The translations under genes were made by a program, and so were the position numbers. A DNA stretch of 64,000 nucleotides from Sphingobium sp. TCM1 (lineage in GTDB: Bacteria; Pseudomonadota; Alphaproteobacteria; Sphingomonadales; Sphingomonadaceae): the NCBI RefSeq assembly GCF_001650725.1, contig NZ_LXVX01000011.1, forward strand, positions 62,001 to 126,000. Reading direction: 5' to 3'. Below the pieces are notes generated by a model that saw only the letters and a list, made by a program, of their open reading frames with translations, ran no database searches and had not been told where the DNA came from. Below, piece by piece: positions 1-64,000 of the stretch (position 1 is its first letter; every line of letters begins with the position of its first letter).

Positions 1-2574
1 GTGGCGGCGCCGGTCCAGCCGCAGGAGACGGTGGCCGCGGGCGGCGCGGAGGTCGCGCCCGACATCATCGTCACCGGCTATGCCGCCAGCCTGTCCGGCG
101 CGCTGGCCGAAAAGCGCAAGGCCACCAATGTGGTCGATGTGGTCAAGGCCGAGGATATCGGCAAATTCCCCGCCCAGAACATCGCCGAAGCGCTGCAGCG
201 CGTGCCGGGCGTGTCGATCGTGCGCGATCGCGGCGAGGGCGTGTTCGTCCGTATCCGCGGTTTGGGCGCCAATTTCCAGGTCGTCACCCTCAATGGTCGG
301 TCGGCCGCGGTGAACGAGAATGTGCGCGACAGCGGCCAGAGCGGGCGCCAGTTCCGCTTCGACACGCTGCCGTCCGAACTCATGTCGGCGGTGGAAGTCA
401 TCAAGAGCCCGCGCGCGGACCTGGCCGAAGGCGGGATCGGCGGCATCGTCAACCTGCAGACCTTCCGCCCGATCGACCTCAAGAAGCCGGTGCTGGCGCT
501 GTCCGCCACCGCCAGTTCGCCGCGCCTGGCTGACACGGTCGATCCGCGCCTGTCGGGCATGGCCAGCTGGGTCAATGGCGAGGGCACGTTCGGCGCGCTG
601 ATCGCGGCGGTCTATGACGAGCGCACCACGCGGCAGGACCGCGTCACCGGCGTCGGCTGGGCTGACGGGCGGATCGACGCCGATGGCGACGGCACGCTGG
701 ACAGCGACACCATATTGGTGCCGACCAGCACGCGCCCGACGCTGGAACGCGAAAAACGCGATCGCATCGGCCTCAACGGCGCGATCCAGTGGAAGCCCGA
801 CGACCGGTTCGAGCTGAACGTCGATGGCCTGTGGAGCCGGCTCAACATCGATTATGACGAACTGACCTATTCGACCGATTTTTCCGCGACCACGCCGGGG
901 GCGATCGTGCCGGGCACGGCGGTGATCGAAAATGGCGTGCTGACCGCCGCGACCGTGACCACATCGACCCAGATCGGCCGCGAGACGTCGCGGCTCGAAT
1001 ATGAGAATTGGCTGATCGGCGCGAACGCAAAATGGTCGGCCAATGGCTGGACGCTGGCCGCCGATGCGAGCCTGGGCCGGGCCTATTCCAACACACCCAC
1101 GCCCATCTATCGCACCCGCCTGCTCGGCAGCGTCGGCCAGGTCGCCTTCGACTATGGCAAGGTGGGCGAAAGGTTGCCGAACCTGGAGTTCCTGACGGCC
1201 GACCTGACGGAATCGACCACGTTGCCGGGGCGCCGGATCGAATATCGCGTCAATGACTCGCTCGATCGCCAGCGCGCGGCGACCTTCGACGTGACGCGCG
1301 AACTGAGCGGCGTGGTGCAGGCGCTGCGCTTCGGCGCCAAATATGAAAAGCGCGACCGCACCTATAACCGCCGCGACATCAATTTCACCAGCGGCATCGC
1401 CGGCCAGCGCTTCGACGACAGCTATTTCGAAGCTTTCCCGGTCGATGATTTCCTCAGTGGCGTGGGCGGCAGCCTGCCGACCATCTGGGTCATGCCCGAC
1501 CCCGACCGTTTCCTGGACGCGGCAACCGGCAAGCAGGCGCTGCTCGATGCGCCGCTGACCCGTGGCGACCGGCGCAACAGCTATGCCATCGAGGAACGGA
1601 TCATCGGCGGCTATGGCATGGCGGAATTCAGCTTCCCCCTGGGCGGCGTGACCATCCGGGGCGATACTGGCCTGCGTTATGCCCATACCCGCCAGACATC
1701 GTCGGGCTATGCCGATAATGGCAGCGCGGCGCTGCCGGTCAGCTATGAGCGCAATTATGGCAATCTGCTGCCCTCGCTCAACCTGGTCGCCGAATTCACG
1801 TCGGACCTGCAGATGCATCTGGCTGCGTCCAAGGTCATCACCCGGCCGTCGCTGGCCGACCTTGCGCCGCGCCTGACGATCAATTCCAACCCGACGGTGC
1901 TGACGGCGGTAGGCGGCAATCCCGAGCTGCGGCCGTTCGAGGCTTGGCAATATGACGGCACGGTCGAATGGTATTTCGCGCCGGGCAGCGCGCTGATCGG
2001 TGGCGCCTTCTACAAGGATATCACGACCTTCGTCTTCCAGCAGACCCGCAATTTCGACCTGGACGGGCAGGTCTATCGCCTGACCGCGCCGCAAAATGGC
2101 GGCAATGCCTATGTCGCGGGGATCGAGATCGCCTATCAGCAGCTGTTCAAGATGCTGCCGGCGCCGTTCGACGGCCTCGGCTTCCAGGCCAATTATACCC
2201 ATACCAAGAGCAAGGGCACCTATGCCCTGTCCGACGGCACCACCTTCCGCGACGACCTGACCGATGTGGCTGGCGACAGCTTCAACCTGACCGCCTTCTA
2301 CGAGAAGGGGCCCGTCGGCGCGAGGGCCAGCTATAGCTGGCGCGGCAAGGTGCTGCGCGATGTCGGCGGCGCTGGGCTGGCGGCGAATAATGACGCGGCG
2401 TTCGGCAGCCTGGACTTCGACATTTCCTACAAGGTCACGCCCAATGTCACATTGGTGGTGCAGGGCATCAACGTGGCCGGCGGCGTCCAGTGGCAATATG
2501 TCCGGGACGATCGCTTCGCGGGCTACACCGATTATGGCACCACGCTGATGGCCGGCGTGCGGGCCCGTTTCTGA
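1..2574 (+). CDS. TonB-dependent receptor (5' end probably outside window)
   Basis: Outer-membrane TonB-dependent receptor. The visible part runs 857 codons to TGA at 2572-2574. The frame is open from base 1 and no signal peptide is present, so the true start probably lies upstream. A TonB-box-like DIIVTGY is near residue 21, followed by a plug domain with VVKAEDIGKFP, NIAEALQRVPGVSI, the RIRGLG motif and VEVIKSPRADLAEGGIGG. A beta-barrel of about 650 residues follows and ends in Phe (VRARF), as expected for BAM recognition. The EDIGKFP plug type is that of the large TBDT group common in Caulobacter and sphingomonads, often linked to sugars or plant compounds. The substrate cannot be read from sequence. 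An alkaline phosphatase begins 14 bases downstream, so the two are probably cotranscribed. Confidence 0.93.
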   Translation: MAAPVQPQETVAAGGAEVAPDIIVTGYAASLSGALAEKRKATNVVDVVKAEDIGKFPAQNIAEALQRVPGVSIVRDRGEGVFVRIRGLGANFQVVTLNGRSAAVNENVRDSGQSGRQFRFDTLPSELMSAVEVIKSPRADLAEGGIGGIVNLQTFRPIDLKKPVLALSATASSPRLADTVDPRLSGMASWVNGEGTFGALIAAVYDERTTRQDRVTGVGWADGRIDADGDGTLDSDTILVPTSTRPTLEREKRDRIGLNGAIQWKPDDRFELNVDGLWSRLNIDYDELTYSTDFSATTPGAIVPGTAVIENGVLTAATVTTSTQIGRETSRLEYENWLIGANAKWSANGWTLAADASLGRAYSNTPTPIYRTRLLGSVGQVAFDYGKVGERLPNLEFLTADLTESTTLPGRRIEYRVNDSLDRQRAATFDVTRELSGVVQALRFGAKYEKRDRTYNRRDINFTSGIAGQRFDDSYFEAFPVDDFLSGVGGSLPTIWVMPDPDRFLDAATGKQALLDAPLTRGDRRNSYAIEERIIGGYGMAEFSFPLGGVTIRGDTGLRYAHTRQTSSGYADNGSAALPVSYERNYGNLLPSLNLVAEFTSDLQMHLAASKVITRPSLADLAPRLTINSNPTVLTAVGGNPELRPFEAWQYDGTVEWYFAPGSALIGGAFYKDITTFVFQQTRNFDLDGQVYRLTAPQNGGNAYVAGIEIAYQQLFKMLPAPFDGLGFQANYTHTKSKGTYALSDGTTFRDDLTDVAGDSFNLTAFYEKGPVGARASYSWRGKVLRDVGGAGLAANNDAAFGSLDFDISYKVTPNVTLVVQGINVAGGVQWQYVRDDRFAGYTDYGTTLMAGVRARF

Positions 2575-2588
2575 ACGGAAGGACGGCA

Positions 2589-3725
2589 ATGACGATGCGA
2601 TCGATCGGGATCATGCTGGCGGCGGGCACAATGCTCGCCGCCGCTCCGGCGCAGGCCCAGGACAAGGCAAAGGACGGGGTCGCGCCACAGCGGGCGCGCA
2701 ACATCATCCTGTTCCTGGGCGACGCTGGCGGCGTACCGACGCTCAATGCCGCGGGAATCATGGCCCATGACCGCCCGCAATCGCTGTTCATCCACTCCAT
2801 GCCCCATGTCGGCCTGTCCGACACATCGGCGCTCGACAATTGGGTGACGGATTCGGCGGCCGGAATGACGGCGATCATGACCGGTCACAAGACCAATAGC
2901 GGCATGGTGTCGGCGCTGCCGGGGGCGGATGGAGCGATCACGCCGGTCAAGAGCTTCCTCGAATATGCCGAGCAGCGCGGTCTTTCCACCGGCGTCGTCA
3001 CCAATATGCCGATCTGGGACGCCACCCCTGCCGCCTGCTTTGCCCATGTCGCCAGTCGCAAGGACAAGGACCAGATCTTCCGCCAGATGTTGGCGCCCCG
3101 CTTCGGCAACGGCGTCGACATATTGATTGGCAAGGGGCACGCAGATGCGGTCGCGTCCTTCGCCAAAGATGGCACCACGCCGCAACAGGCCTTCGCCGAA
3201 GCCGGCTACCGCTTTGGCAATGATACGGTGCTGGTAAAGGAAGCCGGCCGGGCGGCGGTGCTGCGCGACGTAGAGTATGCCCCGATCCCGGCGGTCGAGG
3301 CGACAATCGGCGAGTTGGCGCGCAATCCCAAGGGCTATTTCCTGATGGTCGAATGGGACATGCACACCGACAAGCCGGAAAACGGCCTGAAGCATGTGCT
3401 CGAGATGGACGATATGATCCGCCGGGTGAGCGCGATCGCTGGCGAGGATACGCTGATCCTGTTCACCGCCGATCATAGTTTTGGCCTGCGTATGAACAGC
3501 GGCAAGCGCAACGCGCCGATGGGCCAGCAATATGCGGCCGCCGCCGCCAAGCCGGACGCAACGGTCGCAAGCAATGCGATTATCGGCGTGGAGGACAATC
3601 ACACCGGTGAGGAGGTGATCGCCGCCGCCGCCGGGCCGCGCGCCGATCAGGTCCATGGCTTCTTCCCCAACACCCGCCTGTTCGACGTCATGCTGACGGC
3701 GATGGGCTGGAACAAGGAAGATTGA
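2589..3725 (+). CDS. Exported alkaline phosphatase family protein
   Basis: Predicted 378-aa periplasmic phosphomonoesterase of the PhoA superfamily. The start is ATG 2589, with GGAAGGA about 6 bases upstream and a clear signal peptide ending near APAQAQ. Family motifs are GDAGG near residue 45 (metal Asp), VTDSAAGMTAIMTG near residue 87 (nucleophile loop), TADHS (metal Asp-His) and HTGEEV (metal His). The central metal segment reads VEWDMHTDK. Family members usually have Glu, then Asp five residues and His nine residues later; here the spacing and the His differ, so this is a divergent subfamily. It follows the receptor by 14 bases, suggesting the receptor imports or senses a phosphorylated compound or its product. 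Family confidence is high; substrate is unknown. Confidence 0.88.
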   Translation: MTMRSIGIMLAAGTMLAAAPAQAQDKAKDGVAPQRARNIILFLGDAGGVPTLNAAGIMAHDRPQSLFIHSMPHVGLSDTSALDNWVTDSAAGMTAIMTGHKTNSGMVSALPGADGAITPVKSFLEYAEQRGLSTGVVTNMPIWDATPAACFAHVASRKDKDQIFRQMLAPRFGNGVDILIGKGHADAVASFAKDGTTPQQAFAEAGYRFGNDTVLVKEAGRAAVLRDVEYAPIPAVEATIGELARNPKGYFLMVEWDMHTDKPENGLKHVLEMDDMIRRVSAIAGEDTLILFTADHSFGLRMNSGKRNAPMGQQYAAAAAKPDATVASNAIIGVEDNHTGEEVIAAAAGPRADQVHGFFPNTRLFDVMLTAMGWNKED

Positions 3726-4064
3726 TCCTAGACGGCATGATCATCCAATGGGGCCACGCGCTTCCCTGCACGATTTTTCAAGGGGGCTGATGTCCCAAAC
3801 CAATGCCGGTGCCAAGGGCAGGTCAGTCGGTAAAACGGACGGCCTGCGCTTGACGATCGACAATAGGGGGATTCGCACCGCGAGCGAAACCGGGCGTCAT
3901 ATGGAGTAGATCGCGAACGTTGGCAAAGCGGCGAGGCGACCGGCGGGTTTTGATCAGGGCCGGCCATCCTTCCGCTGCCTTGGCCGCGGGCATCCTGTCA
4001 CCACACCGACCGTATCCGCCACGCACGGTGTCCCGTTGGTCGAACGGCTCGCCGCCGTTGGACG
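3726..4064. other. 339-bp intergenic region between convergent genes
   Basis: Gap between the phosphatase (+) and the flavoprotein (-). It holds no recognisable long gene or strong T-tailed terminator. The only coding-like element is the 39-codon ORF at 3790-3909, listed separately. Confidence 0.6.
3790..3909 (+). CDS. Possible small ORF, 39 aa, unknown
   Basis: ATG 3790 is preceded by an AAGGGGG Shine-Dalgarno-like run 3 bases upstream and reads 39 codons to TAG 3907-3909. The product is hydrophilic and basic (starts MSQTNAGAKGRS, ends TGRHME) with no membrane segment. I recognise no family. It could be a real small protein, a remnant of a larger gene, or chance. Confidence 0.25.
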   Translation: MSQTNAGAKGRSVGKTDGLRLTIDNRGIRTASETGRHME

Positions 4065-5462
4065 TCAACCCATGACCTGCGCGGCGGCGACGCGACCGGC
4101 GATCTTGCCCAGCGTCGTCGCGGTCAGAAGCCCGTTGCCCGCGATATAGCCCGCCGCGTCCGACCCTGACACGCCCCGTGCCGCGCCGCCCCCGGCGAAC
4201 AGGTTGGGGAAGGGCGTCCCGTCGGCGCGCAGGACGCGCGCGTCCCGGTCGACCTCCAGCCCGCCCTGCGTGTGGTAGAGCGCGCCCGTGACTTTGACGG
4301 CATAGAAGGGGGCGGCGAGCATAGGCCGGTCGGTCAGGAACTGGCGGCCGAAGCGGTCGGGGTGTCCTGTGGCGCGGGATGCTTCGGCTTCGCCGAAGCT
4401 GGCGGCGAGCGCGCCCACGGGCAGCCGGCATGCGGTCGCCAGTTGCGCAATGTCCTGCCCCATGAGGATGGCGCCAGCGGCGATCGCTTGCTGGAAATCC
4501 TCGAACTGGGTCATCACGTCGTAACAGCGCTGGTCGAACACGGTCCAGGCGACGTGATCGGGCTGGGCGATGATCTTGACCGCCTGTTCGGAATAGCCCT
4601 TCGATTCGTCGGAGAAGCGTTCGCCGCGCACATTGACCTGAAAGCCGCCTTCAAGGATCGCGGGCCAGTTGATCGTAACCGCATGGCCGACCGCCAGCCC
4701 GCCATGGCCCTGATAGGCGGCGACGTCGCCGATCGCGGCGCCCAGGTCCAGTCCCCAGAGGATGGCGTCGCCCTTGTTGCCCGGATGGCCGTTGAAGACC
4801 GCGCCGTCGAGTTCGGGAATGTAGCGCGCCACCATGTCGACGTTGCCGGCAAAACCGCAGCAGGCCAGAATGAGAGCGCGGCAACCGATCGCCTCCATGC
4901 TGCCATCGGGTCGTTCGATGCCGACGCCGGTCATGACCTCTCCATCGGTGTAGAGCGTCGTGACGACCGCGTCGGTCAGGATATCCGCGCCGGCCGCGAC
5001 CGCGCTTTCCTCCAGCTTCGCCATCAGTTCGGCGCCCGACCGGTGCGGCATTCCATACATGCGCCGGACGCTGTGGCCCGGATAGGTGAAGCCGTCCACC
5101 AGCGTCAGGGGCAGGCCGTGACCGTCCTTCAGCCATGCCACCGTCTCCGCCGACTGCGCGGCCAGATGGTCGACGATCACCGGGTCGGCCCGTCCCCTGG
5201 CCTTGGCCTGGATGTCCGCCGCGAAGAGGGCGGGGCTGTCCTCTATGCCTTGCGCCGCCTGTTCGGGCGTGCCGGCGGCGGGGATGAGGCCCGTGGACAT
5301 GGAAGTCGTGCCCCATGGCTTGGGATCGCGCTCGACCACCAGCACCTCCGCGCCGCCATCCCGCGCCGATAGCGCGGCGCTGAGGCCGCAGCCGCCACCG
5401 CCTACGATGAGGACGGGCATGATGAAATCGAAATCGTCGGCGCGACGCTGTTGGATCGGCAT
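4065..5462 (-). CDS. FAD-dependent oxidoreductase (fumarate reductase / ketosteroid dehydrogenase superfamily)
   Basis: 465-aa flavoprotein of the FAD_binding_2 superfamily. The Rossmann FAD motif LIVGGGGCGLSAALSA is near residue 17, with VVERDPKPWGTTSMSTG after it. The C-terminal FAD site reads GGGAARGVSGSDAAGY, then NGLLTATTLGKIAGR. These fit soluble relatives of fumarate reductase flavoproteins, 3-ketosteroid dehydrogenases and tricarballylate dehydrogenase, which add or remove hydrogens across a C-C bond next to a carbonyl or carboxylate. ATG 5462 was chosen because it leaves a short leader before the FAD motif; an internal ATG at 5420 lies directly in front of it. It is divergent from an M24 hydrolase, with a 172-bp promoter region holding a weak operator-like repeat. 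Its substrate is unknown; reduction of an unsaturated diacid would suit the neighbouring island. Confidence 0.85.
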   Translation of the reverse strand: MPIQQRRADDFDFIMPVLIVGGGGCGLSAALSARDGGAEVLVVERDPKPWGTTSMSTGLIPAAGTPEQAAQGIEDSPALFAADIQAKARGRADPVIVDHLAAQSAETVAWLKDGHGLPLTLVDGFTYPGHSVRRMYGMPHRSGAELMAKLEESAVAAGADILTDAVVTTLYTDGEVMTGVGIERPDGSMEAIGCRALILACCGFAGNVDMVARYIPELDGAVFNGHPGNKGDAILWGLDLGAAIGDVAAYQGHGGLAVGHAVTINWPAILEGGFQVNVRGERFSDESKGYSEQAVKIIAQPDHVAWTVFDQRCYDVMTQFEDFQQAIAAGAILMGQDIAQLATACRLPVGALAASFGEAEASRATGHPDRFGRQFLTDRPMLAAPFYAVKVTGALYHTQGGLEVDRDARVLRADGTPFPNLFAGGGAARGVSGSDAAGYIAGNGLLTATTLGKIAGRVAAAQVMG

Positions 5463-5536
5463 GTCTGTTATCCGCTGGAAAAATGGATGGCGCAGGCCTA
5501 GCCGAACGCGGAGCGGCTTGCAGGCGGGCCGGCCAG

Positions 5537-5556
5537 TTTGATCGCCCTGCGAATAG
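5537..5556. promoter_or_regulatory. Weak variant of the island operator motif
   Basis: Sequence TTTGATCGCCCTGCGAATAG resembles the right arm and spacing of the stronger repeats at 10460, 12941, 16495 and 19842, and is nearly matched by ATGATCGCACTGCGGATAA at 21334. It lies in the divergent promoter region of the flavoprotein and M24 genes. The left arm is poor, so this is tentative. Confidence 0.3.
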
Positions 5557-5634
5557 CGCGAAAGGGATGAAGGACCGTGGCCGGCTTTGCGATAGTAAGG
5601 AGGCAAGGCTTCGGGTCAGGACAAGGGACGAGAT

Positions 5635-6942
5635 ATGCTGCTGAACAGGGCGCGCGCGATCGAGGTGATGGAACGGCACGGGCTGGACGGCCTGGTCGCG
5701 GCCTTCCCGGAGAATATCTATTATCTGAGCGATTATTGGGGACCTATGTTCCTCATGTCGCGCAACTACACGCTCTACGCGTTCCTGCCGCGCGATCCCG
5801 AACTGCCCGCCGCGCTCATCATGCCGGGAACGGGCGTCTATCATCTGGAGCATGTGCCGACATGGATGCCCAACGTGTCGACCTACATCACCCGGATCAA
5901 GCCCGGCCAGCCCATCCCGCCGCGCGATTTCGAGTTCACCACCGAGGAAATAGACGAGGGTGACCGCGTCGTTACGCCACAGAGCGCGCAGGGTCAGCGG
6001 CTTACCCCTTATCCGATCCGCGAGGGTGTGGAGATGGCGCCGCGCGATCAGCAATTGCTTGCCCGCTATGCGATGCACAGCAGCAACCCCGAAATCACCG
6101 CCACACGCGCGCTGAAGGCCGCGATCGAGGCGGCGGGGCTGGGCAAGGGGCGCATCGGGTTCGACGATCCGCGCGTGCTGGGCTGGCTCAATGCCGTGGG
6201 CCTGCCGGATCTGGGCGGGGTGGATGCGCTCAACATCTTCAAGGAAATCCGCATGGTGAAGAGCCCTGCGGAAATCGATTTGCTGCGCACCGCAGGGCAG
6301 ATGAGCGAAAATGCGATCAACGCAGTGATCGCCGCGATCGAGCCGGGGATGCCGCTGGACGATATCGGCCGCATTCACGCCCGCGCCATGATCGAGCAGG
6401 GCGGCAAGTCGGAATGGATCATCGCCAATGTGCGCGGTCTTGCCACCGGCGTGGTCGAGGCGGGCGAACTGATGAAGCTCGATTCCGTCGGCAGCTACAA
6501 GGAATATCGCGGCGATGTCGGCCGCACGGTGATCTGCGGCGAACCGACCAGGGAAATGCTGGACCGCAATGTCGCCGTGACGCGCGCGCTCCAGATCGCC
6601 TATGAGAATATCCGGCCGGGCAAGACGTTCAAGGAGATCGTCGACCTGACTCTGAAGGCGGTGCATGATGAAGGCTTCCCCGGCTTCGTGATTGCCGGGC
6701 CCCACTCGGTCGGCCTGGAGCATACCGATCATCCTGTGTCGGTGGGCGACCAGATGCCCGGCCATCATGAGTTGCGCTTCCTGGAGAATATGGTCTTCAC
6801 GCTGGACATGCCGTACCATGAGTTCGGATGGGGCACGTCCCATGTCGAGGACATGATGCTGGTCACGAAGGACGGGTGCGAGGCGCTGACGTCGATGGAT
6901 ACATCGCTTCGGGTCAAGCCCATCCGGGCGACGGCGGCGTAA
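5635..6942 (+). CDS. M24 family metallohydrolase (creatinase/prolidase-like)
   Basis: 435-aa protein with an N-terminal creatinase/prolidase domain (residues about 1-150) and a C-terminal pita-bread M24 domain. ATG 5635 has AAGGGA 6 bases upstream. The metal-ligand pattern is largely present: Asp near 283 and Asp near 294 with ten residues between (DSVGSYKEYRGD), His in PHSVGLEH near 357, and Glu in HVEDMMLVT near 405. The other metal Glu, normally in FTIEPG, is Asp here (FTLDMP, near 392). M24 members include peptidases and enzymes cleaving non-peptide C-N bonds, such as creatinase and ectoine hydrolase. The surrounding genes for C-N hydrolysis make a small-molecule amidohydrolase likely. 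It is divergent from the flavoprotein. Confidence 0.85.
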   Translation: MLLNRARAIEVMERHGLDGLVAAFPENIYYLSDYWGPMFLMSRNYTLYAFLPRDPELPAALIMPGTGVYHLEHVPTWMPNVSTYITRIKPGQPIPPRDFEFTTEEIDEGDRVVTPQSAQGQRLTPYPIREGVEMAPRDQQLLARYAMHSSNPEITATRALKAAIEAAGLGKGRIGFDDPRVLGWLNAVGLPDLGGVDALNIFKEIRMVKSPAEIDLLRTAGQMSENAINAVIAAIEPGMPLDDIGRIHARAMIEQGGKSEWIIANVRGLATGVVEAGELMKLDSVGSYKEYRGDVGRTVICGEPTREMLDRNVAVTRALQIAYENIRPGKTFKEIVDLTLKAVHDEGFPGFVIAGPHSVGLEHTDHPVSVGDQMPGHHELRFLENMVFTLDMPYHEFGWGTSHVEDMMLVTKDGCEALTSMDTSLRVKPIRATAA

Positions 6943-7156
6943 GGCGGATTGACGACCATGGCACAGCCTTGATGATAGGCGATTCGCCTGTGGGCAGGAC
7001 TGCGCCTGCGATCGGACGGGGCCGTAAAGTGACAAAGACGCCGCAAAAGACCGGCTGACATGTCACCTTATGTCGCCTTTGGCTGCGGCATAAGCGTGCA
7101 CGCGGGCAGCCGTCGGACGATACGCTGTCATCCGACAGTCTGGAGCAGATGAAATC
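6943..7156. other. Convergent intergenic region with inverted repeats
   Basis: This 214-bp gap lies between convergent genes. It holds AGGCGATTCGCCT (6977-6989), a perfect 10-bp palindrome TGACATGTCA (7056-7065), and GGCTGC/GCAGCC arms (7081-7086, 7106-7111) enclosing GCGTGCACGC (7094-7103). One or more may act as transcription ends, but none has a clear T tract. Confidence 0.4.
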
Positions 7157-7819
7157 CTACATTGGAAGGTTTTTTTGCGCTGCCGCGCGGCGGCCTATCA
7201 GGTCGATTGCCTCGGCCTCGCCGACGACTTCGGCAATCTTTGCTGCCATATCGAAGAGATTCTGTTCCTGGGGGCGGACGTCCCGGTCCCCGCACGCCTC
7301 GCGCACGACGAAGGGGGCAAAGCCGTGGCACAGCGCGTCGAGGGCGGTGGCGCGGACGCAGCCGGAGGTGGAAAAGCCGGTGATGAGCAGCGTGTCGAAT
7401 CCGGCGGCATGAAGGGTCGAGGCCAGCGGGGTGCCGAAGAAGGCCGATGGATATTGTTTGGAGAGGACGAGGTCGCCCGGCAGTGGCTGAAGCGCGGGCG
7501 GGAAGGCGCCCGCCGGCGATCCGCGCTCGAACGCTTTGAGGGCAGGCACCTTGCGGAAGAAAAGGCCGCCGTCGATGCCGCCCGGCTGATAGACGACATT
7601 GGTGAAGATGACCGGCACGCCCGCGGCGCGGGCCGCCGCGGCCAGGCGGACGTTGGACGCCAGCGCGTCCTCCACCCCGGCATAGAGCGGCGAGGTGGGG
7701 TCGAGATAGGCCATCACCACGTCCACGATCAGCAGTGCGGGACGCTGACCGAAGGCGAGCTTGCCGCCGAAGCCGGCGGTGGTGTAATCGGCGGCGAGAT
7801 CGGGCTGTTCAGGCGTCAT
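7157..7819 (-). CDS. Isochorismatase-family amidohydrolase (N-carbamoylsarcosine amidase / maleamate amidase type)
   Basis: 220-aa cysteine hydrolase of the isochorismatase fold. The catalytic triad is visible: Asp in LLIVDVVMAY, Lys in VLSKQYPSAFFGT and Cys in GFSTSGCVRATALDAL. The S-A/S-F-x-x-T segment and SGCVRAT are typical of N-carbamoylsarcosine amidase and maleamate (NicF-type) amidases, which remove ammonia from an acid amide. ATG 7819 was chosen over an in-frame TTG at 7831 because a GGAAAA element sits just upstream of the ATG. It is the last gene of a four-gene minus-strand unit and overlaps the upstream lyase gene by 11 bases. A second family member lies at 14809-15489. Expected role: deamidating a ring-opened half-amide. 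Confidence 0.87.
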   Translation of the reverse strand: MTPEQPDLAADYTTAGFGGKLAFGQRPALLIVDVVMAYLDPTSPLYAGVEDALASNVRLAAAARAAGVPVIFTNVVYQPGGIDGGLFFRKVPALKAFERGSPAGAFPPALQPLPGDLVLSKQYPSAFFGTPLASTLHAAGFDTLLITGFSTSGCVRATALDALCHGFAPFVVREACGDRDVRPQEQNLFDMAAKIAEVVGEAEAIDLIGRRAAAQKNLPM

Positions 7820-8693
7820 AGCGTTTTCCAAGGTCGATGAGGTCGGATGCGCCCAGCAGGGCGTTCATGTCGGAAAGCCGGGCGATGTCGGCCGACAGAC
7901 TGGCGGTGCCGCGCTCGCGCGCCAGCGTATCGAGCCAGCGCGGCCCCTGCGCGGCGAGGCCGTGCAGCAGCAGCAGGGGATGCAGCGCGATGGCGAAGCC
8001 CAGCTGTTCGAGCGCCGCGCCATTGTCCACCGGCGTCACTCCGCCTTCGACCAGATTATGGACCAGCGGCACGCGCCCGGCGAAACGGCCGGCGATCCCT
8101 GCCAGCTCTGAAAGGGTGCGGGGGCCTTCGATGAAGATGAGGTCTGCGCCCGCGTCCAGATAGGCTTCTGCGCGCTCGATTGCGGCATCATAGCCTTCGA
8201 CCGCCAGCGCATCGGTGCGGGCGATGACCAGCATGTCCTGCCGCGCGTCGAGTGCCGCCCTGATCCGACCGACCGACTCGGCGAGCGGCACGACGGTCTT
8301 GCCCGCCATATGGCCGCAGCGCTTGGGGAAGCCCTGATCCTCGATCTGCACCGCGCTGGCGCCCGCGCGTTCGAAGGCGCGCAGTGACCGTTGCAGGGTC
8401 AGCGCATTGCCAAAGCCGGTGTCCGCGTCGACGATCAGCGGGATCGCGATGCGATCGCGGATGACCGCGACCGCTTGCGCCACTTCGCTCGCCGTGACCA
8501 GCCCCATGTCCGGGCTGCCGTAGCGCCCCATCGACAGCGCCCCGCCCGACAGGAAGGCGATGGGAAAGCCGGCACGCTCGACGAGCAGCGCGGTAAGGCC
8601 GTCCCAGCAGCCGGGCACGCTATGCAATCGCCGCCCGTCGGGGCCTGCGTGCAACAGGCCCTTCAGTGCGGCGACATGCTCCCTATGGTTCAT
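7809..8693 (-). CDS. Isocitrate lyase / PEP mutase family C-C lyase
   Basis: 294-aa TIM-barrel enzyme of the ICL/PEP mutase superfamily. The metal and substrate motif DADTGFGN is near residue 88. The flexible catalytic loop KRCGHMAGK near 127 keeps the Cys found in true lyases. IEDQGFPK and VIARTDALAVEGYD are also standard. Such enzymes cleave 2-hydroxy di- or tricarboxylates (2-methylisocitrate, 2,3-dimethylmalate) or oxaloacetate. The length fits a single-domain 2-methylisocitrate or dimethylmalate lyase. It overlaps the downstream amidase by 11 bases and the upstream NodB-fold gene by 4 (ATGA), indicating translational coupling. No methylcitrate-cycle genes are nearby, so propionate metabolism is less likely than cleavage of an alkylated malate made by this island. 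Confidence 0.85.
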   Translation of the reverse strand: MNHREHVAALKGLLHAGPDGRRLHSVPGCWDGLTALLVERAGFPIAFLSGGALSMGRYGSPDMGLVTASEVAQAVAVIRDRIAIPLIVDADTGFGNALTLQRSLRAFERAGASAVQIEDQGFPKRCGHMAGKTVVPLAESVGRIRAALDARQDMLVIARTDALAVEGYDAAIERAEAYLDAGADLIFIEGPRTLSELAGIAGRFAGRVPLVHNLVEGGVTPVDNGAALEQLGFAIALHPLLLLHGLAAQGPRWLDTLARERGTASLSADIARLSDMNALLGASDLIDLGKRYDA

Positions 8694-9604
8694 CCGAGCT
8701 GGCCGGGGATGTGGCTTTCATGATTCTGAAGATACCAGTCGGCGATCTCTTCCCGCGTGGCCCACCAGACGCCGGGCAGGGACTTGGCATGTTCGATGAA
8801 CTCGCGCAGCGCCCGGATGCGATGGGCGCGGCCCGACACATGGGGGTGGAGGCCAAGATTCATGATGCGGCCGGTCTTCGCGCCCTCTTCGTAAAGGACG
8901 TCCAGTTCCTCGATCAGCACGTCGCGATATTCGTCGGTCGTGTAATTCTTGCGCGTGATGAAGGTGAAATCGTTGATTTCGTTGGAATAGGGCACCGACA
9001 CGATGGGCCCGTGCGGCGTGCGCAGCAGATAGGGCTGATCGTCGTTCATAATGTCGCAGTAGAAGGTGCAGCCATATTCGGCGAGAATGTCCGCCGTCTG
9101 CAGCGTGCCGCGCAGCGAGGAGGAGAGCCAGCCCTTGGACTTGCGGCCGGTGAATTTTTCGAACTGGTCGAGCGTGCGCAGCACGATCTCGCGCTCCTTG
9201 GCCGGATCGCCCGCGAAATTGGTGAGCAGTTCGCCCTGTTCCCAATTATGGGTCAGCAATTCCCAGCCGCGTTCCAGCACGGCGTCGGTCATCGCCTTGC
9301 GCCGGTCGAAGGTGACGGCGTTGGTGGTGCAACTGGCTTTGACGCCGAGTTCGTCGAACAGGTCTATGAGGCGCCACAGGCCGACGCGCTGGCCATATTC
9401 GCGCCAGGTGTAATTGGGGAAGTCGGGCGTGTTGCCCGGCAGGATGTCCGGCAGGATCGACGGGCCGCCGGCATAATAGGGCTTGTCGGTGTCCTTGGTG
9501 AGATCCCAGGTTTCAAGGTTGAAGGTCAGGATGAGGGCGACGCGGGCGCCATTGGGCCATTTGAGCGGCTGGCGCTGGGGCAGCGGGATATAATCATAGT
9601 CCAT
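8690..9604 (-). CDS. NodB-fold hydrolase, PuuE allantoinase / cyclic imidase-like (copy 1)
   Basis: 304-aa protein of the polysaccharide deacetylase (NodB) fold. The first metal motif of true deacetylases (TFDD) is replaced by LTFNLETWD near residue 29. The second motif reads LLTHNWEQGE, and substrate-loop elements SKGWLSSSLRGT and GLHPHVSGR follow. The Asn-x-Glu pattern and the HNW/HGW-like motif match PuuE-type allantoinases and bacterial cyclic-imide hydrolases, which open cyclic amides. No signal peptide, so it is probably cytosolic. ATG 9604 has AAAGG about 9 bases upstream; the longer open frame lacks a better start. It is second in its operon, 17 bases after the AMDase-like gene and overlapping the lyase gene by 4 bases. 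Confidence 0.82.
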   Translation of the reverse strand: MDYDYIPLPQRQPLKWPNGARVALILTFNLETWDLTKDTDKPYYAGGPSILPDILPGNTPDFPNYTWREYGQRVGLWRLIDLFDELGVKASCTTNAVTFDRRKAMTDAVLERGWELLTHNWEQGELLTNFAGDPAKEREIVLRTLDQFEKFTGRKSKGWLSSSLRGTLQTADILAEYGCTFYCDIMNDDQPYLLRTPHGPIVSVPYSNEINDFTFITRKNYTTDEYRDVLIEELDVLYEEGAKTGRIMNLGLHPHVSGRAHRIRALREFIEHAKSLPGVWWATREEIADWYLQNHESHIPGQLG

Positions 9605-9621
9605 GTGAGCGACCTTTCTTT

Positions 9622-10380
9622 TTAGAAGCGGCTGAGCAGCGCGCCGAAACCATCCATCTGATCGTTCAGTCCCATGCTGCGCAGGGCGTGCCAATAGGTG
9701 GCGGTATTGATGGCGATGACCGGCTTTTCCAGCCAGAATTCCGCCATGGCGGCCACTTCGGCGAAGGCGAGGTTGGTGCCGGCCTGGATGATCGCGTCTA
9801 CGCCCTCGCTCACGGCGATGGCGGTGCGCTTGAGTTTCTGCTTGTCCTCATGCGCGATCATCATGGGGGAAGGGGATTTAAGGCCCTCTATATGGACGAC
9901 CTCATAGCCCTGGTCCTCGAAGAATTTCTTGACGTTGGCGTCGCCGACCGGGGCGTAGGGGGTGAGGATGCCGATTTTGCGGATTGGGCCGGTTTCACTT
10001 TCATAGGCCTTGATCGCGGCGTCCACGGCGGTCGATCCCATGATGACGGGGATGCCGCCGGTCCGCTCCAGCATCTTGCGGTGCAGCCGCTCGGCCCCTT
10101 CCGCGCCGTCCCAGAAGGTTTCGGCCGACATGCCCATGATGACGCAGCCCGGTTCCATCGACATGGACACGTCGACGGCATCGAAGGTGGCGGCGCGGAT
10201 ATTTTCCAGCATCACCATGAAGCTGTCGTCATCGCTCACCCTGGTATCGGGGATGGCGATGCGCGAGAAATGATTGGTGACGCCGCGCGGGCGCATGGCG
10301 GCATATTCCGGCTCCACGCTGGTGTTGGTCGACGGCGCGACCACCGCGAACTTCATGCGATACCCCAGGGAATCCACCAC
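9622..10380 (-). CDS. AMDase / maleate isomerase-like (Asp/Glu racemase superfamily) protein
   Basis: 252-aa protein. The N-terminus SLGYRMKFAVVAPSTNTSVEPE matches the arylmalonate decarboxylase/maleate cis-trans isomerase group. The GTG start at 10380 has AAAAGGAC about 6 bases upstream and keeps the family's SLGYR leader; an ATG at 10356 would remove it. The two loops that carry the catalytic cysteines in racemases and maleate isomerases read MGMSAETFW and QAGTNLAF, so both positions appear to lack Cys (one Cys lies four residues before the first loop). The reaction may therefore differ from cis-trans isomerisation. It is the first gene of the minus-strand unit ending at 7157; an operator-like repeat lies about 80 bases upstream. 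Confidence 0.8.
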   Translation of the reverse strand: MVDSLGYRMKFAVVAPSTNTSVEPEYAAMRPRGVTNHFSRIAIPDTRVSDDDSFMVMLENIRAATFDAVDVSMSMEPGCVIMGMSAETFWDGAEGAERLHRKMLERTGGIPVIMGSTAVDAAIKAYESETGPIRKIGILTPYAPVGDANVKKFFEDQGYEVVHIEGLKSPSPMMIAHEDKQKLKRTAIAVSEGVDAIIQAGTNLAFAEVAAMAEFWLEKPVIAINTATYWHALRSMGLNDQMDGFGALLSRF

Positions 10381-10459
10381 GGCCTGTCCTTTTCATGCAA
10401 TGTCTGTCGAACGCCATAGTGCGGAGCCGGCAGGCGGCGGGCCATCGGCAGGGCGCGCA

Positions 10460-10480
10460 TTTATCGACAGGCGGATAGAT
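10460..10480. promoter_or_regulatory. Operator-like inverted repeat (site A)
   Basis: TTATCGACAGGCGGATAGA lies in the 173-bp divergent promoter region between the AMDase-like operon and the DUF1330/monooxygenase pair. It shares ATC-GACAGGCGG with sites at 12941 and 19842 and GCGGATAG with 16495. It is the probable binding site of the IclR regulator encoded at 12106-12900 (inference). Confidence 0.6.
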
Positions 10481-10553
10481 TGCACCGATCCCGGCGCGGC
10501 GGCGGGCGGTAGCTGGCACACAGTCGGTCATCGCAGGAAACAGGGAGCAGGTC

Positions 10554-10847
10554 ATGGCGGCCTATATCGTTGCAACCGTTCGGGTGACCGACGCCGAAAA
10601 ATTCGCGGCCTATGGCAAGGGCATCGCCGGACTGTCCGAACAATTTGGCGGAGAGTCGATCGCCAAGGGGCCGGTCGCCGAATGGCTGGAGGGCGAGGGC
10701 CCGGCGGGCGAACGGGTCGTCGTCAGCCGTTACCCCGATGCGGACGCCGCGCGCGCCTATATCGCCAGCGCCCAATATCAGGCAGCTGCCGCGCTGCGCG
10801 CCGGTGCGGGCGAGGTGGTAATGCGCCTGCTCGTCGACCCGGCCTGA
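10554..10847 (+). CDS. DUF1330 family protein
   Basis: 97-aa soluble protein of the DUF1330 family (dimeric ferredoxin-like alpha/beta barrel). Visible hallmarks are the AYIVATVRVTDAEKFAAYGK start, the central ERVVVSRYPDADAARAYI and the YQAAAALR motif. ATG 10554 has GGGAG 7 bases upstream. No catalytic function is established for the family; members are often found beside catabolic oxygenases. It heads a two-gene unit with the flavin monooxygenase 35 bases downstream, and shares a divergent promoter region carrying site A. Confidence 0.85.
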   Translation: MAAYIVATVRVTDAEKFAAYGKGIAGLSEQFGGESIAKGPVAEWLEGEGPAGERVVVSRYPDADAARAYIASAQYQAAAALRAGAGEVVMRLLVDPA

Positions 10848-10882
10848 CCGCACCCAATCCCCTTATCGCAGGACCCAAGAAC

Positions 10883-12085
10883 ATGACGAAGAAGACGCGC
10901 GTCCTCATCGCGGGCGCCGGCCCGGTCGGCACCGTCGCGGCCTATCGCCTGGCGCAGATGGGCATCGATGTCATCCTCATCGAACCCAACAGCCATTGCC
11001 CCGAAGACATGCGGGCGTCGACGCTTCATCCGCCCAGCCTGGACATGCTGGAAGAATTGGGCGTGCTGGACGAACTGATCGCCGACGGGCTGAAGGCGCC
11101 GGTCTATCAGTATCGCAACCGGCGCAGCGGCAGCGTCATCGCCCTCGACATGACCGAGATCGGCGATGTCGTGCGCCATCCCTTCCGCCTGCAATGCGAA
11201 CAGTTCAAGCTCGCCCGGCTGCTGGCCGGTCGACTGGCGACGCACGATCATGGCCAGATCCTCTTTGGCCATCGCCTGCTGTCCTTCGAGCAGGACAGCG
11301 ATGGCGTCACCTGCCATGTCGAAAGCCCGATGGCGGTCGAGACGATCCGGTGCGACTATCTGATCGGCGCGGACGGCGCGAGTTCGACCGTGCGCAAATG
11401 GACCGGCATCGCCTTTGAGGGCTTTACCTACCCCGAACGCTTCCTGACGTTGTCGACCGACTATCCGGTCGAGGCCCATTATGAAGGGCTGGCCAATGTC
11501 AGCTACATGTCGGACGCGGCGGAGTGGTGCGTGCTGCTGCGCGTGCCGGGCCTGTGGCGCGTGTTGGTGCCCTCGCATGAGCAGGAAAGCGACGCCAGCC
11601 TGCTGTCCGACGCGAAGAAGACGGCCGTGTTCAACGGGCTGGTGCCCGATGGCGCGGCGGTTCAGACCCATCATCGCACGCTGTATCGCGTGCACCAACG
11701 GGTCGCCGCCAGCTTCCGCCATGGCCGGGTGCTGCTGGCGGGGGATGCCGCGCACCTCAACAACCCGCTGGGCGGCTTCGGCATGAACTCGGGCATCCAT
11801 GATGCCTGGAACCTGACGGGCAAGCTGCGCGACATCCTGCTGGACGGCGGCCATGCTGACGCGCTTCTTGACCATTATGACCGGCAGCGGCGCACCGTCG
11901 CCAAGGAATTCGTGCAGGCCCAGACCATACGCAACAAGGCGGCGATGGAAGCCGATCCGGGTTCGGCCAAGAGCGCGCAGGAAATCCATATGGAAAAGCT
12001 GGCCGCCGACCCGGCGCTGCGGCACGAATATATGCTGCAGCAAGCCATGGTCCGGTCGATCGAACGGCAAGCCGAAATTCTCTGA
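10883..12085 (+). CDS. FAD-dependent aromatic-type monooxygenase (PHBH/UbiH superfamily)
   Basis: 400-aa class A flavin monooxygenase. The Rossmann motif VLIAGAGPVGTVAAYRLA is near residue 10, the conserved DYLIGADGASSTVRKW lies mid-protein, and the second FAD motif VLLAGDAAHLNNPLGGFGMN is near residue 287. Enzymes of this family hydroxylate aromatic or heteroaromatic rings using NAD(P)H and O2; PheA/TfdB, MhpA and 6-hydroxynicotinate monooxygenase are examples. ATG 10883 was chosen because it sits just before the FAD motif. It follows the DUF1330 gene and faces the IclR gene, ending 20 bases from it. It could perform the initial oxidation that makes a ring sensitive to the hydrolases of this island (inference). 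Confidence 0.87.
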   Translation: MTKKTRVLIAGAGPVGTVAAYRLAQMGIDVILIEPNSHCPEDMRASTLHPPSLDMLEELGVLDELIADGLKAPVYQYRNRRSGSVIALDMTEIGDVVRHPFRLQCEQFKLARLLAGRLATHDHGQILFGHRLLSFEQDSDGVTCHVESPMAVETIRCDYLIGADGASSTVRKWTGIAFEGFTYPERFLTLSTDYPVEAHYEGLANVSYMSDAAEWCVLLRVPGLWRVLVPSHEQESDASLLSDAKKTAVFNGLVPDGAAVQTHHRTLYRVHQRVAASFRHGRVLLAGDAAHLNNPLGGFGMNSGIHDAWNLTGKLRDILLDGGHADALLDHYDRQRRTVAKEFVQAQTIRNKAAMEADPGSAKSAQEIHMEKLAADPALRHEYMLQQAMVRSIERQAEIL

Positions 12086-12105
12086 CGGTCAGCCTGCCGG
12101 CGCCG

Positions 12106-12900
12106 TCATTCCGATGGCGCCGGCGGATTGGTCATTTCCTCGCCGATCCGCCGGGCCGCCGCCTTGAGCGGTTCGAGGCATTGCGCCAGCGCATCCGACA
12201 TTTTGAGCGCGGTCGCGAAGAAGGCCAGGGTCAGCGTTCCCGCGACATGGCCATGCGCCATGATCGGCACAGCGATCGAGGAGGTCTTTCCCGGATTGCG
12301 GGTGAAGGTGTTGTAGGCGCGGGTCGCATGGCCGTCGCGCAGGATCTGCTCGGCCAGCCCCTCCTTCTCGAACAGGTCGATCACATGGTTGGTGATCTTG
12401 TCGGGCATCAGCTTGAGCGCGTCGAGCAGGCCCTGCCGCTCGTCATCCGGCAGATAGGACAGGTAGACGAGGCCCGCGGCACATTCAAGGACCGGCAGCG
12501 CATAGCCGGGATAGTAACTGTTGAAGGTGAGCGTCGTCAGCGAATGGGTGGAATCGCGGATGATCATCGAATGGCCGACATGGCTGGCGAGCGAGATCGG
12601 CCAGCCCAGCTTGCGGGTTAATTCCACGATGTGCGGGCGCGAGAACTGGACCAGTTCGGCATGGCCCTGAAAACCATGCGCGAGCGTCTGGACGAGCGCA
12701 GTCGGCCGGTAATTTTTTCGCGATGGCTCGCGTTCCACCAGCCCTTCATGCACCAACGTCTGCACCAGTCGGCACGCGGTGGGATAAGGAACATTGGAGG
12801 TGCGCGCGATCTCCATCATCGAAATCGTGCCGCCTCGATTGATAGCCTGCAACACGGCAATGCCGCGGCTGAGGGATCGTATCGGAACGCCTTTTTCCAT
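12106..12900 (-). CDS. IclR family transcriptional regulator
   Basis: 264-aa IclR regulator. The N-terminal winged helix (residues about 8-70) contains SLSRGIAVLQAI, MMEIARTSNVPYPTACRLVQTL (recognition helix) and GLVEREPSRKNY. The C-terminal IclR effector domain includes VGHSMIIRDST and ECAAGLVYLSYLP. ATG 12900 gives the standard short leader before SLSRG. No good Shine-Dalgarno is visible. The gene sits at the centre of the island, downstream of the HMG-CoA-lyase-like operon. Site B lies 41 bases upstream and overlaps the stop codon of the preceding gene, which suggests autoregulation from its own promoter. It is the only regulator of the island in the window. Confidence 0.9.
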   Translation of the reverse strand: MEKGVPIRSLSRGIAVLQAINRGGTISMMEIARTSNVPYPTACRLVQTLVHEGLVEREPSRKNYRPTALVQTLAHGFQGHAELVQFSRPHIVELTRKLGWPISLASHVGHSMIIRDSTHSLTTLTFNSYYPGYALPVLECAAGLVYLSYLPDDERQGLLDALKLMPDKITNHVIDLFEKEGLAEQILRDGHATRAYNTFTRNPGKTSSIAVPIMAHGHVAGTLTLAFFATALKMSDALAQCLEPLKAAARRIGEEMTNPPAPSE

Positions 12901-12940
12901 GACGGGATGATGACAGATATAGGGCCGTATGCAACGGCAT

Positions 12941-12961
12941 TTTATCCGACAGGCGGTTAAA
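12941..12961. promoter_or_regulatory. Operator-like inverted repeat (site B)
   Basis: TTTATCCGACAGGCGGTTAAA, 41 bases upstream of the IclR start and overlapping the stop codon of the NodB-fold gene. The left arm is the full TTATCCG; the right arm has one change. Probable autoregulatory site (inference). Confidence 0.6.
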
Positions 12962-13883
12962 TATGGGGAAGCGCGGCCTCCACCAGGGCGTCGCCGCGCG
13001 CGAACCACAGGTCGTTGCGAGATGCCATGCGGGCCAGCAGATCCTCGAACGCGCCCATGCGATAGGGCAGGCCCATGATATAGGGCGTGACATGGAGCGG
13101 CAGCATCCGACCACCGCCATGCGCCGCCGATTCCGCAGATAGCCAGTCCAGCGCGTCGACAACCTGCTGCGCATAGCTGTCGGCCGAATTCTGCTGCACG
13201 GTGATGATCTGGCGATCCGACAGTTCATGGTTGAGGGGCAGGTTGACGATGTCGCCCGCCGTCGTGGCGAAGCGATAGGGCAACTCGTCATTGGCCCAGT
13301 CGCACATGTAGGTCAGGCCCGCTTCCTTCAGCAGCCGGGGCGTGGCGAAGCTTTGCGACCGGGCGATCGACAGCCAGCCCGTGGGGCGGGTGCCTGCGAC
13401 CCGTTCGATCGCGTCGAGCGAGCGGGCGATGAGGTCGCGTTCCTCGGCTTCGGGCAGGCCGGTCGCGATCGTGCCGTTCATGTCGGTCGAATGAGCGATG
13501 ATCTCATGCCCGGCCGCGACGATGTCCCGGACGATCGAGGGATAGCGTTGGGCGATGGCGCCGTTGCAGGCGATCGACACCTGCGCGCCGACCTTCGCGA
13601 AGGCGTCAAGCATCCGGTAGAAGCCGACTCGTGTGCCATATTCGCGCGACGTATAGTGGCGATAGTCCGGATAGGCGGTCTGCATATGGCCGGGCGCGCG
13701 GAAGGGTTTGTCTTCGGCCAGGATCGGGAACCATTCCAGGCTGACGACGAACCAGGCGGCGACGGCCCTGCCGGTCGGCCAGGTGATCGGGGGGCGATCG
13801 AACAGGCTGGACCAGGGGTAGAGGTCATGGTCCATGCCCTTGCGGCGCATGGCATAGGACAGATAATCGGGGTCGAGCGCCAT
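12957..13883 (-). CDS. NodB-fold hydrolase, PuuE/cyclic imidase-like (copy 2)
   Basis: 308-aa NodB-fold protein and the most divergent of the three copies. The first motif region reads WFVVSLEWFP (Ser-Leu-Glu instead of a deacetylase Asp pair), the second IIAHSTDMNG, and the substrate loop TGWLSIARSQSFATPRLL. MCDWANDELPYRF corresponds to the CD/ND-DQPY segment seen in copies 1 and 3. The start ATG 13883 overlaps the stop of copy 3 by one base (TGATG), so the two are translationally coupled. It is the last gene of the unit 16445-12957. Ring opening of a cyclic amide, imide or ureide is the likely reaction type; substrate is unknown. The order of copies suggests use on related but distinct substrates. 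Confidence 0.8.
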   Translation of the reverse strand: MALDPDYLSYAMRRKGMDHDLYPWSSLFDRPPITWPTGRAVAAWFVVSLEWFPILAEDKPFRAPGHMQTAYPDYRHYTSREYGTRVGFYRMLDAFAKVGAQVSIACNGAIAQRYPSIVRDIVAAGHEIIAHSTDMNGTIATGLPEAEERDLIARSLDAIERVAGTRPTGWLSIARSQSFATPRLLKEAGLTYMCDWANDELPYRFATTAGDIVNLPLNHELSDRQIITVQQNSADSYAQQVVDALDWLSAESAAHGGGRMLPLHVTPYIMGLPYRMGAFEDLLARMASRNDLWFARGDALVEAALPHI

Positions 13884-14809
13884 CAGCGGGCCTCCGTCGC
13901 GTAGCGTGCGGCGTCGGCCGCAGCATCGTCATAATGATGGGCGAGATAATGGTCGGCGATGTCGCCGCTGCGCGTGATCCAGGCGCGGCCGTCCGCCGCG
14001 ATGTGGCGCAGCACCTCCTGAAAGGCGCCGATCCGGTGCGGCTGGCCAATCAGATAGGCGTGGAGCGGGATGCACATCACGGTGCCCGATGTCGCGCCTT
14101 CCTGCGCGAGCCGGTCGAACTGACGGATCAGCGTGTCGGCATAGTCGCGCGGCGACATGTTGTAGACGAAGAAGCCATAATGGTCGTTCACCTCCAGGCT
14201 GTAAGGCATGGAAATGAGCCTGCCGCTCTTGACATGGACCGGCCCCGGTTGGTCGTCATGATAGAGATCGCAGGTGTAGGTCAGGCCATATTCGGCGATC
14301 AGGTCCAGCGTGCGCGGCGTGTGGGTGAGGGCCGGGGCGAGCCAGCCCTTGATCGTCTGGCCGGTCGCGTCGCGGACGGTGCGGATCGCATCCTCGATCA
14401 GCGCGCGTTCCTGAGCTTCGTCCATGCCGTAGCTGTAGCGGGTGTTGTAGACGCCATGGCTGAAGAATTCCCAGCCGAGCGCGTTCACCTGGTCGATGAT
14501 CTCCGGGCAATGCTGGCACATGGCGACCGAGAGGGACACCGATCCCTTGAACCCGTGGCGCTCCATCACCTCGGCCAGGCGATAATGGCCCACGCGGTTG
14601 CCATGGTCGCGATGGCTGTAGCCGACAACGTCGGGATGCGGCTTTGTCCAGCTCTTGCGGTGCGGGTTGGCGGGCGGATCAAGCTCGTAAAACTCGATAT
14701 TGGGCGATACCCAGACCGCCACCGTCTTGCCGCCCGGCCATTGCACCTTGGCCCGGTCGCGATAGGGGCGGAAATCGTAGAGCCCCGGATCCATTTCCCC
14801 CTCGCGCAT
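13883..14809 (-). CDS. NodB-fold hydrolase, PuuE/cyclic imidase-like (copy 3)
   Basis: 308-aa NodB-fold protein. The first motif is WVSPNIEFYE near residue 34, the second EFFSHGVYNTRYSYG, and later elements are GWLAPALTHTPRTLD, TCDLYHDDQPGPV and CIPLHAYLIGQPHRI. Asn-Ile-Glu and SHGVYN are closest to the PuuE/imidase pattern among the three copies. No signal peptide. It overlaps both neighbours by one base (copy 2 downstream, isochorismatase-fold gene upstream), so the operon is tightly coupled. It sits directly next to an amidase that would act on a ring-opened half-amide, which supports a two-step hydrolysis of a cyclic imide (inference). Confidence 0.83.
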   Translation of the reverse strand: MREGEMDPGLYDFRPYRDRAKVQWPGGKTVAVWVSPNIEFYELDPPANPHRKSWTKPHPDVVGYSHRDHGNRVGHYRLAEVMERHGFKGSVSLSVAMCQHCPEIIDQVNALGWEFFSHGVYNTRYSYGMDEAQERALIEDAIRTVRDATGQTIKGWLAPALTHTPRTLDLIAEYGLTYTCDLYHDDQPGPVHVKSGRLISMPYSLEVNDHYGFFVYNMSPRDYADTLIRQFDRLAQEGATSGTVMCIPLHAYLIGQPHRIGAFQEVLRHIAADGRAWITRSGDIADHYLAHHYDDAAADAARYATEAR

Positions 14810-15489
14810 CAGCGGGCCTCCAGCCAGTCGATGACGGCCTGCACCGGCTCCACATCGGCATATTTGATCTGGAGGTCGGTCAGGTTGGCGAAATGATAGC
14901 TTTCATGCTTGTCCGCGCATGTCTCGATCGGCACGATCGCGCGGAAGCCGTAGGACAGCGCATCGACGGCGGTGGCGCGCACGCAGCCCGACGTGCTGCC
15001 TCCGGTCACGACGACCGTGTCGACCTTATGCCAGCGCAGATAGGAGTTGAGCGGCGTTTCGAAAAAGGCCGAGGGCATCCGCTTGGTATATTGCAGGTCG
15101 TCGGGCTCGATCTGGCATCGGGGATCGAAGGCGTGGCGCTCGCTGCCATATTTGATGTTCTGGAGCGAATCCTCCGTGTTGGTGCGGGTGCCCCAGACGC
15201 CTGCGTCGCCCGCATCGTCCTTGTAGCCGACCCGGCTCCAGATGACGGGCATTCCCTTGGCGCGGGCGAGGCGGGAGATGCTGTTGGTGTATTCGATCTG
15301 GCGCGGGTCGGTTTCATAGGCGGTCTTGAACATGTCGATCCGCGTATAGGCCTGCTGAAAATCGACGTTCACGATCGCGAGCTTTTCGCCGAAGCCGAAT
15401 TTCCGGCGCGCCGGGTTGGCCATCACTTCCTCGAACAAGTCGCGCGCAGTGCGGCCATCGCTGACCATTTTCGTGCCGATGATGCTCAT
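14809..15489 (-). CDS. Isochorismatase-family amidohydrolase (second copy)
   Basis: 226-aa cysteine hydrolase of the isochorismatase fold with an extended N-terminus. The triad is Asp in AIVNVDFQQAYTR, Lys in YTKRMPSAFFETPL and Cys in GGSTSGCVRATAVDAL. The SGCVRAT and SAFFxTPL motifs are shared with the copy at 7157-7819, but the insert before the Lys (VWGTRTNTEDSLQN) is longer. This architecture fits N-carbamoylsarcosine amidase and maleamate amidase relatives. ATG 15489 was chosen because it overlaps the upstream gene's stop by 4 bases (ATGA). It lies between the HMG-CoA-lyase-like gene and NodB copy 3. Expected role: removing ammonia or a carbamoyl group from a ring-opened intermediate. 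Confidence 0.86.
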   Translation of the reverse strand: MSIIGTKMVSDGRTARDLFEEVMANPARRKFGFGEKLAIVNVDFQQAYTRIDMFKTAYETDPRQIEYTNSISRLARAKGMPVIWSRVGYKDDAGDAGVWGTRTNTEDSLQNIKYGSERHAFDPRCQIEPDDLQYTKRMPSAFFETPLNSYLRWHKVDTVVVTGGSTSGCVRATAVDALSYGFRAIVPIETCADKHESYHFANLTDLQIKYADVEPVQAVIDWLEAR

Positions 15490-16445
15490 GCGATTGCCTC
15501 CTTCATGGTCGCGGGCTGGAAACCGAGCGGGACGCCCGCATCGGGAATGAAACCGAACATCTCCTCGTTCGGCAGGGCGTCGCGCACGATCGTGCGGACG
15601 GCGGTGAGGGCGGCGATGTCGATGCCGGTGCGCAGGCCCATGGCTTCGAGCATGAAGACCAGATCCTCCGTCACGATATTGCCCGACGCGCCGGGCGCGA
15701 ACGGGCAGCCGCCAAGGCCGCCGAGCGAGGAATCGAGCGTGGTCAGCCCGCATTCGATCGCGGCGAGCGCGTTGGCGAGGCCGAGACCGCGTGTATTGTG
15801 GAGGTGGATGCCGGTCAGCGCGTCCTTGCCCACGGCGTCATGGACCAGCTTGACGAGGCGACGGACGGCGGACGGATCGGCATAGCCGGTCGTGTCGGAC
15901 AGGCCGACCTCGTCGCAGCCTGCCGCCATCAGGCTTTGCGCGAGGCGCGCGATCTGCGCGTCGGGGATCGGGCCTTCGAGCGTGCAGCCGAAGGCGGTGG
16001 ACAGGCTGCCTTCGAAATGCGGGCGCTGATCGGGCGCGAGCGCGGTGATCATGCGGGCGATGCTCCTTGCTTCGTCGACCACCTGCTCATGCGTGCGCCG
16101 CAGATTGGCGAGCGAATGGGTTTCGGAGACGGAGAGCGGCAGGGTGATCTTGTGCGCGCCCGCCGCGATCGCCGCCTCTGCCCCGCGTGCGTTCGGCACC
16201 AGCACCGCGACGGTCAGCCCCTCTATCGTGCGGGCATGGGCGACCAGTTCGGCCGTGTCGGCCAGCTGGGGCAGGATTTTGGCGGGGACGAAGCTGCCCA
16301 CCTCTATCTCGCGCACGCCGGCTTCCGCTTCCGCGTCGATCCACGCCTTCTTGGCGGCCAGTGGCATGATGGATTGCACGCTTTGCAGGCCGTCGCGCGG
16401 CCCCACTTCGCTGACGAGAATGTCGATGGGGGAAGATATGCTCAT
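15486..16445 (-). CDS. HMG-CoA lyase-like 3-hydroxyacyl-CoA lyase
   Basis: 319-aa DRE-TIM metallolyase. The active site is complete: VGPRDGLQS (catalytic Arg-Asp) near residue 15, IHLHNTRG (metal His pair) near 211 and GGLGGCPFAPGASGN (catalytic Cys loop) near 245. HMG-CoA lyase splits a 3-hydroxy-3-methyl acyl-CoA into acetyl-CoA and acetoacetate; relatives cleave citramalyl-CoA-type thioesters. ATG 16445 keeps the standard start; no clear Shine-Dalgarno is seen. It is the first gene of the minus-strand unit. Divergent from it, across site C, is a CaiB-type CoA transferase, which could supply its thioester substrate. No leucine-catabolism genes (MCC, IVD) are present here, so a dedicated role in the island is more likely. 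Confidence 0.87.
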   Translation of the reverse strand: MSISSPIDILVSEVGPRDGLQSVQSIMPLAAKKAWIDAEAEAGVREIEVGSFVPAKILPQLADTAELVAHARTIEGLTVAVLVPNARGAEAAIAAGAHKITLPLSVSETHSLANLRRTHEQVVDEARSIARMITALAPDQRPHFEGSLSTAFGCTLEGPIPDAQIARLAQSLMAAGCDEVGLSDTTGYADPSAVRRLVKLVHDAVGKDALTGIHLHNTRGLGLANALAAIECGLTTLDSSLGGLGGCPFAPGASGNIVTEDLVFMLEAMGLRTGIDIAALTAVRTIVRDALPNEEMFGFIPDAGVPLGFQPATMKEAIA

Positions 16446-16494
16446 GGCAGGACAGCACCGCAACCGCGCCCGGCCGTCCATTCGCCGGCCCGCC

Positions 16495-16516
16495 TTTATC
16501 CACTGTGCGGATAGTT
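16495..16516. promoter_or_regulatory. Operator-like inverted repeat (site C)
   Basis: TTTATCCACTGTGCGGATAG lies in the 166-bp divergent promoter region between the HMG-CoA-lyase-like operon and the CoA transferase operon. Arms TATCC and GGATA are exact inverted repeats. Probable IclR site controlling both units (inference). Confidence 0.6.
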
Positions 16517-16611
16517 GCCAATCGCAGCCGCCTCCAAACGGCGGAGCCACTTATTCAGGGGTCAGGAACAGCCGGGACGGACCGGACGATCGCGACAATG
16601 AGGAGTGCGCC

Positions 16612-17793
16612 ATGGCGCCGGACGATCTGCCGCTCAGCGGCATCAAGGTTGTGGAATTCACCCATATGGTCATGGGGCCGTCGATCGGCGTGATCCTGGC
16701 CGACCTGGGGGCGGAAGTGGTGAAGATCGAGCCGATCGGCGGCGATCAGACCCGGCGGCTTCTGGGGTCGGGCGCGGGCTATTTCCCGATGTTCAACCGC
16801 AACAAGAGCAGCATTTGCCTGGATCTGAAAGCGCCCGAAGGGCTGGCGGCGGCGCGGGCGCTCGCGGTGCAGGCCGATGTCCTGATCGAAAATTTCCGTC
16901 CCGGCACGCTGGCGCGGCTGGGGTTGTCGCGCGAGGCGCTGGCTACGGAGAATCCCGGCCTCGTCTATTGTTCGGCCAAGGGGTTTCTGGGCGGTCCCTA
17001 TGAGAAGCGGACCGCGCTCGACGAGGTGACGCAGATGATGGGCGGCCTTGCCTATATGACTGGCCCGCCCGGCCGGCCGCTGCGCGCCGGGTCGTCGGTG
17101 ATCGACATTACCGGCGGCATGTTCGGCGTGATCGGTATCCTCGCGGCGCTGCAAAAGCGGCACCGCACGGGCGCGGGCGGGGACGTCAAATGCTCGCTTT
17201 ACGAAACCACGGCTTTCCTGGTCGGCCAGCATATGGCGCAGATGGCGGTTACCGGAAAGGCGGCGCAGCCCATGCCGGTCCGGGTGTCGGCCTGGGCGAT
17301 CTACGACGTGTTCGACACCAAAATGGAGGGCGAGCAACTGTTCGTCGGCGTCGTCAGCGACGGCCAGTGGGTCACATTCTGCCAGGCGTTCGGGCTGGAC
17401 GCGCTGGGGGCGAATCCGGACTATGCGGTCAACAATCAGCGGGTGCTGGCGCGCGAGGTCATCCTGCCGCAGGTCCGCGCCCTGTTCGGGGCGATGGAGC
17501 GCGCCGAGTTGGTCGCGACGCTGGAGAGGATCGGACTGCCCTTCGCGCCGATCACCCGGCCGGACGAACTGTTCGACGATCCCCATCTCAACGCCGGGGG
17601 CCTTGTCGACGTGACGCTGGCGGACGGGACCGCGACGAAGCTGCCGACGCTGCCGCTGGAGCTGGACGGCGAACGGATGCAGGCCGGGCGCGACATTCCG
17701 CGCATCGGCGAGGATACCGACCGGCTGCTGGAACGGGCGGGCTATAGCGGGTCCGATATCGCGCGGCTCCGTGCCGCCGCCATCGTCGCATGA
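16612..17793 (+). CDS. CaiB/BaiF family CoA transferase
   Basis: 393-aa class III CoA transferase. Family features are the N-terminal LSGIKVVEFTHMVMGPSIG, ADLGAEVVKIE, NRNKSSICLDLK, DVLIENFRPGTLARLG and the catalytic Asp in SSVIDITGGMFG. ATG 16612 has AGGAG 6 bases upstream. These enzymes move CoA between two carboxylic acids, for example succinyl-CoA to a dicarboxylate. It overlaps the LeuC-like gene by 4 bases (ATGA), so CoA transfer and hydration or dehydration are linked. Together with the divergent HMG-CoA-lyase-like gene this resembles itaconate or citramalate-type degradation, in which a diacid is activated and its hydroxy form cleaved. Substrate is inferred from context only. Confidence 0.9.
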   Translation: MAPDDLPLSGIKVVEFTHMVMGPSIGVILADLGAEVVKIEPIGGDQTRRLLGSGAGYFPMFNRNKSSICLDLKAPEGLAAARALAVQADVLIENFRPGTLARLGLSREALATENPGLVYCSAKGFLGGPYEKRTALDEVTQMMGGLAYMTGPPGRPLRAGSSVIDITGGMFGVIGILAALQKRHRTGAGGDVKCSLYETTAFLVGQHMAQMAVTGKAAQPMPVRVSAWAIYDVFDTKMEGEQLFVGVVSDGQWVTFCQAFGLDALGANPDYAVNNQRVLAREVILPQVRALFGAMERAELVATLERIGLPFAPITRPDELFDDPHLNAGGLVDVTLADGTATKLPTLPLELDGERMQAGRDIPRIGEDTDRLLERAGYSGSDIARLRAAAIVA

Positions 17794-19214
17794 GCGGGAC
17801 GGATATGGCGCGCACGCTGTTCGACAAGATATGGGACCAGCATCTGATCGCCGACCTGGGCGATGGCACGGGCCTGTTAGCGATCGACCGCATCCTGTTG
17901 CATGAACGCACGGGGGGCGTCGCCTTGCAGAGCCTGGCGGAGGCGGGGCGCAAGCCGGTGATGCCGCGCCAGACCTTCGTGACGATGGACCATGTCGTCG
18001 ACACGCTGCCCGGTCGGACCGACCGCACCATCATGCCCACGGGGCGCGATTTCATCGTCGCCACGCGGACGGCGGCGCGCGACGCGGGGCTGACGCTGTT
18101 CGACCTGGGCGATCCGGGGCAGGGGATCGTCCATGTCATATCGCCCGAACAGGCGATCGTGCTGCCGGGCGTGACGCTGGTCTGTCCCGACAGCCACACC
18201 TGTTCGCAGGGCGCGCTGGGCGCGCTGGCGTGGGGCATCGGGTCGACCGAGGCGGAACATGCGCTGGCGACCGGCACGCTGCGCGCGAAGAAGCCCAGGC
18301 GGATGCGGATCACCATCGACGGTGAACTGGCGACCGGGGTGACGGCCAAGGACCTGGCGCTCCATATCCTGCAACGCATCGGGTCCGCCGGCGCCAAGGG
18401 CCATGTGGTGGAATATGCCGGGGCGGCGGTCCGGGCGCTCGACGTCGAGGCGCGGCTAACGCTGTGCAACATGGCGACCGAATTATCGGCTTTTTCCGGC
18501 ATCATCGCGCCGGACGAGACGGCCTTCGCCTATCTCAAGGGGCGGACCTATGCGCCGACCGGCGCCCAATGGGATGTGGCCATCGCCCATTGGCGGGGGC
18601 TGGCGGGGGATTCGGACGCGTTGTTCGACCGCGACATCCTGCTCGACGCATCGGAGGTCGCGCCGATGTTGAGTTGGGGAACCAGCCCGCAGCAGGCGGT
18701 GCCGATCGCTGACGCGGTTCCCCTGTTCGAGCATGTGGCGGGTCGGGACAGCCGCGAGGCCTATGACCGGGCGCTGACCTATATGAACCTCAAGCCCGGC
18801 CAGTCGCTGCTGGGCCTGCCGATCGACGCCGCCTTCATCGGGTCATGTACCAACAGCCGCATATCCGACCTGCGCCGCGCGGCGGCGCTGCTGCGCGGGC
18901 ACAAGGTCGCGCCCGGCGTTCGCGCCATCTGCGTCCCCGGATCGACGGCGGTAAAGGCGCAGGCGGAGGCCGAGGGGCTGGATCGGATCTTTCGCGATGC
19001 CGGGTTCGAATGGCGCGAGTCGGGCTGTTCAATGTGCTTCTTTGCCGGGGGCGAGAGTTTCGGGCGGCAGGAGCGGGTGGTGACATCGACCAACCGCAAT
19101 TTCGAAAGCCGCCAGGGACCGGAAACCCGATCGCACCTGGCGTCGCCCGAAACCGTCGTCGCGTCGGCGATTGCCGGCGCCATCGCCGATCCCCGCCAGG
19201 TGAGCCACGCATGA
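17790..19214 (+). CDS. leuC: LeuC-like hydro-lyase large subunit (aconitase family)
   Basis: 474-aa large subunit of the isopropylmalate isomerase/dimethylmaleate hydratase group; the symbol denotes family, not proven role. 4Fe-4S cysteines are in FIGSCTNSR near residue 352 and GCSMC near 411-415. DSHTCSQGALGALAWGIGSTEAEH is also conserved. ATG 17790 overlaps the CoA transferase stop; an internal ATG at 17805 (MARTLFDKIW) matches the usual LeuC start and is an alternative. It overlaps the LeuD-like gene by 4 bases. No leuA or leuB is nearby, and the setting is catabolic. Relatives hydrate substituted maleates (isopropylmaleate, citraconate, dimethylmaleate), which would give the malate that the island's lyases cleave. 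Confidence 0.88.
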   Translation: MSGTDMARTLFDKIWDQHLIADLGDGTGLLAIDRILLHERTGGVALQSLAEAGRKPVMPRQTFVTMDHVVDTLPGRTDRTIMPTGRDFIVATRTAARDAGLTLFDLGDPGQGIVHVISPEQAIVLPGVTLVCPDSHTCSQGALGALAWGIGSTEAEHALATGTLRAKKPRRMRITIDGELATGVTAKDLALHILQRIGSAGAKGHVVEYAGAAVRALDVEARLTLCNMATELSAFSGIIAPDETAFAYLKGRTYAPTGAQWDVAIAHWRGLAGDSDALFDRDILLDASEVAPMLSWGTSPQQAVPIADAVPLFEHVAGRDSREAYDRALTYMNLKPGQSLLGLPIDAAFIGSCTNSRISDLRRAAALLRGHKVAPGVRAICVPGSTAVKAQAEAEGLDRIFRDAGFEWRESGCSMCFFAGGESFGRQERVVTSTNRNFESRQGPETRSHLASPETVVASAIAGAIADPRQVSHA

Positions 19215-19831
19215 CGCCCTTCACCGAACTGACCGCCGTCGCAATGCCGTTGCTGCGCGACAATATCGACACCGACGCGATCATCCCGTCGCGCGAGATG
19301 AAGTCGGTGTCCAAGACGGGCCTGGCCGACGGCCTGTTCGCGGGCTGGCGCTACCTGTCCGTGGGCGGCCGGGACCGCAATCCCGACTTCATCCTGAACG
19401 ATCCGGCCTTCGCCGCCGCGCAAATTCTGTTGGGTGGGGCCAATTTCGGCTGCGGGTCGAGCCGGGAACATGCGGCCTGGGCGTTGGCGGAATATGGGTT
19501 CCGGGCCATCGTCGCCCCCAGTTTCAACCCGATCTTCCGCGGCAATTGCGTGCGCAACGGGATCGTGCCGGTTGAACTGCCCGCCGACATCATCGCGATG
19601 ATCGCCGCGGCGGTCGTCGCCAAGCCGGACATTGCATTGCCGACTGTCAACCTGGCCAATGGCTGGGTCGGGATGCCCGATGGCCGGGCCTGGCCCTTTG
19701 CGCTGGAGGAAGAGGCCCGCACCATGTTGTTGGAAGGGCTGGATGCGATCGAACTGACGCTCAAGCAGGCGACGCGGATCGTCGCCTTCCGTGACCATGA
19801 CCGCGCGTTGCGGCCCTGGGTCTATCTGTAG
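19211..19831 (+). CDS. leuD: LeuD-like hydro-lyase small subunit
   Basis: 206-aa swivel-domain small subunit partnering the LeuC-like protein. Conserved elements are LRDNIDTDAIIPSREM near residue 15, GGANFGCGSSREHAAWAL near 75 and SFNPIFRGNCVRNG. Length matches LeuD (about 200 aa). ATG 19211 overlaps the LeuC-like stop by 4 bases, as expected for subunits made in equal amount. It ends the three-gene unit starting with the CoA transferase; a further operator-like repeat follows 10 bases after its stop and precedes the symporter gene. Role as for the large subunit: hydration or isomerisation of a substituted maleate/malate pair (inference). Confidence 0.88.
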   Translation: MTPFTELTAVAMPLLRDNIDTDAIIPSREMKSVSKTGLADGLFAGWRYLSVGGRDRNPDFILNDPAFAAAQILLGGANFGCGSSREHAAWALAEYGFRAIVAPSFNPIFRGNCVRNGIVPVELPADIIAMIAAAVVAKPDIALPTVNLANGWVGMPDGRAWPFALEEEARTMLLEGLDAIELTLKQATRIVAFRDHDRALRPWVYL

Positions 19832-19841
19832 CATGGGGGCG

Positions 19842-19860
19842 CTATCCGACAGGCGATAAT
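19842..19860. promoter_or_regulatory. Operator-like inverted repeat (site D)
   Basis: CTATCCGACAGGCGATAAT, 80 bases upstream of the GPH symporter start. It shares TATCCGACAGGCG with site B; the right arm lacks one G relative to the consensus. Probable IclR site for the transporter (inference). Confidence 0.55.
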
Positions 19861-19940
19861 ATCCCAGCCTGATCGCGCGTTGCCGGAGACATCATGCTTT
19901 TCTCGCCGCTTCACCTTATAGCGGATGCGTGTAACCGGCC

Positions 19941-21356
19941 ATGAATCATCCCTTCCAACCCGATCCGTCCGCAGCGCAGAGCCTGGAAGCCGCTCCGCCC
20001 ATGCCGCTCAAGCTCTATATCGGCTGGAGTCTCGGCACGCTGGGGCTGACCAGCTTCATGGTCGGCAGCTACCTGCTGCTGCGCTTCATGACCGATTATA
20101 TGGCGGTTCCGCCGGCGATCGCCGGGCTGGTCTTCGCCCTGGCCAAAATCTATGACGGCGTGGCCGATCCGATCTTCGGGTCGATCAGCGACCGGACGCG
20201 ATCGCGCTGGGGTCGCCGTCGCCCCTATCTGTTCGCGGGCGCCTTCGCCTGTGGGTTGACCTTCATGCTCGCCTTCAACGCGCCGATCGTCACCAGCCAG
20301 GCGGGCGCGGTTTCGTTGCTGGCCGTGCTGCTGGTACTCCACGCTACGTCCTACGCCGTTTTCGCGGTGCCCTATATGGCGATGCCGGCGGAAATGACCG
20401 ACCGGCCGCACGAACGATCCAAGCTGATGTCCTTCCGGGTGGTCAACGGGTCGCTGGGCAATCTGATGGGCGGCTGGGCTACCGCCACGCTGATCGCCTT
20501 TTTCGGCGGCGGGCTGGCGGGGCACCGGGCGATGGGGATCGTCATCGGCCTTGGCATCTTCGCGGTACTGATGGCCTGTTTCTGGCTGACCCGCGATGCG
20601 CGGCTTCGGGTCTATGATCCGCGCGGCCATGTGCCCTATCGCCAGCAATTGCGCAGCGCGATGCGCAACCGGCCCTTCATGATCCTTCAGGGGGCAAAGT
20701 TGATGCTGCTGAGCGCGGCCGCGCTGCATACCGCATCGGCCGCCTTCTTCGTCCAGCGCCGACTGGAGATGTCGGATGCCTGGCTGGGCACCATTTACGG
20801 CACGCTCACGATCGGCACGGTGATCGCACAACCCTTCTGGCTGGCCATGGCGCGCCGCTATGGGAAACGATCGACCTATACGTTCGGCGGCCTGTTCACG
20901 GCATTGATCTGGTTCGCCTGGCTGCCATGGGGGCCGGGAACGCCGGGTTGGATCATCGTCGTCATCGGCCTGGCCGCCGGACTTGGCAATGGCGGCATCG
21001 TCATGGTCAGCCAGTCGATGCTGCCGGACGCCATCGAATATCAGTATCTGAGCACCGGACAACGGATAGAAGGCAGCTTTGCGGGCCTCTACATCATGGT
21101 CGAGAAACTGGGACAGGCGATCGGCGCATCGCTCGTCGGCCTGCTGCTGGGCCTGTTCGGCTATATCGAGGCCCATGGCGGCACCGAAGTGGTGCAGCCC
21201 AAAAGCGCGATAACCGGAATAACACTTTGTTATTGCGTCTTTTCAACGGTATTTCTGCTGATCAGTGTGCTGGTCATGCGCTTCTATCCGCTGGACGAAC
21301 GCACTATGACATTGCGCGGGCCTGCGGCTCGAAATGATCGCACTGCGGATAATTAA
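19941..21356 (+). CDS. MFS transporter, GPH (MelB-type) cation symporter
   Basis: 471-aa inner-membrane carrier with about 12 hydrophobic segments. The GPH signature is clear: AKIYDGVADPIFGSISDRT followed by RSRWGRRRPYLFAGA in the loop between helices 2 and 3, and MPAEMTDRPHERSKLMSFR in the loop after helix 4. Family members couple uptake of sugars, glucuronides or other small molecules to cations. Site D upstream ties it to the IclR island, so it may import the island's substrate after passage through the TBDT that follows (139 bases downstream). Two further GPH carriers lie at 53323-54726 and 57844-59103. Confidence 0.9.
   Translation: MNHPFQPDPSAAQSLEAAPPMPLKLYIGWSLGTLGLTSFMVGSYLLLRFMTDYMAVPPAIAGLVFALAKIYDGVADPIFGSISDRTRSRWGRRRPYLFAGAFACGLTFMLAFNAPIVTSQAGAVSLLAVLLVLHATSYAVFAVPYMAMPAEMTDRPHERSKLMSFRVVNGSLGNLMGGWATATLIAFFGGGLAGHRAMGIVIGLGIFAVLMACFWLTRDARLRVYDPRGHVPYRQQLRSAMRNRPFMILQGAKLMLLSAAALHTASAAFFVQRRLEMSDAWLGTIYGTLTIGTVIAQPFWLAMARRYGKRSTYTFGGLFTALIWFAWLPWGPGTPGWIIVVIGLAAGLGNGGIVMVSQSMLPDAIEYQYLSTGQRIEGSFAGLYIMVEKLGQAIGASLVGLLLGLFGYIEAHGGTEVVQPKSAITGITLCYCVFSTVFLLISVLVMRFYPLDERTMTLRGPAARNDRTADN
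21334..21353. promoter_or_regulatory. Weak operator-like half repeat upstream of TBDT
   Basis: ATGATCGCACTGCGGATAA has the full right arm CGGATAA and a poor left arm, and resembles the site at 5537. It overlaps the end of the symporter gene, about 145 bases before the receptor start. It may extend the IclR regulon to the receptor, or be chance within coding sequence. Confidence 0.25.
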
Positions 21357-21495
21357 GAGAAACGCCTATATCGCAGCTTGCACGATAGCCAAGCTTACCC
21401 CGTGGCCGACGAAAGGTAAAAGCCGGTCGGACAATTAATAGTCGCAAGACAAATCCTGTGCAGGACAGGGTTTTCAAAAATATTAGGGGCCGGGA

Positions 21496-23874
21496 ATGAA
21501 AAATACGCGTCAAATCAAAAGCGTTATTGCTGTCTTGCTTGCAGGTGTCGCTCTGCCGACTGTTGCTTTTTCTCAAACTGAGCCAGTCGATGAGCAGTCC
21601 GGTGTTGGTGAAATCGTCGTTACTGCGCGTAAGTCTAAGGAAACCTTGACCGATGTTCCGGTTGCGATCACGGCCCTGACCGGCGACGCACTGGATAAGC
21701 GCGGTATCACCGACGTCCAGGATCTTGCCGCCTTCACGCCCGGCTTTCGTTTTCAGAACCAGTCGGTCGGCCGCAACGACCGTGGCTACAAGCAATATAA
21801 TATGCGCGGCATGGTACCGAACAATGCGTCGTCCGTCCGCCAGAACGTCACCATCTTCGTCGATGGCGCGCCGGTCAGCGGCGGCAACATCGCCGGTGTC
21901 ACCGATGTCGAGCGGGTCGAAGTCGTCAAGGGACCGCAGAGCGCCTTTTTCGGGCGCGGCACTTTTGCCGGCGCTGTCAACTTCATCACGCGCGAGCCCG
22001 GCTTTGACTGGGGCGGCACCGTCAGCGCCCAATATGAGCGCTTTAACAGCTATGACCTCAACGCCAGCGTCGAGGGCGGCATCATCGCCGACAAGCTGGC
22101 ATTCCGCTTGAGCGGGCGGGCTTATCATACCGATGGCCAGTACAAGGATTCGGTCTATTCCGACACGCGGCTGGGCCGACGCAACACCAAGTCGATCAGC
22201 CTCAGCCTGCTCGCCCAGCCGACCGAAAATCTGAAAATCCGTTTGTTCGGCGTCTATTGGAACGACAGCGACGGCCTGCCCGCCAATGCGCGCTACGGAC
22301 AGGATCAATATAATTGCAATGCTGCGGGCGGCGCCACGAACAATTATATCTGCGGCGAACTGGGCAGCGTGCCGATGGGCAGCGCCACCTGGGCGCAATA
22401 TATCGAGCCGACCGCCTATACCGCGCTCCAGAACGGGACGCTGCTGCACAAGAAGGGCTTTCTGGACCATCTGGGCCTGGAGCGCGACGCGCGGCAATTC
22501 CGCCTTTCCGCGGACTGGAACCTGGGCGACTTCACCGTCAGCGCGCTTGGCTCCTACGGCCTCAACAAATGGGGCTTCCTCCAGACCCAGTTCGGTGCGG
22601 ACCTGCGCGGCATTCCCAATGTCGCGGCGACCGCCGCCAACGGTCGGCTGGGCTATGTCTATTCGCTGACCGAAGGCAATACGCGGGACGAGGACAAATA
22701 TGTCGAATTGCGCGTACAGTCCCCGCAGGACAAGCCGCTGAAGTTCCTTCTGGGCGTCAACTATCAGAATCTGGAATATGACAATCTGACGACGTCATAC
22801 GGCACCACCGGCTATGTCCTGGCGACGCCGCGCGGATTGTCGGAAGCAAATACCTACAGCGCCTTCGGGTCGCTGACCTATGACATCATGGACAACCTGT
22901 CGATCTCGGCCGAGGGTCGCTACCAGATCGACAAGCAGTCGCAGACGACCTTCTCGACGACGACCTCCTATCTCGCCCATACGTTCAAGGCGTTCACGCC
23001 GCGCTTCATCGTGCAGTTCAAGCCCGATACGCGCTCGTCCATCTATGCTTCCTATTCGCGGGGCAATCGCGCCGGCGCGTTCAACAGCGTCTATTATGCG
23101 CAAAATGATTTCGTGAAGGCGCAGATCGACGCCGCATCGCCGGTCCAGGGGGTGATCCCGGAAGAAAAGCTGTGGATGGGCGAACTCGGTTACAAGGCGC
23201 AGTTGTTCGACAATCGCGTGCGGATCCTGGCTGCCGCCTATTATGGCAAATGGACCGATCGCGGCATCCCCAGCGCCATCCCGATCTATACCGATGCCGC
23301 GGCGCAGGCGACCGGCGTCACCAACGGAACGGTGGTCATCACCGCGCCGGGCGGCCGGGTCGAGGTCAAGGGCATCGAGTTGGAGACGACCTTCAAGGCG
23401 ACCGACAATCTGCTGCTCGAAGGCACGTTCAACATCGCCGACACGAAAATCCTGAACACCTATAGTTCGGATGCCTTCGCCCTGACCGGCAATGGAACCC
23501 CCTATGGCACGCAACTGCCCTTCTATCCCAAGATCACGGGGACCGCGTCTGCCACCTACAGCCGGCAGATCGGCATCTTCGACGCCTATGTGCGCGGCGA
23601 TGTGATCTATACCGGCAAACAGTATGAAACCGAAGCGAACCTGGCCTATACGGCGCCGGCTGCGACGGTAAATCTGCGCGTCGGCGCGGAATGGGACGGC
23701 AAGCGGATCGAGCTGTTCGGGACCAACATCTTCAACAACAAGACGCCGACCAGCCTGGCGCGGGGTACCTACGCCACCTATACTGCCGCGGGCATAGCGA
23801 CCACCCGCAACGCCATCACGGTGTCACTGCCTGATCGGCCGAGCTACGGCATCAAGCTCAGCACCAAATTCTGA
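21496..23874 (+). CDS. TonB-dependent receptor
   Basis: 792-aa outer-membrane receptor. ATG 21496 has AGGGGCCGGGA just upstream. A signal peptide ends near VAFSQ, followed by the TonB box VGEIVVTARK. The plug domain contains VAITALTGDALDKRGITDVQDLA, the NMRGM motif and VERVEVVKGPQSAFFGRGTFAGAVNFITR. The barrel ends LSTKF. The first 35 codons are AT-richer than the rest, common for efficient initiation. A strong terminator follows the stop codon. It sits between the IclR-island symporter and an exported esterase, so it may deliver the island's substrate or an esterified precursor across the outer membrane (inference). Confidence 0.93.
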   Translation: MKNTRQIKSVIAVLLAGVALPTVAFSQTEPVDEQSGVGEIVVTARKSKETLTDVPVAITALTGDALDKRGITDVQDLAAFTPGFRFQNQSVGRNDRGYKQYNMRGMVPNNASSVRQNVTIFVDGAPVSGGNIAGVTDVERVEVVKGPQSAFFGRGTFAGAVNFITREPGFDWGGTVSAQYERFNSYDLNASVEGGIIADKLAFRLSGRAYHTDGQYKDSVYSDTRLGRRNTKSISLSLLAQPTENLKIRLFGVYWNDSDGLPANARYGQDQYNCNAAGGATNNYICGELGSVPMGSATWAQYIEPTAYTALQNGTLLHKKGFLDHLGLERDARQFRLSADWNLGDFTVSALGSYGLNKWGFLQTQFGADLRGIPNVAATAANGRLGYVYSLTEGNTRDEDKYVELRVQSPQDKPLKFLLGVNYQNLEYDNLTTSYGTTGYVLATPRGLSEANTYSAFGSLTYDIMDNLSISAEGRYQIDKQSQTTFSTTTSYLAHTFKAFTPRFIVQFKPDTRSSIYASYSRGNRAGAFNSVYYAQNDFVKAQIDAASPVQGVIPEEKLWMGELGYKAQLFDNRVRILAAAYYGKWTDRGIPSAIPIYTDAAAQATGVTNGTVVITAPGGRVEVKGIELETTFKATDNLLLEGTFNIADTKILNTYSSDAFALTGNGTPYGTQLPFYPKITGTASATYSRQIGIFDAYVRGDVIYTGKQYETEANLAYTAPAATVNLRVGAEWDGKRIELFGTNIFNNKTPTSLARGTYATYTAAGIATTRNAITVSLPDRPSYGIKLSTKF

Positions 23875-23883
23875 TCGGACGAG

Positions 23884-23911
23884 GGGCCGGAGCACTGCTC
23901 CGGCCCTTTTT
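23884..23911 (+). terminator. Rho-independent terminator after the TBDT
   Basis: Stem GGGCCGGAG (23884-23892), loop CACTG, stem CTCCGGCCC (23898-23906), then five T. It ends 14 bases before the start of the next gene, which therefore either has its own promoter or depends on read-through. Confidence 0.85.
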
Positions 23912-23925
23912 CCATGGGGACATAT

Positions 23926-25005
23926 ATGATCCGAAGAATGCGGGGTTTCCGCTCTCTGCTCCTGCTTTTGGCCGGTCTTGCCCTGACGGGCGCCGCGCCG
24001 GTCCAGCCGGGGGCGGTCGACTATCCCCTAGCGCCACAGGCGCCGCAGCCCTATCCGGCGCTGACCTTCACGCTCGACGGGGGTGTGCGCGGGATCGCTG
24101 ATCTGACCTACGCCACGCAATATGGCTATCGGCCGTTGCGGCTCGACCTTTATCTCCCGCCCGCCGATCGTCCCGTGCCCAGGACCGGGCGGCCGGTGAT
24201 CGTCTATGTCCATGGCGGGGGCTGGGTGATCGGCAACAAGCGGCAGCCGGATTTTCACGGCCATTTCCTGCAAACCATGGCGGCACTGGCGCGGCGGGGC
24301 TATATCGTTGCCTCGATCGAGCACAGGTTGCGCGAAGAGGCAGGGTTTCCGGCAGCGACGCAGGATGCCAAGTCGGCGATCATGTGGCTGCGCAAGAATG
24401 CGGCGAACTATGATATCGACGTCAACCGGTTTGCCATCTGGGGGGGGTCGTCGGGTGGCAATATTTCCGGCAATGTAGCGGTCAGCTGTGGCGTCAAGGC
24501 GCTCGATCCGGTCTTTTCCGTTTACACACCCAAAGGCGCAACCCCGCCGCCCGATCCGCTGGCCGGCTATTCCAACTGCGTCCAGGCCGCCGTCGCCTGG
24601 TACGGGGTGTTCGACTTCAAATCGCTCAGGGCGCAAGCCATCCCTGGCGGCGACGCGAATTTCGACGAGCCGACATCGGCCGCGTCGCGCTATCTGGGAT
24701 GTGCCATCCAGTCGTGCCCGGCCGACATTATGAAGGCCGCCAACTCGGTCGCATTGGTCGATGCCGGTGATCCGCCGATGCTGTTGGTCCACGGGACGGG
24801 GGATACCAATATTCCCTATGGCCAGTCGGTGGAAATGGACAAGGCACTCAAGGGCGCGGGCGTTTCCTCCAGGCTCCTGCTGATCCCGCATTCGCTCCAC
24901 GGTTTTCGGGCCAAGACCGACGATCAGTCCGCAGCGGACATGCGCGCGGCGCTGGAGGCGACGTTCACCTTTTTTGACGAGACCATAGGCAAAGGTGGGC
25001 GCTGA
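23926..25005 (+). CDS. Exported alpha/beta hydrolase (esterase/lipase)
   Basis: 359-aa secreted or periplasmic alpha/beta-fold hydrolase. ATG 23926 has GGGGA 6 bases upstream; a twin-arginine-free signal peptide (FRSLLLLLAGLALTGAAP) follows. The oxyanion motif is HGGGWVIG, the nucleophile elbow IWGGSSGGNISG, the acid Asp in HGTGDTNIPYG and the His in PHSLHGFR. This is the BD-FAE/carboxylesterase group acting on carboxylic esters such as acetylated or feruloylated sugars. It lies immediately after a TBDT but behind a strong terminator. A role in releasing an acid from an ester in the periplasm for import is plausible, but substrate is unknown. Confidence 0.88.
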   Translation: MIRRMRGFRSLLLLLAGLALTGAAPVQPGAVDYPLAPQAPQPYPALTFTLDGGVRGIADLTYATQYGYRPLRLDLYLPPADRPVPRTGRPVIVYVHGGGWVIGNKRQPDFHGHFLQTMAALARRGYIVASIEHRLREEAGFPAATQDAKSAIMWLRKNAANYDIDVNRFAIWGGSSGGNISGNVAVSCGVKALDPVFSVYTPKGATPPPDPLAGYSNCVQAAVAWYGVFDFKSLRAQAIPGGDANFDEPTSAASRYLGCAIQSCPADIMKAANSVALVDAGDPPMLLVHGTGDTNIPYGQSVEMDKALKGAGVSSRLLLIPHSLHGFRAKTDDQSAADMRAALEATFTFFDETIGKGGR

Positions 25006-25028
25006 GCCTGCCCGAAAATTGTGGCTCA

Positions 25029-25051
25029 GCGGGACAGGGGGGGCGTCCCGC
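25029..25051. terminator. Possible bidirectional terminator stem
   Basis: Arms GCGGGAC (25029-25035) and GTCCCGC (25045-25051) with a 9-base G-rich loop, placed between convergent genes. No T tract, so terminator function is tentative. Confidence 0.4.
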
Positions 25052-25147
25052 TAGTCGGACTGGTGCCGGCTGGCAATGGGTGCGGACGGTCGCTGCGCTT
25101 CATGGCCGACGCGGCGGGATACTGACTGTCGTGCGCGAGCCTTTCGG

Positions 25148-25927
25148 TCAGGAACCCGCTCGTTCACGCAACGATGCGACCAAGGCCGCGAGCGCCCGGA
25201 TTTCTGCTCCGGCCCGGTCCAGCGCAGTGTTCAACGCGGCCAGTTCTTCAGGGAGCGGCCCTGGTTGGTCGGGCAAGACGGTCTGTCTGGCGAGGCCCTC
25301 ATTGTCCGCCGGGAACATGAGTACCGGCAGGATGAACTGATCGATATAGCGCTCCAAGGCGTCACGCCCGCGCGGCCCGTCGGCGGCGAGATACAGGAAA
25401 TTGCGCATCTGCCATTCCGAAAGTTCGGCCAGTTCCAGCGTGGCGGGAATGACTTTTGCCGCCCGCGCATTTTCGAACAGCGCCTGAAAAGAGGCATCGA
25501 CCAGTTCCTGATAGACAGGCCGCACGATCCGAAGATTATAAGGTGACAGGCCGCCACCAAATGTGCGGGCAAGCAGCGGATAGCGCGGCAGAGCCTCGAT
25601 CGCATGGATCATGCCTGCCTTGATTCGCGCGGGAAAGCTCTTCTCGCTCGCGACCGCAGCTTCGGTCTCCGCGACAAAAGGGGCGGCATGGCGGCGCAGG
25701 ATCGTGCCTATAATCGCCTCTCGACCACCCACGCGGCGGTACAATGTCGCCCGCGAGATATCCGCCGCGCGCGCGATGTCGTCGATCGTGACCTTGTCGA
25801 CGCCCAGGTCAAGTATGACCGCCTCGGCGGCATCGAGAATGGTCTCGATGCCGCCGATGGTGCCGCCCGCTTCTCCGTCCGACCCGGTGTTCACGCTGGT
25901 CTGATCAGCGAACCTCGTAGATGTCAT
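25148..25927 (-). CDS. TetR/AcrR family transcriptional regulator
   Basis: 259-aa TetR-type repressor. The helix-turn-helix is VTIDDIARAADISRATLYRRVGG near residues 50-75, after the helix ILDAAEAVILDLGVDK. The C-terminal ligand domain is not assignable. The start is uncertain: ATG 25927 (MTSTRFADQ) overlaps the P450 gene by 23 bases, and GTG 25894 would give 248 aa; neither has a strong Shine-Dalgarno. It is cotranscribed behind the P450-DUF3237 gene. It probably controls the divergent P450/aldehyde dehydrogenase promoter, where an inverted repeat TGATAC-N13-GTATCA is found at 27707-27731. Confidence 0.87.
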   Translation of the reverse strand: MTSTRFADQTSVNTGSDGEAGGTIGGIETILDAAEAVILDLGVDKVTIDDIARAADISRATLYRRVGGREAIIGTILRRHAAPFVAETEAAVASEKSFPARIKAGMIHAIEALPRYPLLARTFGGGLSPYNLRIVRPVYQELVDASFQALFENARAAKVIPATLELAELSEWQMRNFLYLAADGPRGRDALERYIDQFILPVLMFPADNEGLARQTVLPDQPGPLPEELAALNTALDRAGAEIRALAALVASLRERAGS

Positions 25928-27659
25928 AAACCAACACGCCCATATTTGCTGCGCGGCCCTTCGCAATCGCCTGCACCTTGTTCAACCAGGCATAGCGAGG
26001 ATCGGCCGTCTCAAACAGAGGCGCAACGATAATGGGCGAATTTCCGGCCTTTCCATAATCCGACCGTCCTTCGTACCGCACATAGATCAGGGCGCCGTCG
26101 TCGGTCTCCAGCGTCGTGCGGACATCGACCTGTAACGTGCCGTCGGGCGAAACGACGGCCCAGTCGCCGGATGGCTGCGACAACTGGCTTGCCTTCAGGC
26201 GCTCGCCTTCCCACCGCGCATCCTCCACATCGACGATCATCCGCATCCCGCGGGGCGTTCCCGGCATGACGGCCGGGATGCCCAGCTTCAGAGTGGCGCG
26301 CGCGATCGGCACGAGCTGGATGCCGTCGTCGCGATTCTCGACAACGGTCGGCTGGACGGCCGCCGCCGCCGCCGAAGCTGCGGCCGCGATCGAGGCGCTA
26401 TTATTCTGGGATGCATACATGGCTATATCGGCGCTGTCGCCCAAGCGCGGTCCAGGGGTAAAGCGGACCGGCATATGCTTGATACCATTGGTGAAGTTGG
26501 ATCGTAGACGGCGTACCGGCCCATCGAGTTGCAGGTCGTTCAGGCGCATGATCGATTCCGTGAACATGGCGTTCAGCTCGGCCTTGGCCAGCATACTGCC
26601 GAGACATCGATGGATGCCACCGCTCGCGCCGAAGGCGAGATGTTTGGCGGCGGCGTTCGCGCGGCGGATGTCGAAACTGTCAGGGTCGGGGAATACTGTT
26701 TCATCCCGGTTGCCCGAGACATACCATAGCATCACGCGTTCGCCCTGCCGGATGGTCTGGCCATGCAGCTCGTGATCGCGCGTGGCCTTGCGTGCAAAGC
26801 CGAGGGCCGGGGTGGTCCAGCGCAGCATTTCCTCCACGGCATTGGGAATCAGGGCGGGATCGGCGCGCAGTTCCGCCATCACATCGGGCCGGGCGATCAG
26901 CTCCGCCATGCCGTGCAGATATTGGGTGCGGGTGGTTTCGTTGCCCGCCGTAGCCAGCACGATGAAGGTGGCACCCATTTCCATATCGGTAAGCTGGCGC
27001 CCGTCGCGCACGGCATTGGCGATCATCGAAAAGACATCGTCGGTCGGCTTCGCTCGCCGCCGCCGGGTCACTCGACGGGCATAGGACATCATCTGGAAGC
27101 CGCCCAGCGTCGCGCGCTGATGGTCCGACAGTTCGGGATCGAGCTGCCCGAACATCGCATTGGCCCATTCGAACAACTTGGGCCGGTCATGCGCGGGCAC
27201 ACCCAATATGTCGGCGACGACCTCGATCGGGGTATAGGCGGCGACGTCATGCAGGTCGCAGGCGCCTGTCTCGATCACCGCATCGATCGCGTTGCGGGCG
27301 TAAACCTTCATCGACTCCTCAAGCCGCTTCACCGCCTTGGGCACGAAAGCGTCGCGGATCGAGCCGCGCAGGAAGCCATGCTGGGGCGGGTCGGTCAGGA
27401 TGATCGAATTGTCGATCGTATTGGCCAGTTGCGCTTCGGACGTGTCCATCGGACTGACATTGGTGCGCGAGGTGAAGCCCTCGACATCCTTTTCGATAGC
27501 GGTGATGTCGGCGTAGCGCACGACATTCCAGAAGCCGCCATCGCTCGCTCGCGGCGAGAAGGTGAGCGGCGCCTGTTCGCGCAGGAACCGGAAATAATCG
27601 AAGGGAACCGCCTCGATGAAGGAATCGGGGTTGGTGAGATCGACGTCGCCAATGTTCAT
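25905..27659 (-). CDS. Cytochrome P450 fused to a C-terminal DUF3237 domain
   Basis: 584-aa protein, about 180 residues longer than a soluble bacterial P450. Residues 1 to about 400 are P450: I-helix motif ATAGNETTR near 238, ExxR in EEMLRW near 280, and the heme loop FGASGGIHRCLG with Cys near 350. In the usual loop the Phe is seven residues before Cys; here it is nine, so two residues are inserted. An Ala-rich linker (about 405-430) leads to a DUF3237-like domain with GDWAVVSPDGTLQVDVR, TLETDDGALIYVRYEGR and DPRYAWLNKVQA. P450 genes encode NAD(P)H- and ferredoxin-dependent hydroxylases; DUF3237 is a small barrel seen beside catabolic genes. No redox partner is encoded nearby. Divergent from an aldehyde dehydrogenase. 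Confidence 0.9.
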   Translation of the reverse strand: MNIGDVDLTNPDSFIEAVPFDYFRFLREQAPLTFSPRASDGGFWNVVRYADITAIEKDVEGFTSRTNVSPMDTSEAQLANTIDNSIILTDPPQHGFLRGSIRDAFVPKAVKRLEESMKVYARNAIDAVIETGACDLHDVAAYTPIEVVADILGVPAHDRPKLFEWANAMFGQLDPELSDHQRATLGGFQMMSYARRVTRRRRAKPTDDVFSMIANAVRDGRQLTDMEMGATFIVLATAGNETTRTQYLHGMAELIARPDVMAELRADPALIPNAVEEMLRWTTPALGFARKATRDHELHGQTIRQGERVMLWYVSGNRDETVFPDPDSFDIRRANAAAKHLAFGASGGIHRCLGSMLAKAELNAMFTESIMRLNDLQLDGPVRRLRSNFTNGIKHMPVRFTPGPRLGDSADIAMYASQNNSASIAAAASAAAAAVQPTVVENRDDGIQLVPIARATLKLGIPAVMPGTPRGMRMIVDVEDARWEGERLKASQLSQPSGDWAVVSPDGTLQVDVRTTLETDDGALIYVRYEGRSDYGKAGNSPIIVAPLFETADPRYAWLNKVQAIAKGRAANMGVLVYDIYEVR

Positions 27660-27706
27660 ATATGCCTCATGATCGAGAAACGGTCTTGCTCATCATATCA
27701 GGTAAG

Positions 27707-27731
27707 TGATACATAATTCAATATCGTATCA
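27707..27731. promoter_or_regulatory. Inverted repeat, candidate TetR operator
   Basis: TGATAC (27707-27712) and GTATCA (27726-27731), separated by 13 AT-rich bases, in the 117-bp divergent promoter region between the P450 fusion and the aldehyde dehydrogenase. Assignment to the adjacent TetR protein is inference. Confidence 0.5.
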
Positions 27732-27776
27732 ATCATAGCCGGCGAAGTCGGTAAAAATGCTGGAGCAGAAGGTGAA

Positions 27777-29129
27777 ATGACCGAGTTGGATGATGGCCAG
27801 GCGGCGATGAAGGGCGTGTTTGAAGCGCAACGCGCGCATCTTCCCGTGCTCAAGCGATCGTCTGCGGCAGATCGAGTCGATCGGCTCTCGCGGTTGCGCG
27901 CGAGCATCATCGCCCATGCCGACGCGATTGATCGCGCCCTGCACGACGATCTGCGCAAGGCGCTGGCCGGCATCACCAATTCCGAAATCCAGTCGGTGCT
28001 GCACGACATCGACGAGGCTATCGAGCAATTGCAGGGCTGGATGGCGGATGAAGTGATCGAGCCCTCGCCGAAATTCGCGGGCAACCGCACCTTCATCCGT
28101 TATGAGCCCAGAGGAAGCGTGCTGTTGCTGGGCCCCTGGAATTTCCCCTTCGCGCTGGTCTTCTCCCCCCTCGTGCCCATCATCGCGGCGGGCAACAGCT
28201 GCATCATCAAGCCCAATGAATTGCAGCCCGCGACCTCCGAGATTGTCGCGAAGATCGTCTCAGACTGTTTCGATGTGCGCGAAGTAGCAGTCTTCCAAGG
28301 CGGTGTCTCGGTGGCCGAGGCGCTGCAGGAACTGCCCTTTGACCACATCTTCTTCACTGGCAGTCCCGCCGTGGGCAAGCGGGTCATGGCCGCGGCTGCC
28401 CGGCATTTATCGTCGGTAACGCTGGAACTGGGCGGAAAATGTCCTGCCGTCATCGGGCCGGGCTATGATCTGACCGACGCGGCGGGCAAATGCGTTGGCG
28501 CCCGGTTCACCAATGCCGGCCAATTGTGCCTGGCGGTCGATCATGTCTGGGTGCCCCGTGCGCAGGTGCCACATTTCGTTGCGATCGCGTCCGCCATTAT
28601 CGACAAGATATTCTATGTCGATGGAGCGCTCCAGCGCGACCGACTGTCTCGTCTGGTCGATGCGCGCAATTTCGACCGGGTCATGGCCTATATCGACGAT
28701 GCGACGGCACGCGGCGCGCATATTGCCAGGGGGGGAAACGGTGATCGCGATGAACTGACCATCCATCCCACCCTATTGGTGGATGTTCCCATGGATGCGC
28801 GCATCATGCAGGATGAAATTTTCGGCCCGTTGCTGCCGGTCATCGGCTATGACGACCCGGACCAGATCGTCGCGCAGATCGATAAGACCGGAAAGCCGCT
28901 GGCGACCTATATCTTCAGCAACGAGGCAAGCTTTGTCGACGATCTGCTGATGCGGACGACATCGGGCGGCGTTACCGTCAATCATGTCGTCATGCATTAT
29001 CTTGAAACCCGCCTGCCTTTCGGCGGCGTCAACGGCAGCGGCATCGGGCGCTACAAGGGCGTTCACGGTTTTCGAGAGCTGTCGCACGCCCGATCGGTGT
29101 TCGTGAGCAATCCCGACGCGATCCGTTAG
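27777..29129 (+). CDS. Aldehyde dehydrogenase (coniferyl-aldehyde / class 3 type)
   Basis: 450-aa NAD(P)-dependent aldehyde dehydrogenase of the short class 3/coniferyl aldehyde group. Hallmarks are GPWNFPFALVFSPLVPIIAAGN, the cofactor loop FFTGSPAVGKRVM, the general base Glu in TLELGGKCP near 220 and the nucleophile Cys in NAGQLCLAVDHVWVP near residue 250. Length is usual for the class. Divergent from the P450-DUF3237 fusion with a shared control region, so it probably oxidises an aldehyde formed after P450 hydroxylation (inference). A weak stem with a T5 run (29129-29153) follows the stop codon. Confidence 0.9.
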   Translation: MTELDDGQAAMKGVFEAQRAHLPVLKRSSAADRVDRLSRLRASIIAHADAIDRALHDDLRKALAGITNSEIQSVLHDIDEAIEQLQGWMADEVIEPSPKFAGNRTFIRYEPRGSVLLLGPWNFPFALVFSPLVPIIAAGNSCIIKPNELQPATSEIVAKIVSDCFDVREVAVFQGGVSVAEALQELPFDHIFFTGSPAVGKRVMAAAARHLSSVTLELGGKCPAVIGPGYDLTDAAGKCVGARFTNAGQLCLAVDHVWVPRAQVPHFVAIASAIIDKIFYVDGALQRDRLSRLVDARNFDRVMAYIDDATARGAHIARGGNGDRDELTIHPTLLVDVPMDARIMQDEIFGPLLPVIGYDDPDQIVAQIDKTGKPLATYIFSNEASFVDDLLMRTTSGGVTVNHVVMHYLETRLPFGGVNGSGIGRYKGVHGFRELSHARSVFVSNPDAIR

Positions 29130-29204
29130 GGGATATTGGAAAACCCCCTTTTTGGTCAGGGATCGGCGCCCGGTGTTCGATATCAGCGCAGCCTGGGCGC
29201 CAGT

Positions 29205-30128
29205 CTAAGAGCCGCTGGCATGTTCGGGGGTGGTCGTTCGCAAACCCATCGCGGTCAGTGCGCGCAGGACATCGGTCCGCTCATCCAGCCGGAACGTCCC
29301 GCTTATCGCCATTTGTCCATCCGATGGATTGGCCAGGGTGATATCATTCGCAAAATAGCGGTTCATTCGTTCGAGGACGACCGCAGCGGGTTGATTGTCG
29401 AACGTGATCCGCCCGTCGCGCCATTCATTTTGCGCAGCCGCATCAATGTTTGCCAGGCGGTAGGAACCGGACGTCGGAAGCGTAAGGGCATCGTTGGGCT
29501 TGAGGTCGATGGCGGCGGCGCGCGCGGTCTGGACGCGAACGGCGCCTTCAACAAGGATCACGACGGTAGCGCTGCCGTCGGTTCCAACCGAAAAGGCCGT
29601 TCCCAGATCCATGATGCGATTACCCGACGCCATCACGACGAAGGGATGTGCGCTGTCGTGGACGACCTTGAAAAAGGCGCGCCCTCGGATCAGGGCGACC
29701 CTTCGTTCGCCGGTCCAGGCAGGCACTTCGAGGGCGGTCTGCGCGTCCAGCGTCACCGCCGAACCATCAGCCAGCCGGAAGGTGCGCGGGGCGGCCGCGC
29801 CATTGGTCAGCATCTGGGACGCGGCGACGGGCGTGGCCGGATGCTGATGGAACGCAAACCAGCCGCCGATGCCGATCGCGGCCAGGAGGCTGGCCGCGAG
29901 CGCGGTGATGAGCGGCGCCCTGATGCGACGGCGCAACGGCACCACGGTGGCGTCGCCGAGGCGGCTGCGGGCGCCCGCCAGCATGGCCTGGAGCGCGGGA
30001 TCGGCCGCAGCCCCGTCCAGGTCGGCCCAGAAGCGAGCGACTTCACCCTCCGCCGTCCCATCGCCAGCGGCCGGATCGGCGCGCGCCCGGACAAAAGCGG
30101 CGATCGCATCGTCCCGATCGTCAGCCAT
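29205..30128 (-). CDS. FecR-type anti-sigma / signal-transducing membrane protein
   Basis: 307-aa FecR family protein. The N-terminal cytoplasmic domain (DUF4880-like, EGEVARFWADLDGAAAD) is followed by one membrane segment near residues 75-95 (LITALAASLLAAIGIGGWF), then the periplasmic FecR domain with RTFRLADGSAVTLDAQT, GRAFFKVVHDSAHPFVV and NRIMDLGTAFSV. ATG 30128 was chosen over 30146 for its GAAGG element 8 bases upstream; it overlaps the sigma factor gene by 8 bases. FecR proteins hold an ECF sigma factor until the STN domain of a ligand-loaded receptor signals. Here the sigma gene precedes it and an STN receptor is divergent, giving a complete triad. Confidence 0.9.
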   Translation of the reverse strand: MADDRDDAIAAFVRARADPAAGDGTAEGEVARFWADLDGAAADPALQAMLAGARSRLGDATVVPLRRRIRAPLITALAASLLAAIGIGGWFAFHQHPATPVAASQMLTNGAAAPRTFRLADGSAVTLDAQTALEVPAWTGERRVALIRGRAFFKVVHDSAHPFVVMASGNRIMDLGTAFSVGTDGSATVVILVEGAVRVQTARAAAIDLKPNDALTLPTSGSYRLANIDAAAQNEWRDGRITFDNQPAAVVLERMNRYFANDITLANPSDGQMAISGTFRLDERTDVLRALTAMGLRTTTPEHASGS

Positions 30129-30639
30129 TGGCTTCGCCTTCGTCATTCATCAGAAACCGCAATGCCTTCATCATATGTTTTTCCACGGCGCTGACCGACA
30201 GGCCCATGGCCTGCGCAATGTCGCGATAGCTCATCTGGTCGAAGCGATTGAGCAGGAATATGTCCCGCGTCCGTTCGGGCAGCATGGCGATCCTCTGGCT
30301 GACGGTCAGAACCTGTTGCTTGCCCATGAGGACGCGTTCGGGCGTCACCTCCTCAACCGGATGGTCAAATTCCGTAAGCTCCTGGTGCCGGTCCGCCAGC
30401 CGGACGCTCGCCCGGCGGTGGCGATCAGCCAGGACGCTGCGAGCTGTCTGGAACATGTAGGACCGGACATTGTCGATCGGCTTCTGCCCCTCGTCGCGGC
30501 CGCACAGGCGGAGCCAGATGTCCTGGACAACGTCGTCGATGTCGCTGCTGTTGCGCAGTTGGCCGCTGAGCCAGTTGCGCAGCGCAGGGACATGCGGTGC
30601 GAAATCGGCTTCCAGACTGTTCAACCTGTCGCGAACCAA
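30121..30639 (-). CDS. ECF sigma factor (FecI-like)
   Basis: About 172-aa ECF sigma-70. Region 2 contains NSSDIDDVVQDIWLRL and NVRSYMFQTARSVLADRHRR; region 4 contains LPERTRDIFLLNRFDQMSY, RDIAQAMGLSVSAVEKHMM and KALRFL. The start is uncertain: the frame is open further upstream, but a TTG at 30639 with GAGAGG 7 bases before it gives the usual FecI length and leaves a 103-bp promoter region to the divergent receptor. It overlaps the FecR gene by 8 bases. Probable targets are the receptor at 33488 (candidate promoter at 33303-33331) and possibly the receptor at 30743. Confidence 0.87.
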   Translation of the reverse strand: MVRDRLNSLEADFAPHVPALRNWLSGQLRNSSDIDDVVQDIWLRLCGRDEGQKPIDNVRSYMFQTARSVLADRHRRASVRLADRHQELTEFDHPVEEVTPERVLMGKQQVLTVSQRIAMLPERTRDIFLLNRFDQMSYRDIAQAMGLSVSAVEKHMMKALRFLMNDEGEANG

Positions 30640-30742
30640 TGATCGGCCTCTCGCGCCTGCGGACGGGCGGATCCCGTCGAAGAGCAGGCGTCGTATTGCA
30701 GCGCGCAGGACTATTCGATAACGCAGGGCGAAGGCAAGCGGG

Positions 30743-33271
30743 GTGCCGATTTCAATATCGATGATGCAAGACGTTTCATGTCGCATGGCACTGGCCCTTA
30801 CCCTGGGGGCGATCGTGACCGGGCCAGCCGTGGCCGAGGCGGCGCCTGCGCGACAGCAACGGGAAGCGCTTGGCGGCGCGTTGCGGCGGCTGGCGTTGCA
30901 CAAGAACGGGTCCATCCTCTTTCGTCCCGAAATGGTCGCGGGCCGGACCGCGCCGCCAGCGGCTGTCGGAAATATGCCGCTGGAGCAGGCATTGGGCGTG
31001 CTGCTGGCGGGATCGGGCCTGCGTCACCGCCGGATCGGGCGAAATACCTTCCTGATCGAACGGAGGCCAGCCGAGCGCCGTGACGCCCCGCCTGCGCCCG
31101 CCGCACCCGACGAGCGCCAGCCCATCGTCGTGACCGCGCTGCGCCGCCCGATGCTGCTGGGCGACACGCCGGCCAGCATCGTGGCGATCACCCGCGGCGA
31201 CATGCGGCGCAGCGGCGCCACCGACCTTGGCGATATCGCCACGCTCGCGCCGAGCCTGACGCTCACCAATCTGGGTACGGGGCTCGACCGGCTGTCCATG
31301 CGCGGCGTCTATGGCGCGGGGGAGGCGAGCGTCGGCCTTTATTATGGCGACACGCCCGTCGCGGGGCCGAGTGGGTCCACGTCAGATCCCGGTTTCATGA
31401 CGCCCAATCTGCTCATGGTCGATGTCGACCGGGTCGAGGTGCTGCGTGGCCCGCAGGGCACGCTCTATGGCGCGGGATCGCTTGCCGGGACGGTTCGCAT
31501 CCTGTTCGCCCAGCCCGCGCTCGACAAGATGGAAGGGCGCATCGAATCGTCGTCCGGCTTCCGGTCCAATGGCGACCCCGACCTGTTCACGTCCGCGTGG
31601 ATGAACGTGCCGATCCTGGCGGACCGGATCGCCGCACGCGCCCTTCTCTATCGTCGCACGCGGGGTGGCACGATTGACAATCCGGCGCTGAAGGGGCGCG
31701 ACCTGGACGATCGGGTGGAAACCGGCGGGCGGCTGGCCCTGCGCTTCGCGGACGGGAATGGCTGGCGGCTGACACTGGGCGCGGCCTATCAGCGCAGCCG
31801 TTATCGGGACGCAGGCCAGGCCAGCCTCGTCGCTGGGCAGGATGAAACCACGCGCCCGGTGCGCCTTCCCTTTCGCGGCATTTTCGCAATGGCGTCGGCG
31901 GCTCTGCATGGCGAAACCGATCTCGCGACCGTCGACCTGTCGGTGTCCCGCTACCGATGGACAACGCGGCGAACCTTCAACCTGACCAACGTTCTCCTGT
32001 CGCAGAAGGACAATAGGACCGATTGCGCCAACCTCTTCGGGCGTTCGGCGCCGGCCTGTTCGGATGCCGAACTGGCACGGTGGAACGGCTATATCGACGC
32101 CCATGTTCCCGCCATCCTCGACCAGCCGCTCAAGGTCGGCGCGACGACGGCCGAACTGCGCCTGTCCAACACCGGGCGTTTGAGCTGGACGGCAGGCGCC
32201 TTTTTCAGCCGGCGCCGGGACGAGGGGTCGAGCGCGGTGCGGCAGGCCGAACGCGCCACCGGCCTGACGCTGGACCAACCCGCCTTCGGCCTTCGCCGCT
32301 TTTCGGGGCGGCTGGATCAGTTCGCGGGCTATGTCGATGCCAGCTGGAGCCTGTCCGACAAGCTGGACGTGACCGGCGGCGGTCGGTTCTTCCACTATCG
32401 TCGCTCGGCCGCTGGCGAGACGGTCATCCGCAATATCGTGACCGAACCCTATGACGCAGCCTATGGGTTCAGCGACCGCTACAGTGCGTCGGGAACCGTC
32501 ACGCGCCTGCGCGCGGACTATCGCCCGCTGAGTGGCGTGCTGCTCTACGGCCAGTTCGCCAGCGGCTTCCGGCCCGGCGGCATAAACATCATACCGGGGC
32601 TCGACCCGCGGCTCGCTGTTTACCGCGACGACCGCATCGCGAGCATCGAGGCGGGCTCGCGCCTCTCGCTGCTGGACGCAGCGATGGAAATCGACCTGGC
32701 CGCCTATCGGCAGCGCTGGACCGACATGCAATATGCCGCCGCCAGCCGCAACGGCGCCTTCGCGCTCATCACCAACATCGGCAATGCCCGGATCAAGGGC
32801 GCGGAAATCGGGCTGACGATCAGGCCGGCAGCCAGCCTCACCGCACGACTGCAAGCCACCTATACCGACGCCCGCCTGTCATCGGACCAGATTACCGATC
32901 TGGCGACGACGCCCGGACGGACCGGGGACAAGCTGCCCTATGTTGCACCCTGGGTGCTGTCCGGGTCGATCATGCACAGCTGGTCGCTGTCCTCCGCAAC
33001 CCGGCTGAGAGCGGACGTCACCGGACGGTATCTGGGCCGCCATCATTCCGCATTCCGGCGGGACGATCCCAACGACCTGTCGATCGGAGGAACGGGCACC
33101 GTCGACGCGCGCCTCTCGATCGAAACCGGGCGATGGGACGCGTCGCTGTTCATCGACAATCTGACCGATGCGCGTGGGCGCATCTGGGCCAGCAGCGGGT
33201 CGTTCGAAACCGGCGCGGTCAGCCGGAATCCGGCCCGGACGGCAGGCGTCGCGCTGGCCGCAAACTTCTAG
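30743..33271 (+). CDS. TonB-dependent transducer with N-terminal STN domain (FecA/FpvA-type)
   Basis: 842-aa receptor. The GTG start at 30743 has AAGG 8 bases upstream; ATG 30761 is an alternative. After a signal peptide (MALALTLGAIVTGPAVAEA) comes an STN signalling domain, about residues 35-105, with ALGGALRRLALHKNG, NMPLEQALGVLLAGSGL and RRIGRNTFLIE. The TonB box region IVVTALRRP and plug motifs SMRGVYGAGEASVGLYYG and VDRVEVLRGPQGTLYGAGS follow; the barrel ends ALAANF. STN domains contact FecR in the periplasm, so this is the sensor of the divergent sigma/FecR pair. It is similar in plug sequence to the receptor immediately downstream, suggesting duplication. Confidence 0.93.
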   Translation: MPISISMMQDVSCRMALALTLGAIVTGPAVAEAAPARQQREALGGALRRLALHKNGSILFRPEMVAGRTAPPAAVGNMPLEQALGVLLAGSGLRHRRIGRNTFLIERRPAERRDAPPAPAAPDERQPIVVTALRRPMLLGDTPASIVAITRGDMRRSGATDLGDIATLAPSLTLTNLGTGLDRLSMRGVYGAGEASVGLYYGDTPVAGPSGSTSDPGFMTPNLLMVDVDRVEVLRGPQGTLYGAGSLAGTVRILFAQPALDKMEGRIESSSGFRSNGDPDLFTSAWMNVPILADRIAARALLYRRTRGGTIDNPALKGRDLDDRVETGGRLALRFADGNGWRLTLGAAYQRSRYRDAGQASLVAGQDETTRPVRLPFRGIFAMASAALHGETDLATVDLSVSRYRWTTRRTFNLTNVLLSQKDNRTDCANLFGRSAPACSDAELARWNGYIDAHVPAILDQPLKVGATTAELRLSNTGRLSWTAGAFFSRRRDEGSSAVRQAERATGLTLDQPAFGLRRFSGRLDQFAGYVDASWSLSDKLDVTGGGRFFHYRRSAAGETVIRNIVTEPYDAAYGFSDRYSASGTVTRLRADYRPLSGVLLYGQFASGFRPGGINIIPGLDPRLAVYRDDRIASIEAGSRLSLLDAAMEIDLAAYRQRWTDMQYAAASRNGAFALITNIGNARIKGAEIGLTIRPAASLTARLQATYTDARLSSDQITDLATTPGRTGDKLPYVAPWVLSGSIMHSWSLSSATRLRADVTGRYLGRHHSAFRRDDPNDLSIGGTGTVDARLSIETGRWDASLFIDNLTDARGRIWASSGSFETGAVSRNPARTAGVALAANF

Positions 33272-33302
33272 CAAACGCACCGCACAAATTTTTGCGCGCT
33301 GC

Positions 33303-33331
33303 GGTGAGGTGGCTGCGCGGCGTCGCGTCTT
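33303..33331 (+). promoter_or_regulatory. Candidate ECF sigma promoter for the second receptor
   Basis: An AAATTTTT tract (33286-33293) precedes GGTGAGG (33303-33309) and, 16 bases later, CGTCTT (33326-33331). This layout is like promoters of FecI-group sigma factors (A/T tract, GAGG-type -35, CGTC-type -10). It lies in the 216-bp gap before the receptor at 33488. Recognition by the sigma factor at 30121 is inference. Confidence 0.45.
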
Positions 33332-33487
33332 CAGCCCCAGGACGGCAGCGTTCAGGCAAGATCGGATCGGAAAACACGCGCAATCGCAGGCGATTGCGCC
33401 GCCGGGATGGCTTTGCGTCGCGCCGACACGTCCACGTCAAATCATCGTCAGGAAGAACAAGAGGCAAAAGCTCACAAAGGGGACATC

Positions 33488-35773
33488 ATGCGTAGCCTAA
33501 TTCTGAAGAACGGCCTCCGTGGCGCGGCCACCTGTGCCATGATCGCCATCGTCGCCTCGCCTGCCATCGCCCAGTCCGCGCCGCAGGCTGCAAGCGAAGA
33601 TGGCGGCGAAATCGTCGTGACCGCACTGCGTCGCAGCTCGACGCTTCAGGAAGCGCCACTCAGCATCGCCGCGATCAGTGGCGAGGGGCTGGTCAAGATG
33701 GGCGCTACGGGCCTCCAGGATTATTTCCGCGCGATTCCCAACCTCAACCTCAGTCAGGGGCAGATCGGGTCGAGCCGGATCAGCATCCGCGGCATCAACG
33801 CCGCAGGCGAAGCGACCGTGGGCCTCTATTTCGACGAAGTGCCCATCACCGGCCCCAGCGGCACGACCCAGGACGCGGGCAACAATGCCGCCGACCTCAA
33901 CCTGTTCGACGTCGAGCGCGTGGAAGTGCTGCGTGGACCGCAGGGCACGCTCTATGGCTCCTCCTCGATGGCTGGCACGCTGCGGTTGATCTTCAACAAG
34001 CCCGACGCGGGCAAGCGCGAAGCGGCGATGGAAAGCCAGATCACCACGACCAAGGGCGGGTCGATGGGCTATTTCATGAAGGCCATGATCAACGAACCCC
34101 TGATCGAAGATGTGCTGGCGCTGCGCGTGTCCGCCTATCAGGAGAAGCGTCCGGGCTATATCGACAACGTCACCTTCGGCACCAAGAATGTCAATGACAG
34201 CACATCGAAGGGCATCCGCGCGCTGCTGGCCTTCACCCCGCGTCCCGACATGACCCTGACCGGCACCGTCATCTACCAGGAAACGGAGGCCGACGACCAG
34301 CAGGGATGGTATGAAGCGGCTGGCCGTTACAAGGCGCAATCGCCGCTGCAATTGCCGTTCAACAGCAAGCTGCAACTGTATAATCTGGCCTACGATTGGG
34401 AACTGCCGGGCGTCACGCTGACCGCGACGGGCTCCTTGTACAGATATGATATCCTGCGCACGCTGGATTTCACCCCGCCAGTCAACGCGCTGTCGCAGAG
34501 TCCGGCCGCGTGCCGCAGCTATTTCTCGCTCGCCAGCGCTTGCTCCAGCGCTCAGTTGACCGCGTACCGCAATGCCGGGCTGAACAGCCTGCCCGCGATC
34601 GGCTACCAGCCCGCCTATCTCAAGGCCAAGACGGCGGAAGTGCGCGCGACGTCGACCAACAAGGGGCCGTTCAACTGGGCGATCGGCGCCTTCTACGAAA
34701 AGCGCGAAGATTATATCGACAGCCATGTCTCGCTGGCCGATCCGCTGACCGGAGCGACCTATCTGCCGCTTCAGGATCTCAGCTACCGTTATGTCTCGAC
34801 CGAGCTGACGCAGAAGGCGGCCTTTGGCGAGGTGTCGCTCGAACCTTTGAGCGGCCTGACCTTCACCGCCGGCGCGCGCTACTATGACTATACCAAGACG
34901 ACCGCAGGCGAAGCGACGCTGGCCAGCCCGCTGACCGCGTCCGCGGTCACTCCTTACAGCGCGGTGACCGCCAAGGCGAAGGGCTGGATCGAGAAGTTCA
35001 ACGTCAATTACAAGTTCTCGCGCGACGTCATGGCTTATGTGACGGCATCCAAGGGCTTCCGGCCGGGCGGGGCGAACAATATCCCAAGCCTGCCGGGCGG
35101 CCTGGTTATCTATGCGCCCGACAGCCTCTGGAATTACGAAGCGGGCGTAAAGTCGACCCTGTTCGACAATCTCGTCACCTTCAACCTGGCCCTGTTCCAG
35201 ATCGACTGGAAGAATATCCAGACGGCGGCGCGCACCGCGGATGGGCTGTTTTCCTTCATCACCAATGCCGGCAAGGCCCGCATCCGCGGCGGTGAGGCTG
35301 ACCTGACCGTGCGTCCGCTCCAGGGCCTTTCGCTTACGCTGGCGGCGGGCTATTCGGACGCGAAACTGACCGAGGATCAGAGCAATTCGGCGCTTCAGGT
35401 GACGGGGTCGACGGGCCTGAAGGGCGATCGCCTGCCCAACGTCCCGAAATGGAGCGCATCGGCAACGGCATCCTATTCCTGGCCTCTGTTCGCCGATTAT
35501 GATGGCCTGCTCCGCGCCGACTATGCCTATACCGGCGACATGGCGAACGGCTTTGGCCCCACTACCAATCCCTATTATGAAAGCTACGGTAACTATAGTT
35601 CGGTGAACCTGCGCACCGGCATCGAGCGCAAGGATCGGGGCATCTATCTGTTCGTACAGAATCTGACCAACGAAGTCGGACTGACGGGCGCCGCGAGCGG
35701 CCTCGGCTACGATCGGCTGGTGTACAGCATTCCGCCCCGCACCATCGGCATCAACACGCGCGTCAGCTTCTGA
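33488..35773 (+). CDS. TonB-dependent receptor (no STN domain), related to upstream transducer
   Basis: 761-aa outer-membrane receptor. ATG 33488 has AAAGGGGA 4 bases upstream; signal peptide ends SPAIAQ. The TonB box GGEIVVTALRRS and plug motifs AISGEGLVKMGATGLQDYF, SIRGINAAGEATVGLYFD, GPSGTTQDAG and VERVEVLRGPQGTLYGSSS are close to those of the preceding receptor (shared GEA-x-VGLY, GPSG and TLYG). It lacks the STN domain, so it transports but does not signal. The barrel ends NTRVSF. A candidate ECF promoter lies upstream. Downstream genes (M20 amidohydrolase, serine dehydratase) on the same strand may process the imported compound. Confidence 0.93.
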   Translation: MRSLILKNGLRGAATCAMIAIVASPAIAQSAPQAASEDGGEIVVTALRRSSTLQEAPLSIAAISGEGLVKMGATGLQDYFRAIPNLNLSQGQIGSSRISIRGINAAGEATVGLYFDEVPITGPSGTTQDAGNNAADLNLFDVERVEVLRGPQGTLYGSSSMAGTLRLIFNKPDAGKREAAMESQITTTKGGSMGYFMKAMINEPLIEDVLALRVSAYQEKRPGYIDNVTFGTKNVNDSTSKGIRALLAFTPRPDMTLTGTVIYQETEADDQQGWYEAAGRYKAQSPLQLPFNSKLQLYNLAYDWELPGVTLTATGSLYRYDILRTLDFTPPVNALSQSPAACRSYFSLASACSSAQLTAYRNAGLNSLPAIGYQPAYLKAKTAEVRATSTNKGPFNWAIGAFYEKREDYIDSHVSLADPLTGATYLPLQDLSYRYVSTELTQKAAFGEVSLEPLSGLTFTAGARYYDYTKTTAGEATLASPLTASAVTPYSAVTAKAKGWIEKFNVNYKFSRDVMAYVTASKGFRPGGANNIPSLPGGLVIYAPDSLWNYEAGVKSTLFDNLVTFNLALFQIDWKNIQTAARTADGLFSFITNAGKARIRGGEADLTVRPLQGLSLTLAAGYSDAKLTEDQSNSALQVTGSTGLKGDRLPNVPKWSASATASYSWPLFADYDGLLRADYAYTGDMANGFGPTTNPYYESYGNYSSVNLRTGIERKDRGIYLFVQNLTNEVGLTGAASGLGYDRLVYSIPPRTIGINTRVSF

Positions 35774-35928
35774 TGGGGCAGATCGCTGGCGGCACTGATG
35801 CCGCTGGCTCTGACCGCTCCGGCCTTTGCTGCACATTGCGGATGCAGGGTAGCAAATGCCGGAGTCCGGCCGCCAGGCTGGCCGTTTCGCCAGCCATGAA
35901 CATCATGATTCACAAGAGGTCAAAGCCG

Positions 35929-37263
35929 ATGAAAACCCATATTTCATTCCTGCCCGCCGCCCTGGCGCTCGCGCTCAGCCCCGCCGCTGCCCAGGCGGGC
36001 GCATTCGACGCGCAGAAGGCGAAAGCGCAGATCGACGCGACGCTGGATCGGGACTATCCCGGCCTGGAAGCGCTCTACAAGGATATCCACGCCCATCCCG
36101 AAACGGCGTTCCATGAAGTTCGCACGGCCAAATTGCTGGCCGACCGGATGCGCAAGCTCGGCTTCACGGTGACGGAAGGCGTCGGCAAGACCGGCATCGT
36201 CGCGCTCTATCGCAACGGGGACGGGCCGACCATCCTGGTCCGCACCGAACTCGACGGCCTGGCGATGCAGGAAAAGACAGGGCTGCCCTATGCCAGCAAA
36301 TATCAGGAAATAGTGGACGGCAAGCCGCAGCCGACAGCACATAGCTGCGGTCATGACGCCCACATGACCTGGTGGGTCGGCACGGCGCAGGCGCTGCTGG
36401 CGATGAAGGATCATTGGAAGGGCACGCTGATGTTTGTCGGCCAGCCGGCCGAAGAGACGGTGGGCGGTGCGAAGGCGATGCTCGACGACAAGCTGTTCGA
36501 GCGTTTCCCCAAGCCCGACATCGGCTTCGCCGCGCATGTCGGCCCGTTTCCGGCCGGCAGCATCAAGCTGAAGGAAGGCGTCAGCACCTCCGCCTCCGAC
36601 GCGCTGGAAATCATCTTCAAGGGGCGCGGCGGCCATGGCTCCATGCCGTCGGCGACGATCGACCCGGTGGTCATGGGCGCGCATTTCGTTTCCGATGTCC
36701 AGACGGTCATCAGCCGCGAGAAGGATGCCGGTGCGTTCGGCGTGATTACCGTTGGAGCCTTCAATGCGGGGACGGTGGGCAACATCATCCCGGATTCGGC
36801 AAACCTGAAACTGTCGCTGCGGTCCTTCTCGGCGGCCAATCGCACAATACTGAACGATGGCGTGCGCCGCACGGCAAAGGCGGTGTCGGACATGGCGGGC
36901 GCGCCCGCGCCGGAGATCAACTATCTCAGCGGCACCGCGGCCGTGGTCAACGATCCCGCGATGATCCGCCGCCTGGGCGCCATCCTGACGCCCATCTGGG
37001 GCGACAAGGTGGAAGTCGCGCCCGCCAGCGCGCCGGGCGGGGCGGCGAGCGAGGACTTTTCCGTCTTCATCGATGCGGGGGTGCCATCGGTCATGATCGC
37101 TATCGGATCATTCTCCCCAGACATGATCGCTGACTACGAGAAGCGCGGCGCACCACTGCCGGTCAATCACTCCCCCTATTTCGCGCCCGATCCCGTCTCG
37201 GCAATCCGCACGGGGGTGACGGTCCTGACTCTCTCCGTGCTGGATGCTGCGCAGCCGAAATAG
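35929..37263 (+). CDS. Exported M20 family amidohydrolase (aminoacylase/hippurate hydrolase-like)
   Basis: 444-aa zinc amidohydrolase of the M20D type with a signal peptide (FLPAALALALSPAAAQA). ATG 35929 was preferred over ATGs at 35896 and 35905 because it directly begins the signal peptide and has AAGAGGT upstream. Metal ligands and catalytic residues: HSCGHDAHMTW near residue 140, GQPAEETVGGA (Glu-Glu), FAAHVGPF and the C-terminal NHSPYFAPD His. A dimerisation domain with GRGGHGSMPSATIDP lies mid-protein. M20D enzymes cleave N-acyl amino acids such as hippurate or indole-3-acetyl amino acids. Export suggests it acts in the periplasm on material brought in by the upstream receptors. A serine dehydratase follows. 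Confidence 0.88.
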   Translation: MKTHISFLPAALALALSPAAAQAGAFDAQKAKAQIDATLDRDYPGLEALYKDIHAHPETAFHEVRTAKLLADRMRKLGFTVTEGVGKTGIVALYRNGDGPTILVRTELDGLAMQEKTGLPYASKYQEIVDGKPQPTAHSCGHDAHMTWWVGTAQALLAMKDHWKGTLMFVGQPAEETVGGAKAMLDDKLFERFPKPDIGFAAHVGPFPAGSIKLKEGVSTSASDALEIIFKGRGGHGSMPSATIDPVVMGAHFVSDVQTVISREKDAGAFGVITVGAFNAGTVGNIIPDSANLKLSLRSFSAANRTILNDGVRRTAKAVSDMAGAPAPEINYLSGTAAVVNDPAMIRRLGAILTPIWGDKVEVAPASAPGGAASEDFSVFIDAGVPSVMIAIGSFSPDMIADYEKRGAPLPVNHSPYFAPDPVSAIRTGVTVLTLSVLDAAQPK

Positions 37264-37354
37264 GCAGTACGGTCATCCGGAAAAGCTGATCTATGCGGAG
37301 GCGGAATGCCGCCTCCGCACGCGGGCCGGCGCGCCCGTGCGTGGGAGTGACATC

Positions 37355-38755
37355 ATGGACCATCTGCTTGGCGATCTGCCCGCGCCTGCGCGTGCCCGCA
37401 GTACGCGCGCTCTGGGCTTGGCCGACCTGTTCGCGGTCGGTATCGGACCATCCAGTTCTCACACCGTCGGACCGATGCGTGCGGCCTGGCGCTTTGCCGA
37501 ATTTCTGGCGCGTTCGTACCTGCGCCCGGCACGGATCGAATGCACGCTCTTCGGCTCGCTGGCGTTGACCGGCAGGGGGCATTTGAGCGATGTCGGCGTA
37601 CTGCTGGGGCTTTCCGGCTGGACACCCGATTGCGTCGACCCTGACGAGATTGCGAACATCGTCGCAACGATCCGGCGGGGTAAATGCCTGGCGCTGGGTG
37701 GCCGGCAATCGGTCGCCTTTTGCGAGAGCAGCGATCTGCGCTTTGATCCCCAGTTCCTGCCCGAACATCCCAACGGCCTGCGTTTCATCGCCTGGTTGCC
37801 GGACGGCACGACGATCGAGAAACGCTATTTCTCGATCGGCGGCGGGGCGGTGATCGGCGAGGCCGACGAGGGCGCCGCCCGTCCCGTGACGCTGCGCTTT
37901 CCCTTTTCGTCCGGGGCAGACCTGCTGGAAATCGGCCGCAGGACCGGCCTTGGCCCTGGGGATATCGTCCGGGAGAATGAAAGCGCCTGGCGTTCCGCAG
38001 AAGAGAGCGATGCTCTTGCCGGCCATATTCTGGCAGTCATGGACTCCTGCATTGATCGAGGATTGCGGGCCGAAGGGCTGTTGCCCGGCGGGCTGCGCGT
38101 GCCCCGGCGTGCGGGCGCAATCTACAAGGATCTTCAGCGGCAGAAAGCCATATCCGATCCCGCAGCCGCATTCGAATGGACGAGCCTGTGGGCGCTGGCC
38201 GTCAACGAAGAAAATGCCGCCGGCGGCCGCGTCGTCACCGCGCCCACCAATGGCGCAGCCGGGGTCCTGCCCGCGGTCATCCGCTATTATCGCCATTTCA
38301 TTACCGGAGCGGACGATCGCGGCGCCCGATACATGCTGTATACCGCGGCGGCGATCGGGATGCTCTACAAGATGAATGCCTCCATCTCGGCGGCGGAGAT
38401 GGGGTGCCAAGGCGAAGTCGGAGTTGCCTGTTCCATGGCGGCGGCGGCGCTGGCGGCCGCTATGGGCGGTTCCAACGCACAGATCGAAAATGCTGCGGAA
38501 ATCGGCATGGAGCATAATCTTGGCCTGACCTGCGATCCCATCGGGGGCCTCGTCCAGATTCCCTGCATCGAACGCAATACCATGGGCGCGGTCAAGGCGA
38601 TCAACGCCGCCTATCTCGCGTTGCGCGGCAATGGCGCCCACCATGTCAGCCTGGACGCGGTGATCGAAACGATGCGCCAGACAGGCGAAGACATGAAATC
38701 CCAGTATAAGGAGACCAGTCTGGGTGGCCTCGCCGTCAATGCCGCCGTATGTTAG
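37355..38755 (+). CDS. sdaA: L-serine dehydratase, iron-sulfur type, single chain
   Basis: 466-aa L-serine ammonia-lyase with the beta domain fused before the alpha domain. Beta domain start: [20 protein letters not shown]; alpha domain: [14 protein letters not shown]. The cluster cysteines and active-site segments are [20 protein letters not shown] and [20 protein letters not shown]. It converts L-serine to pyruvate and ammonia in the cytosol using a 4Fe-4S cluster. ATG 37355 has GGGAG 8 bases upstream. It lies 91 bases after the exported M20 amidohydrolase. If cotranscribed, this pairing suggests the acyl amino acid released or imported here contains serine (inference). Length matches single-chain SdaA proteins (about 455-470 aa). 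Confidence 0.93.
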
Positions 38756-38935
38756 GAACCGGCATCTGAAGTTCGTCACGCGATCCGTATCGGTATTGTC
38801 CGAACTCCAGGGTCTATAGGTGCTGTATTCTTACTGCTGCATATTGATTGAAATCTCTATCAAAGACATCTCAAGCGGCACCAGTGCCCGGAACGAACGT
38901 GCCGCGGTCGTCCAAGGGCTATCGGTTCATGGGCC
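38756..38935. other. Convergent intergenic region
   Basis: 180 bp between the serine dehydratase (+) and the end of the Tad operon (-). It contains arms GCGGCAC (38875-38881) and GTGCCGC (38899-38905) with a 17-base loop, possibly a transcription end, but no T tract. Confidence 0.4.
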
Positions 38936-39343
38936 TCAGATGACCGGGTAACATGCGCTTGCCGAAAGTGGCACGCTGATCGATCCGGCTCCGGTGAACA
39001 GGGTGAAAGTCCCGTTGCCGCTTACCTGCTTCCCGCAGGCCGGTTCTGTCAGGGTGAAGGCCAGGCCCGCAATCGCCGGGCCCTGATATAGCGTCTTGGC
39101 ATAGGTATCGAGATTGGCGCTGGTGCATGTCCCCGATATGTTGACCGCGAGACACCGCGCGGCCTGCTCGGTGGCTGCATGGAGGCTGATGACGGCGCCC
39201 AGCAGAAAGGACAGGTAAATGGTGGAGAAAACGGTCGTCAGGAAGAGCGGCAGGACGAGAGCGAACTCGGCGGCCGTCGCTCCGGACTCCGTCCGTGCGA
39301 AAATGCGCAGGAAATGGGCAAGACGAGGCAACAGGTTGGTCAT
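38936..39343 (-). CDS. TadE-like pseudopilin (last gene of Tad operon)
   Basis: 135-aa protein with a single N-terminal membrane segment preceded by a prepilin-like site: RTESGATAAEFALVLPLF. GATAAEFALV is the TadE/TadG-type processing motif cut by the operon's prepilin peptidase. The rest is a small periplasmic domain with several Cys. ATG 39343 overlaps the preceding TadE-like gene by 4 bases, so it is translationally coupled. Minor pseudopilins of this type are needed for Flp pilus assembly. The gene ends the operon. Confidence 0.85.
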   Translation of the reverse strand: MTNLLPRLAHFLRIFARTESGATAAEFALVLPLFLTTVFSTIYLSFLLGAVISLHAATEQAARCLAVNISGTCTSANLDTYAKTLYQGPAIAGLAFTLTEPACGKQVSGNGTFTLFTGAGSISVPLSASACYPVI

Positions 39344-39885
39344 TTGAGGCGCATCCATGCGGTCTGCTGGATATTCGTCGACAACGCGGACATGATGGTC
39401 AATCCGGGTGCGAACGGAACATAGGTGTAGCTGGCCGTTACCGAGATATAGTCGCCCGGCGCCTGGGTGCTTCCGGTGACGACCGTGCTGCAATCAGCGG
39501 GCGGCGTGGCGTCGATTGCCGCGACCAGTTGCAGGCCGCCGCTATCATCCGCGCAATAATAGGCTTCGGTCGGCGTATTGAGCGTAACCGACGATCCCAG
39601 CGATGTGGCCTGCGCCGCCGCCGCCATGTCCGTGGACAAGGTGGCGCTGCAATTGCCAGTGGGATAGGTGGCGGGCAGCTTTGCGTCGGGGCACAGGTTG
39701 CGCACCTTGCCCACCGCCGCCTGCGCCGCCAATTCGGTCTGCATTCGTGAAAAGATATAGACGCACAGGTCCATGATGTTCAGCGAAACGAACCCGATGA
39801 TCGGGAAGCACAGCGCCATTTCGACCGCGACACTGCCGCGTCGGTGGGCACGGAACCGCCGGAACAGGGGAAGCAACCCTGTCAT
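39340..39885 (-). CDS. tadE: TadE family pseudopilin
   Basis: 181-aa minor pseudopilin. The N-terminal RRGSVAVEMALCFPIIGFVS is the Gly-x4-Glu prepilin-like motif followed by a hydrophobic helix; the C-terminal part is periplasmic with pairs of Cys. ATG 39885 overlaps the TadG-like gene by 4 bases and its own stop overlaps the next gene's start. It belongs to the Tad/Flp pilus, where TadE is cut by the prepilin peptidase and joins the assembly apparatus in the inner membrane. Confidence 0.86.
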   Translation of the reverse strand: MTGLLPLFRRFRAHRRGSVAVEMALCFPIIGFVSLNIMDLCVYIFSRMQTELAAQAAVGKVRNLCPDAKLPATYPTGNCSATLSTDMAAAAQATSLGSSVTLNTPTEAYYCADDSGGLQLVAAIDATPPADCSTVVTGSTQAPGDYISVTASYTYVPFAPGLTIMSALSTNIQQTAWMRLK

Positions 39886-41285
39886 TGCACCAGCCTCGTC
39901 ACCGTGGAGCCGCCCGAGGACGGCGGGTCGAGCCCGGCCGTCTCGCAGCCGCTGTTATTGGCGAAAATAGTGCCCGTCCCGTTCACCAGGATCGTGTAGG
40001 AGATCAGCATGAAGCAGGAAGAGCCGTTGGAACTCTTGTTCACTATGCCGCTGAATGTCACGTCCGCCTTGGGCAGGTAGACAAGGCCGGTGATCTCCCA
40101 CGCGGGACTGTTGCCGGTGTAGGTGAAGCTGGTTCCGCTGGTCAGCGCGGGGTCCTGATACATGGCGATGCCCGACCAGGGGCCGGAAGTAGGTGCCTGG
40201 ATATCGATCTTGCCGGAAGTCGAACCTGAATTATCGGTGGGATAATGAAGATAGCTCCCCGCCGTGCCGGAAAAGACGATCGTTGCCGTTGCTCCGCTCG
40301 CCGTCTTGATCGTCCTGCCGTTGAGGTCGAGCACTCCGTTACGGATGATGATGGTCGTCTCGCTGCCGGTAAGCGTCACGTCGCCGGTCAATTGAATGTC
40401 GCCGCATAGTTGCTGATTGCCGGTCCAACTCTTCGAGCCGGAAAGCTGGTTAGTCGTTGGAACGGTCCAGGTGCCGCGCACTTTCGCACCCTGCGGATAG
40501 GAACTGCATGTGTCCGCCGGGATGTTGGACTTGAGAGCGTCATAGGGGTCGGGTGGCGCTGTCACACCGGACGTCTGGGTTTCCCCGCATCCGCTGTTGG
40601 TCAGGACGGCATCGCCAAAATCGGCGCCCAGGTCATGCCCGTTGCAGGTCGCGCCGCCGTTCGACAGGATGCTGCATCCTTGCAGGTCGGGCTTGGGGCC
40701 GCCATTGCTGGTGAAGGAATTATAGGCAGTCGACAATGACCACAGACAATAATTATGGCCCGCTCCCGATGATGTAGCGATCGCGGCCACCGGAATGATC
40801 TGACCCCGGCCCGTTCCGTAGGTCGTGTTGCCCTGGAATCCGATCAAGGCGGAAAAACTGACGGGTACGACAGTCGAGATCGCCGTCTGGTAGCAGGTGG
40901 CTCCCACTGCCGTACCCGTCGGGCAGGTCACGATCGTCGTTGCCACCGACGCGCCGTTGGTGCCGTTGACATAGCCGAACTTGGCAGCGGTCGCCGCGGC
41001 TTCGGCCTGGTATCCGCTGCCTGTGCCGCTGCTGTTGTTATTGACAGCGGCGGCTATGGCGGCCGCATCGGCTGCATTTTGCATGGAGCGCTGGAAATAA
41101 TACCATTGGCCCTGCTCGACCCCGATGGCGATGGCGCCTGAAATGGGAAGCAACAGAAGCGCCATCATCGGGCTCACCGCCCCGCTTCGACAGCGCAAAA
41201 AAGCCATCATGGTCCGCATCATCAAAGCGAGCAGACCAGTCATGCGATGGGACTTGTCATCGTGCGTGGCTGCGAAGTCGATCAT
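39882..41285 (-). CDS. TadG-like pilus protein without a recognisable vWA domain
   Basis: 467-aa protein with an N-terminal membrane helix in the TadG position (CRSGAVSPMMALLLLPISGA, Asp/Glu-type pseudopilin region, then VEQGQWYYFQRSMQNAADAAAIAAA, the Tad N-terminal domain). Usual TadG proteins carry a C-terminal von Willebrand A domain with a DxSxS metal site; I see none. The C-terminal two thirds are rich in Gly, Ser, Thr and Asn with short beta-like repeats (DVTLTGSETTIIIRNGVLDL, GRTIKTASGATATIVFSG), more like a surface beta-solenoid. Six or more Cys suggest disulphides. ATG 41285 overlaps the prepilin peptidase gene by 4 bases; a later ATG at 41243 is possible. Confidence 0.8.
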   Translation of the reverse strand: MIDFAATHDDKSHRMTGLLALMMRTMMAFLRCRSGAVSPMMALLLLPISGAIAIGVEQGQWYYFQRSMQNAADAAAIAAAVNNNSSGTGSGYQAEAAATAAKFGYVNGTNGASVATTIVTCPTGTAVGATCYQTAISTVVPVSFSALIGFQGNTTYGTGRGQIIPVAAIATSSGAGHNYCLWSLSTAYNSFTSNGGPKPDLQGCSILSNGGATCNGHDLGADFGDAVLTNSGCGETQTSGVTAPPDPYDALKSNIPADTCSSYPQGAKVRGTWTVPTTNQLSGSKSWTGNQQLCGDIQLTGDVTLTGSETTIIIRNGVLDLNGRTIKTASGATATIVFSGTAGSYLHYPTDNSGSTSGKIDIQAPTSGPWSGIAMYQDPALTSGTSFTYTGNSPAWEITGLVYLPKADVTFSGIVNKSSNGSSCFMLISYTILVNGTGTIFANNSGCETAGLDPPSSGGSTVTRLVQ

Positions 41286-41752
41286 GATCCATATCCCATG
41301 CTCGCCAGGGCGATCGCGCCCACCGCAATCGCCACGCCATACGGAATGCCGTCCATCCCCTGGCTTTGCCGTCGCAGGGGAAGTCCCCGCATCCGGCGCA
41401 CCGCGAAACACACCGCCAGCAGCAGGAGTCCGCTGAAGCTGACCAGCACGAACAGCCGCCACGCGTCCGCCAGGGGGAACCATGCCGCGACGGCCGCGTA
41501 GAATTTCGCATCGCCTCCGCCGACCGCCTTCAGTGCGAACAGCGCCATGCCCACCGCCAGTGCGGCGAATGCGTGAAGCAAGTGATCGCCCGCCACCCAA
41601 GCTCCTTGCAGATAGGCGGTTGCGGCGATTGCGAGCAGGAAGGTGAGGAGGCAAAGCCAGTTCGGAATCCGGCGCGTGCTGACGTCGCTCCAGGACGCGA
41701 ACGCGCCGCTCAGCAACAGGATAAGCTGAGGCAGGGAAAGAAGGGCGATCAT
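41282..41752 (-). CDS. cpaA: Prepilin peptidase CpaA/TadV
   Basis: 156-aa inner-membrane aspartic protease of the A24 family that processes Flp, TadE and TadG-type pseudopilins. The two catalytic Asp are in SWSDVSTRRIPNWL near residue 23 and AVGGGDAKFYA near residue 77. About six hydrophobic segments are visible; the methyltransferase domain of PilD is absent, as usual for CpaA. It overlaps neighbours by 4 bases on both sides. Placing it late in the operon, rather than next to flp, is a local variation of gene order. Confidence 0.92.
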   Translation of the reverse strand: MIALLSLPQLILLLSGAFASWSDVSTRRIPNWLCLLTFLLAIAATAYLQGAWVAGDHLLHAFAALAVGMALFALKAVGGGDAKFYAAVAAWFPLADAWRLFVLVSFSGLLLLAVCFAVRRMRGLPLRRQSQGMDGIPYGVAIAVGAIALASMGYGS

Positions 41753-42504
41753 CGCGCCCGCTCCATGGACCGGGTGGCCGGAAGGCGTGGTGTGGCGGCG
41801 CTGGCCAATGCGGTGCCGTCTGTACCGGCGGGGGTGGATCGGGCGATCGGAGCGGCCTGCGTCGGCGCGGTGATGATCTTGACCGTCAGACCGGGGTTGG
41901 CGCCGATGGGCCGGGATGGCGTTGCGACGTTGGCGACAAGCGCGGATCTGTAGAGCGGCGCGGCCTGCGCGGGTGCGGTGATGATCTTGACTTCCAGTCT
42001 GGAGATTCGCTCCAGTCGACCCGGGAGAGCCGGCGGCGCAGGAATCCTGACGGCGGCGGCGCGCATCGCATCCCTCTCTCGTGTCAGTTCCATCGCACGC
42101 TCCCGCGCTTCCCGCGCTTGAACGATGATCGCCAGGTTATTGGCATAGCGGGTATCGGCGGGATCGAGCGACGCGGCTTCGGACAGATAGCGTTCGGCCA
42201 GGTCCAGGCGCCCGATCCGTGCATAGCCGATGCCGAGCGCGTTGATCGCAGGTGCGACCGGCTCGCCGCGGCCAAGCGCGCGCTGCAATATCGCGATGGC
42301 CGCACCCGGCTGTCCGTCTGCCAGCAGCCGCCGTCCTTCCTGGGTGTCGGCATCTCCGGTGGGAAGGGGGGCGGTCACGATGGCGGGTGGCTTCGCAGCG
42401 GGCCGATGGCCGAAAAGGGGCAGCCGGATCAGCGAGCAGCCGCTCAGCGCGCCAGCCAGCGCCAGACCGGCGATGATTTTCGGAAGAGGAGCGTTACTAT
42501 TCAT
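41749..42504 (-). CDS. tadD: TPR lipoprotein, TadD-like
   Basis: 251-aa outer-membrane-directed lipoprotein with lipobox LAGALSGCSL at residues about 14-23. Tetratricopeptide-like helices cover about residues 50-125 (EGRRLLADGQPGAAIAIL, NALGIGYARIGRLDLAERYL, ADTRYANNLAIIVQAREARE). The C-terminal part is Ala/Pro-rich and contains an internal repeat of LEVKIITAPAQAAP and LTVKIITAPTQAAP about 38 residues apart. TadD proteins are pilotin-like factors for the Tad secretin. ATG 42504 overlaps the TadC gene by 4 bases. Confidence 0.82.
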   Translation of the reverse strand: MNSNAPLPKIIAGLALAGALSGCSLIRLPLFGHRPAAKPPAIVTAPLPTGDADTQEGRRLLADGQPGAAIAILQRALGRGEPVAPAINALGIGYARIGRLDLAERYLSEAASLDPADTRYANNLAIIVQAREARERAMELTRERDAMRAAAVRIPAPPALPGRLERISRLEVKIITAPAQAAPLYRSALVANVATPSRPIGANPGLTVKIITAPTQAAPIARSTPAGTDGTALASAATPRLPATRSMERAR

Positions 42505-43475
42505 CTGCTGCCCTGCATTGCTGGCAAGAGTTGACGGGCGATCTGCACGGAAGCCGGGAGCATCAGCACGCCGATCATGACCGGCAACATGCAGGTGACG
42601 AGCGGGATGGAGATCAGCACCGGGATTCGATGCGCTTTCTCCTCCGCCCGCATACGGCGTTTTTCGCGCATTTCGGCGGCATAGACCCGCAGTGTTGCGG
42701 CGATGCTGGAACCCAGCTTGTCGGACTGGATCAGCAGGGCGGCGAAGGAGCGGATTTCCTCCACGCCTGTCGCCTGGGCCATCCGGCGCAGCGCGGTTTC
42801 TCGCGAAGCACCGGCCCGCAACTGCATCGTCGCGGTCGTCAGCATCCGCGCGACCAGGGGCTGCGAGTTCACCATTTCCCGGCCGACCCGATCGATCGCG
42901 GCCTCCAGTCCCAGACCGGCTTCGACGCATACGAGCATCAGGTCCAGGCTGTCGGGAAACCCGTTTATGATCGCTTCGCGCCGCCGGTCGGCCTTTGCCC
43001 GTACCACCAGAGCGGGCAGATAAAGCCCGGCCACCGCAGAAATGGACCCGAACAGGTATAGCTTCGTGAAGGAAAGCGAGCTGCCGGCCATCAGGGTGAT
43101 CATGACAAGCGCCGTCGGCAGCAGGATGACCAGTATGAGGCGAATGAGCGTGAAGAGACGGGGTGCGGCAGGAGATTCAAATCCGGCCGCCACCATTCGC
43201 TCGCGCAGCACGTCCGACTTGGTGTCGGCCAGGTTCAACCCGGCGCGCTCGATCCGGTCGATCATTCGGGTGAGAGCGTCGTTCTGGCGCCCCAGCAGCG
43301 TTGGCGCGCTGACCTGCCCGCCGCTGCCTATCGCGATGGACCGCAATTCACGGCGGACGCCGCTGCGCTGGGATTGGACCCGGATCGCGACCAGGCAAAG
43401 GCTGACCACGACCAGAAACAGCCCGCCCAGAATGGCGACGCGCAGGAAGGGGTTGGAGGCGATGAGGTCGATCAT
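42501..43475 (-). CDS. tadC: Type II/IV secretion system F protein TadC
   Basis: 324-aa inner-membrane platform protein of the GspF family. A T2SSF domain occupies about residues 165-300 (FPDSLDLMLVCVEAGLGLEAA, LRRMAQATGVEEIRSFAALL, KLGSSIAATLRVYAAEMR) between hydrophobic segments at the N-terminus, middle and C-terminus. In Tad systems TadB and TadC pair to form the platform on which the TadA ATPase works. It starts one base before the TadB stop codon region and overlaps TadD by 4 bases. Confidence 0.92.
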   Translation of the reverse strand: MIDLIASNPFLRVAILGGLFLVVVSLCLVAIRVQSQRSGVRRELRSIAIGSGGQVSAPTLLGRQNDALTRMIDRIERAGLNLADTKSDVLRERMVAAGFESPAAPRLFTLIRLILVILLPTALVMITLMAGSSLSFTKLYLFGSISAVAGLYLPALVVRAKADRRREAIINGFPDSLDLMLVCVEAGLGLEAAIDRVGREMVNSQPLVARMLTTATMQLRAGASRETALRRMAQATGVEEIRSFAALLIQSDKLGSSIAATLRVYAAEMREKRRMRAEEKAHRIPVLISIPLVTCMLPVMIGVLMLPASVQIARQLLPAMQGSR

Positions 43476-43476
43476 G

Positions 43477-44475
43477 CTACACCTTGAGGTCCGTTAGTCG
43501 GCGGATCGAAAAGACCCCGATCGCATAGAGCCCGATCAGCATGGGGAAGCCGATGGTGAAGATCGGGTCCTGAGCGACATCCAGATAGAAGCCGGGGTTG
43601 TAGGTAAACAACACGGTGAAGGCGAACACGGGAAGCACCGTCAGCATCCAGCCCGTCATGCGCCCTTCGGAACTCAGCGCACGGACCTTGAGGAACAGAT
43701 TGGCCCTGTCGCGGATCACGCGCGCAAGATTTTCCAGGATTTCCGCCAAATTTCCGCCGGTTTCGGACTGGACCGCCACGCACACGACGAACATGCGGAT
43801 ATCTTCCAGATCCCATCGTTCGGCCATGCCGAACAGCGCGTCGTTCAATTCCGCGCCATAGGAGACTTCATCTGCGACCAGGCCGAATTCGCTGCCGATC
43901 GGGTCCTGCATTTCCTGGGTGATCAAATCTATGGCAGACGCGATCGGATGCCCTGCGCGCAGCGACCGGATGAAGATGTCGAGCGCATTGGGGAATTGAT
44001 CCTGCATCCGCTTGCGCCGCCGCTGCGCGCGGTGGCTGATGACCATCAGCGGCAGGCCCGCGCCCATGATGACGGACATGATCGCGATCAGTTGCACCAC
44101 GCCGATAGTCAGGCTGAAACGTCCGGCCACCAGCAGAAACATCAGGACGAACAACGTGATCGACGCAATTCCCGATCCGACGAGCAGGTTGCGCGCGCTC
44201 ATCGAAATGCCGGACATCATCACCATGCGGATCAGGCCGACATGGCGCCGCTGCCACCAGGGTGCATCCGGCGCGACCGTGGGCGGCGCATTCTTGAGCA
44301 GCGCGGTGCGGACCGCGTCGCGATCCTGCCCCGTTCGCAGCATGGACATTCGCCGGTTCACCGTGCCCAGTTCGGCCCGCCGATTGAGGATGATGCTCAT
44401 CACGAGTTGCGACAGCAGGAAGACGGTCGCGAAAACCGCGATCAGAATCGCCAGGCGGAGCAGGAGCGGGGTCAT
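43477..44475 (-). CDS. tadB: Type II/IV secretion system F protein TadB
   Basis: 332-aa inner-membrane platform protein of the GspF family and partner of TadC. The T2SSF domain contains QFPNALDIFIRSLRAGHPIA, LNDALFGMAERWDLEDIRMF and QSETGGNLAEILENLARVIR. Hydrophobic segments are at residues about 5-25, 95-150 and the C-terminus. ATG 44475 overlaps the TadA gene by 4 bases, giving the standard tadA-tadB-tadC order. Confidence 0.93.
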   Translation of the reverse strand: MTPLLLRLAILIAVFATVFLLSQLVMSIILNRRAELGTVNRRMSMLRTGQDRDAVRTALLKNAPPTVAPDAPWWQRRHVGLIRMVMMSGISMSARNLLVGSGIASITLFVLMFLLVAGRFSLTIGVVQLIAIMSVIMGAGLPLMVISHRAQRRRKRMQDQFPNALDIFIRSLRAGHPIASAIDLITQEMQDPIGSEFGLVADEVSYGAELNDALFGMAERWDLEDIRMFVVCVAVQSETGGNLAEILENLARVIRDRANLFLKVRALSSEGRMTGWMLTVLPVFAFTVLFTYNPGFYLDVAQDPIFTIGFPMLIGLYAIGVFSIRRLTDLKV

Positions 44476-45860
44476 GGCATGTCGAACTGCGTCGTCGGGC
44501 GGAACACGGACGGATCGATTTCAATGCCGTGCGCCGCCAGGATGTTCATGAATTTGGGCCGGATGCCGGTCGCCTCGAAATGGCCGGCGACCCGACCGTC
44601 CGCATCGCGGCCGGCCATCTTGAAGCGGAAAATATCCTGCATGGTGATGACCTCGCCCTCCATCCCCGTCACTTCGGATAGGGAGAGTATCTTGCGGCGC
44701 CCGTCACTCAGGCGCCCTACTTGCAGCACGACGTTGATCGCGCTTGCGATCTGGCTGCGCGTGGATCGCGCGGAGATGTCGATGCCGCTCATGCCGACCA
44801 TCTGCTCGATCCGCGACAGGGCATCGCGCGACGTGTTGGCGTGGACGGTGGTCATCGACCCGTCATGGCCGGTGTTCATCGCCTGCAGCATGTCGAATGC
44901 CTCGCCCGACCGGCACTCGCCCAGGATTATCCGGTCAGGCCGCATCCGCAATGCGTTCTTGACGAGATCGCGCTGGGTCACTTCACCGCGGCCCTCGATA
45001 TTGGGCGGGCGGGTTTCCAGGCGCGCGACATGATCCTGCTGCAACTGCAACTCGGCCGAATCCTCGATCGTCACGATCCGCTCGCGTTCGTCGATATGGG
45101 ATGACAGCGCGTTCAGCATGGTGGTCTTGCCCGAACCGGTGCCGCCCGAGATGATGATGTTGAGCCGCGCGGCGACGATCGCCTTCAGCACGGTCGCCAT
45201 GGACGCGGGAATGCTGCCCAGCTCGATCATCCGTTCCATGCTGATCGGCTTTTTGGAAAATTTGCGGATCGACAGCAGCGATCCGTCGATTGCCAGTGGC
45301 GCCACGATCGCGTTCACGCGCGATCCGTCGGCCAGCCGGGCGTCCACGAACGGAGAGGATTCGTCGATACGCCGACCTACTGCGGTGACGATCTTCTGGA
45401 TGATGCGCAGCAGGTGGCGCTCATCCTGGAACCGGGTGGCGGTGCGCTCCAACAGGCCATAACGCTCGACGAACACGGATTCGCAGCCATTGACCAATAT
45501 GTCGGTGATCGTCTCGTCCTTCAGCAACGGCTCGAGCGGCCCGAGGCCGAGCAGTTCGTCGAGCACGTCGTTGCACAGCAGCGCCCGCTCGTTGCGATTG
45601 AGGACTTCGCCTTCCGCTTGCAGCAGTTCGGCCACGATTTCCGACACGTCCTTGACGATCTGCTCGCGCGACATCTTGTCGAGCAGGGCCAGGTTGATCC
45701 GGTCAAGCAGCAGCCGGTGAATCTTCACCTTGAGCGCGATCATCCGGTCGGAGAAGGAAGGCTCCGCCGGTACGGCGGCGAGCGCGGCGGCCGGCGGCGG
45801 TCCGTCGACCTCGACCGGCTCCGGCGTGATGAGCTGCTCGCTCTTGCGGACATTCCACAT
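44472..45860 (-). CDS. cpaF: Tad pilus assembly ATPase TadA/CpaF
   Basis: 462-aa secretion ATPase of the GspE/VirB11 superfamily that powers Flp pilus assembly at the inner membrane. Walker A is SGGTGSGKTTMLNAL near residues 232-245, the Asp box includes ETRPPNIEGRGEVTQR, Walker B is PDRIILGECRSGEAFD near 310, and the His box is TVHANTSRDALSR near 337. The N-terminal domain (about 60-180) is typical of CpaF. ATG 45860 lies 2 bases after the CpaE stop codon on this strand. It overlaps tadB by 4 bases. Confidence 0.95.
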   Translation of the reverse strand: MWNVRKSEQLITPEPVEVDGPPPAAALAAVPAEPSFSDRMIALKVKIHRLLLDRINLALLDKMSREQIVKDVSEIVAELLQAEGEVLNRNERALLCNDVLDELLGLGPLEPLLKDETITDILVNGCESVFVERYGLLERTATRFQDERHLLRIIQKIVTAVGRRIDESSPFVDARLADGSRVNAIVAPLAIDGSLLSIRKFSKKPISMERMIELGSIPASMATVLKAIVAARLNIIISGGTGSGKTTMLNALSSHIDERERIVTIEDSAELQLQQDHVARLETRPPNIEGRGEVTQRDLVKNALRMRPDRIILGECRSGEAFDMLQAMNTGHDGSMTTVHANTSRDALSRIEQMVGMSGIDISARSTRSQIASAINVVLQVGRLSDGRRKILSLSEVTGMEGEVITMQDIFRFKMAGRDADGRVAGHFEATGIRPKFMNILAAHGIEIDPSVFRPTTQFDMP

Positions 45861-45862
45861 GG

Positions 45863-47065
45863 TCAGCCTCCCCGATTGAGCGGACCGCTGCGTAGCAGAG
45901 CGGCAAGTTTGGTGATGTCGGTGGCGAAACGGCTTTTCGGACGAACGGCGTTGACCAGCTGGCCCTGATTCTGCGCGGCGCTCACAAGCGGCTCTTCCAG
46001 CGCCAGCGACGCCAGGACGGGGTGCGACAATGTCCGCGCGACATCGCTCAGGTCGATGGTGCTGAACAGTCGCCTCTCAACCCGGTTCGCGACGATGTGG
46101 ACCGCGCTATCCTCGATCCCGACCGACCGGAACAGATCCAGCCGGCGCTTGGCCTGCCGCAGGCTCGGCAGGGAGAGTTCGACCACCATCAGGATCGCAT
46201 CCGATTCCGCGGCGGCCGACAGCGTCCAGCTCGTCCAGTCCGCCGGTAGATCAAGCACCACCATCCCATATTGCTGGCGGAAAAGCTGGATCACCTTGAG
46301 CAGCTGGTCGGTGTCGATCTGCTCCAGCGGCATGATCGTGTCGGGCGCGGCGACCACCGACAGCTGTTCCCCTGCGCCGATCACCACGGACTTCAACAGC
46401 TCTTCGTCGAGCCGCCCGTGCGCCTCCAGCAGGTCGTTGAGCCGGCCATTGGGTGCAAGGCCGAGATAGTCGGTGACAGTGCCGAACTGGACATCCAGAT
46501 CCGCCACCAGCGCGCCCTTGCCGCTCGTGTCGCTGGCCGCCAGCGCACCTGCCAGATGCGTGGCGACGGTGGTCGCGCCGCATCCGCCGACCGATCGCAC
46601 CACCGACAGCAGCGGCGCGAGCGTCGTTGGCGGGCGCGTGTCGCCATCGCGCCGGGCCATGGCGTCCAGCGTCGCCTGCAAAACTTCCTGCGGATCGAAC
46701 GGCAGCGACACGACGTCGGCCACACCTTCGCGCACGATGGTGCGAATGAGCGAGACGGTGGCGTCGCGAACGGCGGCGATCACGATCAGGCCCGGCCGTT
46801 CTTCGGCGACGCGCGTCAGCCGCTGCATCGATGCGCTGCTGCCCGGATCGACCTCCAGTACCAGCAGCCGTGCCCGGCCGAGTTGCGCTCCGCCCAGCGG
46901 TTCGTCGCTGTCCAGGGGCAGGGCCAACACCCCCGACAGGCCGCCATCCTCGATCACGGCCGTGAGCGGCGCGATCTCGCGGGGCGACGCCACGATCAGG
47001 ACTCGCGGTCCTTCGCCGGGCGCGGCGTGCTTCATCTGGTCAGCGGGAAAGTCGGGCGCACCCAT
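45863..47065 (-). CDS. cpaE: CpaE/TadZ family pilus localisation ATPase
   Basis: 400-aa protein with an N-terminal receiver-like domain (about 20-130, RVLIVASPREIAPLTAVIED, with LLVLEVDPG) and a C-terminal MinD/ParA-like domain. The Walker A loop reads VRSVGGCGATTVATHLA, lacking the Lys of KGGVGKTT; the same replacement is usual in TadZ/CpaE proteins. ALVADLDVQFGTVTDYL and MVVLDLPADWTSWT are the later MinD motifs. CpaE/TadZ places the pilus machine at a cell pole. It lies between the short lipoprotein gene and cpaF. Confidence 0.9.
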   Translation of the reverse strand: MGAPDFPADQMKHAAPGEGPRVLIVASPREIAPLTAVIEDGGLSGVLALPLDSDEPLGGAQLGRARLLVLEVDPGSSASMQRLTRVAEERPGLIVIAAVRDATVSLIRTIVREGVADVVSLPFDPQEVLQATLDAMARRDGDTRPPTTLAPLLSVVRSVGGCGATTVATHLAGALAASDTSGKGALVADLDVQFGTVTDYLGLAPNGRLNDLLEAHGRLDEELLKSVVIGAGEQLSVVAAPDTIMPLEQIDTDQLLKVIQLFRQQYGMVVLDLPADWTSWTLSAAAESDAILMVVELSLPSLRQAKRRLDLFRSVGIEDSAVHIVANRVERRLFSTIDLSDVARTLSHPVLASLALEEPLVSAAQNQGQLVNAVRPKSRFATDITKLAALLRSGPLNRGG

Positions 47066-47086
47066 ATACCCTCTCCATCCTTGCCA

Positions 47087-47392
47087 TCAATTGCCCGCCG
47101 CCGAAGCGGCGATCGTTGCGACATTGGATATCTTGGCGTTGACTGGCCGCTTCACCTTGTCGGTGCGATAGCGGGTGATCGCCTGCTCGGCATGTTCGCC
47201 GTTGGTTTCGGGCAGGGGCGTGTCATAGACCGGCAGAGGATTGACCACCTGCGCGGCCATTGTCTGGCGGTTGGCCTCCCCGAAATTGGTCGGCCCTCCC
47301 ATGTAGGGAACACCGCCATGCGGTTCCGCGCAGGCCGACAGCGCGCAGGCTGATCCGATCATGAGCAACAGGCGGGGGCGTTCAATAGGCAT
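47087..47392 (-). CDS. Short lipoprotein in the CpaD position
   Basis: 101-aa lipoprotein with lipobox CALSAC near residue 21. Beyond GGPTNFGEANRQTMAAQVVNP there is no domain I can name. CpaD in Caulobacter is about 200 aa and lies between cpaC and cpaE; this gene has that place but half the length. The N-FGEANR-x-T-x-AAQVVNP segment resembles the start of CpaD-like proteins. It overlaps cpaC by 11 bases. Probable outer-membrane accessory of the secretin. Confidence 0.75.
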   Translation of the reverse strand: MPIERPRLLLMIGSACALSACAEPHGGVPYMGGPTNFGEANRQTMAAQVVNPLPVYDTPLPETNGEHAEQAITRYRTDKVKRPVNAKISNVATIAASAAGN

Positions 47393-48860
47393 AGCCGTCT
47401 TCCTTGGGCTTGGCGGGCTTGGTCGCCGCTGCGGTGCCGGGGTCGGGCGTGAAGCCTGACGTGGGCGCCGGATCGACGGCTTCGGTCGGTGCGCCGTTGG
47501 GCACCACCGGCAGCGGGCGATAGGGCTGGCCGAAGAGGAACGCGTCCGATTCGCGCGGGTCGGCGACGCGATCGGTGGGCAGGCGCACCTGGTCGGGCCG
47601 GATGGGCTGGACCAGATGCGGCGTCACCACGATCAGCAGTTCGGTTTCGCCCTTCTGATAATTGGTGGAGCGAAACAGCGCGCCGATCACCGGCAAAGCG
47701 CCCAGTAGCGGAAGCTGGCGGATCGCCGTCTGGTAATCGTTGCGCAGCAGACCGGCGATCGCGAAGCTTTCGCCGTCCCGCATCTCCAGCGTCGTGCTGG
47801 CGCGCCGGGTGCGCAGGCCCGGAATGCTGATATTGCCGACATCCAGCGATACGGTCGGATCGATCTCGCTCACCTCCGGCTCGACGATGATGCTGATCGT
47901 CCGGTCGCTCAGCACGGTCGGGGTAAAGCCCAGGCTGACGCCGAAAGGCTTGAACTCGACCGAGATCGCGGCGTCTCCACCCGTTCCGTTCTGCGCGACC
48001 GGCACCGGGAATTCACCCCCGGCCAGGAAGGACGCGCGTTCGCCGGAAAGCGCGACGAGCGTCGGCTGGGCCAGCGTCTTCGACAGGCCGCGCTTTTCCA
48101 GCGCGTTCAATATGCCGTCGATCCTGACCCCGCCCAGGCTGAACACCGACCGGAAAATGCCGAACGTGTCGGTGATCGACCGCAGTTGCAGCAATCCTTG
48201 GCCCGTGTCCGGATCGGGCACGATCTGCGCCCCGCTGCCGGTGACGGCGTTGAAATTGTTGCCGCCGGACTGGAGGAAGCTGTTCAGGCCGATCTCCTTC
48301 CCGGCCGACCTTTGCACTTCGGCAAAGCGCACCTCCAGCATCACCTGCTGGCTGGAACCCATGGAGATCATGTTGATCACCTTGTCGCCGGCATAGGATT
48401 GCGCCAGCTGCACCGCGCGCGCCGATGACGCCGCGCTGTTGACGATGCCGGTCAGGACGATCGAGTCGTTGGAAATGCGCGCATTGATCTGGTCGCCGGG
48501 GATCAGCTCCCGCATCTGGCGCGTCAGCGCCTCGATATCCGGTCCGATGGCGACGTCCATGATCGACATCACCCGCCCGCCCGAGTCATAGAGCGTCAGG
48601 CTGGTGGTCCCCATCTTCTTGCCCAGCACATAGATGGAGCGGTCGGTCAGCGGCAGCACGTCGGCAATGTCGGCATTGCCAACCATCGCCTTTGCGATCG
48701 GACGGTCGGCGCTGACCACCTGGCTCTTGTTGACCGGAATGTCGAGCGTTCCGGCATGGAGCGCCGCCGGCATCACGGTTTCGGCCTGGGTTGCAAGCGG
48801 AATGCCCGGCGCTGTGAGGGCGAGCGCCAGCGCGGCGGCGCGGGGCAGGTTAGTAACCAT
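47382..48860 (-). CDS. cpaC: Tad pilus secretin CpaC/RcpA
   Basis: 492-aa outer-membrane secretin. It has a signal peptide (RAAALALALTAPGIPLATQA), an N-terminal pilus/BON-like domain with GTLDIPVNKSQVVSADRPIA and GKKMGTTSLTLYDSGG, and a C-terminal secretin domain with QVMLEVRFAEVQRSAGKEIG, SGERASFLAGGEFPVPVAQ and LPVIGALFRSTNYQKGETEL. A Pro- and Thr-rich tail follows. It forms the channel through which the Flp pilus leaves. It overlaps cpaB by 11 bases and the short lipoprotein gene by 11 bases. Confidence 0.94.
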   Translation of the reverse strand: MVTNLPRAAALALALTAPGIPLATQAETVMPAALHAGTLDIPVNKSQVVSADRPIAKAMVGNADIADVLPLTDRSIYVLGKKMGTTSLTLYDSGGRVMSIMDVAIGPDIEALTRQMRELIPGDQINARISNDSIVLTGIVNSAASSARAVQLAQSYAGDKVINMISMGSSQQVMLEVRFAEVQRSAGKEIGLNSFLQSGGNNFNAVTGSGAQIVPDPDTGQGLLQLRSITDTFGIFRSVFSLGGVRIDGILNALEKRGLSKTLAQPTLVALSGERASFLAGGEFPVPVAQNGTGGDAAISVEFKPFGVSLGFTPTVLSDRTISIIVEPEVSEIDPTVSLDVGNISIPGLRTRRASTTLEMRDGESFAIAGLLRNDYQTAIRQLPLLGALPVIGALFRSTNYQKGETELLIVVTPHLVQPIRPDQVRLPTDRVADPRESDAFLFGQPYRPLPVVPNGAPTEAVDPAPTSGFTPDPGTAAATKPAKPKEDGYAY

Positions 48861-49755
48861 GTTGCACCTCGTAATCGCTGGGGTTGCTGCCGCGAACGAC
48901 CGTCATCGTCGGCCCGGCGCGGCGTGGCGCGGGCGCCGGGCGCTGCGCCATCTGGCGGAACAGGGCAGGCATGGCCGATGCTGCGGGCGGCGTGGCGCCT
49001 CCGGTGCGGCGGGGCATGTAGATGTTGGTGGTCGACAGGTGCCGTGGCAGCACCGTCGGCATCGCCGTCTGCTGTGCGTCGGCGACGTTGCGCAGCGCCA
49101 GGCTGAGCTGGCCGAGCTGGATCGACAGCGCCAGTTTCTGCGCCTGCCGCGCATCGACCTGAAGGGTCGCGCTCTTGGCGATTGCCGCCTTGGTCTGGCT
49201 GGAATCGGCGACCTGGTCGATCCCCAGCACCGGCACCGCCTCGACCACGACATCGGTCATCTTGTCGTTGGCGCCCGCGCCGTCACCGGGTATGGGGCGC
49301 GTCAGCAGCACATCGACCACATCGCCGGGGCGGACGAAGCCGCCGACGCCCGACACGTCGTTGATGGGGATGGCGTAGGCCAGCTTGCCGACCGGGACCG
49401 TGGTCGACAGCGTGGCGCGACCGTCGCTGCCCGAAATCTTCGATGCGAGCAAAGGCTCGCCGGCCACGACCGGACGCAGCGCGACGCGCTTCGTCTTGGT
49501 CAACTGCTCGATGTCGGTAAAGGCGCCCGTCGGCACCGATTGCGCGGGCCAGTTCACCATCCGCACATTCTGCGGCCCCAGCTGGGCTCCGAACGGCAAA
49601 TCCTGGCTGGCGACTACAAGGCGGACAAGTCTTTGCGCCTCGGCGGACTTTTCCTGCTGCTTTTCATAGCCGGAAAAATAGGCATTGCCCAGAACGACCG
49701 CTCCAAGTCCGAAGGAAACGGCCACGGCGACTACGATGATATTGCGCCCCTGCAT
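48850..49755 (-). CDS. cpaB: Flp pilus assembly protein CpaB/RcpC
   Basis: 301-aa periplasmic protein with one N-terminal membrane segment (IIVVAVAVSFGLGAVVLGNA) and a SAF/RcpC domain: VVASQDLPFGAQLGPQNVRM, RPVVAGEPLLASKISG, AYAIPINDVSGVGGFVRPGD. CpaB links the secretin to the inner-membrane complex. ATG 49755 has GGGGGGTG about 4 bases upstream; GTG 49767 is a less likely alternative. It is separated from flp by 76 bases holding a strong hairpin, and overlaps cpaC by 11 bases. Confidence 0.92.
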   Translation of the reverse strand: MQGRNIIVVAVAVSFGLGAVVLGNAYFSGYEKQQEKSAEAQRLVRLVVASQDLPFGAQLGPQNVRMVNWPAQSVPTGAFTDIEQLTKTKRVALRPVVAGEPLLASKISGSDGRATLSTTVPVGKLAYAIPINDVSGVGGFVRPGDVVDVLLTRPIPGDGAGANDKMTDVVVEAVPVLGIDQVADSSQTKAAIAKSATLQVDARQAQKLALSIQLGQLSLALRNVADAQQTAMPTVLPRHLSTTNIYMPRRTGGATPPAASAMPALFRQMAQRPAPAPRRAGPTMTVVRGSNPSDYEVQHGY

Positions 49756-49785
49756 GGCACCCCCCACGCGAAAGCTTCAGAATAC

Positions 49786-49809
49786 TGGCCGGGACCCAAG
49801 TCCCGGCCA
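49786..49809 (-). terminator. Hairpin between flp and cpaB, probable attenuator
   Basis: Perfect 10-bp stem TGGCCGGGAC (49786-49795) / GTCCCGGCCA (49800-49809) with a 4-base loop. No T run follows on the minus strand, so it probably attenuates transcription or protects the abundant pilin mRNA rather than stopping it fully. Confidence 0.6.
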
Positions 49810-49831
49810 ATAAATTTCGGATTTTAAGACC

Positions 49832-50020
49832 TTAACAGGAGCCAGCCGCACCCTTCTGGGTGATGCAAGTACCTGCCGAGTTCATGGCGGTCGTGATCGA
49901 GCTGCCCAGGGCGATGGAAGCAGCGGCGATGCCCGAGCCGACAATGGCGAGGATCAGGGCATATTCGGCGGCCGAAGCGCCGGCATCGTCACGAACGAAG
50001 TCACGGATGAACTTGATCAT
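49832..50020 (-). CDS. flp: Flp/Fap major pilin
   Basis: 62-aa type IVb pilin. A short basic leader (MIKFIRDFVRDDAG) is followed by the processing site: cut after Gly before ASAAEYALILAIVGSG, with the conserved Glu-Tyr pair of Flp pilins, then a hydrophobic helix. The C-terminus has two Cys (GTCITQKGAAGSC), possibly a disulphide. ATG 50020 has GGGAG about 9 bases upstream. It is the first gene of the operon; only one flp copy is present in the window. Confidence 0.94.
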   Translation of the reverse strand: MIKFIRDFVRDDAGASAAEYALILAIVGSGIAAASIALGSSITTAMNSAGTCITQKGAAGSC

Positions 50021-50642
50021 CTATCATACTCCCAAAAATACAGTCAGTCATCTTGACGATGCCTGAATTGCTGCAATGCATCATAGATGGGAGACCCGGT
50101 ATGGAAATGCAGGCACCCACCCCCCTAACCGCCATCATCTCACTATTTGCACATGTCTGCATGAAGATTTGAACATGCAAACGGAGATAGTAAGCGGTAC
50201 TGAGCCATCCGGCCAAGTTGTCTAGAAATCCGCCTCTCCGGTCGATTCGTCAACTAACCCTTAAACGTTACCCAAAATTGCCATAAATCTTTTCGATTCT
50301 TCTCAACGCACTGAGAAACGACAAAATAGGCGGTGGCTCTCCGCTATCATGTCTCAATTAGGGACATGGAGCCGAAGGGGCAGTATTGCGTGAGGCAAAA
50401 GCCGGTGATGCGGAGGGTGTAGACTTGAGGCGAAATGAATATTTGCTTTTTTAATTGAAAATAGGAGTGAATCGCATTTAAGGAAGTGGAGGAAGGTTAA
50501 GGCGCACCTCGGCCGCCATATTGCGCCGAAGCGGCCGGTGGATGCCGGTCCGGTCCGCCATCCACCGACAGCCGTCAAACTGTCTATTTCGCTGTCGGAT
50601 TGACCGGAGCGCCCGATATGCGGACCTCCCGACCCCTCAGCG
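50021..50642. other. 622-bp AT-richer intergenic region upstream of flp
   Basis: The longest gene-free stretch. Composition is clearly richer in A/T than the surroundings. It should hold the flp operon promoter (near 50040-50220) and the end of the sulfatase operon. An inverted repeat CATGTC-N9-GACATG lies at 50348-50368. I see no convincing gene, tRNA or transposase remnant. Confidence 0.6.
50348..50368. repeat. Inverted repeat CATGTC-N9-GACATG
   Basis: CATGTCTCAATTAGGGACAT with arms CATGTC and GACATG in the AT-rich region between the sulfatase operon and flp. The inner TGTC-tC...Gg-GACA symmetry suggests a dimeric regulator site; regulator unknown. Confidence 0.4.
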
Positions 50643-52274
50643 TCACTCCACCATGATCTGCGGCTGGGGCAGCACCACGCCGACCGATTTGGCATAGGCG
50701 TCCCATGCCTGTTCGAGGGCAGCCCTGCGTGCTGGCTCCCGGTGCGACAGGTCGGTCGTCTCGCCGGGGTCCTGCGCAATGTTGAACAATCGCCAACTGC
50801 CGTCGCCCGGATCGGTGATCTTCCAGTCGCCCTGCCGCAGCGCGCGCGAACCGAACAATTCGGTGCCGATGCTCTCGTCCGCGGCGTGGACGACGTCGGC
50901 CTTGCCCGACAGCCAGGGTACCCAGCTCGTGCCGAGCCGAGGCTGGACGGCGCGGCCCTGGAACTCGCCCTTGGGGGCAGCGACGCCGGCGAGGTCGAGC
51001 AGCGTCGGGGTCACGTCCATGACGTTCAGATAGGGGTGCGCCACGGACCCCGGCCGGCTGACCACGGGGCCGCTCAGAAAGGCTGTCGTGCGCGTGCCGC
51101 CCTCGGTGGCGAAGGCCTTGTAGAGCCACGAGGGGGTGGTCGCCGCCTGCGCCCAGCCGGGTCCATAGCTGACATAGCTCGATGCCTTGCCCAGATTGTC
51201 GAGGCTATTGTCGGCCTTCGCCGCGTGCGTCCGGAACCGCGGATTTTTCGCATGGACCAGATCCATGCCTTCCGCGCCATTGTCCGCCAGGAACAGGATG
51301 ATCGTATTGTCATACTCGCCGCTGGCCTTCAGCGCATCGATGACCCTGCCCACATTCTGGTCCATCCGGTCGACCATCGCCGCATAGACTTCCATGGAGC
51401 GGGACGCCGTCTGCCGTTCCTGCGCCGACAGTTCCTTCCAGGCGCGCGCATTGTCGAGCGAATGCTGCGCTGAGCTGGCCGGCACCAGACCGAGCGCCAC
51501 CTGACGGGTCAGGCGCTCTGCGCGCAGCGCCTCATAGCCCGCATCATAGCGGCCGCGATATTTGGCCACTGTTTCGGGCGGAGCCTGCAATGGCCAGTGC
51601 GGCGCGGTGAAGGCCAGATAGGCGAAGAACGGCCGATCGTCACGCGTCGCCCGGAGCTGGTCGATCAGCTTCGTGGCGAAACCGTCGGATGAATAAAAGC
51701 CATCGGGCAATGCCGCCAATGTCTTGCCATCCTCCCGGTAGGTCGCGCCGGCCTTGGGATCGGTCGAAATGTCCGTACCGAAATGATTGCCCGCGCCTTG
51801 CAGCAGCGCGAAACTGTGTTGGAAGCCGCGCGCATGGGGGTCTTGCTCGGGCGTCAGGCCCAGATGCCATTTGCCGGAAAAGAGCGTGCGATAGCCGCCC
51901 GCGGACAGGATTTCGGGCAGGGCGGCGATGTCGGAGCGCAGATAGCCTTCATGCCCCGGCTTGCCGAGTTGATTGGGCGCCTGCATCTCCGCCATGGTGC
52001 CAAGGCCGGCGCGGTGATTGTCGGTGCCCGACAGCAGCATGGATCGGGTCGGGGAGCAGGTGGGCGCGGTGTGGAAGCCGGTGAAGCGGATGCCGCGCGT
52101 CGCGAGCTTGTCCAGATTGGGCGTCGAGATTTCGCCGCCGAACGCGCCCAGGTCGGAATAGCCGAGATCGTCGGCGACGATGACGAGGATGTTGGGACGC
52201 TTTTCCTGCGCCGCGGCGGGAGCGACGATCGCGCTGGTCAGGGCGAGGCTGGCAAACAAGGTACGGAATTTCAT
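50643..52274 (-). CDS. Exported arylsulfatase (Cys-type, AtsA-like)
   Basis: 543-aa type I sulfatase with a signal peptide ending VAPAAAQ. The formylglycine site CSPTR is near residue 76 in TAPTCSPTRSMLLSGTDNHR. Metal and substrate motifs are ILVIVADDLGYSDLG, FSGKWHLGL, TAPHWPLQ and FLADNGAEGMD. The NHRAGLGTM stretch is typical of the Pseudomonas AtsA subgroup acting on aryl sulfates. ATG 52274 starts the signal peptide, with AGGGGA upstream. It is the last gene of a unit with a TauD-family dioxygenase, a GPH carrier and a TBDT. Formylglycine formation needs a maturase not present in the window. Its neighbours suggest sulfur scavenging from organosulfates. Confidence 0.9.
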   Translation of the reverse strand: MKFRTLFASLALTSAIVAPAAAQEKRPNILVIVADDLGYSDLGAFGGEISTPNLDKLATRGIRFTGFHTAPTCSPTRSMLLSGTDNHRAGLGTMAEMQAPNQLGKPGHEGYLRSDIAALPEILSAGGYRTLFSGKWHLGLTPEQDPHARGFQHSFALLQGAGNHFGTDISTDPKAGATYREDGKTLAALPDGFYSSDGFATKLIDQLRATRDDRPFFAYLAFTAPHWPLQAPPETVAKYRGRYDAGYEALRAERLTRQVALGLVPASSAQHSLDNARAWKELSAQERQTASRSMEVYAAMVDRMDQNVGRVIDALKASGEYDNTIILFLADNGAEGMDLVHAKNPRFRTHAAKADNSLDNLGKASSYVSYGPGWAQAATTPSWLYKAFATEGGTRTTAFLSGPVVSRPGSVAHPYLNVMDVTPTLLDLAGVAAPKGEFQGRAVQPRLGTSWVPWLSGKADVVHAADESIGTELFGSRALRQGDWKITDPGDGSWRLFNIAQDPGETTDLSHREPARRAALEQAWDAYAKSVGVVLPQPQIMVE

Positions 52275-52355
52275 GAGGGTTGTCCCCTGAGAAAAGGGGG
52301 CCGCACCCGATCGGGGGTGCGGCCCAGACATGCCGAAGGTCAGGAATGCGAGGGG

Positions 52356-53294
52356 TCAGGCTGCTTCGGCAAGCTGCTGTGGTTCCTTCTTGAGGTTGCG
52401 GCTTTCGCGCCCGTCGATCGACACGGGAACGGTGCCGGCGATGGTGGCGCGCCGAAGCTGCCGGTGCTGCACGCCGAAGTCGGCGATGGCGCGATGCTGG
52501 GTGGCGCGATTGTCCCAGATGGCGACGTCGCCCGGCTGCCAGCGCCAGCGCACCGTATTTTCCGGCTTGATGACATGCTCCTGGAAGATGGCGAACAGGC
52601 GCTGGCTGTCCGCCTGGCTGAGGCCCGTGAACTGCTTGAAGAAATGGCCGAGCAGCAGGGAGCGCTCGCCGGTTTCGGGATGGACGCGAACCAGCGGATG
52701 CTCGGTTTCGTAGACGGTCGAGGCAAAGACTTCGCGGTGGCGCCGGATCGCCTCGTCATTGGCGTCGGTGTGGATGGTCGCATAGTCGTAAAGGTTGGTA
52801 TGCACTGCCCAGAGCGTGTCCGCGAGCTGGCGCAACTGCTCGGGCAGTTCCTCATAGGCCGTCACCGTATTCGCCCAGAGCGTGTCGCCGCCCGCTTGCG
52901 GAATGACCAGCGCGCGCAGGATCGAGGCTTCGGGATAGGCGGGCACGAAGGTCACGTCCGTATGCCAGCTCGATGCCGCGCGGCCTTCCTTCGAATCCAG
53001 CTCCAGCAGATATTTGGAACCGGGAACCACAGGAACAGTAGGATGGGCGATAGGCTTGCCGAAGCGTTCGGCAAAGGCTTCCTGCGCGGCATCGTCCAGC
53101 TGGTGCTGGTCGCGGAAGAAGATCACCTTGTGTCGCAGCAGCGCGTCGCGGATCGCCGCCAACGTGGCGTCGTCCAGGTCTCCGCCAAGGGCGATGCCCC
53201 GGATTTCAGCGCCGATCCGGCCGGCCACGGGTACGATGTTGAGCGGACCGTCGGCGTCGGCAGCGTTGATGAAGCTCTGGGTGAGAATGGTCAT
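52356..53294 (-). CDS. TauD/TfdA family Fe(II)/2-oxoglutarate dioxygenase (alkylsulfatase-like)
   Basis: 312-aa cytosolic dioxygenase. The iron facial triad is His-x-Asp in ASSWHTDVTFVPAYPE near residue 111 and the distal His in WDNRATQHRAIADF near 264; the 2-oxoglutarate Arg is in HRQLRRATIAG. The family cleaves taurine, 2,4-D or alkyl sulfate esters (AtsK) by oxidation, releasing sulfite or sulfate. The LGHFFKQFTGLSQADSQRLF segment and the adjacent sulfatase favour the AtsK-like alkylsulfatase group (inference). A phenoxy-acid substrate is an alternative. It sits 81 bases before the sulfatase and 28 bases after the GPH carrier in the same direction. Confidence 0.88.
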   Translation of the reverse strand: MTILTQSFINAADADGPLNIVPVAGRIGAEIRGIALGGDLDDATLAAIRDALLRHKVIFFRDQHQLDDAAQEAFAERFGKPIAHPTVPVVPGSKYLLELDSKEGRAASSWHTDVTFVPAYPEASILRALVIPQAGGDTLWANTVTAYEELPEQLRQLADTLWAVHTNLYDYATIHTDANDEAIRRHREVFASTVYETEHPLVRVHPETGERSLLLGHFFKQFTGLSQADSQRLFAIFQEHVIKPENTVRWRWQPGDVAIWDNRATQHRAIADFGVQHRQLRRATIAGTVPVSIDGRESRNLKKEPQQLAEAA

Positions 53295-53322
53295 GACAGT
53301 CTCCTTTCAGGGGTGGGTAGGG

Positions 53323-54726
53323 TCAGGCGGGGATCACGTCCGCCCGGTCGAGGGCGCGGCGGATTTCGGCATGGGCGGCTTCGTCGAGGGGGAAGCGCCA
53401 GATGATGGCGGTGGCCAGGATGTGGGCCAGGGCGGGGCCGATCGCGAATAGATATTTGAGCGATTCCAGGGCTTCGGGGGCGTTGCCGGGACCAGCCCTG
53501 AAGCCTGCCCAGGCGATCAGCGGCAGGGCGACGCCGATGCCGATCGCCGGTCCCAGCTTGGCCGACAGCGCAAAGACCGAGAAGAAGAGGCCGGTGCGAT
53601 CATGGCCGGTGCGCAGGCGGTGGGCGTCGGCGACGTCCGCCACCATGGCGCGCAGCATCAGGTTGCCCGATCCCTGGGTCAGCCCCTGGGCGATGGTGAG
53701 GGCGACAAGCAGCGGCAGGGCGCCGGGGACGACGAGGAGCAGCGCGAGGTTGATCGCCGCCTGCGCCAGTTCGCCGGCTATCGCGGCCTCGCGCTTGCCG
53801 ATCCGGGTACCGATCCGTTGCCAGATCGGCGCGGCGGCGACGCCGAAGATGAATTGCAGCAGATAGAGGCCGCTCGCCCAGGCCGGCAGGCCCATATACC
53901 AGACCGCGAAGTAGACGATCAGCCCGGCGCGGATCGACTGGCCCGTCGTCACGACCGCGTCGGCCGCAAGCACGCGCAGCAACAGCTTGTCGGAAAAGAT
54001 CACCCCGATGGCGCGGCCGAAACCCTGGCGAACCGGCGGCGCGGCTGGCACGGTTGGTTCCGGCACCGACAGCAGGCTCAGCAGCAGGGCCGGGACGAGC
54101 GTGACCAGGATGAAGCCGCCGACCAGCTTCAATTTGAGCAGGCCATTGGCCGGCTCGAACTGTTCGAGGATGGTCGGCAGCACCAGCACCGCCAGTAGCC
54201 CTATCGAACGCAGCAGCGCCTGGTAGCTCACGACCCGGGTGCGACCATGATAGCGGTGGGACAATTCCCCGGCCCATGCGGAAGAGGGGATCTCCAGCAT
54301 CGACCAGCCCAGATAGAAAACGAACAGCACGGCGGCGAGATAGGCGGGCGTCACCAGCGCGGCCGGCGGGAAGAAGAGCAGCGCGGAGGACAGGCCGAAC
54401 AGCAAGCCCCCTGCCGCGATCCAGGGACGGCGGCGGCCGAAGCGACTGCGGGTGCGGTCGCTCAGAACGCCGACGAGCGGGTCAGCGGCGACGTCCCAGA
54501 AACGGCCCAGGAAGAAGATGAGGCCGATGGTCGCCAGCGACAGACCGAATTCGGTCGCATAGAGTTGCGGCACGAACAGCGCGAGCGGAAGGCCCGCGCC
54601 TGCGATCGGTACCGCGATCGATGCGAAGCCGGCCAGACGTAGAGGCGTGAGGCGACGTGCCTCCGGATCGGGCGGGCTGGACAGGCGGCCGGGCGGATAC
54701 AGGTCCGTGTAAGGGAGCGTGGCCAT
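53323..54726 (-). CDS. MFS transporter, GPH-type symporter
   Basis: 467-aa carrier with about 12 membrane segments. GPH markers are LGRFWDVAADPLVGVLSDRT then RSRFGRRRPWIAAGG, and WAGELSHRYHGRTRVVSYQ after helix 4. It resembles the other GPH proteins in the window but is closest in layout to those placed next to TBDTs. It lies 23 bases after the TBDT gene, so uptake across both membranes is encoded together. Substrate may be a sulfated or sulfonated compound, given the dioxygenase and sulfatase that follow (inference). Confidence 0.88.
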   Translation of the reverse strand: MATLPYTDLYPPGRLSSPPDPEARRLTPLRLAGFASIAVPIAGAGLPLALFVPQLYATEFGLSLATIGLIFFLGRFWDVAADPLVGVLSDRTRSRFGRRRPWIAAGGLLFGLSSALLFFPPAALVTPAYLAAVLFVFYLGWSMLEIPSSAWAGELSHRYHGRTRVVSYQALLRSIGLLAVLVLPTILEQFEPANGLLKLKLVGGFILVTLVPALLLSLLSVPEPTVPAAPPVRQGFGRAIGVIFSDKLLLRVLAADAVVTTGQSIRAGLIVYFAVWYMGLPAWASGLYLLQFIFGVAAAPIWQRIGTRIGKREAAIAGELAQAAINLALLLVVPGALPLLVALTIAQGLTQGSGNLMLRAMVADVADAHRLRTGHDRTGLFFSVFALSAKLGPAIGIGVALPLIAWAGFRAGPGNAPEALESLKYLFAIGPALAHILATAIIWRFPLDEAAHAEIRRALDRADVIPA

Positions 54727-54749
54727 GATACGTCTCCTTTCGGCTGGGG

Positions 54750-57164
54750 CTAGAATCGGGTACGGAGCGTGGCGCCGACGGTGCGGGGGTCGCCGAGTGT
54801 GGCTGTCACGAGGCCGGTGTTGGCGACCGAGAGCGTGTCCACATAATTTTTGTCGAACAGGTTTTTGGCCCAGATCGACAGGTCCAGGGCGCCGTCCTCC
54901 AGCCGCACGCCGATGCGGGCGTTGGCGACGCCATAGCTGGGTACCAGCGAATAGCGGCTGTCCGATACGGCCGTGTAGTAGGAGGAGCGCCAGCTATAGT
55001 CCGCGCGGCCGTAGAGATCGGCGTCGCCCAGCACGGTCGTGCCCAGCGGCACCGAAAAATCGCCGCCTGCGCTCCACGACCAGCTCGGAACGCCGGAGAG
55101 CGGCCTTCCGCTCAGGTCCGTGATCGCCGAACCTCCGGTGGTCGGATTGAGCGATTCCACCGGCGTGGGGCCATTTTTGAACGACACATAATAGGCGTCG
55201 GTATAGGCGAGCGAGGCATTGAGGTTCAGACGCTTCGACAGCGCCAGCACGCTATCAAGTTCGAAGCCGCGCGCCCGCGCCTGGGGGATGTTGGTGATAT
55301 AGTTGCGGGTGCTGTTGGTGCCGACGATCTGCTCGACGATCGCCGTCTGATAGTCGAAAATGTCCGTCCAGAAGGCCGCGGCATTGACGGTCAGTTTGCC
55401 GTCCCACCACTGGCTCTTTAGACCGGCTTCATAATTGTCGACCTTTTCCGGGCCGACATCTGCGCTGACGCCAGCCGGGATATTGGTCAGGTTGAGACCG
55501 CCGGATTTGTTGCCCCTGGCATAGGTCGCATAGACCAATATGTCCGGCGTAACCTTGTAGGACAGGGTGGCGAGGCCCGACAGGCTGTCGTCCGTGAAGC
55601 CGGTCGAGTAGCTGGCGACGGGGTTCAGGCTGTTACGCAGAGTGATGGCGGCAGCACGCTGCGCGGCGGTCAGCGCGGACAGATCATTCCCTTCCGCCCA
55701 CCATTGGTCGAAGCTGCCCTGCTTCTTTTCGTGCGTGTACCGCAATCCCAGCGTCAGCGACAGGCTGTCAGGGATGAGGTCGTAGCTTGCCTGGCCGAAC
55801 AGGGCGTAGCTTTTCGTTTCCGGGTCGGACGTGGATCGCGCGACAAAACCGTTGACCGCCGCCTGCCGCACTGTCGGGTCGGCGTTGGGGAAGAGCCAGA
55901 GCGGCGCGTCGACGCCATAGCCGGAGGCGCCCGATCCGTTGATGATCTGCCAGAAATAATAGGCGCCGACCATATAGCTCAGGCGGCCTTCACCATTGGA
56001 ACCGAGGCGGAATTCCTGGCTGAACTGGCGCTGGCGATTTTCCTGATGGCTAAGCGTGTTGACCGAGAGCGAGGTAGAGTCGCCGTCGTTGCGCGGATAC
56101 CAGTTCCACTTGCGATAGGCGGTGATGGAACTGAGCGTGACCGGCCCGAGATCCCAGTCGGCCTTCCCCGATACCCCCCATTGGTTCATGAATGCCTGGA
56201 ACCGGGCGTCGACGTCGACCTTCCGCGCGAAGGGATCGACCGGCAGAGGCGTGTATCCCGCCCGGGCTGTGCGCTGGAGGAAATTGTTGGCGATGGCCGT
56301 GCCATCGTCATAGCTGGTGAAGACCGCGTAGGGTGATCGGGTGCAGCAGTTCAGTGTCTGCTTGCCATAATCGGCGATGAGGCGGAGAGAGAAGCTGTCC
56401 GATGGCTTCAGCAGCAACTGCCCGCGCGCCGTGAAATTGTCATAGTCATGGACTTTCCGGCCATCATGGACGTTACGGATGAAGCCGTCACGATGGGTGT
56501 CGGCCAGGCTGATGCGCAGCGCCGCCCAGTCGGTCAGCGGACCGGTCACGGAGCCGCGCACCTGGTGGAAGCCAAAATCGCCGAGTGTCGCTTCGGCCTG
56601 TCCGCCGAAGCTGAATTCCGGTTGTCGGGTGGTGATGTTGATCGCGCCTGCGGTCGTGTTCTTCCCGAACAAAGTGCCCTGCGGCCCGCGCAGCACTTCG
56701 ATGCGGTCCAGATCGACCAGGTCGAACTGGCTGGCGCCGACGCGGCCATAGTAGACGTCGTCGATATAGACGCCGACCCCATTTTCCAGCCCGTCGTTGG
56801 TCAGCGCCACGTTCGAGCCGAGCCCGCGGATATTGATGTTGGTGTTGCGCGGATTGAAGCTGAAGAGCTGGAGGCTGGGCGCGACCTGTTGCACCGCCGA
56901 CAAAGTATAGTCGCCGCGCTGTTCGAGCAGGGCGCCGCCGACCACGGCAAGCGCGACGGGGACATCCTGTGCATTTTCGGCACGACGGCGTGCGGTGACG
57001 ACGATCGGACTGCCGGCATCGCCCTCGTCGAGGGCGGCTTCGACCGGTTGGGGAAGCGGCTGTTCCTGAGCCTGCGCCATGCAGGCGGCGCCGGAAACCC
57101 CGAGCAGGAGGAGGAAGCGCACAGAAAGTCGGGCGGTGCGACGCGGGGAAAGGCTGGACAACAT
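54750..57164 (-). CDS. TonB-dependent receptor
   Basis: 804-aa outer-membrane receptor. The signal peptide ends ACMAQAQ; the TonB box is SPIVVTARRR. Plug motifs are SAVQQVAPSLQLFSFNPRNT, NIRGLGSNVALTNDGLENGV, GVYIDDVYYGR and DRIEVLRGPQGTLFGKNTTA. The barrel ends TLRTRF. This plug style (GVYIDDVYYGR, TLFGKNTTAGAINI) is the large sphingomonad group of uncharacterised receptors. ATG 57164 overlaps by one base the stop codon of a 54-aa ORF (TAATG), so initiation is probably coupled to it. Followed in the same direction by a GPH carrier, dioxygenase and sulfatase. Confidence 0.93.
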   Translation of the reverse strand: MLSSLSPRRTARLSVRFLLLLGVSGAACMAQAQEQPLPQPVEAALDEGDAGSPIVVTARRRAENAQDVPVALAVVGGALLEQRGDYTLSAVQQVAPSLQLFSFNPRNTNINIRGLGSNVALTNDGLENGVGVYIDDVYYGRVGASQFDLVDLDRIEVLRGPQGTLFGKNTTAGAINITTRQPEFSFGGQAEATLGDFGFHQVRGSVTGPLTDWAALRISLADTHRDGFIRNVHDGRKVHDYDNFTARGQLLLKPSDSFSLRLIADYGKQTLNCCTRSPYAVFTSYDDGTAIANNFLQRTARAGYTPLPVDPFARKVDVDARFQAFMNQWGVSGKADWDLGPVTLSSITAYRKWNWYPRNDGDSTSLSVNTLSHQENRQRQFSQEFRLGSNGEGRLSYMVGAYYFWQIINGSGASGYGVDAPLWLFPNADPTVRQAAVNGFVARSTSDPETKSYALFGQASYDLIPDSLSLTLGLRYTHEKKQGSFDQWWAEGNDLSALTAAQRAAAITLRNSLNPVASYSTGFTDDSLSGLATLSYKVTPDILVYATYARGNKSGGLNLTNIPAGVSADVGPEKVDNYEAGLKSQWWDGKLTVNAAAFWTDIFDYQTAIVEQIVGTNSTRNYITNIPQARARGFELDSVLALSKRLNLNASLAYTDAYYVSFKNGPTPVESLNPTTGGSAITDLSGRPLSGVPSWSWSAGGDFSVPLGTTVLGDADLYGRADYSWRSSYYTAVSDSRYSLVPSYGVANARIGVRLEDGALDLSIWAKNLFDKNYVDTLSVANTGLVTATLGDPRTVGATLRTRF

Positions 57165-57328
57165 TATGGAGTGGACTCCCTGGATTTTTTTATCTTGGTG
57201 GCGTCGGCGCCGCGCAGCAGAGCATCGCGCACGACGGCATCGCCGTAGAGCGCAGCGGCCGAGTGGAGGACGGACACCGAATAGGTGGAACGCCGCACAT
57301 CTGGCGCGGCGGCATGTTTTTTAGGCAT
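57164..57328 (-). CDS. Small ORF (54 aa) translationally coupled to the TBDT
   Basis: ATG 57328 (alternative ATG 57334, giving 56 aa) reads 54 codons to TAA, which overlaps the receptor ATG by one base. An AAAGG element lies 7 bases upstream. Codon use is typical of the window (GC-rich third positions). The product is basic at both ends with a central amphipathic stretch (SVLHSAAALYGDAVVRDALL) and no signal peptide or membrane helix. I recognise no family. It could be a leader controlling receptor translation, a small cytosolic regulator, or the start of an eroded gene. Confidence 0.55.
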   Translation of the reverse strand: MPKKHAAAPDVRRSTYSVSVLHSAAALYGDAVVRDALLRGADATKIKKSRESTP

Positions 57329-57843
57329 GGACATGCCTTTCCCGCACCGGCGGTGCGGTATGACAGGGCGGGATCGTTGACGGTCATGGCCTTGCCGCGC
57401 CCTGGAGACGCGGTCAGGCCACGCCGAGACGCGCGGCGGTTGGCCTTATACTGTCATTGAAAATTGGCGCATCGTTTCGCACTCCATGGGTTTGGAGGGA
57501 ACACGATCCTGGCGTGGTCGCCCTGGCATCGCGCGCTTTAGCTGTTGGTGACGCGGAGCAAGCTGCTTCCCGATCAAAAGCCGCGGGCCATGCCGATGAT
57601 GTCATCCGATACGTGGCCATTCGCATCGCTGGGGCTATGTCTACATATCAGATAGACTTTGCCGCGCAAGGCAAGTTTTGCTTTCGATCCCCATATCCGC
57701 GCTTGCACCGGACCGGTTCTGCGTGTCCGCTTCCATCAAGGCATGTCCCGTTGGATCATTGCGCGCGCGTTCGTTTTCGTCCGCTCCTGCCAAATGGGCC
57801 CTATCCCTGCCGAAGGCGACGGATGGCCTCTATTGGCCAAGGC
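57329..57843. other. 515-bp intergenic region with inverted repeats
   Basis: Region between the GPH carrier at 57844 and the small ORF, both minus strand. It should contain the promoter of the receptor operon. Visible symmetry: CCGCACC-GGC-GGTGCGG (57342-57358) and GTCTA-N9-TAGAC (57639-57657). No convincing gene is seen; short open frames on both strands lack family resemblance. Confidence 0.5.
57342..57358. repeat. Perfect 7-bp inverted repeat upstream of the small ORF
   Basis: CCGCACC (57342-57348) and GGTGCGG (57352-57358) around GGC, ending 14 bases before the small ORF start on the minus strand. It could be an operator or an mRNA hairpin near the ribosome site. Confidence 0.45.
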
Positions 57844-59103
57844 TCATTTCGATCGGCGGACGGGGTTGATCGCGAACGCGCCCAGCAGGGCGAAAACCGC
57901 GCCTGTGAAATAGATGGCGGCATAATCCTTTCCGCCGGCGCTGCCGATCATCAGGATGACCGGCGCGATGGCCGGGGCGAGCGACTGGGGCAGGCTGTTG
58001 GCGATCTGGAAGACGCCCATATCCTTGGCCCGGTCCTGGTCGCTCGGCAGGATGGCGGCCAGCAGCGCCAGATCGACGGCGAAATACAGGCCCTTGCCGA
58101 TCCCTGCCATCGCCACGCCGACCAGGAACTGGTCGACCGAGGGCGCGAGCGCGATTGTCAGGAATCCCGCGCCTTCCAGCACGGCCGCCAGGAATACCAG
58201 CGGCTTGCGGCGGCCGGTCCAGTCGGTAATGAAGCCACCGATCATCGATATGCCGATTGTGGCGGTCGCGATGATTCCCATCGATTTGACCATCACCTGC
58301 GTCGCATCCGATTTCGGCAGCGACAATTGGTCGGTCAGGAAGAAGAGCTGGTAGGTCAGCAGGAAGGACCAGGCCATCATGATGAGGAAGCGGCTGCCGA
58401 AGGCCCAGCTGAAATCCCAGTCGCGGAAAGGCGCTGCAATGTGCCGCAGCATGGCGCCGACGCCGACGGGCCGATCTTCATCGGGCGAGGCCGGGCGGTC
58501 GGGCAGGATCAGACACAGGGTGACGATGCCAACGACCGTGATGGCGAAGGGCGCCAGGAACATCAACAGGTCGGACGATTGCGTGAACTGCGTGATCCAG
58601 CTGCCAGCGAAGGTGCCGGCGGTTGATGTCATGCCCAGCATCCCGGCGACGCGCCCCTGCATCCGCACCGGAATGACATCGGGCAGGATCGGCAGGCAGG
58701 CGGCCTGCATCGCATTGAAACCGGCTTGGCAGACCACCCAGCCAAGGCCCAGCAGCAAAAGATTGGGCGCGGACCCCAGGACGACCAATCCGGCACCGCT
58801 GACCAGCAGCCCGCCCAGCAACCAGGGTCGCCGCCGCCCGAAACGGCTGCGCGTCCGATCCGACAACGCGCCGCAGATCGGCGTCACGACCAGCGCGACG
58901 AACCCGCCGATCGCTAGGATGATGCCCAGCCAGCGCCCTTTTTCCGCTTCGGTCGCGATCGCGCCGACGCGCAGCGCCATGGTAATCACCACCGGCGTCA
59001 GCAGCGCGACCCAGATGCCGAATTGCGCCAGCACATAGACGGCGATGAAGGCGAGCGAGACCGGCTTGCGGGTCGCCTCATCGGCGGGGGACCAGGCTTT
59101 CAT
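57844..59103 (-). CDS. MFS transporter, GPH-type symporter
   Basis: 419-aa carrier with about 12 membrane segments. GPH-like elements are VTPICGALSDRT then RSRFGRRRPWLLGG after helix 2 and LPDVIPVRMQGRVAGML in a later loop. It is shorter than the other two and more distant. ATG 59103 was chosen because it precedes the first helix; the frame is open upstream without a good start. It lies 25 bases after a sulfatase gene in the same operon, which continues to two GH3 genes. It probably imports the sugar released by those enzymes (inference). Confidence 0.85.
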   Translation of the reverse strand: MKAWSPADEATRKPVSLAFIAVYVLAQFGIWVALLTPVVITMALRVGAIATEAEKGRWLGIILAIGGFVALVVTPICGALSDRTRSRFGRRRPWLLGGLLVSGAGLVVLGSAPNLLLLGLGWVVCQAGFNAMQAACLPILPDVIPVRMQGRVAGMLGMTSTAGTFAGSWITQFTQSSDLLMFLAPFAITVVGIVTLCLILPDRPASPDEDRPVGVGAMLRHIAAPFRDWDFSWAFGSRFLIMMAWSFLLTYQLFFLTDQLSLPKSDATQVMVKSMGIIATATIGISMIGGFITDWTGRRKPLVFLAAVLEGAGFLTIALAPSVDQFLVGVAMAGIGKGLYFAVDLALLAAILPSDQDRAKDMGVFQIANSLPQSLAPAIAPVILMIGSAGGKDYAAIYFTGAVFALLGAFAINPVRRSK

Positions 59104-59128
59104 GTCTTGGCGCTCTCCGGTCCGGGTA

Positions 59129-60769
<1,641 letters not shown>

Positions 60770-60807
60770 GGGCGGGATTCCTTTCCGTCTCGGGCCGAGG
60801 ATGGCGC

Positions 60808-62739
60808 TCAATGGTGCGACCGGACAGGCAGCATGATGCCCACGCCGCGGGGATAGGCGGGATCGGGACCGTCATCGGGCAGGTCGGGACTCTGCCGTTC
60901 GACATCCGCCATGCTGCGGGGCAGGGCGAAGGGCAGGCGACCGCGGGCAACAGCCCGCCCCGATATAACATCCAGCACCGCCGCGTCGCTGGCGCCGAAA
61001 GTCACGAGCATCGCCTTGGTCATCGGTTCGATCGCGGTGAGGATCGCGGGGCGGTCCATTTCGACGGCGACGATCGTGGGGACATGGGCGGCGGCGCGGG
61101 CGATCGCCTTCACGTCTGCATCTTCGGGGCGGAAGTCCAGGCGGCCCTCATGCTGGCGCGATCCGAAGAAATGATGGGGATGCAGCGTTTCGAATGGTGT
61201 CGCGGTGCGAATGAGGGCGAACTCCGCTGCCGCAGGATCGTCGACCACGGTGAAACCTGCTGCCCGCGCCGCCGCCGCCGCCACGCCGTGCAGCCAGACG
61301 CGCTTGCCGGCCGCGACCGGCAGCAATGCGTTCTCATTGCGCAGCAGCACCTGGCTCGCGCGTTGCGCTGCGTCGGCTTCCGCCTGATGGACGGCATTGC
61401 CCACGATATTCGCGGCGGCATCGGCATCGACATAGGGGTTATCGAACAGCCCGAGCGCGAATTTGAGCCGCAGCACTTGCCGCACAGCCTCATCCAGGCG
61501 AACTGGTCTGATCCGGCCTGCGCGTGCTGCCGCCACCAGGGGCTCAGGATCATCGGCGCCGCCAAACTGGTCGATTCCCGCCTCAAGTCCCTTTACGAAG
61601 CGGGTGGTCACGTCTGCTTCTTCCATGCCCCATGGCATGCCGATGGAGGCTGGCGTCTGCGGATGGGCGGCATCGGGGGCCATGCAGGCCTGCGGACAGT
61701 CGCGGGTGATCGACCAGTCGGACAGGATCAGGCCACGATAGGCTTTTTCGCCACGCAACAGACCCGTCAGTATCTGCTTGTTGAAACCTGCGGCCACCGG
61801 CTCGATGGCCTTGCCGGCGATCGTCGGCCCCTGCACGATGACATATGTAGGCATCACCCCGGCGCTATGCGCGGCGAGGGCATCATCGAACGCGCGCACA
61901 TGCTGGTCGAAGGCGGCCTGGGTCAGCGGTGCATGGCGGCCATAATGATTATGCCCGTCAAAGCCCTTCGGTTGCGCGCCATAGCCCACCCAATGCTTGA
62001 CCACGGTGGCGACGCCGTCCTTCGTCACTCCGTGCCGACCCTGCTGGAATCCTTCGACATAGGCGCCTGCCAGCCGCGAGACGGTCGCCGGGTCGGATCC
62101 GAAGGTGGCGGCAAAGCGCGGCCACCGTGGTTCGGTAGCCAGGTCCGCCTGGGGCGAGAGCGCCATATGGATGCCGACGGCGCGATATTCGATCCGCGCA
62201 ATATCGCCGAAACGCCTGACCGTTTCCGCGTCCCCCAGAGCGGCGAAGCCCAAAGTGTCGGGCCAGAGCGAAAAGCCGCCGCCAGTCGTGCTGGCGCCCA
62301 GGGTCGCCTGGAAATGATGGCGCGGGTCGGTGCTGATCGTGGCGGGTATGCCGAGGCGGCTGGCTTCGGCAAGCCGCTGGATGGCGTTGTTCTGCGTCGC
62401 GAGTTCGGCCGGCGACACGACGAGGCGTGTGATGAAGCTGCTGATGTGCCGTTGGTCGATCAAAGTCTTGGCAGCGACGGCATCATAGGTCCGGCCGGAA
62501 AAGCCGATGGTCGATCCCGGCGTGGGCAGGCTCGCGTGGAGCAGCATTCCTGCCTTTTCCTCCAGCGTCATCTGCGCCAGCAGATCCTCCACCCGCCTGT
62601 CGATCGGCGCGCGATAATCCTCGTAGACGTCACGCTTGCCATCATGGTTGAGGTCGCGCCATGGGTCGGTGGGTGCTCCCGCGCCGCCGAGTACAAGGGC
62701 AAAAAATGACGCAGCCGCGATCCTTCCGCGCATCACCAT
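60808..62739 (-). CDS. Exported glycoside hydrolase family 3 enzyme
   Basis: 643-aa GH3 protein. ATG 62739 has AAGGAG 8 bases upstream and overlaps the end of the preceding GH3 gene by 7 bases. A short signal peptide is followed by an EF-hand-like DLNHDGKRDVYEDY segment. The GH3 N-terminal domain contains RVEDLLAQMTLEEKAGML, VVKHWVGYG and the nucleophile Asp in YRGLILSDWSIT near residue 340. The C-terminal domain has SQVLLRNENALLPVA and a final GRLPFALPRS. Beta-glucosidase, xylosidase or related exo-activity is likely. It is 38 bases upstream of the sulfatase gene. Confidence 0.9.
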   Translation of the reverse strand: MVMRGRIAAASFFALVLGGAGAPTDPWRDLNHDGKRDVYEDYRAPIDRRVEDLLAQMTLEEKAGMLLHASLPTPGSTIGFSGRTYDAVAAKTLIDQRHISSFITRLVVSPAELATQNNAIQRLAEASRLGIPATISTDPRHHFQATLGASTTGGGFSLWPDTLGFAALGDAETVRRFGDIARIEYRAVGIHMALSPQADLATEPRWPRFAATFGSDPATVSRLAGAYVEGFQQGRHGVTKDGVATVVKHWVGYGAQPKGFDGHNHYGRHAPLTQAAFDQHVRAFDDALAAHSAGVMPTYVIVQGPTIAGKAIEPVAAGFNKQILTGLLRGEKAYRGLILSDWSITRDCPQACMAPDAAHPQTPASIGMPWGMEEADVTTRFVKGLEAGIDQFGGADDPEPLVAAARAGRIRPVRLDEAVRQVLRLKFALGLFDNPYVDADAAANIVGNAVHQAEADAAQRASQVLLRNENALLPVAAGKRVWLHGVAAAAARAAGFTVVDDPAAAEFALIRTATPFETLHPHHFFGSRQHEGRLDFRPEDADVKAIARAAAHVPTIVAVEMDRPAILTAIEPMTKAMLVTFGASDAAVLDVISGRAVARGRLPFALPRSMADVERQSPDLPDDGPDPAYPRGVGIMLPVRSHH

Positions 62740-64000
62740 GTCAATTGCTCCTTCCCGCAAAAGGCATCGACCGGGCTGACGCCGGCAAATGGCGCATCGC
62801 CCAGCAACCGCTCGGCCAGCGCCGTCTGGACGTCGGGCAGCGAGGCATAGGCGTTGATATAGGTCGCGACGTGCGGGGCGTCATACAGATAATAGGGCTG
62901 GCCGAAAGACAGTAGCAGGGTCGGGATTTCGCGGTTGAACTGGATCATCGCGTTGCGGGGGCTGCCGTGCAGCTTGGCGAAGTCCAGGAAAATGTGCCCA
63001 AGGGCCGGGGTCGTTTCCTGTCCGATCAGATAGAGGACAAGGTCCGTATCATCCGGCGTCGGCATGGCCGCGGGGTCGAAGGCGCGCACGGCGAAACCGC
63101 GTGCTTCCAGTGCCCCGCGTAGCGGGTCGAAGCTGCGTTCGGGCGCGCCGGAAAAGAAGCTCGATCCTTCGTCGGCGATCACCGCGATACGCTTGTGCTT
63201 GGTTGGATCGAGGGGCAGCAATTGCTGCCTGTCCTTGACCAGCGTGATGCTGCGTCCCGCCGCATCGGCGGCGATCGCGAGATGATCGGGCCGGCGCAAT
63301 ATTTCGCGCACCCGTTCGACGGGGGCAAGTCGCTCGTCGTTCGTCATGCGGTGAAGGCCCAGTTTCGCCTTGAGCGTCAGGGTGCGGGTGACGGCTTCGT
63401 GCAGGCGCCGTTCGGACAGCCGGCCTTCGCGCAGCCCGCGCAGCATCAGCGCCATGTCCTCACCCGGATCGCGGCTGAACAGGAAGACGTCGCAACCATT
63501 CTCGATCACCGCAGGCACGGCTTCGGCCCTGTCCATCCAGCTGGTGAGGCCACCCATGACCGTGGCATCCGACACGATCAGGCCCTGAAACCCCAACTGC
63601 CCGCGCAACAATTCCTCGTTCAACAGGCGGGAGACCGATGCGGGCTGGAAGGCCGTGCGTCCCGCATCGGGCCAGCGTGACCGGACATAGGCGGGCAGGG
63701 CGATATGCGCCGACATCACGGTCATCACGCCATCGTCGATCAACGTGCCGAAGATGCGGCCGAAACTTTCCTCCCATTCCGCCATCGACAGGTCGTTGAC
63801 GGTCGTGGTCATGTGCTGGTCGCGATCGTCGATGCCGTCGCCCGGCCAGTGCTTCGCGCAGGCGGCGATGCCGTCGGCCTGCAGCGCGTGAACATAGGCG
63901 CGGGCATGGTCGATGATGCGCTGAGGGTCCGATCCATAGGACCGCGTGCCCACGATCGCGCTGCGAAAGGCGTGGTTGATGTCCACAACCGGGGTGAAGG
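62733..64000 (-). CDS. Glycoside hydrolase family 3, NagZ-like (5' end beyond window)
   Basis: Partial GH3 protein; 421 codons are visible and the frame continues past base 64000, the last residues read FTPVVDINHAF, which in family members lies well inside the domain. KHWPGDGIDDRDQH matches the NagZ-type KHFPGHG-x-DSH loop, and the nucleophile is in FQGLIVSDATVMGG. SITLVKDRQQLLPLD starts the C-terminal domain. This is the beta-N-acetylhexosaminidase branch, also containing phosphorylases. It overlaps the second GH3 gene by 7 bases. Together with a GlcNAc-6-sulfatase-like enzyme this points to an amino-sugar-containing, sulfated glycan (inference). Confidence 0.87.
   Translation of the reverse strand, partial: FTPVVDINHAFRSAIVGTRSYGSDPQRIIDHARAYVHALQADGIAACAKHWPGDGIDDRDQHMTTTVNDLSMAEWEESFGRIFGTLIDDGVMTVMSAHIALPAYVRSRWPDAGRTAFQPASVSRLLNEELLRGQLGFQGLIVSDATVMGGLTSWMDRAEAVPAVIENGCDVFLFSRDPGEDMALMLRGLREGRLSERRLHEAVTRTLTLKAKLGLHRMTNDERLAPVERVREILRRPDHLAIAADAAGRSITLVKDRQQLLPLDPTKHKRIAVIADEGSSFFSGAPERSFDPLRGALEARGFAVRAFDPAAMPTPDDTDLVLYLIGQETTPALGHIFLDFAKLHGSPRNAMIQFNREIPTLLLSFGQPYYLYDAPHVATYINAYASLPDVQTALAERLLGDAPFAGVSPVDAFCGKEQLTW

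Follow-up and report, generated by a model that had tools for sequence, protein, structure and literature searches.

A rare cytochrome P450-DUF3237 fusion shared by Sphingobium and distant Proteobacteria: a candidate two-step enzyme

Introduction

Self-sufficient cytochrome P450s, such as those of the CYP102 and CYP116 type, carry a C-terminal partner on a linker. Here we describe a P450 joined in the same arrangement to a domain of the DUF3237 family.

Four described DUF3237 proteins were found, and according to the published accounts all four are enzymes. PhcF and PhcG of Sphingobium SYK-6 and PinX of Novosphingobium LY are described there as decarboxylases that open cyclic ethers and act after oxidases in catabolic pathways, while PhnH of Penicillium herquei (6jjs) is described as an intramolecular hydroalkoxylase that closes a cyclic ether from a phenol and an alkene on a prenylated substrate. 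The view of DUF3237 as a family of unknown function, taken in a preliminary description of the locus, is thus out of date. In PMC12607616, PinX was also compared with the phenolic acid decarboxylase PadC.

Results

The window, a 64,000-nt stretch of a Sphingobium sp. TCM1 contig, contains a single 584-amino-acid ORF (25905-27659, minus strand, stop codon included) that begins with ATG and has no internal stops. As the preliminary description had proposed, this one frame encodes a complete P450, an Ala-rich linker and a DUF3237 domain, and both domains have Pfam matches. The P450 domain (amino acids 1-402; 26454-27659, minus strand) scores 88 bits against PF00067 (cut-off 22.8), placing it in the superfamily, and amino acids 4-407 align with a solved P450 over its full length. 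The DUF3237 domain (amino acids 448-584; 25908-26318, minus strand) scores 84.9 bits against PF11578 (cut-off 24), and the alignment, from amino acid 448 to 583, spans profile positions 2-149 of 149, which makes it a complete barrel of this family. No other domain was detected in the 584 amino acids at an E-value of 0.001. The linker (amino acids 403-447; 26319-26453, minus strand), marked by low pLDDT and low identity, comprises the P450 tail and presumably a former intergenic stretch. The fold model consists of two confident domains (pLDDT 94.8 for the DUF3237 domain model) joined by a stretch with pLDDT below 50 (amino acids 419-442). The P450 translation contains AGNETT, EEMLR (ExxR) and FGASGGIHRCLG, aligned with homologues, which we take to be the I-helix Thr, the ExxR motif and the loop of the haem-ligand Cys, respectively. 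The DUF3237 motifs quoted earlier (GDWAVVSPDG, TLETDDGALIYVR and PRYAWLN) are all present in the translation. Among P450s, this combination represents a new domain architecture.

A search for further P450-DUF3237 fusions, which the preliminary description had suggested, revealed the same architecture at 55-60% identity end to end in three other genomes: a Hydrocarboniphaga MAG, Spongiibacter thalassae and another member of the Spongiibacter family. The fusion thus occurs in at least four genomes of Alpha- and Gammaproteobacteria; the window's carrier is a soil-type bacterium. GC content at third codon positions exceeded that at second positions in each of the fourteen 40-codon blocks across the P450, linker and DUF3237 regions, with the smallest contrast in the Ala-rich linker, and this unbroken pattern gives no sign of a frameshift. 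Together with the three additional genomes, it rules out two genes joined by a sequencing or assembly error, a possibility that had been raised for this locus.

The fusion is rare, being present in 1 of the 397 genomes sampled from the window's family and in 2 of the 390 sampled from the order of the Spongiibacter genome. These full-length searches covered samples of each group, with the top three or four candidates scored per genome, and the contig scan kept 80 of 554 confirmed relatives; further fusions may exist. Among 1236 matching plasmid records, none contained a single site that spanned 80% of the fusion query, and the two matching phage records matched in the DUF3237 part only. Apart from the window's own, eight long-frame DUF3237 places (426-634 amino acids) among the matches listed had no P450 match within 5 kb at an E-value of 1e-3. 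By eye, their excess length is an open stretch upstream, with an ordinary start or signal-like sequence preceding the domain, and such frames of more than 400 amino acids were rejected as P450 fusions.

Unfused relatives were found in several arrangements. In G1111, a genome from the same family as Pseudomonas T1-3-2, the P450 gene ends in a TGA stop and is followed after 24 nt by the DUF3237 gene, the two genes lying in an operon-like run. This tandem has the order and frame of the window fusion and 54% identity to it over both halves, but differs in the stop codon and the 24 nt. It is followed by a TetR gene and a gene for a Fer2 [2Fe-2S] ferredoxin, with a divergent ferredoxin reductase gene. 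Pseudomonas T1-3-2 has a 56% identical P450 followed by TetR, and an FMO-ADH-DUF3237-SDR run (DUF3237 50% identical) about 3 kb away. P. schmalbachii encodes a DUF3237 protein of 57% identity and no P450 match at 1e-10, so the domain is not always partnered with a P450; its scanned neighbours are a type II/IV secretion ATPase, a solute-binding protein, an AstE-like protein and an ABC ATPase. Since the rare fusion is kept in a few unrelated bacteria and the two genes are neighbours in another, its parts very probably share a pathway and perhaps act on the same molecule.

P450s from fused and unfused clusters group as one clade (support 100/100) apart from 10 outgroup P450s and, in a second tree, separate from 30 other P450s. 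The DUF3237 domains of the four fusions group together in two trees (96/88 and 84/89). The four fusions are not a single clade in the best P450 tree, but a tree constrained to hold them together was not rejected (p-AU 0.426), and a single origin is therefore likely on these trees. The sequences likewise suggest that the fusion arose when the stop codon separating P450 and DUF3237 neighbours disappeared, and we infer that the change was fusion rather than fission.

Such an origin raises the alternative that the fusion is neutral, a by-product of stop-codon loss in which both parts are enzymes of one pathway and the tether has no effect of its own. The in-frame neighbours of G1111 with their 24-nt gap, the two genomes that hold the parts unfused and the poorly conserved linker (21-32% identity among the fusions when the close pair is left aside, versus 55-66% in the domains) all fit this explanation. 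However, 55-60% identity across Alpha- and Gammaproteobacteria exceeds what a fresh accident would leave, and although this does not prove an advantage, we consider neutrality unlikely, if well worth weighing. Among the fusions the dN/dS of the DUF3237 domain is 0.06-0.19, with dS saturated.

The best solved relatives of the P450 half are CYP125MRCA (369 bits), CYP268A2 (236), P450terp (224) and CYP124 (217), with the other CYP125 chains at 225-233; these values are bit scores, not identities, and a CYP family requires at least 40% identity to named members. These relatives are named for sterols, branched lipids and terpineol. No P450 chain was among the results of PDB searches with the DUF3237 part.

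The DUF3237 domain model has the fold of solved DUF3237 structures (4pux, Z 20.9; 3g7g, Z 19.9; 3c5o, Z 19.8). Lower-ranking structural neighbours (Z 9-11, about 7-11% identity) include the Diels-Alderases AbyU, PyrI4 and PloI4, allene oxide cyclase and dirigent proteins; for the model these fit a cyclase-type barrel, but may reflect only a common arrangement. No PadC relative was recognised among the 50 entries listed in the VIA-align structural comparison, an outcome that says nothing either way. In the trees, forks supported at 97/82 and 100/99 place the fused domain outside the PhcF/PhcG/PinX subclade, for which the references were PhcF-, PhcG- and PinX-like proteins of the SYK-6-like genome G144, presumed to correspond to Phc and Pin. 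Given this separate clade and 20-29% identity to these references, the PhcF/PhcG/PinX reaction is not transferable to the fused domain. No characterised member of the second, large subclade, to which the fused domain belongs, was found in the literature searched.

The preliminary description had suggested that the DUF3237 domain might bind or process the P450 product or deliver the substrate; a non-catalytic domain, binding or delivering a hydrophobic substrate or product or steadying the P450, would suit a small barrel on a linker that is predicted to be long and flexible. Against this, R32, R46, D58, R73 and D80 (A4 numbering) are fully or almost fully conserved across 42 DUF3237 sequences and are retained in the fusions, and PhcF, PhcG, PinX and PhnH are all described as enzymes. 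By analogy with these enzymes of the same fold and from the conserved polar residues, we favour catalysis over mere binding and regard a non-catalytic role as improbable.

The gene next downstream of the fusion, on the same strand, encodes a TetR-family regulator (25148-25966, minus strand; PF00440), and its listed ORF overlaps the fusion's end. TetR likewise directly follows the fusion, P450 or DUF3237 gene in all five other clusters that hold this P450. A divergent aldehyde dehydrogenase gene (27777-29129, plus strand) best matches MdlD benzaldehyde dehydrogenase among NCBIfam models, at 327 bits and below the 550-bit cut-off, and an aldehyde dehydrogenase gene (by Pfam or blastp) accompanies this P450 in 6/6 clusters, the window included. 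The earlier suggestion that this enzyme supplies the next step is thus plausible; it may not be the same enzyme throughout, since the window protein is 34-37% identical to those of the fused gammaproteobacterial clusters versus 58-59% to those of two unfused clusters.

Neighbours possibly linked to the fusion, all on the plus strand and assigned by domain profile, are an alpha/beta hydrolase (BD-FAE/Abhydrolase_3; 23914-25005), a TonB-dependent receptor (21496-23874) and an MFS_2 transporter (19941-21356). In a search for the Fer2 family, the nearest match on the window's contig lies about 65 kb from the fusion. A scan for promoters and terminators gave 2 and 1 sites, versus 1.6 and 2.8 in shuffled sequence, from which nothing is claimed.

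All three gammaproteobacterial carriers have a gene of the linalool dehydratase/isomerase (Ldi) family 3, 5 or 15 kb from the fusion, and the carrier G418 has an acyl-CoA dehydrogenase pair, an enoyl-CoA hydratase and an AMP-ligase within 8 kb of it. Neither the window's genome nor Pseudomonas T1-3-2 gave an Ldi match, whereas two were found in G380, a sphingomonad that lacks the fusion; the substrate may therefore differ between carriers. Around stand-alone DUF3237 genes, 110 same-strand neighbours were collected from 59 of 78 loci (gap of 250 bp or less, no more than two genes per side, genes above 700 amino acids excluded, calls by a simple script). The most frequent at 1e-8 were glyoxalase_4 (12), short-chain dehydrogenases (10), thiolase, luciferase-like proteins and zinc alcohol dehydrogenases (5 each) and P450 (3), a mix that points to a catabolic setting with no single partner.

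It is very improbable that the domain is a PhcF/PhcG/PinX-like decarboxylase with the P450 standing in for the alcohol oxidases of lignan and phenylcoumaran catabolism: the window's genome shares its genus with G144 and itself contains a PinX-like gene (68% identity), and PhcF- and PhcG-like genes of G380 (65% each) are divergent neighbours of a P450 that has 43% identity to that of the fusion, but the other DUF3237 clade, the names of the P450's solved relatives, the nearby Ldi genes and the beta-oxidation genes of G418 all argue against it.

Discussion

We give roughly even credence to the complete reading of the fusion as a natural two-step enzyme, born once by stop-codon loss, in which P450 and barrel act on the same intermediate before an aldehyde dehydrogenase. 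The N-terminal half would be a standard class I P450 close to CYP125/CYP124, requiring a separate ferredoxin and reductase and oxidising a methyl-branched hydrophobic substrate, probably terpenoid-like. The C-terminal barrel would act on the same intermediate as a non-redox acid-base lyase or cyclase, most likely through formation or cleavage of a C-O bond or removal of an activated carboxyl group; candidates are the opening or closing of a cyclic ether, elimination and decarboxylation, as known in other DUF3237 enzymes. The aldehyde dehydrogenase would then take over the product, which would go on into acid/CoA degradation. The gene itself would have been born, probably once, when adjacent genes for a P450 and a DUF3237 protein lost the stop codon that kept them apart, and would then have spread between distant Proteobacteria. 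In this scheme we infer the substrate class, the DUF3237 reaction, the order of the two steps and any channelling.

Our tentative proposal, given somewhat less than even odds, is a new bifunctional P450 that combines oxygenation with a following or preceding redox-neutral C-O or decarboxylating step, the intermediate being handed from haem pocket to barrel. If so, a reactive hydroxylated or acid intermediate would pass between them within one chain, the protein would be the first example of a P450 joined to a DUF3237 lyase/cyclase, and it would establish which reaction the large second subclade carries out. Should the barrel form or open cyclic ethers in the products of the P450, the protein would be a ready-made two-step biocatalyst. 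The fusion also ties an uncharacterised subclade of the widespread DUF3237 barrel family to a concrete partner, so that its reaction can be sought around the substrate and product of one P450, and the series from separate loci through an in-frame tandem to a fusion illustrates clearly how fused enzymes can arise.

Comparison with known systems sets both halves in context. PhcF, PhcG and PinX belong to the same family as the fused domain, but are stand-alone proteins of another subclade with, judging by their G144 counterparts, a longer variable loop. PhnH shares the fold (Z 18.2 over 130 residues; profile match E 2.8e-14), but is a stand-alone fungal biosynthetic enzyme of 22% identity that lacks Asp at the D58 column of the alignment. 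P450s of the CYP125, CYP124, CYP268 and P450terp type match the P450 half end to end, whereas their chains of 388-480 amino acids (best 60 of 436 matches) would not accommodate a second domain. Self-sufficient P450s resemble the fusion in having a C-terminal partner on a linker, but in this protein that partner is a non-redox domain, with neither a fused FMN/FAD nor an Fe-S module, and the unfused relative in G1111, unlike self-sufficient P450s, has its own ferredoxin and reductase genes.

A P450-DUF3237 fusion recurs in distant genomes

The 584-aa ORF at 25905-27659 (minus strand) carries a P450 (Pfam 88 bits against a cut-off of 22.8) and, at aa 448-583, a DUF3237 domain (84.9 bits against 24), with no third Pfam family at E 0.001. 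NCBIfam P450 models also match, all under cut-off, as do two models named 'hypothetical protein' (PRK00872) in the DUF3237 region. Solved bacterial P450s align over the entire P450 half, where the P450 motifs AGNETT, EEMLR and FGASGGIHRCLG look intact by eye. GC by codon position is of the coding type throughout, weakest in the Ala-rich linker. AlphaFold2 gave a mean pLDDT of 87 for the entire fusion, falling below 50 at aa 419-442, and 94.8 for the DUF3237 domain by itself.

A domain search for further fusions, as proposed in the preliminary description, was positive in three more genomes. A DUF3237 profile with the fused domain as its lead sequence was run against contigs of 84,980 species. 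Of 554 confirmed relatives the 80 best were kept, and the top two of these were fusions built alike, from a Hydrocarboniphaga MAG (locus L047; 592-aa frame; identity 56% for the P450, 64% for DUF3237) and Spongiibacter thalassae (L048; 591-aa frame; 61% and 62%). At 77 of the 78 remaining loci among these 80, the reading frame that holds the DUF3237 match contains no P450; the 78th (L110) is truncated by a contig end. The third was found in a second genome of the Spongiibacter thalassae family (G418; 593-aa frame; 60% identity). The same build in L047, L048 and G418 establishes that the fusion is real and no artefact.

Among sampled genomes, the fusion was present in 1 of 397 from the window's family, namely the window's own (best matches in the others were never below E 1.1e-81; fusions give <1e-200), in 1 of 58 from the family of the Hydrocarboniphaga MAG, and in 2 of 21 from the family of Spongiibacter thalassae, the same two being found among 390 from its order and one already counted among 360 from its class. 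None of 318 genomes from the Pseudomonas T1-3-2 family carried it, and two held unfused relatives. The fusion is real, rare and conserved, and its parts can also be seen unfused.

Fusion of a P450 to a non-redox domain is known from other cases, so P450-DUF3237 is not a new category. We found no report of this architecture in the literature searched, mostly open-access papers, and a term search of the accessible text of a study of alphaproteobacterial P450s (PMC8197338) returned neither 'fused' nor 'fusion'.

Unfused pairs and origin of the fusion

G1111, which belongs to the family of Pseudomonas T1-3-2, has P450 and DUF3237 genes side by side in the same reading frame (L162 9330-10604 and 8883-9305, both minus strand), the TGA stop of the P450 being followed by 24 nt before DUF3237. 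TetR (8121-8876) and 2Fe-2S ferredoxin (7760-8107) genes come after, and a ferredoxin reductase gene (10603-12057) is divergent; near the window's fusion there is no Fer2, the nearest on its contig lying ~65 kb off. Loss of one stop codon between such neighbours would yield the fusion. The Hydrocarboniphaga linker retains MPIKLIPLA at the start site of the stand-alone genes (MSITLIPLA in G1111, MTINLIPLA at locus L050). In Pseudomonas T1-3-2 itself, the P450 (56% identity) is followed by TetR, and DUF3237 (50%) lies ~3 kb from the P450 inside an FMO-ADH-DUF3237-SDR run.

Fused and unfused P450s form a single clade (100/100) separate from 10 outgroup P450s, and a second tree, built without G1111, sets the rest of them apart from 30 others. 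The four fused DUF3237 domains cluster in two trees (96/88; 84/89). The four fusions are not one clade in the P450 tree; constraint to one clade was not rejected (p-AU 0.426). The fusion probably arose once and then passed between Alpha- and Gammaproteobacteria; the reverse direction, fission in Pseudomonadaceae, is possible.

Selection on the parts

Between fusions, the linker is 21-32% identical (76% in the sole close pair), the P450 55-63% (89%) and DUF3237 58-66% (84%). For computable pairs, dN/dS was 0.03-0.29 (P450) and 0.06-0.19 (DUF3237), rough values because dS was saturated. R32, R46, D58, R73, D80 and W117 (numbering of our DUF3237 alignment, A4), among the positions with little or no variation across 42 DUF3237 sequences, are all kept in the fusion. 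These comparisons indicate that the fusion is under selection.

Neighbouring genes and possible substrate

Among the best solved relatives of the fusion's P450 are CYP125MRCA (369 bits), CYP268A2 (236), CYP125 (225-233), P450terp (224) and CYP124 (217); these include enzymes named after sterols, methyl-branched lipids and terpineol, the last being the substrate of P450terp. All three gammaproteobacterial carriers have a gene of the linalool dehydratase/isomerase (Ldi) family near the fusion, at a distance of 3, 5 or 15 kb. By the same search, no Ldi gene turned up in the 14 control genomes, nor in those of the window, the SYK-6-like G144, P. schmalbachii and Pseudomonas T1-3-2; G380, a genome without the fusion, has two. 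Genomes G397 and G418 have one Ldi gene each and Spongiibacter thalassae four, so nearness counts for less in the latter. The Ldi-family protein near one fusion (L141 6864-8762; 632 aa) is roughly double the length of the 318-position profile and by eye has hydrophobic segments at its N-terminus; the open frames that contain the matches near the remaining two fusions are 636 and 645 aa long.

Within 8 kb of its fusion, G418 encodes two acyl-CoA dehydrogenases, a FAS1-like dehydratase-region protein, an enoyl-CoA hydratase and an AMP-ligase. ALDH genes are present in all six clusters (four fused, two unfused), the window's ALDH being 58-59% identical to those of the unfused clusters but only 34-37% to the ALDHs beside the other three fusions. 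That both domains act in one pathway is well supported. As for the reaction, which we infer, our best guess at the substrate is a branched, terpenoid-like compound oxidised to the acid, and it may differ among carriers.

Results on the other side are that P. schmalbachii has a DUF3237 of 57% identity and no P450 match at E 1e-10, and that stand-alone relatives of the fused-domain subclade sit in mixed catabolic operons, with P450s 3 of 110 scanned neighbours (59 loci). Apart from the G380 locus described below, the 28 P450 loci checked (L006, L008-L034; flanks up to 1.5 kb) showed no DUF3237 at E 1e-3.

Elsewhere in the window, FecR (29205-30146, minus) and ECF sigma (30121-30915, minus) ORFs overlap at their ends, and the sigma ORF extends into the beginning of a divergent ORF for a TonB receptor with an STN domain (30743-33271, plus); the three form a cell-surface signalling set. 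A Type II/IV secretion ATPase (44472-45860), an AAA_31 protein (45863-47065) and a secretin (47382-48860), in a row on the minus strand, are perhaps a set of the Flp/Tad pilus type. An arylmalonate decarboxylase-like protein (PF17645, 48 bits) is encoded at 9622-10380 (minus).

Comparison with described DUF3237 enzymes

The preliminary description held DUF3237 to be of unknown function, a view contradicted by published work on PinX and PhnH (PMC12607616, PMC8704240; see also PMC12997858). For PinX, a DUF3237 protein 42% identical to PhcG and 38% to PhcF, lariciresinoate decarboxylation with furan ring opening was predicted from mutant data, and imperanene was confirmed as intermediate (PMC12607616). 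PhnH, a fungal enzyme of 149 aa, adds a phenol to a prenyl alkene, giving a cyclic ether, with a glutamate as the proposed acid (PMC8704240). Described members of the family therefore form and cleave C-O bonds adjacent to alkenes.

To represent PhcF, PhcG and PinX we used the DUF3237 genes of G144, from the window's own genus: one adjacent pair, and one further gene close to that of an NmrA-type reductase. We infer that G144 is SYK-6 or a near relative, its DUF3237 genes lying at the spots expected for phcF/phcG and pinX/pinZ from their SLG numbers. The window's genome has a PinX-like gene (L151 9644-10150, minus), 68% identical to the G144 gene close to NmrA; its product is possibly a lariciresinoate decarboxylase. 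Two further paralogues there (L150 9902-10480 and L152 9492-10112, both minus) start with Tat-like signals by eye (RRGLLK..., RRAFLTGG...), which hints at export of part of the DUF3237 family.

In G380 (L144 7522-10524), PhcF-like and PhcG-like genes (65% each) lie divergently beside a P450 that shares 43% identity with the P450 of the fusion, a second P450/DUF3237 link, yet its DUF3237s belong to another subclade; the region may be a P450-linked phenylcoumaran cluster. The fused domain is only 20-29% identical to the PhcF/PhcG/PinX-like proteins of G144 and falls in a different subclade, so we do not class it as a decarboxylase. It matches the PhnH structure 6jjs with Z 18.2 (profile match E 2.8e-14).
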